The notes below the pieces were generated by a model. That model saw only the letters and a program-made list of their open reading frames with translations, was not told where the DNA came from and ran no database searches. Positions 1 through 64,000 of a DNA stretch of 64,000 nt are shown in pieces. A program made the position numbers and the translations under genes. Source of the stretch: Liolophura sinensis (lineage: Eukaryota; Mollusca; Polyplacophora; Chitonida; Chitonidae); the NCBI RefSeq assembly GCF_032854445.1, contig NC_088300.1, forward strand, positions 57,264,984 through 57,328,983, read 5' to 3'. Positions within the stretch are counted from its first letter, which is position 1; every line of letters starts with the position of its first letter.

Positions 1-3000
1 CCTTACTCCAAAATCTGGGCTATCTATGTGCCCACCCTAACTCACCCTGCTTATCAATTATGTTTGCATAATTGAAATGCAGGGGTTTTGAGGGAGGCAG
101 TTGTCAGCAGCCAGGGGCACCTGCTGTCTAAGACTATTCCACCATGCCTAGCCCCTTCCCCTCCCTCCCCCCTCCCTCCCCTCTGCCTTTACCCAAACTC
201 CCAAAATGAGTCATACTGTCTCATCAATGGAACCACCAATGAATCAAGCATGTCAGAGATGAGGCCTCAGATTTCTTCTCCAATGGTTGGATTTAGTTTG
301 GCACTGCCTGGCTGGCTGATTCTGTCCTTTGTTCTTGTTATCTGTCTATGAAGGGCTGTAGTCACCAGAACATCACCCAGCCCAAACTCCACCCCTCCTT
401 ACCCTTATCTATCTCCAAATATGCTAACTGAGTGTCCATCCCTCTGTGCCATTCGCTGAGCTGGCCCATACCAGCAGCCGGAGACAAAGATGGCCAAGGA
501 ATTGACAGACGACATGTTCCTTAGGTCAATCAAAGAGGAACAATCTGATATATGATTTCCAGTATACACAGACAAACATGGAGAATTCCTAAGATAGCCA
601 GTTTTAATTTAGAAATGACGTTTAGGCCCCCGTACCAACAAACCAAAAATCTGGTATGTAAGCATGTGCCAGTTTTCAGTTGAAATTGAGGTCTTGCCAG
701 CCCGATTTAAAGCCAAATCAAACACAGCCCCAGCAAATACACATTTATCTAATTTAAACTTGTTTACAAAAACTATCGATGACAGGCTATGATCATGTAT
801 TCTATGCAAAAAAATGCCGGCTACACTTGTCCATGTAGACTTAACTAGGGGTATACATATACACACGCTCTTTACCTTGTCTGCTAAAAAATGTTTGCTT
901 CGAGGTTTTTTCTGCCCTCTCTTTTCTTCTTCATTTACAGACAGCACATTTCACACCGGCCCCCTAAATCTTTCAGTTCCATGACAGGCGTCTCTAAAAC
1001 AGCCCTTAATGCCCCATATCTACAGAGCAAAATTTACAGCAGGAAAAAAAAACATATGTGTTGAGCAAGAATGACATATATCATTCCCATAGCATCTGCA
1101 GAAGCTTCTCTACAATACCAATCAATCAACACTTAACCATAAAACATACTTGATTATAAACTGAAACAGAACCTGCACTAAAGCAGCTGTTTGTTGACTT
1201 GCCTTCCCTATAGCCACTGATCAATGATAATCCTGCAATTACTTTAAGAAACTATCTGCCAAAGCTACCCATAACTTATAGACATACATACATGTACATT
1301 TATGAGATAACATCATATACTGGGGACCACGGAGAGACAGGTATTCTCCAAAATTTGCAAATCGCAAATAGCCTTCACATCATTATAGATTAACTCCAGC
1401 CATTCTTTAGATTTTCAAAACCTTACATCCTACAACAACATGCATTAGTCTTTTTATACAACAATCAACGCAATCAACTTAAATCTGTGACCAGTTACAA
1501 AAAACCTTTGTGGTTTTAACGTCATGCGATCATAAACAGCACCTAACTTCAAAACCACGGAGCACTCTACATGTTCTATCCAAACTTTATTTTTAAAAAA
1601 AGTTTTCAATATACTTAACACACCCTTTTTTTTTTTAATTCATTCATGGACCTGTACACCAGCCTCGGCATATAAACAAGGCTAAGTAAATGCACTTCAG
1701 CCCAAACTGAAGATGGATAACTTACCATGTCTAATGCAGGTTTTGTTCATGTGCAATTGTAGTAATAATTTACGTTCTATGATCAGCATGTACTTCTATA
1801 AATACCTAATGTGAAAAAAAACACACTTATCACAACATTATTATTCCATATCAACTTGCAATGACTCATTCACATTAATCTGATGAAGTTATCTACACAT
1901 GATATACTATATGATCAGGCTCTAGATCAGCTATCAACCAGTGAAGCACTTGGAAGCAAGCCTACATGTACATGTGCTTTCAGGAACAGCCTAAATTTGT
2001 ACTTCAAGTCACTTAAAAAAACAGCAAAATCTAATATTTAATACCTATCAGTGAATACAGAGCCACAAACAAAATGCCAGTTCCAATTAATATCTACATA
2101 ACCTTGTACTTGGCTGAGAGTAAACGAGGATGTCTATTGACAATGACTAGTGACATTATGATGCCAGAACTAGGGCTGTTTTAAGTGCTGTATCATGTAA
2201 TAAAGCATGGCTGGCTGAGCACCAGAACTAATGTAGATACTTGATAAAGGAAATGATATTCAAGCCATTGATGGATAAAGTCAGGGGTATAACTATGACA
2301 GCCGGTACGTATTTCCAGTTAAGGAAGACTGAGTACATTTGTGCGCCTTCACCATTCAATAACTACTGATGATGAATTTAATTATCTACAAGCCAAAGGG
2401 CTAAATTGTTCTCTTCACTCTGCTGCTGACAGGCAAACAAAGCATAAAACACACCATATATTAAATGCCTGGAAACAAAGGGCTCTGGCCGTGCCCACTT
2501 GAGTGCAGTCCTGTAAATACTGGGAGCCAGCTGACTGAAGCATAGATTTACTCCATCTACAGGGCCTGGGTGATTAATGAAATGTGGATTAGCTGTTCGC
2601 TCAATCACAGCCACCCAGTACTTCCCATCACCCACAACATCTTCTACCGATCAATTATTCAAATAGCACGTTGTTAAGCCAGTTGAAACGTTAGCCAAGT
2701 TACAAGGGGACAATGTTAATCAAGGGTGGGCTATCTTGATTGACAGCACCATCTTTATCCCCACTGATCTTACCCTCTGACAACTCTTCTATCAGACCTA
2801 TAGATATGTTACCGTTAACATATTAATCACACAGCCACAGTTAACAAAGACCACTCCATTACGGCCCTGTTTTTCACGGATAAAAACAAATTTCAAATGT
2901 GTAATGGAATCAAACGCCAAAAATTCCACTGGTATTTTTGATACAAATAATGACAATGTTATTTCACATCTCATGATTTTTTGAACAGTTGGATAATCAT

Positions 3001-6000
3001 GGCATTGTGAATTTAAAATCTCAGTTCAATCCACCTTATCATTTATTCATCTTCTGAAGGTTTTTAAACTTCAATAGATTTTTAAAACGCATTTAGATTT
3101 TGAATAATTTAAGCTTTTATCAATCTCTGACAGAATGCAGTGTGACATTTTTGACACAGTACAATCATCATGTATGGTTCAGGTATAGTATAGTGCACTG
3201 ACTTAACAGATCCTCTGATATACTGTAGTAAAGATTCAAATGCTCAGATCTACATGACACCATTCGGAACACAAGCGGTACAGAATTAACACTACACCAT
3301 CCTTGCCTTTCTGATATGAAAAACATATCAAGCATGAATTAGAAATATTCTTTTGGGGGAAATCAGAGACTAGTTTAGATAACATGGGGTAAAATTAAAT
3401 ATAAGGTAGAAACAAAGTAGTTATCTCCCTGACCAGCAAACTCCTAACCCCATCAACTTTACATTTGCACGCCAAAACTGTACATGTATATACTCCACTA
3501 AACAACTCACATTTTCAGCTATGCATGACAAACTAGACCATAAAACTCTGTACAATGCAAGCAAGAGTTAAGGCTTACCCGATTAGAAGATGTGGTTGTC
3601 AGCGCTAGAGCGATCCATTACCGTGACAACAACAGAGCCAGTATTGGGAAATTGAACGTCAACCCACGAGAACAGTATAAATATGATATATTGTGAATAT
3701 TCATCAAGCCCTCTCCAAATGTATATCAAATAGCCGAGAAAAAGTCTCTACAAACATGTGTAGATGAAACAGTTGAGAGAGGGATATTGATTTGGTACAA
3801 TTTATTCATTTGCTTCTCCCCCCCCCCCCTCCCTCCCTATCCACTATAGGTGCCCCATAGATCACCGTGCACTCGTTCTCTTATCCTTCTCCCATCACAC
3901 ATGCCTAGCTTCAATTAAAACTCAATGTTTATTCACACAATTCTGTAACTGTATACATCTGCAGGAAATTATCACGCCACCAGAGAGTGGCAATAAGCGA
4001 GTTCTTTTATGGAATTAATAGGGTTGAGGGTATATACATATAGGCAGAGGGTGGGGGCGAGCTGTAGTACCTACTAAACACTAGGATATAATATCCATGT
4101 ACCTCGGTCAGCATGCACAGGGAAAGGAGGCCTCTCCTCATCCCTTACCACAGACCTCACCCTTACCACATATAAACACCACCAGAGTAGAATTGATTTT
4201 TGCTTATCAGAGAGAAAAACGATTGATGATAAATATTCTGCCAGTTCCCAATTAAAAGTACACAATTTCAGAGAGCTCAGGATGTGTGAAAATCACAAAG
4301 ACCAACACAATCAAAATGTGGAGTATTTTGACAGAGTGTCAGTCAACAGCAGCAAGTCTAAAAGGAAGGATAAAGATATCATTTCACAACCATGTGAATG
4401 CTTCTCACTAATTCCAATGTTCAACAAAACACAAAGACATTTAATTAGGACAAAAGTCTCAATGTTGGGACACAGTGCTACAAGTCTACCAGCAGAGCCT
4501 CTATCACCTTAATTTAGATTTATGAGAAGATAAAAATGCACTGAACTGAAGAAATATACAAGATTTTGAATTGAAAGTAGCTTGGTAAAATTTTACATCA
4601 AGCTTGTTTTAAAAAACCGTCAACCAGACAGCCACAGGGTCTACAGGTATTTGTTATTGATAACCTTGTATGGTCAGAAAAAAGCTTCCAAGGGGCAAAC
4701 AATAAGTCAGGTGGAAGTTGTAAGCTGTGTTTGTTATTCTATAAACTAAACTTTCAACAAGAAGGTTACCCAATATGAGTAAAACCAAAAATTACTTAGG
4801 AAGTTTTTGCCTCCATATTGAAATTATCCAGATTTTGCAGATTTATGCTCACAGAGAAACACTTCAGTATGACAAATTAAGAGTACACTTCTAATTTCAA
4901 AAATTACAATTTTGCAGTCTTTCCTTTATTAATCACCAAATGATGAGATTGCAATGGCATTTCACTTAACAAAGGCAAGGTGTAATATGGCTGCCCCCTA
5001 TAGTGGGCAAACAGGTCAATGATTTAGGGTGTGATGCGGTCACTTGTTAACAGGTGCCTAGAGGTGATCTCTCCACCCTTGCCCTAGGATATCACATTCC
5101 CTTCTCTCCAGGGGTGCTCTGGGCAAGGTGACCTGCCAACTGTATTTATTTGAAGGAGTAGGTATAGCTGGTGGTTCACATATGTCCATCTTTCTATATC
5201 AACAAAGTCTTGCACTGGCTGCATTTTCTTATTTTGTGGGATCAGATCTGGGGTGTTTACTTTATGCCGACTGGTACTAGTTAACAAGGGTCAGGACAAA
5301 AGAAGAGGTCTTCTGTGGCTGGGAACAGGGAGCAAGGATAGAGGGGGCAGAGTTCTACAGCCTGTTACCACCATAATTGTCTACACTTGTAGCGAAACCA
5401 CGAAAACAACATTTCTCTCACTGAACCAAAACATTCATTCATTACACCAGCGTGTGTGGGTAGGTTGAGGTGGGAAACCAGAACATATGTGGACACAACT
5501 GAATCCATGTGTAACCACAAGGCTAAGCCAGTAAAATTAGCCATTAGTTCTACCTGCAATTCAAAAGTGTAAAAATGCACATTCAGGATCAACCCTATAC
5601 TATAGCTGTACAGATGTGAACTTTGAAATTTCCTCTCCTTCATAACTAGTGTAGTTTTATTGTACACATGATTAATACATGAACGATGTCAGAGACGACT
5701 TCAACCTAGAAAAGTTGGTTAAGGAAGAAGATATGACAAATGACAGTGGGAGTCTCGCAGACAGAAGTGACAAATGACAGTGGGCCACAGAAAGCTTGGC
5801 ATGTTCTGGTGAAATATGTAATAAGTGTGATTGTGAAGACACTGCACCTTGACACAGTATTCTGGACAAGGTCAGCTCTAGCAGCCTCCCGTTATGATAA
5901 ATAATCGAGTGACCACATGGTGCTTAACTTGGCGGTCAGCTGAACAATACTGCCTGCACCTCGCTCTCTGACCCCAGCCTAACATAACCACGGTAAAACT

Positions 6001-9000
6001 CCCGCCACACTGTTAGCTAATACAAAAGCCCTTCATGCACAAGTTTGCATACCAATCGCGAAAAATATTCTCCCTTTTTCCTTCTGTGTATTTTCTCACT
6101 TTCTCAGGTTTTCGTAGCAAACAAGTTTTTGTGACTACCTCTCAACATATTTTTCCATGCCATGTTTTCAGAGGGATTAAGCCAGCCCATAGGTGTGAAT
6201 GTAGACCATGCTAACATCTCCAAACACTTTGGATATGTCTTTGGGGCCCTGAGAAACAAGTCTGAAAGGCATACTTGTTAGGAAACTAATAGTCTATGTA
6301 TGTAGAAAGAATTCCTACACTCTTTCTTTACCAATGAAAGTTTGCAAAAAAAGTTAGAAAGATTGTGATGCCCTCAGGTGTCTACATAAAAATGTTTGAA
6401 TATATACGTAGTGTTCACCTGGGCTGGTCATAGGCTGTAGCAATGAATGCTTGTTCATTTCTAGCCGGAAACAGACAGCAAGGGCGACAAAATTCCGATA
6501 TAGATGGAACAGAGAATGCCTGTCTGTCTTGAAAAAATCAGCGGGAAACACCTGCTCTGTAGTATGAAGTCAGAATGTGATGTCTGCATTCTACCTGTTC
6601 TTCTACCCATGGTTTTTGCCACCCAAAATTACATGAACTACTAAGCCAACATAAAAGTCTCAATACACAGCTATAATCAAGAAAAAAGTTAAAGGATATA
6701 TACTAACCTAAACTGTTAATTTTTTTTTTTAAGTAGTTTTAGCCAGTTTATTTGTAATGTGAAGAGTGTTCACTAATCACTCTACCTGCAGAGCTTTGGA
6801 GTTTACATGCAGTTTAAGTACTGGCAATAAGGTAAATATATTTGATAATTCAATGCCCTTGCTTATATTTGATATTTATACTAATTAAAGCTATCTGCAG
6901 CTAAAATGTAGCTTTTCCTAGCAGTTAAATTGTTAACGTATTACCACTGATTATTCTGGCCAAAATACATGTATCATTGTTTCAGTCATGAAAGAGCAAA
7001 ACTTTAATCACATTACAGGTGCATGTAGTTGTACTTACAGGCCTTCACTAGATAACTACTGTACTGGAATTGTACGCTGCATATGCATACACCCAACACA
7101 GGTTTCAGTTTCAGCACAAGGCTGGTAAAATTTGCTGATAGGCAATTTGTTCACAAGGCAAGTGTAATCTGTTGGTCTCACCTATCATGAAAATGACATG
7201 TATCTCACTTACAAGCCTTAAATATGCATATTTCACCTGTGTAATATGGCCATTAATAAATAGGAAGGACTTATTGCTTTGGTATGTTTTATAAGAATAC
7301 ATTATTAACCTAGAAAAACACATTTTGTTGGCATAAATCCTTAAAATTACAGAAATCCCACACTACCTGTCATGATCACACTTGGAATATAAATGCAAAA
7401 CTGGATTTTTGTAAATATTTATCCATTAGGGCGAAAAAAAAATAAAATAATAGAAAAGTAATAAATCCTGGGAACTATAGGAGCAGATTTCCCACAAGAG
7501 ATGCCATTTAACATCAATTTCACTGTATTCTCACACTGGCAATTTACACCTATATTTACAGAGGGGAACCTCCATCAATAACATCCTGGTATGGCTGTAG
7601 GCATGTCCACCCTCCTGGGACCTTCAAAAATCACTACCTGGTAAAAACAGACTAGTATACCCACGATCTACACGTCTCATTACCAGGTGAAGTAAGAGAG
7701 CATGTAGTTATCTGTCCCACACAGCCTATCTTCCTACCTGACGCTTGTCCCATCCATTAACCCTGAACTGACATGCTAATGACTCCACTTCATGGATGGC
7801 TCGATTCTTCTTCTCTCTTTACTTTGATCGGAATGACAAAAAAAAAAAAAAAAAAATCTGACAGAAAAACAACAACAACAAAACATGTTGAGAAAAGCTG
7901 AGAGCTCAATCTTAATAGTTAGACTGTGAGGGTTGTAGAGGAGTTGTGATAAGGGGCTAAGAAGGGATCCCAGGTGTGGGGCTGCCTGACAGCCACGATT
8001 AACTCAGGATACAGCCATCATCTTCCACACTTTCTGGGCTTTAACAGTAAATCTGTCAAGTCCCCTGTAACACTGCCTTATCTATGGAGGTTTGTAACCA
8101 TGTACTGTGTGGCCGGCAGTATATTAAGAGCACTGAACTGAGCTTGGGGCCCTAACAATAGCAGAAGGAATACTAGGCAGAGCCTTGAGCTTACATTATG
8201 CCAGATATGGCCAGCTTGCTTTTCACCTAAATACAAACTGCATTTATTCCCTATGTGTCAAGACAAAGGGACAACAATTAAAAAAAAATATCCTTGCACA
8301 ACAACAAAAGCCAATTCTACAAAAAATAGCATTCTTTCATAAATGATAAAACCTGCGTGGAATACTTAAACTCCAGGGCAAACATACACTTCCCTGATGT
8401 TTGATACTCGCTTCAAAGCTTCTTTTCTCTTCCACTGTGACATGCACAATCTCATCAGTTTATCCTCTCAACAAGTCCCTTGCTCTCACAGTTATGCTAA
8501 CCCCTTTTTATATTTCAGCTACATCTCCATCCCTGTGAATAATCACCCCAATACAAGCCTCCTAAGTAAAGACTAATCCACCTCACCTCAAGAAATGGCC
8601 ACCCACAGGCTCTCCTTGACCAATCCACTTACCTACATATGCTCACAATAAATGTACTTGTTCAGCACCAAAGCAGATATGAACTAAAATAATAGTACTT
8701 ACCAGATACATAAATTACTAAATTTATGCCCAAAGGAAAGAAATAAATAAATAAAGAGCCCAAAAATTTAAGTATACTACTAACAAAAACAAATAAATGC
8801 AGAAAACATGTATTTGCAAATGGACAGTGATGGAAAGTTGAAGTTATTACAAAATAGAATCATAGTAATGTCCAGATGATCTGCAACATTGTGCAAAAAA
8901 TTCCACACCTTATACTTTCTTGAATACAACTCCTAAGGAATCTACTTGTGCCACAGCTTTGGAAGATACAGAACAAAAATAAATAAAAAAATAAATACAT

Positions 9001-9909
9001 GTAAATACATGTAAATAAATAAATAAATAAATAAAATAGAAATTTCACATACCTATATATGCACAATGACTTCTGAACAGAATATACACATTGCTGAAAC
9101 ATGTACTTCCCATTTACAGAATGCAGGAAGGCAGAGTTAAGCTGTCTGCGTGCAAGGTGTGGGTGAATAGTGGTTCTCAGATCAGTGTACCTGAAGTGAG
9201 TAGTTCATTCAGCTAAGTCCACAGGCAGGTGATAGTGGGCTGTGGTTTATTATACAAAGCTCAGTGCAGGCCAGCATACTGACCAACTGGAACACTATCT
9301 AGTCTTCTCACAGTTACACAACAAAGGGCTTTCAATTCTCCAACTGCCCTATTCTTCAGCATGCTTTTCTTTACCTCACATATGTAAATCAGCTATCTCC
9401 AAACAGCGAATAAAATCAGCCTGCTTTACAAGTGACACTTCCTCCATAGTCTATACTATAATACCCCACATCCCCCTCTACAGTCTTCTTACTGTCCCTA
9501 AAAGTGTGGGGACAAAGACACTGACCACTGCCATACCAATTGCCAGCACATCCTCAGAAGAAGCTAGGGTTAAAAATAGAGATTGTTAGCAGAGGGTCTG
9601 CCAAAGTGCTATTGTTGTGAGAATCCCTAACAATACTAAGTACATCTGTCCACCAACTATCCAGTAGCTTGCCTATTACCATACACCATTAAAACTTACT
9701 ATCTTACAGCACAAAGGGACAGCTCTCACCTTACATCCTGAAGGTGAGAAAAAGTGGTTTTACAACACACATTTACACCAACAGTTCTTTTAATGACCTC
9801 TTAAACTTGCTCCATTAGAAACTTTTGCTATGAAGCCTTAAATGACCAAATTATTTCCCATCTCAATTCAACTTTATGTAATAACTGGTTTCTTTAAATG
9901 CATTCATTA

Positions 9910-9965
<56 letters not shown>

Positions 9966-12900
9966 TTTAATTTACATATCTTTCTATTGGTTGTATGAGA
10001 ACAAATTCACAGAATGCATTTAACATTAAAAACCACTTTCTGAACACATGAGTAGGGTTATAACTACATACATGCAAATGCCTATAATAAGTCTGTAGAC
10101 AGGAAAATTGAAAAACATTCACCTCCAAAAAGATAAAGTCCAAAAATAGATTCAGTAAGGAAAAACAGAATGCAAACCATTAATGCAAATGGAGATTATG
10201 GACGGGCATAAATCATGAAATGAATTAATTATATAGTAAATTAAAGGGCCACTTTCCAGTAAAACCAACTGGTAGATCATTTATTTTTATCCTCTTTTTT
10301 CAAAAGCATTTAAAACTAAAAACATATCAAAAAAGTTATATGCTTAATGACAAATCTGGAACAATGTCCGAAAAAAAAAATGGCTACAAAATCATACAAA
10401 TGTAAAATATTTTCTCAACATCCTATACATGAAGTTCGGTACTGCTAGAAAATTTAGAGAAAGCAAAATTCACATGGTGGATATTTGTGTCATAAATTGT
10501 AAAATTTATATAAATATATATTTACATGTACAAACATTTAAAAATAAATTTGCACTCCTACTTTGCAATTCTTCAGATCATCATCAAGAGTAAAATCCCA
10601 GAGTAGTGGTCCTGGAGAAGATCTGATTTGTGGCAAGATGTAGGGTATCCGTGATTCCAGTGACCATGTACTGCGGCTTTCTGAGAAAGACTGAGGACTA
10701 GGAGCCAGTCTCCTCATACAAGATACTCGCACTAGGGTCCTGCACTGTGGCCGCCAGCCAGGGGCCTGTCCCCTTTTGTCACTGCTGACCAGTAACGGCC
10801 GGTCACACAAAGAACACAAACAAACCCTCTCACACCCAATCACTTCACTCTTGACATTTACATTGAAAATTTATTCACAGTTAAATACCCAAACACAATA
10901 GGCTACCTGCTCCCATAAAGTAATTTTGATAAAATGTGAACATTTTAAATATATATCTGTTATTAAAGCTGTGCAAGCCTTTTACTGGTCAACTCCCCCC
11001 CCACTCCCACCTCCCAATGGCAGGGTTGGCTTTGCCATAACTTTGTTGTTGTCAACAGTGTTTGAGCAATAAACACATCAAATAATTACCACAATCAGTT
11101 TAGGCAAAAAAACAAAGAAACACTTTGTATAAATGACAGGCTGTTAAACAATAACATTTGTAGCTGATTGAAAGTGAGCCTTGCTCAGGTACTGCCCACC
11201 TTAACGCAAGCTCTTAACATGGCTCACTTCACACCTTGGCTTCCTGTGGTTTGTTAGTAGCTAATCTCTAAATGATTCCTTGTAATCACCTCTTATCTAA
11301 TTGTCATCTCTTTAACACCCACAAGTCACCTTGCTCAATCAATTCAATCAGAAAAGGCAATGATCAAAAGGTCAAGATGTACTTATTCAAGAAATTGGCA
11401 AGAACAATTAATTTTCTGTTTATTTTTTTTTTTGGTAAGGTGTGAACTTAAATATTCTATTATGTGTGTTAATTAATTGCACTGTACAAGACCAGTTAAT
11501 CTACAAACACAAAATACTACATGTAGCTCTCAGAACATACTGGGAAGAAGAAAGTAGAAACAAACCAAAGAAGTTAGGCAACTGGGAAATCTGTCCATTA
11601 TAATGAAGAGATTCCTTTTAACGTAAGCAGCGGTTAATTATTTACCACATAAAAATGAAGAGATCCTCTCTTGTTTTGTCAATAAGTGTGTTGTGTTTAG
11701 AATGTGTTGGAAAGTGCACTGAAATCTTTAATTTCTCTGACAAAACAACAAAAGAAATCATTGGATATGCTCTGTTGAGAAAACACCCACAGTTAAAGAA
11801 AAAACAGAGAAGAGAAAAAAAAAATGCCAGCCAAACATATTGAGTCCGTGTCAAAATGTGGGGAAATGGAAAAGACAAACAAAGTTGGCTTGTTGAGCAG
11901 GACTCTTGATTGATTAAATGAAAAGCAATTAAACTTTGTGATCTAAAATATTGATGCACAGTCCACTTTAGGTGTATACTGGTTGTCCATTAGGTTGGAA
12001 GCCGCGCTGAGCGGGTCTTCTGAGTCACTACTACGGGCCAAAGATTGACTCGGAGGAGTTAATCAATGTGAAATATGGCCAACAAATAAAGCCCACAGTT
12101 CATCAGTGTAGATCTGGACGTTACCATTATCAGCAAAACCATTTGAACCCCTCACTCTGCTGGAAACAAATATGGGCCCACGGTATTCCAATATAAGAGC
12201 CATACTAAGAGCTGAACAAAATATTTTGCACATCTCCTTGCTTTTTTGTTTATGTGTACATGCACATAAAAAGATTGAATTCTAAGTGCCAGTGCCAGTG
12301 CCAGTTAGTTTATGTTTGGGAGTGGGTCTGGCTTAATGCGAACATCCCCTGGTCAATAGTGGCAGACCCATCATCAGATGCTGTGTACATGCACTCTCAT
12401 TGCTAGCAAGCGGGACCCACTTACGTTTAACTCCATTAAAATGATTAACGCCACATATCTACTGTGAGGAAAAGGGGTACAAATCACGATGCTACATCCT
12501 ATCACAACATCCCTGATCACGCAGTTATGTATGTCACACTGCAGGTCAGTTAAAGGGATGTGTTGCGAGTACACAGCCCTGAGAACAAAGAATCAGCTCC
12601 AGCCTCTCTGACACGCACTCACTATATAGTCAGCACACAATGATCGCAAATAATTGCATTGAAATTACAGTAGCAGAGACATGTGAGTCAGCTGCGATTT
12701 GTAGATAGTCACATCTTGGCTTCTTCAAGCCTACATGGGGCAGTGCATCTTTGCCAAAACAAAGGCAGGGATAGGAGGTGCTGGTGAATGAGTAATCGAT
12801 CAGATGCCGCAGGGGTCTAATGGTCATTCAATTGATTGTGCCAGACTTCACAGCTATCTTGAGAAAATGACATTGGGCCGGGAAAAATAAGCTGTGTGTC

Positions 12901-13560
12901 AGCTACAATCAATCTGTATGAAAACATGCACCATAAAAATAACTAACAACAGTAAATGGTCAGAACACCATATTATGTAGAAACAAATAAACGGAGACAT
13001 ATTATAAATAAATAAATACCAAAATAAAAATATTGCATAATGCAAACCATGGAATACATGCACAATGGCTCACTACTGAAAACGAATGTCATCTGGGCAT
13101 CATATCTCACCCGTGTGCATGGCGTTCAATACGGCCCCCTGCTCCGCGAGGTATAGTAGATCACCACCACAACTCTCAGCTGCTCTCTCTGAGTGAGCCA
13201 CCGCGATCCTCCCCCTTATGCAACCGTTTCTTAAATAAACAAACTGAAACCTACCTTACCTAAACTCCACAAAGGACAGTTGCATAGGTTCTGCATCCAG
13301 ATTTGTACATGGTTTGAGAAAGTGGTGCAGTGTGGGAGAATGCTAGGCTATAGGGCCAGGTGGCTAGGGCCTGGAGACCGCGGAGCACACAGAGCACATG
13401 TCTTGCGAAAACAATGGAGCAGCCGCCAAGCTCTCCAAGGAACAGCCCGATGCAACCATACAACGCAACGACACACACAGCTCACCTCCTGCTAAGGCTC
13501 GTCTGTACACTAGCTACCAAACACAACATCATGTTGTAATTTTGTGGAAAAAAAATTCAT
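1..13560. other. No recognised gene; possible intronic/regulatory DNA
   Basis: No frame here looks like a known protein. Good donor-like GTAAG sites on the minus strand occur near 13484, 13260, 8700, 3578 and 1724. This would fit introns and alternative first exons of a minus-strand gene leaving the 13.6-kb promoter, but no exon could be assembled. The stretch holds homopurine/homopyrimidine tracts (about 143-185 and 3815-3840), a poly-A tract near 7840 and a TA microsatellite near 9913. I saw no full SINE copies of the kinds found to the right. Confidence 0.5.
9913..9962. repeat. (TA)n microsatellite
   Basis: About 25 uninterrupted TA dinucleotides. The length is likely to vary between individuals. 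Confidence 0.95.
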
Positions 13561-13689
13561 GACTTACCCACCGAAATTTTCAAAACTTTGACAGCTGCTG
13601 TCGTCTTTTGAGCCACAGCGCCATTTTAGTCATTACCCATCGTTCTCGGTTGTTGTCAGGACAGCGCGTGCGTACTCTGTGGCTTGAAA
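13560..13689. promoter_or_regulatory. Putative FUZ promoter, possibly bidirectional
   Basis: This stretch is richer in CpG than its surroundings. It has an AAAATGGCGGC motif (YY1-like) at the FUZ start on the plus strand and a mirror-image AAAATGGCGCT at 13617-13628 on the minus strand. GCGCGTGCG lies between them. A strong minus-strand splice donor (GTGG|GTAAGT) sits at 13566-13567, suggesting transcription also leaves leftward. No TATA box is seen. The YY1 reading and the bidirectional role are inferred. Confidence 0.5.
13568..13660 (-). other. Putative noncoding first exon of a divergent minus-strand gene
   Basis: On the minus strand, an ATG at 13624 opens a 14-residue frame that stops just before a GTGG|GTAAGT donor at 13567. 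This would suit a 5' UTR exon with a short upstream reading frame. The 5' end is a guess. Other minus-strand donor-like sites lie at about 13484 and 13260. No downstream coding exon was recognised, so the gene is unidentified. Confidence 0.3.
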
Positions 13690-13767
13690 ATGGCGGCCTA
13701 CCTGTTCTGCCTGACGGCGGAGGGGGGAGTGCCCCTGTTTTCCAGAACTAAGGGCGATCTAAAACCG
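13690..13767 (+). CDS. FUZ: FUZ exon 1 (residues 1-26)
   Basis: Starts at ATG and ends in phase 0 before a GTAAGA donor. It encodes MAAYLFCLTAEGGVPLFSRT and six more residues, matching the family's N-terminal first strand of longin domain 1 (leucine/cysteine-rich, then GVPLF). Confidence 0.9.
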
Positions 13768-16700
13768 GTAAGATGTGTTGATTGCAAGTATTTTACTTCA
13801 CGGTGATTTACTGACCCATTGAGTAATACTGTGGAAGTCGTGGAATACTTTTTGACACAAAAAAACAGTTCCAAACCACTGTCAATCAAAGTTGACAGGT
13901 TATGGAGGCCTCGGACGGGGGGCGTCATAATCGTTTTTTCCACTTTTTCATAGAATTAGCCCCCAAAAAAAAGCGTTTTGTGGGTTGTAGTAGTAAGTTT
14001 AAGCCAGTTTATTGACGAAATCTCCAGAGAAGTTAGTGTATTTGCGTTGCATTTTATGTTCTTCTTTTTTTTAATTTTTGAAAATTGTGATTATATGTAG
14101 TATATCGGTAGTTGATATTTATATTTAACTGGATAAAGACATGCAGGCCTACAGTATTTTTAAGGGTTTAAGCAGGTTCCCAAACTTATTGTCCATTTAC
14201 TTGCGTAAACTGCAAGTTGGGGGAATGGCATAGCAATGATTTATGATTTCCAAAAAATGAAAACCAGCCACGATAGCACAGTTGGTGGAGCATCTTCGGC
14301 GGGAGCAGTAGATCCAGGATCAATCCTGGGTCGGGTCACATCTAAGACCTTAAAAAAGAGGGAGTTGTAACTTCCTCGCTTGGTGTTCAGCATGTAAGGG
14401 ATAGTGCAACGACTGGTTGACCCGTATCAATATAATGGCTCGGGTGGGGTGACTTACTTGCCTTCAGTAAGTCATCTCAGTGAAGCAGCACTACATAAAA
14501 GAGCGATGGAAATCCGTCCTGCAGCAGGATGGGCAGAAAGCTGCAGATAGAAAGCTGCAGACAATGCGTCGTTCTGGTCCAGTCCAAAATGAGGCTATTC
14601 TGTATGACAGTTCGGAAGGTGGAGGCCACATGACCACCCTCTCTGGAAAAGCTGGAAATTATACAAATCTAACAGATACAAGATGGCTGACAGCAATTCA
14701 AAAATAGGTATTTTCCTATACAATAACACTGGGAGGACCATTATCTTCACCCACACCTAGCTTCCGATCCATGTTGCAGAATATGGCAATGTGCTGGGTT
14801 TCAGTTGGAGAAGAGGGTACTTTACATGGAGAAATATTAGCAGCATATGGTCTTTGTGGAGTGTGGTAGCTATAGGTGCGAGGGTAACAGAGAGAAACAG
14901 CCATAAATGTTTCTGATTTACAGTTAGAGTAAGCACATTTTCCACTTGAGATCGTGGCTTCTGCTAAATGTCATAATCGTTTTTTCCACTTTTTCATAGA
15001 ATTAGCCCCCAAAAAAAAGCGTTTTGTGGGTTGTAGTAGTAAGTTTAAGCCAGTTTATTGACGAAATCTCCAGAGAAGTTAGTGTATTTGCGTTGCATTT
15101 TATGTTCTTCTTTTTTTTAATTTTTGAAAATTGTGATTATATGTAGTATATCGGTAGTTGATATTTATATTTAACTGGATAAAGACATGCAGGCCTACAG
15201 TATTTTTAAGGGTTTAAGCAGGTTCCCAAACTTATTGTCCATTTACTTGCGTAAACTGCAAGTTGGGGGAATGGCATAGCAATGATTTATGATTTCCAAA
15301 AAATGAAAACCAGCCACGATAGCACAGTTGGTGGAGCATCTTCGGCGGGAGCAGTAGATCCAGGATCAATCCTGGGTCGGGTCACATCTAAGACCTTAAA
15401 AAAGAGGGAGTTGTAACTTCCTCGCTTGGTGTTCAGCATGTAAGGGATAGTGCAACGACTGGTTGACCCGTATCAATATAATGGCTCGGGTGGGGTGACT
15501 TACTTGCCTTCAGTAAGTCATCTCAGTGAAGCAGCACTACATAAAAGAGCGATGGAAATCCGTCCTGCAGCAGGATGGGCAGAAAGCTGCAGATAGAAAG
15601 CTGCAGACAATGCGTCGTTCTGGTCCAGTCCAAAATGAGGCTATTCTGTATGACAGTTCGGAAGGTGGAGGCCACATGACCACCCTCTCTGGAAAAGCTG
15701 GAAATTATACAAATCTAACAGATACAAGATGGCTGACAGCAATTCAAAAATAGGTATTTTCCTATACAATAACACTGGGAGGACCATTATCTTCACCCAC
15801 ACCTAGCTTCCGATCCATGTTGCAGAATATGGCAATGTGCTGGGTTTCAGTTGGAGAAGAGGGTACTTTACATGGAGAAATATTAGCAGCATATGGTCTT
15901 TGTGGAGTGTGGTAGCTATAGGTGCGAGGGTAACAGAGAGAAACAGCCATAAATGTTTCTGATTTACAGTTAGAGTAAGCACATTTTCCACTTGAGATCG
16001 TGGCTTCTGCTAAATGTAAATGCCGACGTGTGGCTGAGAGTCGAGAATTATCTCCCTTAAATGATGTTTTGAATAGAAACGTAGTTCATGTGACTCCGAC
16101 AACCAGATTGAAATGGTGACCGCACAGGGGTAGACCCTGAAAATGTTTTTTTTTGTGAACCAGCCATGGTTAGACCAGGTGATGCAGACATGCCTTTTTT
16201 GATAACAGAAAGTTTTATTGAACAGTAATTGGTATATTTCAGTGAAATATATAATATAAAGCACCAATGAAGTAAATAAATGAATAAAATGTTATGTCAT
16301 GGATCCGTGTATCTGCAGGTAAATTTTGTTACCTGCCCAATTTCGTTAGTTTTCATTCTGTAGCTCCCTTAGTCAGCATGCATGAAAAGGAGCACTATAG
16401 TACACTATGCTATTCGCCCAAGAAGGAATCTCCTTAAGCTGAATAATTTTTGTTTTGAACTTTGGAATCAGTGTAGCCTATGGAACAGCCAGAGTCCTGT
16501 TTTCAGCGAATGCATTTACTATGGTGTTATACATGTTTTCACTCCATACTTCTATGGAACACGTGCTACAGTACATGTGGCTGCTTGGAAACAAAATCAA
16601 AAGTTTATGAGATATGATCATGATTTTCCTTTGTCTACAACCAACATGAATGTCCACAGTTCTTTATATTAGAATGTTACATGAACCTCAGTTCCCATCA

Positions 16701-19700
16701 TATGTAGTCTCACCCTGACCACATAACAGGACCTTTCAGAGCTTTTCATAGAACAGAATGGTTTGATTTCTCTCAGTGACAGGTCACCAAAAAATTGACC
16801 AAAAATTTGAAAATTCACTAAGTTTACAATCATATTTATGTCAGTATCCATGCATGTCTATGTCTATGAAGACTGTATATTTACTTGGAGTTCCCATAAT
16901 CAAAATGCTGTCACATGACTTAGTCATTTTGAGCCCGAACAAGTCAGGAAGTTGTTTAGTAGACAAGACTTTTGTCAACAAACCAATCGAATCGCAAAGG
17001 AACGAAAGGGCACTTTTTCGCAAGAGCCCTCCGATATGATGGACTGAACAGTGTCAATAAGTGCCAGTTAAGCTGAACTAGAGGACGAAAGATAAGGCTG
17101 GCATAAGGACTTTTATTATATGACATGGTGAAGTAGCACCGTAAATGGGAAACAGGTAAAAGTGAACATTGTGTTTTTGTTAAAGAATAGAACAATAAGA
17201 AGTTGTTAAACTCGTCACCTAAAGTTTGCTGAAAACCCTGAAATTGTGAACAAACAGAAAGTTAGTTACTGACAGGTTAACGTTTGTGGTAAATGCTTTA
17301 CCAGTATTTTGGTAAAAATAAAAGAACTACCCTAAATGACTATAAATTTTTACCATGACAAACTTGTGCATTTTTCCTGATTCTGAGAGTTCTATTGATT
17401 TTATAAAGGTGTTTTGATGTATGCTTGGAACATGGGATATTTTACTTGAAAATTGTAAGTTTCAGCATGAAAAACAATGTGGTGGGACATTTATTTGTCT
17501 CTAAAATGCACTTTTATGGGCGAAATTTTAGGTCATTTAGGGTAGATAAAGGATAGAACTACACATATGAGCTGACAGAAAGTTGGCTACCAGCAATTTG
17601 TGGTAAACAATAAAGTTCTGAACTAATAGAACAAAATGTTAGCTGTATAATTTATACATTCCCTGCATGAAGAATCTACTGTACTAACATACTTATTTGT
17701 AGCTGTTTTCATTACACAAGGCAGAAATAATGCAGCCTGCACACAACCGATATATTAGTAAGTAGTATATAATTTATCTCAGACAGACAACATGCAAGTG
17801 ATAGCAGGAGGCTAAGAGAAAAAGCAAATGACTAGCTAGTGATGATAATAACAAACTGTTACATTTTGTTTTCACATTTTCAAGTCCATATGGCATATTA
17901 TTCTCCAGTCCGGAGTGACACAGAAATGAAAAGAAAGAAAAGCTTGCAATGCCCATTTGTGATAGCTGTCACAGGTGGAGCATGTTAGTGAAGAAAGTAA
18001 ATGAAACCTAAACTTTTACGGTTATGATTATGCTTCGTTTTAATAATTGCACAATGTTTATTGAATTTTTTTCATGGTTGCGAGGATAGAGACAAATGTT
18101 AGAAACCTGCTTTTGTATATGTAATTTTGCTGTTCAGGGTTCAGGTGAACATTAGAATATACGCTTCACAGTATGTGATACCTAAGAGAACAAAGTCAGT
18201 TTCTCCATGACATTAGATGTTTCATCATTTCTTCTTTTCTAGTTTCAGCTGGAGCGTCCATGGTTTATATGTATTGATGAACTTTATGGGTTCTTTGCAC
18301 TCAAGTTAAATTAAGATATTAATATACATTTTCAAGTGTAAGATGTTATATGGTAAAATTGTCAACCACCTGTAAACCACAACATTGAAATTAAGAAATT
18401 CCATTTCTGAAAATATAATACATTATACTTCACAGAATGTTGCATTTTGTCACTTTAGATTTGATCTTATTTAGCAACCAGAACTATTTGATGTTATACT
18501 AGTGGTGCTGGTCAGTTTAAAGGTACATGTACATGTATATGTTACTCTCTTTGATTTATTTTTTATTTTATGTCATGCATAAAAATACACCTGTATGAGG
18601 CAGTCAGTTTTATAGGTGTGAAAAAAACTGTTACTGATAGGTTGAACCTAACCCCATGCTCTAAATAATAGATCCTATACTATTAAATGCATACATTATA
18701 AATTTTAATACTTTAATCCCTTCACTTATGACTTTTAGCTCGCCCCTAAACAGGGCGCCTCAGTATATTGTCTTACCAGTCATCACCTGTGGTGACAAAA
18801 CCAAAGTATGTAAAGTAAACCACTGACCTTTGGCAAGCTACTGAGGAAATTTCCCACTTGTGACATACACCACTTACATATTTCTTATCAAATGATATTG
18901 CACTGTTCCTGTATTTACTTTCGTGAGCGGTAGGTAGATCCAGGGTCAATCCGGCCTGCACATTACATGCACTCTATGGATTCCTTTGTTATATGACTGA
19001 AAGATAGTTAAGTACGACATTAAACCCCAAGCACTCAACAACTCCTGTATTTACCAGTACACCTGTGCTATGCCCAGTACTCAGTACATGTGTGTTATGG
19101 TATGCTGTTCTCATGCGAGAATTAAGAGTTTGAAGATTAAGAAATTTCATTTCTTTGTGTTTAACTGCTTTCCTGTCTTTTACAAATAAGTGTATGTGTC
19201 CTGTACTTTCTCTCCTTATGTCCCCAGCATATGGTAGAGTGGGTGCCTTAAGCATGGGATGCTGCCAGGCAGAGTGTACAAAGTTGAACAGTGGTCCAAA
19301 GCTCCATGTCTCATGCAGCATGTAAGCACTTCAGCTCTGTGCGATATGTGTTTGTTTAGCTTTGTGTACCCCCTGTTAATTAAGTTGGCTCATAAATAAA
19401 TTTGTTGCTGGGAGGAATGTGAGGTGAGCTGATTGGTGGGTTTCTACACAGCTTGGGCAGATTTCCTCACTCTTCCTCGTTGACATTTGGTAAATTTACC
19501 TGTGTTTTTTCTGGGGCAGTCAACATGTCATGGTTTCAGATGTTGATTTTCTCATTTGCTGTCTTTACTGTGCGTGCTGGCTTAGGGCCTCAGTTTATGT
19601 AACAAATATCTTTGTGTTGATGTTTGGTAGAAGTGTTACTCTTATACAGAATATCTGATCCAGAGCCTTGGGACTGGACATTCGTAGCATGGTTTGTCTG

Positions 19701-22700
19701 TAATGCTGATATTGGTGTTTGGAGCAATCATAAACAGGGCCAGATTTGCTGTTTGAGGCCAGCAAGGGGTCGCTAACACAGGTCAAGTTGACTTTGGCCG
19801 TAACCATAGCTACTCCACCAGTTTAAATTTTGGTGTTGTATTTTCACAGGGTAGCCAGCTTCTCCTGAATTATGAGTTGGATTTATTCCTATATATGTTA
19901 TATGGGGGTTTATTTGAAAAGCCAGGCCATTGCGTATTTTTGAAATGACCCTGCCTTGTCAGGTGTGTTGACAAATATTTTTTTCAAATGACTTTGTGTG
20001 AACAACATTTGGGACCTGTTTTCTCCTTCAGCTTTTGTTTTGAGATATACATGCATGTTGGCAGTGAGCTAACTAAGTCTATTTGAGTGTACCGCAACTG
20101 GTAACACGGTGGTGTGTGTAAGTACATGTATGTATACTTATTAATACTTTTGGCATGGGTTTTATGTCTTGACATGTTGTGACAATTCTGTTAGTAAACA
20201 TTCCTGCTGTAAGAGAGGTTTGGAGCGGATGGATGGATGGGCTTCTCTGTTCATATGTAAATTTGCAAATTCTTCTTATTCGTGTTAAGATAAGAAGAAG
20301 AAAAAGTAAGATTGTATTAAAAAAGAGACTTGCCAAGTTAATTCCTCTGTGCTCATGTGCCAGTGTTAATAGGTCTGTCAGCATGGAATGATTAAGCAAT
20401 CTAAAGCACATCACACACGTAGTGCAATATTTTGACAAAGGGAAAAGATGTGAATAAAAAGGAAAAAAAAATGAAAGAACATTATGAAACAGTGTAAAGT
20501 GTACTTAAATCAGGATTTGTATTTTGCAATTTTTTTTTCTCTTACAAAACGTGTGTTAACTGAGATTAAGGTTTAAAATATCAGCCATTCATTGAAAGAT
20601 GGACTTTAGTGGAAAATGCCATTGACAGTGTTTCGGGCATGTAGTTCTTAGCTCATTGTGTACTTTCTGGCAGAAATTATCTAGCCCTTGGTTAATGGAA
20701 TCAGGTGTTCAAATCCACCGTTTGCTGCTTCATGTGTGATTTTATGTCAGGAGGTTTGTCAATCAGATACCTGGCAATTAGGCCATGGTTTCCCTTTCCC
20801 AACCAGGACCTTAACCTTAATCCTTCAGTCTTTTCCCATTAAAAGAGCAACTTTAAGTGCAATTTATGCAAATTTTTATTTTTATTTTGGGGACAAAAAT
20901 ACATTGGTTGGATAGACCAATTTCAGAGCTTGTCAAAAAGTATAATTTTATCCGTCTACACAGAAGAATCCCCTAAGAATTTGCTTGAATAAACACGTTG
21001 CAAACATGCAAAAAGGTTGAAGAATTACTGGAACCCTTTTCTTCCCTTTTCTGTTTTACATGTTTAAGTAAAATATATTCTTGATTACTGTAATGATCAA
21101 TAATTAAACAATATGCTTAGCAGAATTTCTGAAATATGGTAGTTTTGGACCTGGAAACGTTAAGAACTGTCAGTTTAAAATTGAAGTCACCCTCATCTTT
21201 GCTTGGTGAAGTTAACCAGTTGGTGTCTGCATTATAAAATTAGATTTGTATTTTGTAGTATGTGAGTGAATTTGAGGCTCTTATCTCTGGCACTTTTATG
21301 AAGAAAAAAACATGACATGTAAATTTGTCTGGGATAGTACTCTTATGTATGTATGTTGTGAATGTGGTAACTACGACAACAGACAGCAGTGTTTGTTGTG
21401 TAGTGGCCTGAGAGAGAGAACACCTGACAAATCTTTTCTACACAACAGCGTTACTCAGATACCACCAGAACCCGGCTCTGTACCATTACTTATTGATGCT
21501 AACCTTTTGTTCCATAAGTCACGTTCCTTATATATAGGTGTAAGACAAACAAATAGACTCTGCCCTCAGGACTGTGTGTGTGCGTACATGTAATACCAAT
21601 ACAGCAGGAATAAGCTGGGACTAGGGAAGCCTTACCTGAACCGACCAATATCATGTGCCTTATAAACACTGACTATGTTCATGTAACCACTGTGGTCAGA
21701 CAAGTGCATTATTTATCATACTTGTATACCTATAAAATCTACTTTGGTACAATACGAAATGCTGTTTATGAATTATTCAATCTTAAGGTCGTAATTACGT
21801 TAGAATTGTTGTTTAGCTGACTCATTAGCCATTAGCATTCATGTGAATGGGAACAACATTGGATTTCAGCATTTTAAGTTGTGTCCAAAATTGCAAATGC
21901 ATTATCATATTTTGTATTGATGCATGTTTTGGAAGTGTTACATGTTAACATTGTGGCCTACTGCAAGTGCATCAGAACCACTTCAAAAATTTAGAGAGGG
22001 AGGGCTAAGTATCAGTTTATGGGACGTTCCAAGGACTTGCCTATACAAAGTGGCTGCATTCAAGCGGCCACTGTGCTGGTACATGTAAAACACCAGGATA
22101 GAACTAAATCTTAAATTACAAACTCATATACCAATAATAAATTTTCTTTATGTTGAGATAATTATAAAAAAAAATTTAAAAATTGACTCTTATCTCTTGC
22201 ATAATTTTTTTATTTGTTGATTTATTTATTTTTAAAATTAATAATTTTGGTTGGTTTTGGTTTCCATTATATAACTATAGGACGTATCAGTGAGAACACA
22301 CCCTTTCCCATTCGCTTGACTCCTTTTAGTGCTTGCCACTCAGAATGTCCCTGTCAGAACCCTTGGTAAGGGAGGAGATTCAGCTCCGCTCTTATACATT
22401 CAATACGCATCATCAATAAAAAGAACAACAAAACAGGCAGGTTATTTCATTATTGCATTTAGTATAATAATGTACTTTTCACTTATTTCTTTACAGCTAC
22501 CCTTCCCTGTCATAGGTTCGCTAAATGGTGTGCACATGTTTGCCAGCAATCAAGCAGTATCATTACTGTCCACAACTACTGATGATGCTAAAGTTGTATG
22601 GCGAGTATTTCATGACAGGTCAGTAAATGTGACCATCTGCTCCAAGGGAGAAAACTTTGATTCGTGTAATGCAAGAGTTATCCCCCATGCGGGTGAGGTG

Positions 22701-25700
22701 TGTGGTCAAGTTTGGTTGGTTCATGTAAAATGTAGTGTTTAAATTAAGATTTGAAAATGTATGGTACATGCAGTACATACATGTAATTACATGTAGCTAC
22801 TAGAAATAAAGTAACACAATCATATAATGTTCTATGTTGCTGTAAATATATTAAGTCCAGCTCATGCTGGTTTTCTCTCTGGCCGCATGTGGGAAGGTGT
22901 GACAGCAACCTGCGGATGGTCGTGAGTTTCCCCCGGGCTCTGTCCCGTTTCCACCCATCATAATGCTGGCCGCCGTCCTATAAGTGAAATATTCTTCAGT
23001 GGGGTGTAAAAGTCCAATCAAATGAGTAAATAAATAAATGTTACATAAACTGTTTTATATACATGTGGAGTATAAATGTTAGAGGTTTGTGTTTTAATTT
23101 TGTATTGCCAGTTAAGAGAAGTGTCTTAAGAATCAAAAAGCTATGCTACATGAACATAATATCAGATCTTATCACTTACATTTGGAGACGCTGATCGATA
23201 GTCCTTGTACCAAGAGTTATTTCCCCCTGTTAGTCATCAGTACTGAGTAATCACTGATGTTTGACCCTTGACTTTGCAGTCTGACATTGATCATGGTGAG
23301 TGGAGATGACAATGCCTGTGACTGCCACTTTAACCAGCTACTAAACCTAGTCTTCCAGTCTATGGTGCTAGTGTATGGCCAGGATGATCTCATCCACATC
23401 AAAAATGTGGAGAGGTTCAAGAAAGAGATCAAGGTGAGTCACATGAATCCCTTGTTACCAGACATGTGTAACTTCTGACTGAGCACTATCAGGCTTTTTT
23501 TTCTGGAAAGTTTAGGAAATTTATTTATATCATTTGTGTTTTATGCCTTGCTCAAGAATATTTCACTTATATGACAGCTGCCAGCATTTTGGGGGGAAGA
23601 AAGTGGGCAGAACCAGGTAGAAAGTTTAGGAAATAGGAAGATAATGTTGCCAAAGTGCTTTAGATGAAGATGTTTTATTATTCCCACCTTAACTTTCAGA
23701 ATAATAATTTGTACTCTTACATTCACTTACCTGGACTTTTGTTTTTTTTTGGCTTATGCTGTTTCCATCATATGAAAACTGCTCATAGTTGTTTGTGAAT
23801 TCTGAAGACCGTCATGTCACAATGAACATGGATGTATCTGGGGCATGAACACTTTCCAAACCTCACCATTTTACAAACTGACAATTTCTTTTCACTTGAC
23901 TGAGTCACATGGCTAGATGCACTAGGCATCGTCAGGAAAAGATAAACTCACACAAGGTGATTAAAACACATTTAATCCAGTGATAAACAGTAGATATTTG
24001 AGTCTTGACTTAATTTTCCCTGATGATGACCTATTGTGAAAGGAGAAACGGCTATTAATTTTAAGGAAATGGGTTACCTGGCTAGCAGTTTAGCCATATG
24101 TTGTGAATGTCAGTCATTGAAGTTGTTTTTTTTTTCTCTTCAACAATCAGAAGACAATATCTGTGATATCCCAATAATATATCTAACACATTTATGTTTC
24201 TACTTTTTAACCACTCCAACTTATTCATCGCATGCATTCATAACTGCATTAATCCAAGTGTGTTGTAAAAAAGTAATAAAAATTTGTCCATTTGAAGTTT
24301 GCCTGTTACTTTTGCGTTGATTGTGGCCTTAAAAGTCTCCCTTATACACACACAACAAAGTAACAAAAAGTAGAAATTCTTTCAGGACTACAAGAAACCT
24401 CTTTTTTTTGTGGGGCACAGCCTAAGACAGCAGAGTGCCAGAAGTATAAGGATTGAGAGCAGTTTAATTTGATGTGAAGTTGAGGTTACATTTCACATAG
24501 TTGTTGTAAGATTTGTGATTGTCACATAACAACTTGTTGATTATTCCTGTGCTCATTTCACCAGTCTGAGTGGTCGCACTTTTCACAGTTGACACCAAAA
24601 AGCATGACTACAGAACTGACTACATAATTACGTACAGTTTTATTTTAAAACTGGTGATTTAGAAATGAATGGAAGGTTGTTTCAGTGGTATGTATTTCTT
24701 TATGATTAAACTTTCAAATGGCTAACAATATATTGTTATTGATGCTGTTTGCTTTGTAATTTTTGTTTTGCAGTTGTCATTTTATGTTTTTTTATGTGTT
24801 TGGTATGTAGCTAACATTATTTTTTTTTTTAATTGTTATTGAATGGTTTTTCACTCACAGTTATTATGGAATTATGTCTTTCGACTTATTAGGTATGCTA
24901 TCACATGGTGGACACCTTACTCAGCCATGATGAGTTGTCTACCTTTAGCGATGTCACAAATGCTGTGGACACTATTCTTGCCCCAGAAAATCAAGTATTG
25001 CAGGTAATGATAATAACCTGGTTACTTTGTTTGTTAAACTTATTTTGTTAAATATGACTATTTTCTGATACCTTCTTATACAACTGTATTTTAATCCTGG
25101 TGCTTTTGTGGAAAGGACAGTTTGGATGTAAAATTTTATTGTTGGTCTACCATGTGAACTGTTGTTAGCTATGTGAGATAATAACATTGAGAGGCCCCCC
25201 TTATTCCTTTGAAACATTATGTACAAGTCTGCTTTTCACACATCAACTTGATATTGGACGAGTTAAGGTTTTGGTATGTCCTGCCTTGTTCTGCCGTTAA
25301 ACTTTATAAGTTGTTTCATCACAGTGTATTCTGTGTCTTATTGTTTGATGTTTCCAGGTATGTTGAACTTATTTTATTACGATACATACATGTTTTAAAG
25401 CGTTAATGTTCGTACAACCATTATGAGTAGCGTTTCTGTGATGGAAGAGTACCCGGTAGTATTTACAGTTATTTGATGACATCGCCCGCAAGCAGTGAAA
25501 CGTAGTGCTTCGGCCATACTGAAAATCTATGTGCGGCGATTGACCAATCTTTTAGTGTTCCTGTTTATGTTTTGTATACGTGCTGATATTGTTGTAGAGC
25601 TGTAGCGAGATTTGCTTAGTGTTGTACAGTAAGATTTTAAACTGTTAAAGCAGTGTTTAGCCAAGCCTGAATGTAAGCAGACAAAATACCATAAATCTAG

Positions 25701-28700
25701 ACTACTTCACAAACCGTACATTGTAACCTAGCATAGCGACACACACTTACCAAGTGTAGCCTAGTACTGCGGCCTCACAATGTTACATTGGGTCCAGCAC
25801 AGATCAATGTATTTTGTATGTAGCAGTAAAGTATTGCATTTAAAGTATATACCAGAATGGGAGAATCCTATGTGTTAATGTTAGACAGTTGACTACACTG
25901 AGAGAAAAAAACAACAGTCCAAGTGATATTGGTTGAAACATAACTCATGTTTGTGGTACAGCTCATGTCGTTTATTTTATGGTGTGTTACATCTGACATG
26001 TTGCTATGTCTTAATTTGTAATTTTAAATAAGTGGTTCTGCTGTTAAACTTGACTAGGTGTTACATCACAGTTTATCCAGTGTCTTATTGTTTGATCAAA
26101 CCAAACCTGAACCCGGAAAGTCAGTAACAGCTATGCACATGTATTTCAGGGTGCTGCTCCATTCAGCATTTTGAGTGCTTGTACTATGTCACCAGTAACT
26201 GGTACAACATATGGATACAGTATATATCAGAAGAGTTTATAAGTAAGGTCTAAATTTACAAGGTTGTTTTTCCCTGAAGCATGTTGGATGACAAAGTAGG
26301 AGACAAGCATAAGTAACAACATGTAATAAATGTAAAATTTCCTAACCTCCTGTTTTGTCTGAATTGACCAGGCATTTCTAGATGCGTTTGTGGAAGCTGC
26401 AGACAGTTCATACGGCTGCCTATTAGTGCACGGGAAGGTGGCTGTGGCCACGCGGAAATGGTGGACATTCACTTCCACAGAGCTAGTTCTCCTCTCCATG
26501 ATTGTGGCTGCCTCTCCAAAATGTTCGTCTCGAGATATTCCAGTGTTCCTGCCACACACCAGCCCTACGGTGAGGGATATCTGGTTGCCTGTGCTTTATG
26601 ATAGGCCCTCTATGGTGTGACAGTCTGTTGTAATAGAAAGATTTCATACCCTGCAAAAAAGACAACTGTTTTTCATTGTGCAGTTCATAAATTATAATAG
26701 TTTTACTATGATCACTGGATTTATATAGCTGTAAGTTGTGTGAAATTATGGAAAAATGAATTATTCTGAAAGATTCTTTACTATTTACTAGTATGTAAAG
26801 GTGAAATATCAGGATTTCCTGTACAGATTAGAGTGGTATTTTACATTATCAAAATTGCAATTTGAGTAATAATTAGAACATTAAAAAATAAAGATGAAAT
26901 AACATAAATATTGCTTTCATGACAGATGGATTGGATTTGGGCTTCCTAAGTTATCATTGTCTTCTAAGTCAAATAGTATTTACAGTAGTCCAACTTCACC
27001 AACGTATTTTCCATTCATGTTTTGTGTTCTGTGTTTGTCTTGTTCTACTCTAGGTGCCCCATCGCCTGCTGACCTACCAGCTGATGAAGGGTGTGGAGGT
27101 GTGTGCTGTGTGCGGCCCTAACCCTTCACTGGCCAGTCTCGAGATGGAGGTGAGATATAGGGCACAGCACTGATACACTACAACAGTAGTTATGTATGCA
27201 CAAATGTTACTCTGTTAACCTGCTCAGAGAAAACTCACTCAACATGGCTTTAATGTGATTTCTGGAATTTTGTATTACTCAGTATAAAATATTATTTCAT
27301 TCTTGTTTGAAAGCATTAATTTTTTGTTTGATAGTCTTAAATGTACCAGTAATTCAATGATTAGGGACGTGCTTCGGCTGCAGCTTTAAATCTGGAAGTT
27401 TGTCAGGTACCTGACCAAGAGCAGCCCATATACCTTTTAAACCACTATCATGTAAGTTAAAAAATTATGAGCACAGCACTTACACACTAATCGGGTACCA
27501 TTCTTGTATGGCACATTTATTAATTTGTTCAGACAACAATATTGATCTCTTCTGAAATCAGAATGCTGGCCTACTGGTGTCATTATCAAATTTTTATTAA
27601 TCTAGATTAGTGTCACAAGCATGATATTATGCCCATAGATGCGTGTTTGTCAACACATTGAGTTGTTTGTTTTGTTGTAGGTAGGTCGATTCTGGAGAGC
27701 AGCGTATGAATCTTTAAAAGCTGTGAGTCGGCTTCATCCGCGGAACTTTCCTACCAACATGCCTATTGACCAAAACATTCTGGGGTAAGGGTTTTCTAGC
27801 ACTGCCATTGTTTGTAGAGCACCTTGTCTCCACATGTGCAAGGCTTGATATAAGAGAACGATCATTCGGGTTACAGGGAGGTTACGCCATGACAATTTTC
27901 TGAGAAAGATTTCTTGTTCGCTGAAGACAAACGGACAAAACTTGAGAAAAATAAAAGAATAATACCCTGAATGACTAAATGTGTCGAAGAGCTGGGGTAT
28001 TCAATGTGTCAACAATTTATTTCCCGTTCTAGTCACAATTTTCTTTGAAATCGAAATTGTTGTAAATCCAAATCCTGATGATTCAAAACTTTAACAGTTG
28101 ATGCATCGTGCAAATATCACGATGCACTGCAGCTAGTCTCATGGGGCAAAGAAAGGAAGATTAAAAATCACAGTTAAAAAAAATGCAGTTACCTTCATCT
28201 TTCAAGAACATTCGTTTCGCGATAATTAATTTCCTGCTTTTTGAATGGTCGTAGTCAAAGTCTCTTATAAAATCGAAAACCGCATTGTTTAAAAAAGTAG
28301 CACGTGCTGCATGAGGCCATTGAAACGATGCACTTCTAACACGTGGTCAGTCGACTTGTTTAATGTTAGCTTACTTACTGTCACGCAGTGCATTGCACTC
28401 GGGGTGTATGGAAGTTGTGCACGGACTCTGCTATGGTGAGCTTTATTTAATTCTTTAAAACAATAATTGAAATAACAGTTTTGTTCAGAAATCATTACCA
28501 ACACCTTACATCGTCCTGAAATATGACTTCAAATTTTATGGTTTCCTGGTACCGGTATAAGTTATACTTATATATTTATCACCATAAAGTAACATTAAAA
28601 TAAAATTTAAAAAATAAAAAAGCCAAATAATTTTGATTTGAGAAAATAATTTTCGACTTTCGACTGTAATTACTTGGTGTTCATTGTCGTATGTCGGAAT

Positions 28701-31700
28701 AAAAAATAGAGATTAAATGCTATATCACTGCATAATACATACAATGAGATTGTATGGTTTCAGGCCTTACAGTAGGTTGCTGGTGTGAGGTCTTACACAC
28801 CTTACATGTAGTTACATGCATGTACGCAGAACACTGTCATCATGTACATGGTATAGATCTGTAACACACCGTACATGTAATTACATGCATGTACACATAA
28901 CACTGTCATGGTATATATAAGTTTACTACTTTGTTATTGTGTACTCATACTTTACAGAAAAAAATTCATGGATGTTCAGGTGTAAGACATATACTGCTAC
29001 CTGCTTTTTTAAATGACAGTATCAGACTAATAAAGCTGAACTGCAAATTTTTTGATCTGAAACTGAAAGTTATCCGTTATCATTCATTCATTCAGTTTGA
29101 CAGTCAACCACATCGCAGAATTTTAAAATTCAATATTACATTTTTAAAACAAAAGACAAGCTACATTAAAACTACATCATACTTAATGAATTGTAAACAT
29201 TGCAGTTTACCTTTAAACTTGAATCATTTGTTGTAAATCTCTGTTGTAAAATGTTGCTTATTACTGTTGAAGCATCCAGGTCCTTTACATTGTAGAATAA
29301 CATAACATAATATTCCAGTGAACAGTCATATACACATTCTGTACTCCATGACATATCGGGGTGTTGCTGAGTTTAGTGAGCATCGTTGGTGTGATCATCC
29401 AGTCAGTCAGTCTGTCATTTCCACATGTGTGTGTTTCCAGGTTTCTACTTGTGAATGTTGAATCTCACAAGAGCTTGTGCACAGTTCAGCCCATGGAAGA
29501 AGACACCCGGAAAACAGGTATATGGATTGAATTTTCTGCACGCCCAAATTCTAGGAAATTTTGTCGTGAAATCAAAGTAAAGTGGTGTTTGTCAAGTGGA
29601 TACTTTCATATGTGTTACAAAAAGAACAGCTGATTTATGGGTGATAATCTTGTTTCACACAAATGAGCAGCATTAATTCTGTTTGAGGGTTTCATCAGTA
29701 GGTTGTCTCAAGTGTCTTTGAAAAATCCTGCTCTGATCAAATGAAATGGGAAGTATAGGGACGACATCTTCAAATTTTATATTGTGACAATCTACAGTTA
29801 TCTCAGCTCACAGCACCCCTGAACTAGCTTATCCAGCAATCAGTTACCTATAGTCTAAGACTGTGCTGTAGGAAGTTTTGACATGTGTTGGCATGCTTGA
29901 AAACTGGTGGTTATATAAGGGACTGACTCCACAAGCACAAGTCTGATTTAAGTCAAAAAATTTCAAACCTTGCCACAATGCTTAGTATTTGGTAATGGAA
30001 CTTGAAGTTGAGGTGGTCAAAATTTTCATGTTCAATTCATCACCATTTACCAAGTAATTAAAAAGCTTTAGGTGTGAGATGGCAGCTGAACCAGGAAGAG
30101 TGGGATTTGAACTCAGAACCTCAATGGTCAAGGGTCAGTTGTCTGTAGTGAGAGTGGCTCCAGTGAGCTACTGTGAGTGGTTCCCTGATGACTAAGCCAA
30201 TGAGGGGACCTAGTTTTAACTGACCTCTCTTATTTCTTGTAGGCAAGACAATGGGCACCATGAGGAGGAGGGAAATTCTCAGGTCATTCTATAAATATGT
30301 AGTGGGGACTTATTTTCCATCCACTATAGAAGGAAGCTCGGAAGGTAAGTTCAGACAGAGGAGATTTTTTTTTTCTGACAGCATGTTTTCAACATTCTGT
30401 CCCACCTTTTTGGCCTGAATTTACATCTTTTACAAAACTTTTATCTGTGTACTCCCACAGAAGGTATGTGTGTTTTATGAATAACACTTAGCATATGATC
30501 TCTAATTCTTCCAATTTTCAGGACAGATATTAGTAGTGTTGAAAGTAGAATATTACATTACTTTACCAGCCTTTTGGAAATAAGATATGAGTATGTTGTT
30601 CATTAGATGGTCTAACCCTGTGAGAAAAAGGAAAGTCAATATTCCTGCTACAATTACATGTATGTTGGCTTAAATGTTTTACAATTAAAACAATTTGTTT
30701 GTTTCACTAAAGATGCAAGCTTCATAAAACTGTAAATTTTTTCTTTACACTCCATAGTTGTCTGAGAATCTTTCAAAATATTGGATGCAGAAGTGGCTGA
30801 AAAGGTTGAAGAATTAGGGTTTACTTCATTTTAGTGTTTACTTCATTTTAGTGTTATAAATTTCTTTCCTGTTATAAATTCAACTTTCTTGAGTGATATC
30901 TAGTACATATAAAGCTTAGTGACACACAGGAGATATTTCATTGGTGAGGCCTTAGCTTTAGGTGTGTGTGTTAATTACTGAAAGTGTTAAGAATCAGTGT
31001 TAAGGTACATATATATGATAAGGATGGTACATGTATCTTTAAAAGTACTGCAAGCACAGGTACATATATTAAGCTCAGGTCTTTACATATGTGTGCATGT
31101 AAACCACATTTACACCAAGGAGATGTTCCATCAGTGATGTCTTGCATTTTTTTATTTTTTTATTTATTTTTAATTCTAGCCAGTGAAAAACGCAGAGATT
31201 TTAAAGTTAACATTGGGAGAAAAGTAAACAAACAAATTACGTCAAAAGCCTCATAAATATTGGGGAGTAAGATCTTATTTTTTTTTTTTTGAAGGGTTGG
31301 TTGGGTGATCTTCCACAAACATAGTTTTGCAGACGTCATGATGGTGGTCAGTTTTTTAGGTGGAGAAAATCGGAGTGCCTGGGGTGAACCAACAAAGTTT
31401 GGCAAGATGCAGACAAACTTTCCAAATATTGCATTAGTTGAAAGCCACTTGTCTTCCATCCAATACTGGCGGGCATATCTGTACGTCACACAAGGCACAC
31501 ATTTGCCAAAGCGCTGTGGTTTACCAGTTTGATTCACCCATAAAACTGACTGTCAAATGCCTGTCAATAGGACCTTGACGCCAGTTTATTGGCATCAAAT
31601 GTACGCTGTTCAGCTCGTCATTAGGATGTCAGAATAAACGCAGAATGGTATTACAGTACAAAATGATACATTCTAACATTGTAGAAGTTGCGGAACCATT

Positions 31701-33572
31701 ATTTTTTTTGACACAACAACATATCAGGATCCTGCTTCACAATAGCGCCACCTTGTGAAATTAAACAATATACCACCATCACTATATTTTTTAATTAAAA
31801 AACCTATATTTTCTACTATGTATTGTTAAGAGTGACTCTGTAGACTGTAGTTGTTTTCAGGGGAAATAACTCTTACATGGGATTTTCTCAGGTGTTGACC
31901 ACACCACTTACATACAGCTTTTGGTGCCAGCTGTATTGCTATGCATGTGCTGTTTTGAAACCCATATACCTACAGAGGTAGATTTCTTATTCACTGACAA
32001 CCAAGTCTGGAGAAACTCTTCACCAGGACTACTGTGTTGTGGTAACACTTGACCATGTAAAATGTTGAGGTCACTTTCAGTGAAAGCAGAAGGGTTGATC
32101 CCATTTTAAGATGGTTTTCCCCTTGAGTATGGAGGTCTTAAAACCCAGCAAAGAGAAGTTGATCATTCCTTCCCTAAATTTACCTGAATATATTTTTGTT
32201 AGAATCTGTGGAAAGTACAGATCTATAATAAGTGGTTTCTCTATTAATACTTGATATTTTCTGTGATGAAATTCAAATGACTTCACTCACTATTTTAATA
32301 CATGCATCACTTTTAGAGCCTAGTCAGTTCAGTCACAAAGTGCTGGAGACTTACATCACCTCTGACACACACAAATGCTACGCCATCCAGAGTGGGCCTC
32401 ATCAGATGTTTGCTCTCTTTCAACCCTGTCATCCCCACCTTCGCAATGAGTAAGCTCACTCTCACTAATTACCTTGTACTGTAGTCGGCCCAGCCTCAGG
32501 AGACCAGCAGTCACTCTCCTACGGGCTTACCAAGGATCACATCACTAAGCCGTTACTTATACCGCTAGGCGATGCGGTATATAATACATGTGATTTTTTA
32601 ATGTGAAAATTTATTCCCTGTGAACTTTTTCTCAATGGTATGCTGTTATCATTGATGGCCTTTATTAGTATGATTCAGGACATCGCAAACATCTTCTGTC
32701 TGTGCACCAGTGGAATATGGGAGGTTGTACGACACGGATACTGTAATTATCCTACACCAGTATAGGTTTCTTAGATTTACACGTCTTTGTGTATCCAAGA
32801 TTTGTGTGTTCAACACCAATAAATAAACAACTATGTAGAAAATTGTTTGACATTAGCAGTCCAGGTAATAAAAAAGGGACACATTCCTTGTTTTTTATTT
32901 GAGTCATACTGGCTCATATGGTTAGAGCACTGGCTGGCTGCAACTGTGAGGCCATTAACCAGTAGGGCCAGCTGTTCAAATCCAGCTATTACTGCTTTGA
33001 CAGGAGGAGGTTTGTCAATGTTCCTTGCAATGGTCAGTGGGTTACTCAAACCACTCTGGTTTTCTACAGCCATGAACTGACTACTGTCGTGAAGTTGAAG
33101 AATTCTTGAAAGAAATTAATTCCCATTTTATTCTAAATTTTACATGGAAAGTATTTGATTTATTTATTTTTTTATTTGATTGGATGTTGTAGTCAAGAAT
33201 ATTTCACTTTTATGACAGCGACCAGCATTATGGTGGGAGGAAACCAGGCAGAGCCAGGGGGGAATACACGAACGTCCGCAGGTTGCTGGTAGACTTTCCT
33301 ACAAATGGTCAGAGAAGAAGCCAGCATGAGCTGGACTTGAACTCGTAGCGACCACTTTGGTGAGAGGCTCCTGGGTCATGGTCGCCACGGTAGCTTGCTA
33401 AACCCCTAGGCCAAGAATTTGATGTGAACTATCCTGTCATCCTTTTGCTTAACAAGTTCTGATAACCATTTGGGTAGATGATACTGTCATGTGACCTTTG
33501 ATTTTTTTTTCCAGATCTGTAACACAGAAGACAATGACTATGTTTACCAAAGACAAGACTGTCCATTTATAA
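13690..33572 (+). CDS. FUZ: Fuzzy planar cell polarity effector (FUZ), complete 11-exon gene
   Basis: Joined exons: 13690-13767, 22497-22618, 23280-23433, 24893-25003, 26372-26569, 27054-27149, 27681-27784, 29441-29517, 30243-30344, 32317-32449, 33515-33572. They sum to 1233 nt, or 410 residues plus stop; human FUZ is about 418. All introns are GT-AG and all phases agree. Diagnostic stretches are PFPVIGSLNGVHMF (residues about 28-41), IHIKNVERFKKEIK (105-118), PVFLPHTSPTVPHRLLTY and RREILRSFYKYV, each matching vertebrate FUZ in order. Known for the family: three longin-like domains (roughly residues 1-125, 155-290 and 290-410); pairing with Inturned, and with WDPCP in CPLANE; a role in Rab23 activation, basal-body function, ciliogenesis and planar polarity. 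The start is the first ATG (context AAAATGGCGG), and its peptide aligns with the FUZ N-terminus. Intron 1 is unusually long (8.7 kb) and carries a perfect tandem duplication. Confidence 0.95.
13924..14969. repeat. 1046-bp direct tandem duplication, copy 1 (FUZ intron 1)
   Basis: Every base I compared equals the base 1046 positions downstream, including an 8-T run and the complete 75-codon frame at 14480-14707. It begins about 155 bp after the FUZ exon 1 donor. The unit contains a tRNA-headed SINE-like segment (14267 to about 14530). The open frames in it have no recognisable product and stem from the repeat. Confidence 0.95.
14267..14530 (+). mobile_element. tRNA-headed SINE-like element inside duplication copy 1
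   Basis: Has a box A-like ATAGCACAGTTGG near 14273 and a box B-like GGATCAATCC at 14317-14326, spaced as in a tRNA-type pol III promoter. An unrelated body with CTGCAG-rich short repeats follows. The 3' end is approximate. An identical copy is at 15313-15576. Confidence 0.55.
14970..16017. repeat. 1046-bp direct tandem duplication, copy 2 (FUZ intron 1)
   Basis: Perfect second copy, ending with two extra bases (GT) that are shared at both junctions. Zero divergence implies either a very recent event or an assembly duplicate of one allele. Confidence 0.95.
15313..15576 (+). mobile_element. tRNA-headed SINE-like element inside duplication copy 2
   Basis: Exact copy of the 14267 element, carried along by the tandem duplication rather than independently inserted. 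Confidence 0.55.
17328..17544. mobile_element. MITE-like element, CCCTAAATGAC family, copy 1
   Basis: Terminal inverted repeats TACCCTAAATGAC and GTCATTTAGGGTA enclose about 190 bp without coding capacity. TA at each edge suits a Tc1/mariner-type target duplication. A second copy lies at 36961-37121. Lies in FUZ intron 1. Confidence 0.7.
18770..18890 (+). repeat. Interspersed repeat fragment (GTAAACCACTGACCTTTGGC family)
   Basis: Shares the order GTAAACCACTGACCTTTGGC, a short gap, then TTTCCCAC and GTGACATA with segments near 31384, 35951 and 43238. Class unknown. Lies in FUZ intron 1. Confidence 0.5.
18905..19045 (+). repeat. SINE-like fragment
   Basis: GTAGATCCAGGGTCAATCC resembles the box B region of the element at 14267. 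The end, AAGTACGACATTAAACCCCA, resembles SINE tails I associate with molluscs. Degenerate. Confidence 0.4.
20682..20830 (+). repeat. Degenerate tRNA-headed SINE fragment (GGAGGTTTGTCAAT family)
   Basis: GTTCAAATCC (box B-like) is followed by GTCAGGAGGTTTGTCAATC. The same arrangement occurs in the fuller copy near 32905-33110. Lies in FUZ intron 1. Confidence 0.45.
22497..22618 (+). CDS. FUZ: FUZ exon 2 (residues 27-67)
   Basis: Acceptor TTTACAG, donor AG|GTCAGT, ending in phase 2. It contains PFPVIGSLNGVHMF, the most conserved FUZ segment, followed by VVWRVFHD, which aligns with the VVWKSFHDS of vertebrate FUZ. Confidence 0.95.
22853..23039 (+). mobile_element. 5'-truncated SINE (GCTCATGCTGG family)
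   Basis: Starts at AAGTCCAGCTCATGCTGG and continues through the family's central domain (GCGGATGGTCGTGAG, ATAATGCTGGCCGCC, AAGTGAAATATTCTT) to an AAATAAATAAAT-type tail. The tRNA-like head is missing. It sits in FUZ intron 2. Confidence 0.8.
23280..23433 (+). CDS. FUZ: FUZ exon 3 (residues 67-118)
   Basis: Acceptor TTTGCAG, donor AAG|GTGAGT. It completes longin domain 1 with LTLIMVSG, FQSMVLVYGQDDL and IHIKNVERFKKEIK. The next base downstream keeps the frame into exon 4. Confidence 0.95.
23521..23618 (-). mobile_element. SINE fragment (GCTCATGCTGG family), minus orientation
   Basis: CTCAAGAATATTTCACTTAT followed by GCCAGCATTTTGGGG is the reverse complement of the family's 3' half. It sits in FUZ intron 3 just after the exon 3 donor. 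Confidence 0.65.
24893..25003 (+). CDS. FUZ: FUZ exon 4 (residues 119-155)
   Basis: Acceptor TTATTAG, donor CAG|GTAATG, phase 0 at both ends. It encodes CYHMVDTLL and DTILAPENQVLQ, aligning with the CLIDSFL and DCVIPPEGSLLQ segments of vertebrate FUZ that link longin domains 1 and 2. Confidence 0.92.
26372..26569 (+). CDS. FUZ: FUZ exon 5 (residues 156-221)
   Basis: Acceptor GACCAG, donor ACG|GTGAGG. The longest coding exon. It encodes the second longin-like domain, with LVHGKVAVATRKWW, ELVLLSMIVAASP and DIPVFLPHTSPT, the last near-identical to vertebrate FUZ. Confidence 0.95.
27054..27149 (+). CDS. FUZ: FUZ exon 6 (residues 222-253)
   Basis: Acceptor CTCTAG, donor GAG|GTGAGA. Encodes VPHRLLTYQLMKGVEVCAVC then GPNPSL, matching the VPHRLLTLTLLPSLELCLLC and GPSPPL of vertebrate FUZ. 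Confidence 0.95.
27681..27784 (+). CDS. FUZ: FUZ exon 7 (residues 254-287)
   Basis: Acceptor GTTGTAG, donor GGG|GTAAGG, ending in phase 2. Encodes VGRFWRAAYESLKAV and MPIDQNILG, corresponding to the ERWWQPLLDPLRA and HTDILG segments of vertebrate FUZ. A second AG four bases in (GTAG|GTCG) would break the frame, so the first is used. Confidence 0.92.
28796..28920. repeat. Imperfect tandem duplication, about 69-bp unit
   Basis: CACACCTTACATGTAGTTAC and CACACCGTACATGTAATTAC begin two copies, each followed by CATGCATGTAC and AACACTGTCAT. The second copy is shorter. It lies in FUZ intron 7. Confidence 0.75.
29441..29517 (+). CDS. FUZ: FUZ exon 8 (residues 288-313)
   Basis: Acceptor TTTCCAG, donor ACAG|GTATAT. 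Encodes FLLVNVESHKSLCTVQPM, aligning with the LLLLHLELKRCLFTVEPL of vertebrate FUZ, the start of the third longin-like domain. Confidence 0.92.
30060..30185 (-). mobile_element. tRNA-headed SINE-like fragment, minus orientation
   Basis: On the minus strand it reads GCTCACTGGAGCCACTCTCA ... TGACCCTTGACC ... GAGTTCAAATCC. The same order is seen at 59085-59170. The box B-like GTTCAAATC implies a tRNA-derived head. Lies in FUZ intron 8. Confidence 0.5.
30243..30344 (+). CDS. FUZ: FUZ exon 9 (residues 314-347)
   Basis: Acceptor CTTGTAG, donor GAAG|GTAAGT, phase 1 at both ends. Encodes RRREILRSFYKYVVGTYFPS, matching the family pattern RRRLLRNFYTLVTSTHFPP. Confidence 0.93.
31300..31530. repeat. Foldback repeat (GTAAACCACTGACCTTTGGC family)
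   Basis: GTGAACCAACAAAGTTTGGC at 31384 is mirrored by GCCAAAGCGCTGTGGTTTAC at 31504-31523 on the other strand, so both edges carry the family's motif in opposite orientation. The open frames on both strands here are by-products. Lies in FUZ intron 9. Confidence 0.55.
32317..32449 (+). CDS. FUZ: FUZ exon 10 (residues 348-391)
   Basis: Acceptor TTTTAG, donor AATGA|GTAAGC. Encodes KVLETYITSDTHKCYAIQSG then MFALFQPCHPHLRN, matching the C-terminal longin region. Without splicing, the frame stops at once because the donor's GTAA supplies a TAA codon. Splicing to 33515 restores a tail that looks like the vertebrate one. Confidence 0.88.
32900..33110 (+). mobile_element. tRNA-headed SINE (GGAGGTTTGTCAAT family)
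   Basis: TGGTTAGAGCACTGG (box A-like) and TTCAAATCCAGC (box B-like) are followed by GGAGGAGGTTTGTCAATGTT and an AAGAATTCTTGAAAG end. The tRNA-like head does not make a full functional tRNA. FUZ intron 10. Confidence 0.6.
33160..33412 (-). mobile_element. Full-length SINE (GCTCATGCTGG family), minus orientation
   Basis: The reverse complement reads from a TGGCCTAGGGGTTTAGC box A-like head through GAGTTCAAGTCCAGCTCATG, the central domain and the T/A-rich tail. Flanking AAGTATTTGAT (33149) and AAGAATTTGAT (33413) look like a target-site duplication with one mismatch. FUZ intron 10. Confidence 0.8.
33515..33572 (+). CDS. FUZ: FUZ terminal exon 11 (residues 392-410 and stop)
   Basis: Acceptor with a long T tract then CCAG. 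The 58-nt coding part gives SVTQKTMTMFTKDKTVHL and a TAA stop. It lines up with the end of vertebrate FUZ (LRSLATHTLHALTPLL type) after HLRNE, and the predicted length then matches the family. The alternative is that the protein ends in exon 10, 19 residues shorter. Confidence 0.75.
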
Positions 33573-33907
33573 CACATCATAATCTTTTACTAAATGTCAT
33601 TCCATCAGGACAGCAAAGCTTTTTCTGTATAGGTCTAGTTAATATCATTTTCTGGTTGCTGATATTTTACAAGAATATGAACATGTGACGTCTTATGTAT
33701 TTCAAAGCTATATTTATGCTTCTTATGTTGATATTATGGTTCTTCAAAACTATTGAAGATTATTTGACAGTTAACGTTTGTAGCAGATGGTATGGTTAGT
33801 GGTAGCAAAGTTTATTCAGACAGAAGTTGTTTTCAAGTCTGTTACAGAGGAATATGATGTTTTCATGAGATATAAGCCAGTTTTTATCTAAGTTGTACTT
33901 TTTGTAC

Positions 33908-33913
33908 ATTAAA
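33908..33913 (+). terminator. Possible FUZ polyadenylation signal (ATTAAA)
   Basis: An ATTAAA variant hexamer lies about 336 nt after the FUZ stop codon. The nearest canonical AATAAA in this direction is much further away (35800). Position is the only support. Confidence 0.3.
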
Positions 33914-35930
33914 TAACCAAATAACCGCTTCTTGTGCTGACTTATGGCTAGACTGGATCTGAAGATGATTCTCAGCCTGTCTCATGATACCTCTCTTTTT
34001 GGTGAAGTCTTAAGCAACACCAATTATTTTTTGTATGAATGGGCAAGCCTCAAAATTAACATTTTTATTTTGTCCTATGTTGATGTTTTTCAAGGCATTC
34101 CAATGGTGTACATGTAAATATCATTTTCAACAGTAAATATTTCTAAGATGACCCACGTTTTCCACAATTTTGATAATTGTCAAGAGTTTTTTTATTTTAC
34201 ACCTTCCTCCTTCACTGCAGAAAGATTTATTTGGCCTGTAAAATAACAAATTAATTGGTGTCACCTAAGAAAACAAATGAGTTAAAAAGCCAACTTCATT
34301 TCCCTTCCCAAAAAATGGAAGCAAGAATTTGACTGGATTTTCTTCAGATCTAGAACAGGTCAGCAACAAGTCAGTGTTAGGAATGGCTACTATATGTGGA
34401 TGTTTACTGCGATTGAAAGTGGACTTCACCTGAAGTTTAATATTTTTCAAGTGGCACATTTTGCTTGGTTCTGATCGATTCATCCACTTTATAAGGCAGC
34501 TTAAGAATTTTTCTTAAATTTTGATTAATTTCTTCTCAACAAACCCTGTGTTGGTATCAGAAGTATCATTTTGAGGACTTTATAGAGTATTCTGAATGAA
34601 ATGTTTATTTCCAGAATCTTTGCTACTCAATTATCATTGGCTTGCTATTGTTCTGTGCAGTGCTCAGCGGTATCAAGTGATGGTGGTTAGGTTTGTGGGT
34701 GATGGGGACAGGGCAGGGCCCACAGGAAAGCATCAAGGCCATTCCTTCTCCTGACACACAAACCCTCCAACACAGAAGGCTCCTCCATTGGTTGATTTAT
34801 TCACAATCACATTTATTAGTCAAATGCTTTTGGTTTTCATTAAGAGATGCCTGTGATCACTGAGCCAGGGATTGTCCCTCATACCACTCAGAATTCTGGT
34901 GTCAGTTCAGTCAGTAATGGCTGGTTAAGGGGAACTGTCAGATCTGACTTGTCACACTTCAGTGATCTTTTTCTCTTCAAAGAAACATATGTATAATGTA
35001 TGTGTTTGTTCATCTGTTGATCTCCCTGTTGGCCATTATAATTATCCAATCAGATACCTTACCTAGGCGATTCCTGACCTGTTGTTTGACATCCTTTTCA
35101 GAAATACACAGAATGTCTGTCCACTATCATGCTGCATTATGTTAATTGTATTCTGTTGCAGTTTTAAAAGTCACTGTTTTTCACATTTTGACATTCCTAT
35201 CTTGTAATATGGGAGAAGCAGTAAAATTTTTGGCTTATTATCTTTGAACCTTCACTTCAAGAGCTTTTCTCGTTCCAAGAGAAATGAGGCGAAAATTTTA
35301 CAGTGTTCTGTAGGAAACTCTATGGAACAGACCCAACACCATGGTTCAAAAGTTTTAAGATGAATTATGTTTAACCTCAGTAACTGAGGAGTCCTCAAAA
35401 CAAAATTTCCATGAAATTTGGTGGATGTCATGTTGATAATAATTCTTATGTGACGCCAAAGGTACCTTGGGCCTTACAATTTAACCTGGCATTTAAGATG
35501 CATAAGTTTTGACGCTGATGCAGCTGCTAACTAGAGGCATGAGTGCAAGACAGCATCAACGATTGTTTGCTTGTGTCATTCCAAGGAAACATAATGAATC
35601 ATTTATCCAGAGTGTACTGGAAGTTGAAGCAACATTTTCGAGACGCTACATCAGGTCGCATTGAGTGATGCAGCAATGACAACATTAGATGTGGATGGAT
35701 GACATTAACCTATACATATGTATTTATTTATTTATTTATTGCTATTTTTATATAATAACAAATACTTTTAAATGTATAAATTTTTGCAACTTGAATATGA
35801 ATAAATTCATCCAGCCTTGTCTTTTTTATAAGTGTGTTTGCCTTCAGTGTGTATTGGAGATTTCAGCTTGATAGTTATTTAACAATACTCAGGGATTTTT
35901 CACAATACAGGACGGTGGTCTGTTATGTAT

Positions 35931-36010
35931 GCACATGTAGGTTCTTGGAGTAAACCACTGATCTTTGCCAAGTTAATGACAAACTTTCCCAGGTGTGGGG
36001 AATATGTGCT
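35931..36010 (+). repeat. Interspersed repeat fragment (GTAAACCACTGACCTTTGGC family)
   Basis: GTAAACCACTGATCTTTGCC, AAGTTAATGACAAACTTTCC and CAGGTGTG match the order in the other copies (18770, 31384, 43238). Confidence 0.55.
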
Positions 36011-36567
36011 GCCCTACAAGCGCTGTTCGCCGGTTATTCTCACCAAGGCCCCGGAAACAATGAGGGCAAGAGCATCTTAACAATTTGGGCATCTTAATGA
36101 CTGAGCCATGAGACTTGAGTTTGTGTTTAGCTGCGTTCAGATGGTGAGATCTGTACAAGGACTATATGTGGCTGAAGTCATTGACAGTTTTAAAGTTACG
36201 TGACAGTATTTGTGAAAAGATTAAACAAGGGGCAGATTATTTCTAGTTTTGCAATATTTGACACCCATGCCCACCCAAGAACATAATTCAGAGCACTGAC
36301 CTAATTTTCTGTATTCCATATTTCACCGCAGGTTAAAATTCCCAGATAGACCCACCAAGGGATATATCTCACTGTCGTCATAACATCCTATCTCAAAACC
36401 TGCCTCTTTGTATATGGTGTGTTCAATTCTGGGTAACATCTTCCCAATTCATTTGAAAATAGGTACTGGTAGTATGACCTTAGTACACCGACAATGTTGA
36501 GCATATGATCACTAAAGCTGCCCAGTCAATGCAAACTCTGCAAAGAAGCACAAACTTGTTAGCTGTT

Positions 36568-36707
36568 TCACTGTAAGATTATGCCTATCACTGACTCACT
36601 GTAAGATTACATCTATCACTGACTCACTGTAAGATTACACCTATCACTGACTCACTGTAAGATTATACCTATCACTGACTCACTAAGATTACACCTATCA
36701 CTGAGTC
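36568..36707. repeat. 28-bp tandem array, about 5 units
   Basis: The unit is TCACTGTAAGATTACACCTA followed by TCACTGAC. The copies differ by single bases; the last full one has a 2-bp deletion. Confidence 0.9.
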
Positions 36708-36960
36708 ACTCAAATGCTGAGGAACTCCTCCATGCCCTGTGCCTAACCCTAAAAGAGGATATCAAGAATGATACATCTGCTTGTGTACTGTTTACTCCAT
36801 TTGACATTCGGTTCCTGAAAAGATTCATTTGTCAAGTCACTGATAATTTGAAGGATTTAAGACCAGTGGGATTGAAGTTGAACACAAAAAAACCATTAAA
36901 ATTTACTGTCACTTACAGGGAGAAATAAGCTGGATTGACCTTTAAATAGAAGTTTAATAA

Positions 36961-37121
36961 TACCCTAAATGACCTAAATTTTTGCTGAAACCTGCTTTTT
37001 CCAGTAGGATGTCACCCTACCTTCCAAAGACTACAAAACACCTTTGGAATATCAAAAGAACTCTCAGAATATCGAAAAATTAGCAAATTAGTCATGGATG
37101 AAATTTGAGATCATTTAGGGT
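36961..37121. mobile_element. MITE-like element, CCCTAAATGAC family, copy 2
   Basis: TACCCTAAATGACCTAAATT at the left and AAATTTGAGATCATTTAGGG at the right form imperfect inverted ends matching the 17328 element. The right edge is degenerate (TC rather than TA). Confidence 0.65.
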
Positions 37122-38926
37122 CGTCACTAAGATCATTCATCATAGCTGTTTTTTAACATTTCATCAGAAACAAGGCTAAAGAACTACAACAACAACTCAT
37201 CGATTGAATTAGATCTGATTTTTTTGTGACCACTGCAGTTATATGTAAGATGATTAAAGTACCATACATTTTATGTCACAACTGGTGATGTAAAAGCATG
37301 TATGGTAACAATGCACAGTAAACACTGTGTCAATTGACATATTTTCTAACGCGCATGTATTTTTCTCACAGGTGCTTTTCCGGGTGCATATCCCCTGTTC
37401 TCCCAATTCTCATTGGACAATAACGAAATCTCAGGATATAAATTCCAATTGATGTATTTGTTGTTTGTTAGAATCCCTACCTGGATTACATGTACAGGGC
37501 AAAAACTTTCTTGTTCTTGCAGATACAACATTTGAAATACACATTTTATATAACACATACATTGTACTTTACAGAACCAGTATTCTAGACAATCAAGTGT
37601 AATTTGCCAATGATGTGGACAGCACTCCCGCTGTGAGGAGTATGGAAGTATGGTGTTACTGAAGCAAAGACTTTTAAGTGTGACGCCAGGGTGCAGGAAC
37701 TTTAATAATCTGAGCTGAATATCCACTCAGACATCCACAGAGTACTGTACTGTTACCACTGATTGCTCTATGGTGGCACTATGGCACTTTGAGCGGAGCA
37801 CGGCATTAGTAGGCCTACAGTTCACAGGTTGACTGATTTTATTTTTATAAAGCTTTAGGTCACACCGAATTGTTGTTTAACACGCAGAATAAATCTTTTT
37901 TCACTGTCGTCGGAAGGAATAAACATAAAAAATTAACTTAAAAATCTTCTAATTTGCAGGAAATGTGGATTGTCAGCAGTTTTTTTCCCATTAAAGGCAA
38001 ATATACATGATTTGATTAATAGAAAGATCATGAAATTATCAAGATTGAACAAAATAAATAGTTGGATTTTCAGTTTTATTTTTTTTTTTTTGATGTTTTA
38101 GTATCGGCTTTCCCGTAAGAAGCAAAATAAAACTGATGTCATCTTACTTAACAAACTGCTGTCATATGGCTACCATTTGTGTGGAGGTATGAGTCAATGT
38201 ACATTCAGAGGTTGCCATTCTCAGCAAATGTTGAAAACCTCCATGTTATAGTACAATACAACGTGCAGTCTTGAATTTGGTATAGTGTAAATTGCAGCAT
38301 GTTCATAGTGATAAGAAAACATTTTTTTTTTCCACACCGGTATTGGAAAATTCAGGAGACACAGTTCTAGGAACTATCTTTACAGGTACTTGTTAAGACT
38401 GAGTTAATTTTAAGGGCAAAAGGGTTTTTTTGTGGCATAACTTTCTTGCAGATAATCCTTCTTTTTAGAGTTCCTTTTCATGTATCCTTTAAGTATTCTT
38501 AAATTTCGTGCAAAATTTCGAAGCTTTATGTTGGAAGTAGAAGTATTTCACCACATGACTGTGTCAAAAATAGAAAGGGAGGAAATGGCGGGGTCTAAAT
38601 CCGAATGACGAGTGACAACGAATGACCTGACCATAAAATGTTAGGTAGTGGAACAAATAAAGGTCCCTAATATGAACAAAACGAATGACAGTGCTAACTG
38701 ATATCACCTAGAATGACACATCACATGTTTGGCTACCCACCTTACTATGGCAAGATTATGTTCCCTTCTCAATTCGGAACTCATACGAACGGAAGTAGCG
38801 ATGAGCAAAATGTGAGGAGGAGCCTCATCAAAACTGTCCCCCGCCCAGTAACACTAGATCAGCCTAGCGTTACTTAAAACTTTTAAACATTATAATACTT
38901 TAAGATGTCCCATTTCTGAGCAATAC

Positions 38927-39029
38927 CTGCAATTCATGTGTTGATAAACCCCGTCCACGACGATATTCCTGTTGAGTGATGAGACTGTCGTTTTCGTTAA
39001 CAAGGTCCACAAATGGCTGCATGGGCAGC
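38927..39029 (-). CDS. Isolated exon-like open segment, unidentified
   Basis: On the minus strand a C/T-rich tract with TTTTGCAG precedes a 103-nt frame that ends CAG|GTATTG, so both splice sites look acceptable. The frame includes QPFVDLVNENDSLI and EYRRGRGLSTHELQ, with mixed charged and polar residues like real protein. I do not recognise a family and found no partner exon nearby. It could be an exon of an unidentified minus-strand gene or chance. Confidence 0.3.
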
Positions 39030-39204
39030 CTGCAAAAGCAGGGGAGTAAATTATATACTCCGAGGACTTGTACCGTAATTGAAATGTTCATGCGGGGATT
39101 AAGATAGACGGAGGGATATAAAGAAAACAAGATTTCCTGTTACAGGTTAACTACATAACTGCATTCTGTCGTTCGTTCGTTCGTACGTGGGTAAGCATGT
39201 ATGT

Positions 39205-39450
39205 TCTTGGTTTAACGTCGCTCTTTCAATTTTTCAGGTTTGTGACGACGAGGAGTCAGTAGGTTTGTGTACACATTTTGTGTCTTCTTGTGGCAGGGGG
39301 ACTCCTGCCACCAAAGTACTACCGCCACTGAAGTTTCATGAAAACACACCAGTTGCATTTTCTTGCTATAGCCTCTCAGTGTTGAGCGCCAAACGAGGCA
39401 CCAACAAGTAGAATTTGTAAAGTCTTTGGTATGACCCGATCCAGGTTTCA
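39205..39450 (+). mobile_element. SINE-like repeat (TTTAACGTCGC / GACGACGAGGAGT family)
   Basis: GGTTTAACGTCGCTCTTTCA, GTGACGACGAGGAGTCAGTA, GTTGAGCGCCAAACGAGGCA and AGTCTTTGGTATGACCCGAT occur in order. The 3' part matches 59880-59915, where a tRNA-like region in reverse orientation follows. Shares its 5' part with 46490-46720. I associate this wording with mollusc genomes. Confidence 0.55.
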
Positions 39451-39912
39451 TCTTGCATTTAGCCGCAACTGCTCTGATGGGTACTGAACTAACCAATTGT
39501 GGTTGATGCTAACTAATTGTGGTTGGGGTGGCGCAGAAGCCTCAGGTGGCGTGGGTAGAGCCGAAGGGACAGAGGCAGACACTAGGCTGGATGGTTGAGG
39601 CAGGGCTGAGGTTGTTTGTGGTTGGACAGCTGAGTCAAGAGGCAGGTAGGATGGTTGAAGACTTGAGGTAAAGGAAGCATAATCCAGGGAAAAGGCAGTG
39701 GATGAGTTGAACAGAAATGTAGAAGTGGCATAATCCAGGAAAAAGGCAGTGAATGAGTTGAACAGAAATGGAGAGATGGGCTGGATGTCAGGTACATGAA
39801 GATGGTTCTGAAAAGCCAGATGCAGATGTTGAAGGATGGGCTGCAGGTTGAGAGGCCGTGGCTGCTGGGCTGAGTGTATCAATATCTGAAAAGCCAAAAA
39901 ATAATGTTTCAC
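39448..39912 (-). CDS. Proline/glutamine/leucine-rich open frame with 17-residue tandem repeat
   Basis: 154-codon open frame, the longest in the window. Two adjacent 51-bp units (cores at 39678 and 39729) encode FLFNS(F/S)TAF(F/S)LDYA-type repeats. The rest is low-complexity Q, P, S and L. There is no signal peptide or known domain. The 3' end overlaps a SINE-like repeat. A tandem repeat whose length is a multiple of three keeps frames open by itself, so coding status is doubtful. It may be a relic of a transposon-derived gene or simple-sequence DNA. Confidence 0.25.
   Translation of the reverse strand: MKHYFLAFQILIHSAQQPRPLNLQPILQHLHLAFQNHLHVPDIQPISPFLFNSFTAFFLDYATSTFLFNSSTAFSLDYASFTSSLQPSYLPLDSAVQPQTTSALPQPSSLVSASVPSALPTPPEASAPPQPQLVSINHNWLVQYPSEQLRLNAR
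39678..39778. repeat. 51-bp tandem repeat, 2 copies
   Basis: CATAATCCAGG(G/A)AAAAGGCAGTG and GATGAGTTGAACAGAAATG / GAATGAGTTGAACAGAAATG recur at a 51-bp offset with a few substitutions. Confidence 0.85.
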
Positions 39913-40218
39913 AGCATTGTTACAAGGTTTGCATATTCAGAAAGACATATTATGTGAGATACATGTAATAGGATGAATCTGTGTAGTTTCTTTCATCATA
40001 GAAATATGTGACTTAGGGCAAGTATGAAGATGGAAATTTTAAAGTTGCTTAAAGTCAAATTATATTCCATGGCCTGTATTTTCTTTTGCAAATGCAGGAA
40101 ATTTCAGTAGTTTATGTATACTGTATAAGTCGTGAAGACGATATCAGTCCACTCTTTTCCTACATGTGATGTAATTAAGTAGGCTGGATACTAAAGCCAC
40201 TCTATTAACATTAATGTT

Positions 40219-40489
40219 GGGGCCTCCGTGGTTCAGTTGGTTAGCGCGCTAGCACAGCGTAATGACCCAAGAGTCTCTCACCAATGCGGTCGCTGTAAGT
40301 TCAAGTCCAGCTCATGCTGGCTTCCTCTCCGGCCGTACGTGGGAAGGTCTGCCAGCAACTTGCGGATGGTCGTGGGTTTCCCCGGGCTCCTCCTGGTTTC
40401 CACCCACCATAATGCTGGCCGCCATCGTATAAGTGAAATATCCTTGAGTACGGCGCAAAACACCAATCAAATAAATAAGTAAATAAATC
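40219..40489 (+). mobile_element. Full-length tRNA-derived SINE with target-site duplication
   Basis: The head GGGGCCTCCGTGGTTCAGTT, box A-like GTTCAGTTGGTTAGCGCGC and box B-like AGTTCAAGTCC lead into a central domain (CCGGCCGTACGTGGGAAGGT; GCGGATGGTCGTGGGTTTCC; ATAATGCTGGCCGCC) and an AAATAAGTAAATAAAT tail. AACATTAATG flanks it exactly (40207-40216 and 40490-40499). The central domain resembles what I recall of MetaSINE-type elements; that family name needs checking. Confidence 0.92.
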
Positions 40490-40849
40490 AACATTAATGC
40501 ACATGTCTACAGTTTATATACATGTAGAAGTGAAGCTGACGATTTATTGTTAGAGTAAATATACATGTCAACACATTTTACTGTTCATATACTAAAACCG
40601 TGTGATGAACTGCTGTGAAATCCTTATCCGCATGAATTTGCTTAGTCCCGCTTCATTGTTCTGAATTTCAGTATTGTCAGTCATTGAGTATGCTAATGTC
40701 TGAAACATAAAATGCTCAGTATTTGTGAGCTGTGGAAATTCCGGATTAGTTAGATTTACTTTTTTTATAAAAAAAGCAAAAAATAAATGAGAACACATAC
40801 CATACCTATATGCACACAATTCCCTAATTATTGGAGGCTAATTAAGATA

Positions 40850-40955
40850 TTTAATACTATCTTATATCAGTTTCCCAAGATTCTTCCAGACATGAAACTG
40901 ATCACCAAAGTGAAAAATTCTTGAGCGTAGCATTAAACAACGATGGAATAAATAA
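40850..40955 (+). repeat. SINE tail fragment
   Basis: AAAAATTCTTGAGCGTAGCA followed by TTAAACAACGATGGAATAAA resembles the 3' ends of the SINEs in this window, without a head. Confidence 0.35.
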
Positions 40956-42532
40956 TTTATTTTCCTTCTTGTAACTTATGCCAGTTGCAACATTACTGTT
41001 TAAAGCCTGACACATTATGTTATAAACAACATTTTTTTAACCCTGTATATGTAAAATTCATCACTTTGTATTTTCTTTAGCGGTATTTATTGTTAATCCT
41101 CTTATTCATTTTTTACATTAATATACATTGGTATACATTACTTATCGATGAATTTGTTCGTGAAAAAATGTGTTCTTGCGCCTACCATAGTCAAACAAAC
41201 ACGCCTTATGACGGATAAGTTCGCTTGTACATCATGTTACCAGGTCAGTCAGTTGGCATGTTTGTTTAATTTAACTTTAATTTGGACTTTGACTTTTTTC
41301 AGTTATAGGGGTGTGAGCAAAAACAGCACTGTACAAACATATGTAGGAATCGCTTCGCGGATTAATACGATTTGCACAGCGTTTTTTTAATTCATTCCCC
41401 AATGAACTGAATAAAAGCTGGAGTCAGTCGTTAAATTACGTTTGCGAACTTGAAGGTACAATGTATTCTTTCTTTCTTCTTTTGCTCTGTTATTTACATG
41501 ATAAACATAGGCCTAATCTTATACGTGTATGTGTTCATTTTATGTCGGAGAGTTATGAAACTCGCTGCAGAAATTTGCATTTTAGTTGTTCGCTAAAAAA
41601 TCGAAACAGAAGCAAAATTTCAACTCGTTACATATAACTTGCATATGAATAATGAAATGAACTGTTGACAGATCCCCTATTCTGAAGCCTCACCGAGGAC
41701 AAGTCAAGGACCCTCGACCACTAATAATAAAGACGTTCTTTATTTCTCGTGTGTACGGGATGCGACCACCATCCTAACCAGATCCACCAACATGTGTAAA
41801 CTGAACAGTGGGTATGGATATGTAGGCCTCCTTAGCTTTGCGCACAGATTTTATATGATGTAAATGTTGTTTCATAACAGAGCTGTTCCCCTTGTTTTCA
41901 TGTTGTCTATGAGAGTTGTTTCCCCTGAACTGACATGTAATAGGTAAATGCTGAAATCTGTATGTAAGCTGTTAGTAACTGTAAAACATTTATGCAGACA
42001 TGGCTGTGAGTTCCCAGAAAATGTAAGGAATGGAAGTAGCCTGGATTAACACAGTGTTTAAAACTGTTGCAGTATAAAGCTGGTAAAGGGCATCCACACA
42101 TGCAAACACAATGTTTCGGACACATTTCGCATTACGTGTTTATATAACTACCGGTAACGGTTTCCGAAATGAAATGACGGGAAAATAGAATTCTTTTTCA
42201 AATCGGGTGACGAAACAGCACGTGTATGAGGCTTAGAAAATTCCCTCCGCCATTTTACTGGAGCTTAACGGCAGATCCTATTAATTAGGCCTTTATCGCT
42301 GAAATGCCTTTGCATGCTGATTTGTTCCATTTATTCATGGGGCTGTCAACGGACAACACTGTCCCCGTAAAATGTATTAGCGGATGCAGTGTAAGCTGGT
42401 AAACGTTTTGGGATTTACAGGTTTGTAACAACTGTCCCTTGGTATTTTAAATTCTTGGACAAAAATAAAGGTGTTGTCTGGAAAATTTCAATCTTCTAGT
42501 CACTCACTTTGACCAGAAGTGGTGTGGAATAG

Positions 42533-42754
42533 CAACCCGAACATCCAGGAAGCAAATACAAAGGGCTTGTTTTTGTGATACCAGCAACGGCGGAAGGTTA
42601 CAAAATTGTGGACGAGATTGGGCCCGAGGCAGCGGAAGTAGTATTCCAGCCCATCAGACGATGGTCAAAAGGCCGCCCAGGCCTTGGAAGCCTTCGTTAT
42701 TTGTATCGCTATCTGGAGATGCTATTTAGGCGGTTTCGGGTGAAAAAATTCTGA
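42533..42754 (+). other. Unassigned open frame in a CpG-richer patch
   Basis: A 73-codon frame without an ATG near its start contains GYKIVDEIGPEAAEVVFQPI and ends RFRVKKF-stop. The surroundings (42130-42760) have more CpG than the flanks, with a CCGCCATTTT motif at 42249. It could be a first exon or promoter region of an unidentified gene, or chance. No splice partner or homolog recognised. Confidence 0.15.
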
Positions 42755-43224
42755 TAAATTCAGGATATACTGCACGTTACCCTTGATTTATTTTTTAATT
42801 TTTTTTTTATTCAAACCGCTCAACCAATGTCATATTATCTTTTGAAGAAAAAAAACAGAACAAAAAAACAATATTTCAGAGCAGGGAGGCTTTGCTTCCA
42901 CACATTTATTTCAATTTTACTTTTTTAATTTCAATTTCATTTCTCTGTCATCATGCCGCCAACGCAGACCTATATGAAAGTAACTAACGGAAGAAACTTG
43001 CCATTTACCGTAATATATCTTGTGGGACCAAAAATAGAAAATTTGTCGACCGACCGACCGACCCAACTTCAAAACAACGGCTTGTTACACGCAACAAATA
43101 ACTTCTTAATGATGACTGCATATCATATACTGTCGTCGCTGCTCTGGTTTCACAATTCCTACTGTATTTGCTTTGATTGTTGTTCAACTCCATGCTATAT
43201 AAGAACTTTTGACCAATACGATGA

Positions 43225-43440
43225 CTGTCAGTATGGATCCAAGACTTTTGGCAAACTACTGACAAACTTTCCCACGTCTGATCTACACGCTATATCGAAC
43301 GTTAAATTGTGCAAATGGTCACACTTATTGCCATGCGCCAAAACCCCATAGCCCGAGAGCGGGGGAATCTACAAATCCAAGGCTAGATTTGTACCCGCAC
43401 CTCATGTCCTAGCGATTGAAATACAAGTACCCTTTGACTA
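43225..43440 (+). repeat. Interspersed repeat (GTAAACCACTGACCTTTGGC family)
   Basis: ACTTTTGGCAAACTACTGAC, AAACTTTCCCACGTCTGATC and CGCACCTCATGTCCTAGCGA follow in order; the first two match the other copies of this family. It explains the 132-codon frame at 42953-43351, which has no protein-like character. Confidence 0.45.
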
Positions 43441-43572
43441 CTCGACCACGGTGCACCCCAAGTCTGTTTTAAGTGACGGTAATATACTTTGACGTAGGCC
43501 ATACACTTCAGATAGGCCAAGCTAAAAGAGTCATCTATGATAGTCATTATTAGACATACGCTGTGAAAGTGT

Positions 43573-43870
43573 GAAACTGGATCCGCCAACGTGATCATCT
43601 TTACCCTGTCAAGCAGCGAATCTGGATATGTCAACGTGATCATCTTTATCCTGTCAAGCAGCGAAACTGGATACGTCAACGTGATCATTTTTACCCTGTC
43701 AAGCAGCGAAACTGGATACGTCAACGTGATCATCTTTACCCTGCAAAGCAGCGAAACCGGACACGTCAGCGTGGTTATCTTTACCCTGTAAATCAGCGAA
43801 ACTGGATAATCAACGTAATCACCTTTGCCCTCTCAAGTAGCGAAAATGGGTCCTTCAACCTAGTCATTAT
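43573..43870. repeat. 45-bp minisatellite, about 6.6 units
   Basis: Units start GAAACTGGATACGTCAACGT and continue GATCATCTTTACCCTGTCAA GCAGC, at 43573, 43618, 43663, 43708, 43753, 43798 and 43842. The last is divergent (44-bp spacing). 45 is a multiple of three, so both strands stay open across several units (15-residue periods). These frames are not evidence of a gene. Confidence 0.95.
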
Positions 43871-44286
43871 TATGTTTTGAGAAAGTAGAAACGTGACTGC
43901 TCCGGATGATCTTCCACACAGCTCTGAGATGCTAGTTGTGTCTGAGTGAATGAACCAATAACACGTCCCTTATACACATCAGTGAAGGCCATAAACGAGT
44001 CATACGCCTAAATCCCACTAGACAATTAGGAATGAAAATGAACCAAAGGATTGCAGATATTGCATATTACGATAAACCGACGTTGCATCTGTGTAGGTTT
44101 TATTACACAGCAGTCGTTCGTGGTACAACCAGACAATGAAATGATCTGCAAATTTATACCCTTTCCTTCCATTACACTTTCATAACATCTTTTAACTTGT
44201 CGCTTTTTTTCAGCTGTCTCTAAAACCACGCATACTCACTGCCAAAATTGCCTTTCGTTAGTGACATTTTACAGCATAAGCTACCC

Positions 44287-44352
44287 TGTGTATGGTCGTG
44301 GGTTTCCTTCGGGCTTTGCCCGGTTTCCTCCCATCATAATGATGGCCACATA
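44287..44352 (+). mobile_element. SINE central-domain fragment (GCTCATGCTGG family)
   Basis: TATGGTCGTGGGTTTCCTTC, GGGCTTTGCCCGGTTTCCTC and CATAATGATGGCC match the central domain. Head and tail are absent. Confidence 0.7.
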
Positions 44353-45660
44353 CAGCACAAGCTGTACACAATCTTCTGTTGGACGCCCCTACTATTGACG
44401 GAAAATGCTGTTAGAAAACATTTTCTCAGTCATATTGTTAAACCCAATAAGCTTGTCTTCGAGGCCAAGACTACATTGCCTCATAATCATCAAAAAAGAA
44501 ATGGCGTGTTGGACAATGGGCGTGAAGAGTAATCTGTTTCGTTATGTATCAGCCTAGCAAGCGACTAAAGAATATCCCCATAAACAAACCTTACACTAGT
44601 CTATACTGTCACAGTGAATAGACTGCATTTTGTTTTTCTAACAAAATTTCCTAACATTGAATATCGAAGTCGTACTCTCGTGAAATCTCATGGCTACTAG
44701 GGAAAACATAAATTCCATTTATTAAGGTTATATTCTAACAAAACGTGATAACAATTTCAAACATAACGTCACCCGAGGCAATGGAGTATTCGTCTGGACA
44801 AGGAGGCAGAGTATTCTACCTCCATGGTCTGAAACACATGCTTAAAAGTTTGGCATTATGAATTTGATGAAGTCTTCTAATGCTGCATTTTGTGAGCAAT
44901 AAAAATTATGGACGTCTTGTGGCACTTGTGGTGTTACGTGTCGCTAGCCAATATTGGCAGTGAGTATGCCATTTGAGAAATCGCTGAGAATTGGCGAAAA
45001 GTTAAAAGAAACAGGCTGTGGGAGGCGGGCGTGTGCTCCATATGCAAGCAAGCTCAGGTTGAGCCTCTATTTAATTAAAAGCAGGTGCCATATGACCTGT
45101 GAGAAAGTTATCGCGAAGGTGATTCTTTTGCCCACAAGGGTAACCTGAGGTCTTTAGGTAGGCGCTGATACCCAGAAATCTGGCTGTGTAGAAGCTAATT
45201 GTAGCTCCTATGATGAGAGATTTTTTCAGAGGTCTAAATGTCATGAATTCATATTGAATTTAAAAAAAAGTAAATTGAATACAAAGTTTCACAGACCAGG
45301 ACATCGCCAATCGCAAGTGGCATTTAACTGTGGGTTTCAGGAATCATTAGTTGATAATCAGCTTTCTTATATTAGCATTCCAATTGTGATTGTGTAAGTC
45401 TTTAAAATTGCATCATGTTTTTAAATGTGCAAAAACAGACCTTTTACGCCTGCTTGCCATAAACCATTTTTTGTAAAATGATTTACAAAATACTGAAATT
45501 TGCCTTTGTATTCAATAAAATGTCCATATTAAGACACACAGAGTACACGGGTTAAGTGTCTTAGGGAAATAATATAAGACGCTATTTCTTGTGCTAGCTC
45601 ACACAAAGACCGATAATGCAGAAGCCACTAAAAACTACACACACACGCATTAATGGACAA

Positions 45661-46034
45661 TAGGGGAGTTTCGAGTTCGAACTTTTTCATAGATGAAGGT
45701 AGAAAAAGTTCAACTATCATGTGACACGTCAGAAATGTTAACTGTCTTAAGGCAACTATTTTGATCACATTCACTATAAGATGAGAGTCTGAAAAATGTG
45801 TCATAAAAGGTAATTTAGAGTAGACAAATGATAGAGAAATTGAGAATTTGAACGTTTGTAAACTTCAGGAGTTCCTAATCGAAAGAGGTGTCATTTGTGC
45901 CTCTAAAAAAGGGTGCCCGGTGATTAGTAAATCAGTTTCAACAAATGTTTCCTAACATTTTTCATCATTCACATGACACAGTAGGACTGTTTTTACCGTT
46001 GACGACAAAAGGGTTCCAACTCGGAACTCCCCTA
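45661..46034. mobile_element. MITE-like element, TAGGGGAGTT family, 374 bp
   Basis: The left end TAGGGGAGTTTCGAGTTCGA and right end GTTCCAACTCGGAACTCCCC TA are inverted repeats of about 22 bp with a few mismatches. TA at both edges suits a TA target duplication. No transposase frame inside. Confidence 0.75.
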
Positions 46035-46489
46035 TTCAGTATATATTTCACTACCCCCGGTACTGTTTCACGCCGGTCTCGAGTAAGATCACGACTCACA
46101 GCACGTCTTCACTGACTTGAATGTTTCATCTGTGCACGCCATTTGGAGTTAAGCCATAATCGCATTCATCCATTGATTAATTCATCAATATACATGTGTA
46201 TTATAACACCACGATTGTTAGTGCCGTGTGATATGACCTGAACGGATGCACCACGCTTTTCTTGAATTCAGAAGATTCTCTCGTTTCTAATTTTATATAA
46301 GCATGCTGCCTCAAAGACAAATTCACACAGTTCTATTTCAACCAGGGACAACGGCTCTATGAAGTAAACCGATATTAAATTCACAATGGATGTACATGCA
46401 CATAATCTCTGAAAACGCATGTAGCTTATAATGTATGTCAGCTAATCGAGACAGGCATCATGAAGGGCATATAAGATTCGCTGTAGTAT

Positions 46490-46720
46490 GCGTGCATGCT
46501 GGGGGTTTTAAATCATACTTAACAATTTTTAATTCACATGACGACGAGAATTCATTTGGTGTGTGTGTACACCGAAGACATCATTCATCTCTCTCTCCCT
46601 CCCTTGATCCCTTGACTTATGGGCCACAAAAGCCGCCCACTGTTGTGGGCTATAGCGTTACTGGACAGCAATGGCCTCCTTCTTGGTATTGGACTATGTG
46701 CCCCACATTTCGCCACGATA
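46490..46720 (+). mobile_element. SINE-like repeat (ACGTCG / ACATGACGACGAGAATTCA family)
   Basis: CATGCTGGGGGTTTTAAATC, ATACTTAACAATTTTTAATT and ACATGACGACGAGAATTCAT, then GTGTGTGTACACCGAAGACA, match the 5' part of the repeat at 39205. This accounts for the 146-codon plus-strand frame at 46435-46875, which is therefore not called as a gene. Confidence 0.45.
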
Positions 46721-48049
46721 TAGCGGACGTCATTGTGTTAGGTCTAGTAACCAAAACTGCCGAACATTTTTGTGAGCGCATTGGGGTCTTCACGATTTGG
46801 GCAAATTTTTCTGGAACTTTTTCTGCAATGTTCTCTAAATCTTTTAACCCTGTAGTTTCTCACGACGTTGCATAATTTGTCTTGTGTTTCACTCAGCGTT
46901 GCTTTTAACCTTATTATTTGTTATTATCCACGACTGTTCTAACGGTGATGTCATCTTGTGGCTAGGTGTGCCTGTTGCCCCCCATGGTTAAGACACCACT
47001 ATCATCCGTCTGGTATACTTATATTCTAAAATGGGAAAAAGTCACGGTCCGAAAAATGCTGTAGATTCTGTTTCATATTCGGATATACTCTGAAACCCGG
47101 TGTACATATGTATGCATGAACTATACGTGTTATTGCATGTGGAAGAAAACGGTAAGTTGTTAATTGTATATGTCCTCTCTAGATGTTGTCATCCTATCGA
47201 GTGCTAACAGGCAAGGCGCCACCAGGCCTGTGATTATTTACAACTATATAAAGGTATATGGAGCATATATAACTACTTGCGTTTGTGGTCAGCCAATTTT
47301 CACAGCTAAACACATAAACTGGAATTACTGACGCGGTTTACGTATAAAGCAAGTCAGGGGGGAATTCGGTTTCAGAGGAAGATTTCGCTCAGGTTCTTAG
47401 GTAAATGTCATGTCGTTATGAAAGCCTGGTGTGACCATGCTGTCTTTCATACACTTACCCCAGTAACAGCGACACTGTTAGATTTGGTCGAGGTAAGCGA
47501 CGACAATTTATCGTACAGTACAATTTTGTCGAGATTCAGAAAGTATCGGTGTTTTCCGAATCTCGTCCTAAGCTCGCATTGTCGCCTGGGTGTCGTTATT
47601 CCAAAGTTGAGTTGCAGGTCAAGATTAGAAGATCAGATTTAGAAATACAGAGAGAGAGAGATGGAGATTCACACGAAATTTGACCGAGAAGTGAAGGTGC
47701 AACAGTCCGACGCCGAGATCTCATTTTACCCTCACTTAAGGGCTCCGCATCCTTTACGTCTGACGTTCCACACATTTCTTCTAACAATCATCCTTTCTCT
47801 TTCGTGAACGAAACCTCTTCAGTCTTGCAGTCATGTACATAAGCATGTGGGAACAGTAATCCCATATGGAAAACTGCGATGACTAGGAATTGTATTTATT
47901 TATTTGATTGGGATTTTCCGGTTCACTAAACGAGGGCCGTCAGTATGCTCTCTGAAGACCACTTGCCATCCACTAATATTGTGTGAAATGTTTGTACGTC
48001 GCATGAGGTCAGTAACTGATTAATACTTGGTTGTTTAGCCTGGACCACC

Positions 48050-48138
48050 GGTTTCGTCCACTTATAAAACTCCACCATCGTATAAGTGAAAAATTCCTAA
48101 GTATGGCGTTAATCAACAATCAAATAAATAAATAAATA
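48050..48138 (+). mobile_element. SINE 3' fragment (GCTCATGCTGG family)
   Basis: CCACCATCGTATAAGTGAAA, AATTCCTAAGTATGGCGTTA and ATCAACAATCAAATAAATAA match the family's 3' end. An opposite-orientation tail (TATTTATTTATTTGATTGGG) lies just upstream at 47897. Confidence 0.7.
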
Positions 48139-49871
48139 TGTATTCGAGTATATGACTTGACAGGTTAGTGGCTGACCGGCTGGCTGGGGAACGAGACTTT
48201 AGTCACATGAGCCATAGAGGACCCCGCAACTGAGTTCAGATTCGATTTGATGTGTATATTTGCTTGCTGAATAATTTGATAAAATCATTTTTTTACCTTG
48301 GGAAAGCATGGGCTTCGATTGTCCCTCAACGCTTGGCGAGTTGGGCACGAAAATCGGGCCGCATAGCTGGCACCGTTTCTCCGTATAGCCTACTATAATA
48401 TGACATTAATATCCCAGATCAATACCTTTAGGGCTCTACCAGCTATCCTCCTGTGTCGTTTGTCTCACACTGTGTCTTAATTGCTGCTTCCTCACTTTAA
48501 AGTTGCCCCCGCCACCCCCTGACCTTCTGGTCTCTCCAATCCACATTAACTCACCCGTGGGTAACGTGTTCTACAATGTAAATATTTTGAATTTGTGCTG
48601 TACGCATACTCAAACAGGCTGAGATAAGCATATCGTGGCATAGCAGAATCAGTTTCATATCTTGATTCCTTCGTGCCAGGCTCATGCTGAAATATTAAAT
48701 CGTTTATCCAAAAGATGTCATTCATGCGACAGTATGGCACGTGGGGCCCATGGCTGCCTTTGTGAAGCCGTTGAGGGGTTGAAAACCAGTCTAGCATATA
48801 ATCTCATTGGTATTAATTATTAATAGTATCCCTTTTTTTGTTATAACTGTCTTCTACATCATTTCTCCTCAAAGAGAAAAAGCTTTTTACCATTACTAGA
48901 TTATTGGATCTTTTTCCTTTGTGTGAGATTAATTTTGAGGACACCATCGATGCATCCTGGTAACTTCATAGATGTTCTTTCTGGGGGTTTTTTCTGCGGT
49001 TAAATACCGTGCTGACAATGGGCTATTGGCCAGTTTGTCCAAACATGGCTTAAAAATTACCAGAAAGATCCACAAAATGTCATTCAATGCGCTGTCTTAA
49101 TGCTCTTGTGTATGGTCCATTTCTTTGTGGTTCTGAATGTCATTCAAGCTACTAACTCCATGCACCCACACATGCCCAGCAGTAGCCGATCCACGCAAGC
49201 CGTTAGCCACGACAGAATGGAGCGGCCGCACGTGTGACAAAGGTCGCAAACTAAATTAAGGTCCACCAGTTGTGTCAATACTCCATGAGCTTGCATTTAT
49301 GCAATGCATATTCAAAGTGTTAAATCCATTGCCTTTAAAAGGTTGTTTAGTTGTTAATGTTTGCGTTCATTTAATCAGTGAGCTTTTAAATCTTGCTCTG
49401 TCTCTGTTCGTCAAACTGTATCCATATTATCTCAACACAGTCAGCACTTAGCGCTCCGCTCCTAATTGCGTTATTATACGGCAATATTCGGAACCGGCAA
49501 TAAATACTACAATGTCCTGCTTAAACAGTCCCTGAAAGAGAGATAAAGGCTTCAGACACCGATTGCGACACCTCCGCCAAACAGCTATTGTTGAATTCAC
49601 TGAGAACGTAATCGAGCTCTCCTCTAAATGATGCAAATATGCTCTAAGCTGCATGTGGATGGACAAAGCTGGATCTTGGATGGACCCAGCTTTGTGCAGA
49701 GCGTGATTGAGATACACTGGATTTAGTCATTATCTACTGCGGATATAATGACGACGAAGGTCGCGAGTTTCGGATGGACGGAAATCAGGAGCATGTTGAG
49801 AGGTAGACTTGAAATCAAGGGTCGTTCTGGTGATATATGGTTTATACCGTGACAAATGCATTCAGTAAACC

Positions 49872-50129
49872 TACACTCAAAAATTAATCTATTGATTTTA
49901 ACAGAAATCTGCTGCCTGTGTGATGCTAGAATGTATTGCGTTATAATAACATAATACTGTGTCATATTCAACATAATGTCCTGTTAGTCCAACAAAATCT
50001 TTATGTTAAATTAATAGAATGTGTGTGTTATGTTTAACAGAATGATCTGTTGCAATAGTAGAATACATTATAGCATCACTCAAACAACAGACTTTCTGTT
50101 AAAATTAACAGATTAATTTTTGGAGTGTA
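49872..50129. mobile_element. MITE-like element, TACACTC family, 258 bp
   Basis: The left end TACACTCAAAAATTAATCTA and right end AGATTAATTTTTGGAGTGTA are inverted repeats. The match extends inward (TTTTAACAGAAA versus TTTCTGTTAAAA), giving arms of about 35 bp. TA at each edge. No coding capacity. AT-rich interior with further short inverted pieces. Confidence 0.85.
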
Positions 50130-52975
50130 CCGGCCACTAACACCCGGCGAGGACGGTTCCTGGAGTGTTACATACTGTTGTTCTTACTTACTTGCTTGCA
50201 CCGTATGTGGATCTCATGGGCGTTAATTCAGACAATAATCCAGAACAGAATTGATGGGGAGTCTTAGTTGTTTTAGTGTGATTGTATGTTAAATGTGATG
50301 ACAACACAACATTCGGAGCAATTCAAGACCGGAGACGTCTAATAACTATCATGACTGAATTTTGTTTCACCTAATTCCGTTAAACCATGATGTTTGGGGA
50401 CGTCTACGTTGCTGCGTTTTAAGCACATACATGAACAGTTGGAATAAAATCCAAACTGATGTAAATTGACAAGTTGCCGAATTTCACCGGCCATACGTGT
50501 GAGAAATTTCAACACTGTCCTCACTGCTCCTGGTTAACTTTCGGTACTGTAGTCTATTACATAATGGGTTTGTGGGTTGTTCAACTTAAGTGCGTTTGAC
50601 ATTGTTTAAATTTTAATGATTACGTTTCCAAAGTTAAAGATAACTGAATTCCCACTCATAAATATTGGTTAGGCAAATGCACATTGGACTTAATTCCATG
50701 CAGTTATCCCTATATGCCAAGATTCCAAGGGGAGAGTGTTACGCCTTATACTTCTGATCCAGCGGTACTTTCTGTCGGACCAATGCCATAATGTGATGGA
50801 ATCCGGCTGTCAGCTGTTCAGCTGAGACTTATAAAGTTCAGAAGTTTGTCAGGTACCTAGCAAATTAATGCTGGTGTTTTTCTTCTGACTCTACGTGAAA
50901 CCCCAATCAAATATATAAATGATAAGGGACGTATACGTATGGTTATTCCATTCGCTTCCACCGAATCTCCTAAAGAAATAATTTTGCGGTTGAAAATTTG
51001 CTTCAGCTTAGCGAACATTTTTCCCGTATGACCTTCATCTCAACATTTGAAATATTTTTGGTGCTTTGACGATGTCATGGAAGCCATTCTACCGTTATTC
51101 GGATGCTATCAGGTTTTGAAAGTATTGCATTTTGATAACTGTCTGCGGTTATCCGTTAAGGCAGTTTTTAGTTATTTATACAGTTTTAGTTTGATTTTTG
51201 CCGACAATACTTAACATGTAGCTTTTCGCTCATCATGCCGGAGACTTCAAACGGATTATGTCATGCGTCATCTTCAGAATTTCCTAATGCAGTCAGAAAT
51301 GTTCACTCAATTAAGAACAAGTTCCATGTAAAACGTGAAGAAAGGAAAGAAATGTAGTAAGGTTCATCAGATGGCCAACTGGGAGTTAGGTGAAAAGAGA
51401 CTTTCATAGATATAGTTTTCTACTGTCTATCTGACGATCGTTGCTTCTATTTTCAACTTTCTTTTCCTTCCAATCACTCAATAGTCAACCAGAAAAACGA
51501 TATATTATTCACATTAAGCTGATTGCAACATATAGAAGCCAACTAGAATGTATCATTGACGACCGTGTTGTATACCCCCAAAAGAGCCATCGAAACAACC
51601 ACAGTTTTAACCAGGAGTGGCAAGAGTTCTAACCCCACTCCTGCTGGCTCTGCGATTACAATATGTGAGGAGTTCACATTATAACGCTGCTGTTAGAGTT
51701 CCAGGGCCAAACCCACAGGGCTGTTTCTGATCCAAGAAATACAATTTTAGAGTTTATTTTGGGGCTCTAAAAGTTAAAAGTTTAGCCACCACATAAATGT
51801 TAAATGTGTCAAAAGTAAAGCACCAAAAATTTTACCAGCAATCCACACATAAAACTTCCTATACAAAAGTTCATTATGGAGAATGTTAAACCTCTGGTGT
51901 TTCGACAAAACAACTCTTGGGCTTGAACTCTTGCTTGAATTGTACAGCGTCTGGTGTTAAGTCTGAAAGCCTTATTAATGCTTGACTCCAAACCTGATAA
52001 CAGGCCAAGCGACAGGCTTGTCCCTGGAGAACCATTTATGGAGAGGTTGAATAGCTCTTGTACTGTCATTACAGCTGGTTATATAGATTTACTGTCCTCT
52101 CTTAGGGTCCTGCTCTGTTCAACGATGAAATTGTACAAATACTGTCAACTGCTAGGTCAAATCATACTGGGTGAGTAGAAAATAACAGCTATTGATATTC
52201 CGATGCTCACAAGAGAAAATTATGAATTCATGAATTTTCTGTCCGAAGCTATGGCAGAATGTTTTTTGTACACATTGAATAGAGTAACGGAGTTAAATCA
52301 CTTTAATCAAATAAATTACAATGGATTTTAGCGAATACCAACTAATTGTACTTTTAACGGGAACCATTTATCCAAAACACAAGGACGTGTTAATTTGGTA
52401 GTCGGCTAGGTGGCTCGGTGCACAGTAAATATTTAGTTTTCATCAGCAACTGAGTTAAAATCTGTACATTCGACTAGTGATTTATTTGACACCTATCGTA
52501 TAGCGAATGAAACTAAGATCTGTTTTCCATTCCAGCATTGCAGGGTATGCAGGCGGCGAATGGTGAAGACAGTTTCATTTTACCGCCACCGTGCATGTTC
52601 GTCCTCATAAATTGCTCTGAACAACACAACAGTCCTTATCAGATTTGATTAGATGAAGATACACCAACTTTATTTGAGGCTATACTCTATGCATGTTTGG
52701 TAAAGGACTAAAGCACTCACTCTCTGTTATACTCTTAGGTGGATGGTAACTGCCATGGAAATATATGTTAAAGACCTATTGAAGTTACCATGACTACTAT
52801 ACACTCAACTTATACCTTATGATAACTTTGTGCAACCAGGCACACACCTTTAAAGAGGCAGGTATGAGTAAACATATAAACAAAGAAACTAAATGAATTG
52901 GATGTAGTTGTGGTGACCTGTTTCTATTTTTTTTCTTTTGACTTCGTTACATTTTCTTTTCTCGTGAAACACTTT
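50130..52975. other. Intergenic DNA, nothing recognised
   Basis: No coding exon or complete repeat seen. A degenerate SINE tail (GTGAAACCCCAATCAAATAT) lies near 50896. Short open frames near 51809-52178 on both strands have no recognisable product. Confidence 0.5.
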
Positions 52976-52989
52976 AACAATTTGTTGTT

Positions 52990-53248
52990 GGGGCCTCCGT
53001 GGCTCAGTCGGTTAGGGCGCTAGCGCAGCGTAATGACCCAGTAGCCTCTCACCAATGCGGTCGCTGTGAGTTCAAGTCCAGCTCATGCTTGCTTCCTCTC
53101 CGGCAGTAAGTGGGAATGTCAGCCAGCAGAGTGCGGATGATCGTGGGTTTCCCCCGGGCTGTGCCCGGTTTCCACCCACCATAATGCTGGCCGCCATCGT
53201 ATAAGTGAAATATTCTTGAGTACGGCGTAAAACACCAATCAAATAAAT
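52990..53248 (+). mobile_element. Full-length tRNA-derived SINE with target-site duplication
   Basis: Same family as 40219: GGGGCCTCCGTGGCTCAGTC, box B-like AGTTCAAGTCC, central domain and AAATAAAT tail. AACAATTTGTTG flanks it exactly (52976-52987 and 53249-53260). Carries some private changes such as CCGGCAGTAAGTGGGAATGT. Confidence 0.92.
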
Positions 53249-53902
53249 AACAATTTGTTGCTATGACAGTCTAATGAAATCTTACTTTATCAGCAGCATT
53301 GTCCTCAACAAGATGAGCGACTTCTTTATTACAGGTGCACCAGTTTGTTATCTGCACCGGTCAATACTATTCAAAAGAATGAGCAAAATCAGTCTATATT
53401 TTGCCTATGATAAAAATTTATTCTATTCGGTCATCCCCAATGGAAAAACAGTGGTGAAAAGTATTTTTACATCTGAAATACATTTTTCTTTTTCATTTTT
53501 TCAGGTACAGAGACTAGTCTCAGGTATGTACATCAATCAAGGTCTGAGAATTAGGTGTGGTCGTATGCATCGCCTTTCCTAGTGTGACCTCTATTTTCTG
53601 ATCTGATAGATGAAATGTAACAAAATTAAACACCATTTTAATTTGATGCCAAAACATGAGCCATGGCATTTGTTAAAAGCCTTCCGTCGAAAACAAGTCA
53701 CTTCAGGAGGGGAATGTTTTTGAAATTCGATATATTCAGGTTCATTGGTGTTCCTGCATTGCCCGGAAGCTGTTCGGGATGGTTACGGGCATAGCACAGC
53801 TGAGTAACCTCCCCTCCCTGTACTCACTCAATCGTCCATTGTTTCTGGTCAAGAGACTTGTTGACACACAAATTCACACTGTCTTTTGTTATGAACGTTT
53901 AC

Positions 53903-53908
53903 TTTATT
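53903..53908 (-). terminator. Possible polyadenylation signal of the neurophysin gene (AATAAA)
   Basis: A canonical AATAAA on the minus strand about 455 nt beyond the neurophysin stop codon. Placed by position only. Confidence 0.45.
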
Positions 53909-54361
53909 CCTTAAATCTTCCTGGCTCATACAGATAACCAATCAGTGATATTTACAATAATGACTAAACTGTCAGTTAGATAAATGCATATGAAGGGCTT
54001 TATGGAAAATTTATGAGACTATAACCAACAGAAAAGCACGAAAGAAATGAATAACCTAATTTGTAGTACAAGTATCCATGGCAACATCTGTTATGGCATA
54101 CTCTCTCACACCTGAAAGTTGTATGCTTGGAAGTTTCCACGAGCAACCGAAATGATGACAAAATATTAATACAGCATTGTAGATGAGATACATTAAAATG
54201 CAAAAACCTAAGAACAAAGGACACAGTTCTAAGTCAAGCATTTTCTTCTACAGTCAGAATTTAAATTTATGAGGTTTTCCTCATTCAAGTTGACGTCATG
54301 GCACGATAGTGGCGCCATCTGTGGCAGGAACATCTGAATGACGTCAGTCCAAGGACGGTAA

Positions 54362-54465
54362 TCAGTCATCTGTCTTTTCCCGTAGGAGGCGCTGCAGTAA
54401 TGAGACTAGCCTGGGGTTTACGGGTCTCCGTGAGGCCTTACATCTGCTGTTGAAGGCACATGCTT
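54362..54465 (-). CDS. Neurophysin exon 3 (C-terminal cysteines and leucine-rich tail)
   Basis: Acceptor TTTCTTGCAG. The two leading bases complete a Glu codon with exon 2, giving CCDSEACAFNSRC across the junction as expected. Then a basic KASRRP segment, the tail NPRLVSLLQRLLREKTDD and a TGA stop. The phase and the last two cysteines confirm the join. Confidence 0.92.
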
Positions 54466-57400
54466 CTGCAAGAAAAGAGAAACGCGCACATGAGAATGAC
54501 GCGAGCAGTTTGTTACTGAACTAATGGACAGGCAGCCTACTTTTTAATCCCGAAAAGTAGCGCTAGTATGAAGCAGGACTTCAAACCATTGATACGATAA
54601 AAATAGATTGTATTTCAACATCTTCAATGTTTCTTCTGTCTTTAATGTGACATTATCAAAAAGAGCTGGAAAAGGAAAACTTAATTAAAAGTTTTTCCGG
54701 GTTTCCATTACTTACTTATTTAAATTTAAGCTCTATTAGACCCAAGTCAGACTTAGTCCTAACTTGTGATGTCATTCCTGAACTTATATTTTAAGCAACA
54801 TTCTAATTTACATCTTTGTCATGAAAGTGTAAGACTTACTATTTGTATTAAAATAAAAAAATTCTTAAAAGGATACACAATCGTAGCTGATTGGTTGGTG
54901 TGCATACCCTAAGCTGAATTTTAGGTATGATAGATTTATTCAAGCGTGAACAAGATTGTAGGGTTCCAGGTCCAGGCGCAGGAAATCTTACCGTCACTTT
55001 CAGCCAATATAGCGTCAATTCTGTATCCCTTTAAAGAAGCCTAAATGACAACTGGTTTGATGTTAAGACAACGTTTGACTTAAGTGTAGATACATTCAGC
55101 ATCTTAGTAAAAAGAAAGTGTACATACAAATAATAAAGTTAGTCAAATAACCTGCAAACAAAAACCTGACTCCAACTAAAGGCTATTTTGTCCGAAGATT
55201 AAGGATAACTTGATACTACTCTTCGCGTGTTTTAATGGTCTAAGGACACTTCTCCACCGACACGATTCACCAATAGTTTAATAAGTAGCCTACAGTGAAA
55301 GACGCTACACAAAAAATAACACTGCTAAAATTAGTAACTCACTGGAATTGAATTATAACCAGTCAATGATTTCAAGATTAGATTTTGCCTCGAATCGGCC
55401 TTAGAGCTTTGCATTCAGGAGCTCTTAGAATACTTTTATCTGTAATCTATAGAGTTTTACAGCCTGACAGATCTGACGGCAGAAGGTCTCAACTGGGACC
55501 TGTTACCAAAGGGCTCAGTGTCTACTGCAATCAAGAAATAAACCTACACCCAAGTCTTTCAGCTCTCTTTACACCAATCCTTTCGCTCTTATCTGCTGCC
55601 TAACCGTCCGCTATCGATTCTCTTTCACACTGATGTCACCAGTAGTACATTTTTTACTCAAGAGCATGTCTTTAAAATGTTAGCTTTCAACTACAGTAAA
55701 GAGTATTACTTATTTGTATTAAACCAGTTAGATTTTGTTGTATGATATTACACAAAACCGCTACACTCGATTTTTTAGACTTGCATTTCTAAATGTTACA
55801 AGACAGTCACCGCAAAAGAACCAACTGAATTTTTATTTATTTCGTTTCCCAATCGCGTTGAATCTCAATTAACCATATGGAATGCGTTTCGTCTCGCTCT
55901 ATGATTGGTTTTATTCGCAGAAAAGTGAAGATTTCATAAAGCTGGGAATAAATCATAGGACAAATAGAAAGTTTCAGTTGATTGATATTGAATATGAAAG
56001 GCCTGTAATTTATTACAGTTACAGTACAGTTATGGTGCTGTTCATTTTTATTAATTACTGTATTTTACAAAAACCAAACAAATCCCCTTTATTATTTTTT
56101 TCATTCGCTCCTCGGGATCATGCAGCTGTCATACGCTTAATTCATATTTAGTATTAACTTCAAAACAGTTTACTGCTCTAAATTTTGTTACTTATCTTAA
56201 CAATTTTTACATTAATACATAGCGTAGACCTGGAAAACAAAAACTGAAAATTAGCGCATAAGTTCAAAAATAAGCTCAAAAAACATGTCACGACTGACTT
56301 AAGTTTAAGACTGGTTCGTGATCCTGGGATCCGATATTTTGTCTTAGATGACGTGTGACGCGTTGTTTGAATAATTGCGTTCTACATGCTTCTGCATACC
56401 GAACTCGCTTCCCACGAGAACAACCAGAACTATCACTGTGTAGTAACACCTAAGCAAATCAGATCGAGGAAAGTTCTTAGCCATTAACACTCCAGTTAAC
56501 CGTGAAGATTCAGCCAACAGGCAAATTGGACAACACATGAAAAAACTGGATGCTGGCAATAGTTGGCTGTAAAAAGCAAATGTGTCAGATGCCTACACAG
56601 GAGCACGGAATTTGGTACGACGAAGTGTGCGGACCAATAATTCGTGCACCAACGGTTCCGCTTTGGAACGCTTTTAGATATACTGTGTCTTGGAATGTAC
56701 AAATCCTTTCTGAGAGTTAGTTGATTTGTTGTACAGAAAGAGTTGGAAGATAGCGAAGGAGTGATCTAAAGTGCTGGTCTTAGGAAAGAAAAGGTCAGCA
56801 CTAAGACAGGAAAGAGGAGATCAGGCTATCAGCCGACATGTCCTTAGTACGGCCATTTCCGGTCCGTTCCGGTCTCCTTGCACCGGATATGTATGAGTGC
56901 ATTATGGGAATTCTTCGCTTCACACTGCCATTGATCAACGTCTGAACAAGTCGGAGCGAAAGTGATGCTCGGAAGCTACTTGAAAACAACACAGTCTGAG
57001 ACTTGAAAAATTTACTCACAAGAGGCATATGCACCGTGAATAACGCTGAATACGTCAAGGATGTACGTACATTTGACAGTGAAGGCAAACCATATCTTGT
57101 TCTGAAACATCAGTTATCCCTTGAAGTAGAATGGAATCTTGACTTTTGTGAAACTTCAATCCAGGCTGTGTTTTAGTATCATGCTTCAATTCTTCAAACG
57201 CCTCTACATCCGGGAATTAGATTAAAGCGGAGCCTACTATTAGCATATCGTCCCACGTCTGTGCGCTCATTAAGTGCCGAAAGCGGCAATTTGAAATGAA
57301 AAAGACATCATTTGTTTTGTCTCTTAGAAGCAGACCTACCCACGTACTAATTCCCTACGACTGACTGAAATTCATTTTCAAAGTATGACGCGATATCTGA

Positions 57401-58225
57401 TCTGTTCCGTTCATTTATGGATCAGTCTATATAGTCTTCTGACCCGAAACAATAATGTATATACTGGACAGATTGCCATCTTAGCCTTCTTCGAATAAAG
57501 CAAGTAATTTTGGTTTATCAGTTCATAGGAACATTTTCAGTACAATGTGCCTTTCGAGTCTATTTTCCTTGATTCTATATTTAATGCCAACAAGTCAGTT
57601 TTTCAGACCAGACAGTGCCAAAATATTAACACATCTGTCTTCTGCGAGCTGAACATAGTGTTCATTCAGTTCTTTTAAAGCTTAATCTAATTTAATACAT
57701 GCGCTATGTATGGCAAAGATTTAAGATCTTTTTTATATCGATACTCGTGATTTGTTTTCGTAAACTTAACTACGTGTACCTTACTACGTGTGATCTCAAG
57801 CACTGACTAGTGTATTCAAGTGGACAATGCTTTCAGTAACTGTGTCTTGGTACTACAGGTTTACCGTTTTAAACCTTTCCCACCAAAAGCTGTGGTGACG
57901 CGTAGTGGGCAAACTGATAACGTAATACTCATGCATTGTAAGGAAACATTTATTTATGCAGCTTGGACCCGACTCGCCACGGGAGAAAACGTAACACATA
58001 GCACAGACTGAGCGCACCTGAATCACAGCACACTCCATCGGCCACACAGTTCCCCTGGCCGTCCACACCACATGGGGCCCCGTCTATCTCACACGGGGTC
58101 CGGCTCTCGTTCTCCTTTTGGCACACTTCTGATTCCTCCGTCGCAATGTAACATCCGAAGTCCGGCCCGCAGCAAATGTTTGGCCCCACGCACTGCCCAG
58201 CTGTGCCTGGCCCGCATGACATACA
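54362..58225 (-). CDS. Oxytocin/vasopressin-type (conopressin-like) neurophysin precursor, exons 2-3, 5' incomplete
   Basis: Minus-strand exons 58225-58018 (exon 2) and 54465-54362 (exon 3), GT-AG intron of 3.55 kb, phase 1. Together they encode a neurophysin with all 14 family cysteines: 12 in exon 2 (including CMSCGPG, GQCVGPNICCGPDFGC and DGVCCDS) and two in exon 3 (EACAFNSRCK). As known for the family, the prohormone yields a signal-cleaved amidated nonapeptide and neurophysin, its carrier in secretory granules, in neurosecretory cells. The intron before the first neurophysin cysteine and the one after CCxx are at the same places as in vertebrate oxytocin and vasopressin genes. Exon 1 (signal peptide, nonapeptide, GKR site) was not found up to 64000 and presumably lies upstream. 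A leucine-rich tail follows the last cysteine. Confidence 0.93.
54466..58017 (-). other. Neurophysin intron 2
   Basis: 3.55-kb intron between exon 2 and exon 3. No repeat of the main families and no other exon recognised in it; the open frames here (for example 56801-57088) have no recognisable product. Confidence 0.7.
58018..58225 (-). CDS. Neurophysin exon 2 (central domain)
   Basis: Acceptor CATTTCAG, donor TTCAG|GTGCGC; 208 nt, 69 codons plus one base. It begins exactly at the first neurophysin cysteine. Includes GCYIATEESEVC, a pattern typical of invertebrate precursors, and CEIDGAPCGVDGQGNC. Twelve cysteines with canonical spacing. Confidence 0.96.
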
Positions 58226-58867
58226 CTGAAATGCATATCGACGCATATGGTTAGTTGGGTCTGTTACTAGTTAATAGAGGTAGGCAGCTTCTCACATATT
58301 AAAGTGAAAGAAAACTAGCTTTGACAGAGAAAAGACCACTGAACCTTCCATCTAATATCACCTGTAATTATTTCTTTAGATCATTTTATGGACCGAAGAA
58401 TCTCAAGTGCAATACCTGAATCCAATAGTGGGTATGATTAGGAACCATATTAATAATGTTGGTACTTGAAATTAACTTTTTACACTGTTATTGTCATGTT
58501 TGGAAGATTGTCTTGTGAATTTACTATTGTGGTGTCCACACTCGTGCATTCATTTACACAAGCTATTCAAACATAAACTACTGTGTTTGGGTGAAAAGGA
58601 AGAGGTCCCTGCAGCTCATTTTAGAATTTTAAAATGTGACTAATCATTTTTGTTTTCTTTGCGTAACTGAAATACGTAATAACTTGTTCGCAACTTGCAA
58701 TTTTTCGATACACATTGTTTTGGTCATGGGCCCGTCTTACAAAGCACGCCTGCTTCATCTACATCTTTATGGCGACGTATATGCTTTGAGTATTAGCATA
58801 GCACTGACGCTCATGTAACGTTTTTGTGCAGCCCTTCAGTCTAGGCATCTTCTGGGCAAGTTTTAGC

Positions 58868-58932
58868 GACGTCACGACTTCGGACTTAATACCTTTAGCT
58901 GACGTCACGACTTTGGATTTAGAACCTTTACT
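58868..58932. repeat. 33-bp tandem repeat carrying GACGTCA motifs, 2 copies
   Basis: GACGTCACGACTTCGGACTT and GACGTCACGACTTTGGATTT start at 58868 and 58901, each continuing A(A/G)(T/A)ACCTTTA. The second copy holds a perfect palindromic TGACGTCA at 58900-58907 (CREB/ATF-type site); the first has CGACGTCA. Confidence 0.8.
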
Positions 58933-59079
58933 AATTGTACTGAGTATTTGTAAGCCAACAAAGTGTATTTGTATTCAACAAAGTGATGGCCATTTTATAC
59001 AATATACAAAAGGAGTCTAACACGAATGGACAGTTATGATGATTATAATAATGACACTAATAATATATCGCTTTCTTCA

Positions 59080-59172
59080 AAGGCGCCCTCCATGGCTCAT
59101 TGACCTACAGGGTCACTCTCACCGAAGACAATCTGCCCTTGACCCTGAGTTCAAAGTTCGAATCCAGCTCAC
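59080..59172 (+). mobile_element. tRNA-headed SINE-like fragment
   Basis: CCATGGCTCATTGACCTACA, GTCACTCTCACCGAAGACAA, TGCCCTTGACCCTGAGTTC and GTTCGAATCC (box B) lie in tRNA-like order. The same order occurs at 30060-30185 in the other orientation. Confidence 0.55.
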
Positions 59173-59486
59173 GCTGATGTGGCTAAAAAAAGCCAGTGAG
59201 GAACATCATTAAGATGATGGTAAAATATATAGGTTAATTTGGCGTGAAATACATCAGTGAATTCTAATCTGTATATAACCATGAACTATATTAAATATGT
59301 ACTAAATATATAAATATTCAATATGATATTTCTAGAAAATATCGAAAAGTCGTAAATAAGTAGTGGCGACTGAGTGGTACGTGGTAATTAACAGTTTATG
59401 TTAATGCTCGTAAACAGCAACGGTAATATTAATTCTGCTGTTAAAAAATAGATGGTATATTTTAACTGTTCTACTATTCGTATGGA

Positions 59487-59760
59487 GGGGGTCTCCGTGG
59501 CTCAGTTGGTTAGCGCGCTAGCGCAGCGTAATGACGCACTAGTCTCTCACCAATGCGGTCGCTGTGAGTTCAAGTCCAGCTCATGCTGGCTTCCTCTCCG
59601 GCCGTACGTGGGAAGGTCTGCCAGCAACCTGCGGATGGTCGTGGGTTTCCCCCGGGCTCTGCCCGGTTTCCACCCACCATAATGGGGGCCGCTGTCGTCT
59701 AAGTGAAATATTCTTGAGTACGGCGTAAAACACCAATCAAATAGATAAATAAATAAATAA
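59487..59760 (+). mobile_element. Full-length tRNA-derived SINE with target-site duplication
   Basis: Same family as 40219 and 52990: GTCTCCGTGGCTCAGTTGGT, GTGAGTTCAAGTCCAGCTCA, complete central domain, ATAGATAAATAAATAAATAA tail. ATTCGTATGGA flanks it exactly (59476-59486 and 59761-59771). Confidence 0.93.
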
Positions 59761-59825
59761 ATTCGTATGGACTTGAAATAACATTCCACCCACTCACATA
59801 ATACTGACTGGCCAACTAGTCATGT

Positions 59826-59985
59826 TTCCTTGCTTTAAGCTCTCTGTGCTGAGTACAGAGTGAGGCAACTGCAAGTACCACTTTCAAAGTCTTTGGTATG
59901 TCCCGATCCGGGTTTAATCCCGGGTCTTCCGACTTCGAGGCGGATGTTGTAACCATTAGGCCAGCGAAGCGGCATGGTGCCAAAG
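59826..59985 (-). mobile_element. tRNA-headed SINE-like element, minus orientation
   Basis: On the minus strand: TGGCCTAATGGTTACAACAT (box A-like), TCGAAGTCGGAAGACCCGGG, GGGATTAAACCC (box B-like), then CATACCAAAGACTTTG. The last part is shared with the repeat at 39205-39450. The anticodon stem is not that of a functional tRNA. Confidence 0.6.
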
Positions 59986-61545
59986 GCATCGTCATGTAGT
60001 ATGATATAGAGTACAATTGATGGCTGCTATTTCGACAAGAAACAAACTCGTCCATGAAATTCTTTAAGGGGATTTCTGGAGTATTGTCAGCAGAAGAATT
60101 CCTGGTTCTTCCTGCCATTATGAGTTATACCATCTATTTAGACTCTGCGACCTCGATCAAATTCGAAATATTCCTTCATCTGTTCTTTGAAGTGTCTGGA
60201 TTACACTGACGTCGTAAATGGTTCGTCAAAAAAGGGCGTGTCTAGAAATCACGTATTTTAGAACTAGTTTCGCGATGTTCATAACCTTGGAGTGATTCTT
60301 GGACAGTTGAACAGCATATAGTTTTCAACCATTTCAACTTACACTGTGCTTTCGTGAACCAAGTCATTTGGGGATTTATTTTTTGATTCCGCATTAACGC
60401 TGGCTCGGTAGGCTGTTTTGTGCATTTTCCGTGAAGTTTTTCAGTTTTTATCGCATCCAAATGAATATTCTGCTTAGTGCCTTAGCCTACTGTTTGAAAA
60501 GCAATATTGATTGGAACTCTGTAGAACCTAAGCGTAAAGTTCGATATTTCTATACCACTCAAAAACCATAAAGGGGCGTTCCATGTCGATATCCATTTCC
60601 GAAACAGCGTGAACATCAGTATACATGTATGTAAGAAAAATATAAATAGTAAATAAAGCAGTGAACAATTCTTAATCTTGCAGAGAAAAACAGTCGAAAT
60701 TCGACCCAGAAAATTCATTTCAAATTTCAGATTTGTCAGTGAATAATTTGTAGTTCGAATACAAATATAGGCTTCTCAGTCGCGCTATGATTGCAGCTGT
60801 TCATAACAGAATCATGTTGATGTAACAAACGTGAATGCTTATAGAGCATCTAGCCCCCGGTTAAGCGGGGCTAGATAAACATGACAACAATGAAAGAATG
60901 GACAGATCTTGAACGCTATGTCGATATTTGCCAACCAGAGTGTTCTACTCATTATAAAATTTAAGAAAATTGGAACAAAGGCGTTTGATAGAGTATCATT
61001 TGACTTACTGTTTACTGAATCAATAACTTTTCACGAGAAATTCCATACAATTCGTGTGGACAGTGTAACGTCCCATGAATTATAAACTTACAAATTATTA
61101 GAGCTAAAAAGGTCTTGTTGATGTTCACGTTGAAGTAATGGCCAACTATTCTAATGAACACCGAGACAATTACTGACAAGATCCTATCAACTGATTTTTA
61201 TGAGGGATTATAGTAGAGAGAGTAGAAAAATCCCATGTGATCCGTCTTTATATGGTATGTGTTCTCGAGCGTGAAGCTCATGCATGCGATGTTTCGCGTT
61301 GTTAAGAATCCACAAGCAGTTGAAACCTCAAGTGTTTGGAATGGCACAACAGTATATTTACAACAACGTGTCCTTAGTTCTTGCAGAGTTCTCGCCACTA
61401 GGGTTGACAAAATAGTTAGTGGCACAACCTCTTGAGCCAGCAATGAATGGAGCTTTGTAATGGTTTTGTATATTTATTGCCTAACGGGAAAGTACGTTTA
61501 CTTGTCTTTCTCTAAAAAACAGCCAGGGCCAATGATTCAAAAGCC

Positions 61546-61680
61546 GATCACCAATGCGGTCGCTGTGGGTTCAAGTCCAGCTCATGCTGCTTGCGGATAG
61601 TCGTGAGTTTTCGCCGTTTCCTCCCACCATAATGCTGGCCACCATCGTACATGTGAAATATACCGCCGGCGTAAAACGAC
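61546..61680 (+). mobile_element. Internally deleted SINE (GCTCATGCTGG family)
   Basis: ATCACCAATGCGGTCGCTGT and TCAAGTCCAGCTCATGCTG run directly into CTTGCGGATAGTCGTGAGTT; the roughly 40 bp normally between them are missing. The CCACCATAATGCTGGCCACC end and a shortened CGGCGTAAAACGAC tail follow. Confidence 0.8.
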
Positions 61681-62184
61681 TTAGTAACTCCACAAAAAAT
61701 TGATAGTAATAGTTCTCACAAATAAAGATTACATTATTAGTTTCCCTTGCACTATGTGATCTCTCAGAGCTTGGAATCGGGAAGAGCATTAATGTCTGTA
61801 TGGTGGATAGGCGAAACAACATTGTCTTTGACGAGCTCGATCTAATCGTTAAAACTGATGGATGTAAAAAGCCAGGCTTCTTGAAGACAAGTGGTATATT
61901 TTTCCTCTTCAGTTAGAATTTAACGACGACTTAAATATTATAAGTATTATAATGTATAATATGTAATTATGTATAACGATCTGTATATTTTGTTTAGTGG
62001 CTTGTGTTGAACAGTGTTTTATGGAAATGGCCTTGTGATTATTTACCTGGAACATTCACGTTGGTTGACGACTGACATATGAATGTCTGTTTCGACGCCT
62101 TGATTTAAACTTTATACTAAATATTTAAATCAGTCATTATCAGTATTTTGGAAGAAAAGGAAAGGAGATTGTCATGACCACGAG

Positions 62185-62250
62185 GTCAGGATGCTTTATT
62201 TTCAATCATCGGGCACACGAGATGTTGGTTCAATCCCAGTGTCAGACCGA
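62185..62250 (+). repeat. Possible tRNA-like SINE head
   Basis: ACCACGAGGTCAGGATG upstream and TTGGTTCAATCCCAG (box B-like) are spaced roughly as a tRNA-type promoter. Degenerate, and the body is not shared with the other families here. Confidence 0.25.
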
Positions 62251-64000
62251 GGTTGTTCCACATTTTCCTTGCTGTTCTCCGGGTTTTGCAAAAAGCATTC
62301 GACAGCCGTTCAGATGTTTTTACAAGAAGTTCACTTGGATCACCAACATATTACAAAATGTGGAAAGGCCTTCACCTTGAACTGGCGCTACAGTTGAACA
62401 CGTGCACAAAACGGAAGATCGTTTGACAGTTACAAAATGTCTGTGGCTCACACCGCGCTCACTTTCGAGATAATGATTAGATTGAATTCAAGATGCTGAA
62501 TCGTTGAGCTGTGAACAGAGAGGAGCTTTACACATATCAGAACAAATGCATAGGTAAAATATGAGAGGCTGACGGGATATCTAATCCAAAACAAATGCCG
62601 TTTCAAGATCAACAACGGAAGCGAAGCATAATCTAAAATTTACAGTGACTTCCGTGTAGATTACGATGAAGGCATATTCAAATCTTTTTGTCTAGGCGGC
62701 CTGACTATAGATATCATAAACATCAGATATGAGCATCATGCTTGTGGTCTCAACCACAGGCGTATGACGCCATTTAACATATTCGTTGATAGCTTGTTGT
62801 GTAAATGGAGAGCTGTCTCATGACACCATCTTATTAAAACTACTTAGCTGGAAGAGAAACTCAAGCAAACACCCACAAGTGATATCGATTGTAATTTGTA
62901 CGAATGTATAAAAAAAGTTTACCCACAAAACGTCATCCACTCCACACCTTAGGCTCGAGTTGTTTAGGCATGTACGGTTGCCCCTGAATTCTCTCAATCC
63001 AAATTTCACCTAATGACTGTTCATGCCAATTCCTAGGTCAAGTTTGTAGCATTTGTTTTCCAACTACCTCGGGGTTTTTCGCACAGATCAATAGAATGAC
63101 CTTTGGTCCCCAACCCCACCGTAGTGGCAGACTTTACTCAGGTTAATGAACTGATAATAGCTTTTTAGCTGTATACGTTTGATACAGTATAGTGACTTAT
63201 ACGGACACGTTAATAAGCTGAAGGACATCTCAGATCTAAGCACGAAAAAAGAATATAATAAGTGTATGAATAATTAACTAAATATAATTTGCGCTCGGAC
63301 AACAGTCGGCGAAGAAGTTTTACAATGATGAACCAAACAATATTGGCTACTCTTCGATGATAACAGCTCCATTAGAATAATGGGTTTTAGCGGGCGTTAT
63401 AGTGAATTATTTATCTTACTGGACTTTTATGGAAGTGTAAGTTATTTCAGTTGTGTTGTAAAAACACCAATTTTTCCACATATGTTTAATTCTATACATG
63501 TTTTATTATTTCCCACAATGCACATACATTGTATAGCAACACGTCTACATGCGTAAAATTCCTTGTACACCCGCTTTCTAGTTCTCTTGATCATTAGCAG
63601 GCCAAGGAACGTGAATCACCATATAAAGACATGTGCTAGCTGTTAACTTCGAGTCTAATTGTTTCACCTTGTAGCTGATCTGTCCCAGTGCCGACATATC
63701 CAGACTTACTGGAATACTATTAGGAAAGCACATCACCAAGTTTAATGGCATATGGCATGTTCCCACTAACTGGAGCTTGAATTCGGGTCAACTGGCCATT
63801 GCAGATTCACTCTCTCTTTAGAGTCTTACATGATTCAATGGCCACCGCATCAAAACATATTTACGGCATGTATCGTGTAGGCATGTACCACGGTATTAAG
63901 CAAGCACTTGTCTTTACAGAACAACGTGAGTTTTCACTTTCCATTGTCTTGGTACATGTATGAACACGACCTATCCCAGCCTAACACTGTTTACGTTGCC

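What the first reader, a model, noticed from the sequence alone, without database searches (positions are those of the whole stretch)
54362..58225. Lophotrochozoan oxytocin/vasopressin-type neurophysin gene with conserved intron positions but no exon 1 within 5.7 kb
Exons 2 and 3 give a textbook 14-cysteine neurophysin. The introns fall where vertebrate oxytocin and vasopressin genes have them: just before the first cysteine and just after the CC pair. Exon 1 with the nonapeptide is absent up to the window edge. The gene therefore has a first intron of at least 5.7 kb, the exon lies outside, or the locus is a broken copy.
Basis: partly seen in the sequence, partly recalled or inferred. Interest (0 to 1): 0.75.

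Follow-up and report, generated by a model that had tools for sequence, protein, structure and literature searches.

The report
Chiton oxytocin/vasopressin-type hormone gene
This is an intact, ordinary oxytocin/vasopressin-family hormone gene of what is most likely a chiton (a mollusc); the first exon that seemed to be missing lies just outside the window, beyond a long first intron.

Summary
Exons 2 (58225-58018) and 3 (54465-54362, minus strand) encode a 14-cysteine neurophysin. Exon 1 lies 9.6 kb past the window edge at G000:C6:57338618-57338752 (window-equivalent 73635-73769). It encodes a signal peptide, CFIRNCPPG, GKR and 11 residues, and ends in AAG|GTAAGT, phase 0. Splicing gives an unbroken 148-aa precursor; the introns are 15,409 and 3,552 bp. 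The predicted peptide, CFIRNCPPG-NH2, is known from oysters and scallop. Intron positions and phases (0 and 1) equal those of mammalian OXT, down to the split Glu codon, as published for amphioxus. Searches found no second copy of either exon in the 609-Mb genome. Genome size, scaffold count, scaffold length and mitochondrial length point to the chiton Liolophura (deposited as L. japonica, corrected to L. sinensis). So it is no broken copy but a new member of a known kind. Expression was not tested. A possible ancient linkage with MRPS26, DDRGK1 and EBF is only suggestive.

The parts
58018..58225 (-). Exon 2: central neurophysin, 12 of its 14 cysteines; phase 0 acceptor, phase 1 donor
54362..54465 (-). 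Exon 3, coding part: last two neurophysin cysteines, leucine-rich C-terminal tail (ends LVSLLQRLLREKTDD), TGA stop
54466..58017 (-). Intron 2, 3,552 bp, GT-AG, phase 1 (splits a Glu codon G|AA)
58226..64000 (-). Part of intron 1 inside the window (15,409 bp in all, phase 0). Exon 1 lies outside the window at G000:C6:57338618-57338752, i.e. window-equivalent 73635-73769 (minus), locus L002:9635-9769
53903..53908 (-). First AATAAA after the stop, about 450 nt downstream (candidate polyadenylation signal only)

Best explanation
It is the single, intact conopressin (oxytocin/vasopressin-type) gene of a chiton. Shown by sequence: three coding exons joined by GT-AG introns in phases 0 and 1 give a 148-residue prohormone, consisting of a hydrophobic signal peptide (MASWSLETTVLILCLSVFSTEA), CFIRNCPPG followed by GKR, an 11-residue linker, a 14-cysteine neurophysin and a short leucine-rich tail. 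Inferred from the family: the signal peptide is removed at A|C, the two hormone cysteines form a ring, a convertase cuts after KR, trimming and amidation give CFIRNCPPG-NH2, neurophysin binds the hormone and sorts it into secretory granules, and the released nonapeptide acts on a G-protein coupled receptor of the vasopressin/oxytocin type. The function in chitons is unknown; by analogy with Lymnaea, control of reproductive muscle and behaviour is the likeliest.
For: Exon 1 with phase 0 donor. Open spliced frame of 148 aa. PF00184 at 4e-24. PDB neurophysins at 1.2e-19; 14 of 14 cysteines, and Arg8, Glu47 and Asn48 of bovine neurophysin II, conserved (that these three matter for hormone binding is recalled). 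Intron phases equal those derivable from camelid OXT exon lengths and stated to be the same in amphioxus and vertebrates. Same predicted nonapeptide in C. gigas (with a P/Q polymorphism at position 8), P. fucata and P. yessoensis. Exons are GC-rich against the window (exons 2, 3, 1: 0.60, 0.53, 0.50; window 0.38). Chance of the nonapeptide motif in the three minus-strand frames of 84 kb, from 100 first-order Markov simulations: strict form 0 hits in all 100, loose form 0.03 per simulation. One match each for the neurophysin family, exon 1 and exon 2 in the genome searches.
Against: No transcript or peptide evidence was available. The first acceptor (ATATGCATTTCAG) has a short pyrimidine tract and the second donor (GTGCGC) is not the strongest form (my judgement, no splice-site scoring was run). 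Leu50 and Ser52 of bovine neurophysin II are Ser and Thr here. No selection test was possible: the tool states that G000 has no relatives held here.
Confidence: 0.95

Rival explanations
1. A broken copy or exon relic without a working exon 1.
For: No exon 1 inside the window; weaker-looking splice sites at the exon 2 borders.
Against: A fitting exon 1 exists 15.4 kb upstream with a consensus donor; all three exons are open and in phase; 14 of 14 cysteines kept; no other copy was found in the genome searches.
Confidence: 0.02
2. A neurophysin-bearing precursor of the NG-peptide kind (related carrier, different hormone).
For: Neurophysin alone does not tell the two apart; NG-peptide precursors carry one too.
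Against: The upstream exon, found once in the genome, encodes CFIRNCPPG-GKR directly after the signal peptide.
Confidence: 0.01
3. The gene is real but its true first exon lies further upstream: the stretch CTTTCTTTCAG about 30 nt before the ATG is a splice acceptor and a noncoding first exon exists, so the gene has four exons and three introns.
For: Pyrimidine tract plus AG upstream of the ATG; single genes with 3-4 exons are reported for three of four invertebrates analysed in PMC8081664. This is an addition to, not a replacement of, the best explanation.
Against: The same letters (TCAGTT, with AGACA at +28 to +32 from its A) also fit Inr and DPE core-promoter consensus that I recall, which would make it the transcription start with a 31-nt leader, close to the 34 nt of camelid OXT. 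Neither reading was tested.
Confidence: 0.4

Closest known systems
Bivalve conopressin precursors (Crassostrea gigas, Pinctada fucata, Patinopecten/Mizuhopecten yessoensis)
   Same: Same predicted nonapeptide CFIRNCPPG-NH2. For the two oysters also: directly after the signal peptide, 14-cysteine neurophysin, uncleaved copeptin-homologous domain behind it.
   Different: Different mollusc class. Bivalve precursor letters and gene structures were not seen here, so the rest of the protein was not compared.
Vertebrate and amphioxus oxytocin/vasopressin/vasotocin genes
   Same: Three coding exons; introns just before the first neurophysin cysteine (phase 0) and inside the Glu codon three after the CC pair (phase 1).
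   Different: Introns of 15,409 and 3,552 bp, against 239/246 and 93-115 bp in camelid OXT and up to 5.57 kb in coelacanth. A two-residue insertion lies in the neurophysin. The tail has no clear copeptin cleavage site.
Lymnaea Lys-conopressin gene
   Same: Same precursor layout; the nonapeptide differs only at position 8 (CFIRNCPKG). The only member of the family in Lymnaea, by the title of a 1995 paper seen in a reference list.
   Different: Pro instead of Lys at position 8. Lymnaea gene structure was not seen.
Octopus cephalotocin/octopressin genes
   Same: Same family.
   Different: Those are two genes with single coding exons; here one gene with three coding exons, the layout that review gives for other taxa.

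Membership tests
Oxytocin/vasopressin-type (conopressin) prohormone | Signal peptide followed directly by a C-x4-C-P-x-G nonapeptide with an amidation/cleavage site | tested here: met
   MASWSLETTVLILCLSVFSTEA-CFIRNCPPG-GKR; 9-residue Kyte-Doolittle mean peaks at 3.2. Signal peptide judged by this only; no signal-peptide predictor was run.
Oxytocin/vasopressin-type (conopressin) prohormone | C-terminal neurophysin with 14 cysteines | tested here: met
   PF00184 4e-24; 14 of 14 cysteines aligned with bovine neurophysin II
Oxytocin/vasopressin-type (conopressin) prohormone | Three coding exons with introns in phases 0 and 1 at fixed places (octopus genes are an exception) | tested here: met
   compared with exon lengths of camelid OXT and the statement for amphioxus
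Oxytocin/vasopressin-type (conopressin) prohormone | Expression in neurosecretory cells and an amidated nonapeptide in tissue | not testable with these tools
   No RNA or peptide data
Oxytocin/vasopressin-type (conopressin) prohormone | A cognate vasopressin/oxytocin-type receptor in the genome | not tested
   No receptor search was made
Vasopressin precursors with copeptin | Separate C-terminal copeptin with a leucine-rich core | tested here: inconclusive
   Tail KASRRPVNPRLVSLLQRLLREKTDD is leucine-rich by eye, and its RR is followed by Pro; oysters are described with an uncleaved copeptin-homologous domain. No statistical comparison was made.
NG-peptide precursors | NG peptide in place of the nonapeptide before neurophysin | tested here: not met
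   Exon 1 encodes CFIRNCPPG

The most novel reading that the evidence does not exclude
The chiton hormone gene still lies in an ancient chromosome-scale linkage shared with the human OXT/AVP region: MRPS26, DDRGK1 and EBF, whose human counterparts I recall as neighbours of OXT/AVP on 20p13, lie on the same chiton chromosome 6-19 Mb away, although PMC8081664 calls the gene non-syntenic with the vertebrate one in three of the four invertebrates it analysed.
Probability: 0.3. Interest if true: 0.4.

Novelty: new member of a known kind. Interest (0 to 1): 0.2.

Why it matters
It shows that a chiton, from a mollusc class whose neuropeptides had little systematic study by 2019 (PMC6425005, passages), has a complete three-coding-exon conopressin gene with the vertebrate intron phases. 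That adds a data point for this layout being ancestral in bilaterians and for the single-exon octopus genes being derived (inference). It also shows how a small first exon behind a 15-kb intron can be missed. It opens no new question by itself.

Tried and rejected
Pseudogene or relic: rejected after exon 1 was found. Second paralogue, as reported for brachiopods, phoronids and nemerteans, or from the partial genome duplication reported for Liolophura (PMC12005716, passages): none found; the neurophysin family search and the searches with exon 1 and exon 2 each gave one match, but a missing match in G000 does not prove absence. Bivalve origin, suggested by the identical peptide: rejected because the mitochondrial gene order is of the ancestral molluscan kind with the MCYWQGE cluster and the assembly figures match a chiton. 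RNA families: 0 matches in the window at gathering threshold. tRNA genes in the joined 84 kb: 0 (ARAGORN). Receptor: not searched. Neighbouring genes: the window holds 53 stop-to-stop frames of 90 aa or more; only the hormone precursor was compared with Pfam, so I cannot say which other genes the window holds.

Linkage test: six families were searched, chosen from memory of human 20p13 neighbours; four first, two more after seeing the first four. MRPS26, DDRGK1 and EBF each matched at one locus, on C6; ITPA at one locus, on C7; VPS16 at one locus, on C1; pantothenate kinase at two, C6 and C12. C6 is 13.5% of the genome; 3 of 5 single-locus genes on it has binomial probability 0.02, the first four alone (2 of 4) 0.09. 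Because of the staged choice this is suggestive only.

Full report
What is there. On the minus strand, exon 2 runs from 58225 to 58018 and the coding part of exon 3 from 54465 to 54362. Exon 2 gives CMSCGPG...VCCDS plus one base; exon 3 completes the Glu codon and gives ACAFNSRC and a tail of 25 residues ending in TDD, then TGA. The neurophysin family search on the whole genome finds this place at 6.0e-20 and no other.

The missing exon. I took the 20 kb that follow the window and scanned all six frames of the 84 kb for C-x4-C-[PA]-x-G-[GKR]. One hit came back: CFIRNCPPGGKR, preceded by a signal-peptide-like stretch and followed by 11 residues and AAG|GTAAGT in phase 0. It lies at G000:C6:57338618-57338752, 9.6 kb beyond the window edge; a protein search of the whole genome gave that place and no other. 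In 100 first-order Markov simulations of the minus strand a strict form of the motif never appeared, and the loose form appeared 0.03 times per simulation. Joining the three exons gives 447 nt and an unbroken 148-aa protein. Intron 1 is 15,409 bp and intron 2 is 3,552 bp.

Family tests. The precursor matches PF00184 (4e-24, the only family listed at E up to 1) and eight distinct PDB sequences at E up to 0.001, all eight neurophysins (best 1.2e-19). Against bovine neurophysin II, 37 of 82 aligned residues are identical and 14 of 14 cysteines are in register; Arg8, Glu47 and Asn48 are kept, Leu50 is Ser and Ser52 is Thr (the role of these residues in hormone binding is recalled). Intron 2 splits the Glu codon aligned with bovine Glu77 after its first base. 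For camelid OXT, PMC5880406 (passages) gives exons of 154, 202 and 115 bp, a 34-nt leader, a 375-bp reading frame and the stop at nt 54-56 of exon 3. That means 120 + 202 + 53 coding bases and the same phases, 0 and 1 (my arithmetic; the paper's own start position differs from its leader length by one base). PMC2656470 (passages) states that positions and phases are identical in amphioxus and vertebrates, and PMC7181382 (passages) that genes of this family outside octopus have three coding exons.

The peptide. CFIRNCPPG-NH2 is the predicted conopressin of Crassostrea gigas, where position 8 is polymorphic, and of Pinctada fucata (PMC4200219, passages), and of the Yesso scallop (PMC5996578 and PMC7181382, passages). 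A full-text search for the letters found three papers, these three. PMC4200219 also describes an uncleaved copeptin-homologous domain after the oyster neurophysin; the tail here (LVSLLQRLLREKTDD) may be its counterpart, but I made no test of that. A search for papers holding the whole words chiton, vasopressin and oxytocin gave one, a review of RFamides seen only in the listing (the plural 'chitons' was not covered). PMC6425005 (passages) lists vasotocin/neurophysin among families found in molluscs and sampled several chitons; whether it holds a chiton sequence of this family I could not see, so I do not claim that the chiton peptide is unpublished.

Which animal. G000 has 609,464,459 bases in 632 contigs and the window's contig is 82,489,547 long. 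The published Liolophura assembly has 609,495,693 bases, 632 scaffolds and a second scaffold of 82,493,220 (PMC11068029, passages); the small differences are unexplained. The authors have since corrected the species from L. japonica to L. sinensis (PMC12441733, whole text). Contig C632 is a mitochondrial genome of 15,209 bp, the length given for a Liolophura mitogenome (PMC12111177, abstract). Its order was read from ARAGORN and open frames: of 26 tRNA calls I set aside four that lie inside or beside protein genes and repeat a tRNA; I named the protein genes from their letters; atp8 was below my 60-aa cut, and the rRNAs were placed by the gaps. It runs cox1-cox2-D-atp6, then F to M mostly on the other strand, then CYWQGE, cox3-K-A-R-N-I-nad3-S1-nad2. 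The start of this order is the ancestral molluscan one as spelled out in PMC12111177 (section 3.4), and the MCYWQGE cluster is described for chitons in PMC7003433 (passages). Against this, section 3.4 describes the nad2-cox3 block of L. japonica as inverted, whereas on C632 it lies on the same strand as cox1. I could not resolve that, so the genus rests on the assembly figures and the mitochondrial length.

Upstream end. About 30 nt before the ATG stands CTTTCTTTCAG|TTGACG. It can be read as a splice acceptor of a noncoding first exon, or as a transcription start, since TCAGTT and AGACA at +28 to +32 fit Inr and DPE consensus that I recall. PMC8081664 (passages) gives 3-4 exons for single genes in three of four invertebrates. 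I leave this open.

Linkage. [quoted passage not shown] PMC2656470 finds the genes beside the amphioxus gene unrelated to those in vertebrates. I tested six families chosen from memory of human 20p13: three matched at one locus each on C6 (MRPS26, DDRGK1, EBF), two at one locus elsewhere (ITPA on C7, VPS16 on C1), and pantothenate kinase at one locus on C6 and one on C12. The binomial probability for 3 of 5 is 0.02, but two families were added after the first four were seen. This is a lead, not a result.

Verdict. The gene is complete, apparently single, and ordinary for its family. Its 15.4-kb first intron, which holds two tandem arrays and copies of a dispersed repeat, is longer than the vertebrate introns quoted; I have no mollusc introns to compare it with.

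Noticed in passing
window 13924-16017: A perfect head-to-tail duplication of 1,048 bp (100% identical): either very recent or an assembly artefact.
   Followed up: no
window 22836-23039, 33155-33379, 40205-40491, 52974-53250, 59488-59761; window-equivalent 65544-65760 (L002) and 74398-74575 (L003): A dispersed repeat of about 180-280 bp, 73-92% alike between these copies, in both orientations, with shorter pieces elsewhere. Two of these copies lie in intron 1 and one on each side of the gene. ARAGORN found no tRNA in the 84 kb.
   Followed up: partly
window-equivalent 69056-70410 and 71379-72709 (L002): Two tandem arrays inside intron 1, seen as overlapping self-matches, that account for about 2.7 kb of its length.
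   Followed up: no
window 43573-43849: Tandem array of about six 45-bp units, open in two reading frames on opposite strands; coding status not tested.
   Followed up: no
G000:C99 and G000:C632: Mitochondrial cox1 recurs seven times at steps of about 15.4-15.6 kb on contig C99 (one of the seven matches is shorter), so C99 looks like a concatemer of the mitochondrial genome. The step is about 0.3 kb longer than the 15,209-bp contig C632, so C632 may lack a noncoding stretch; PMC12111177 reports the same length and no control region (abstract).
   Followed up: partly
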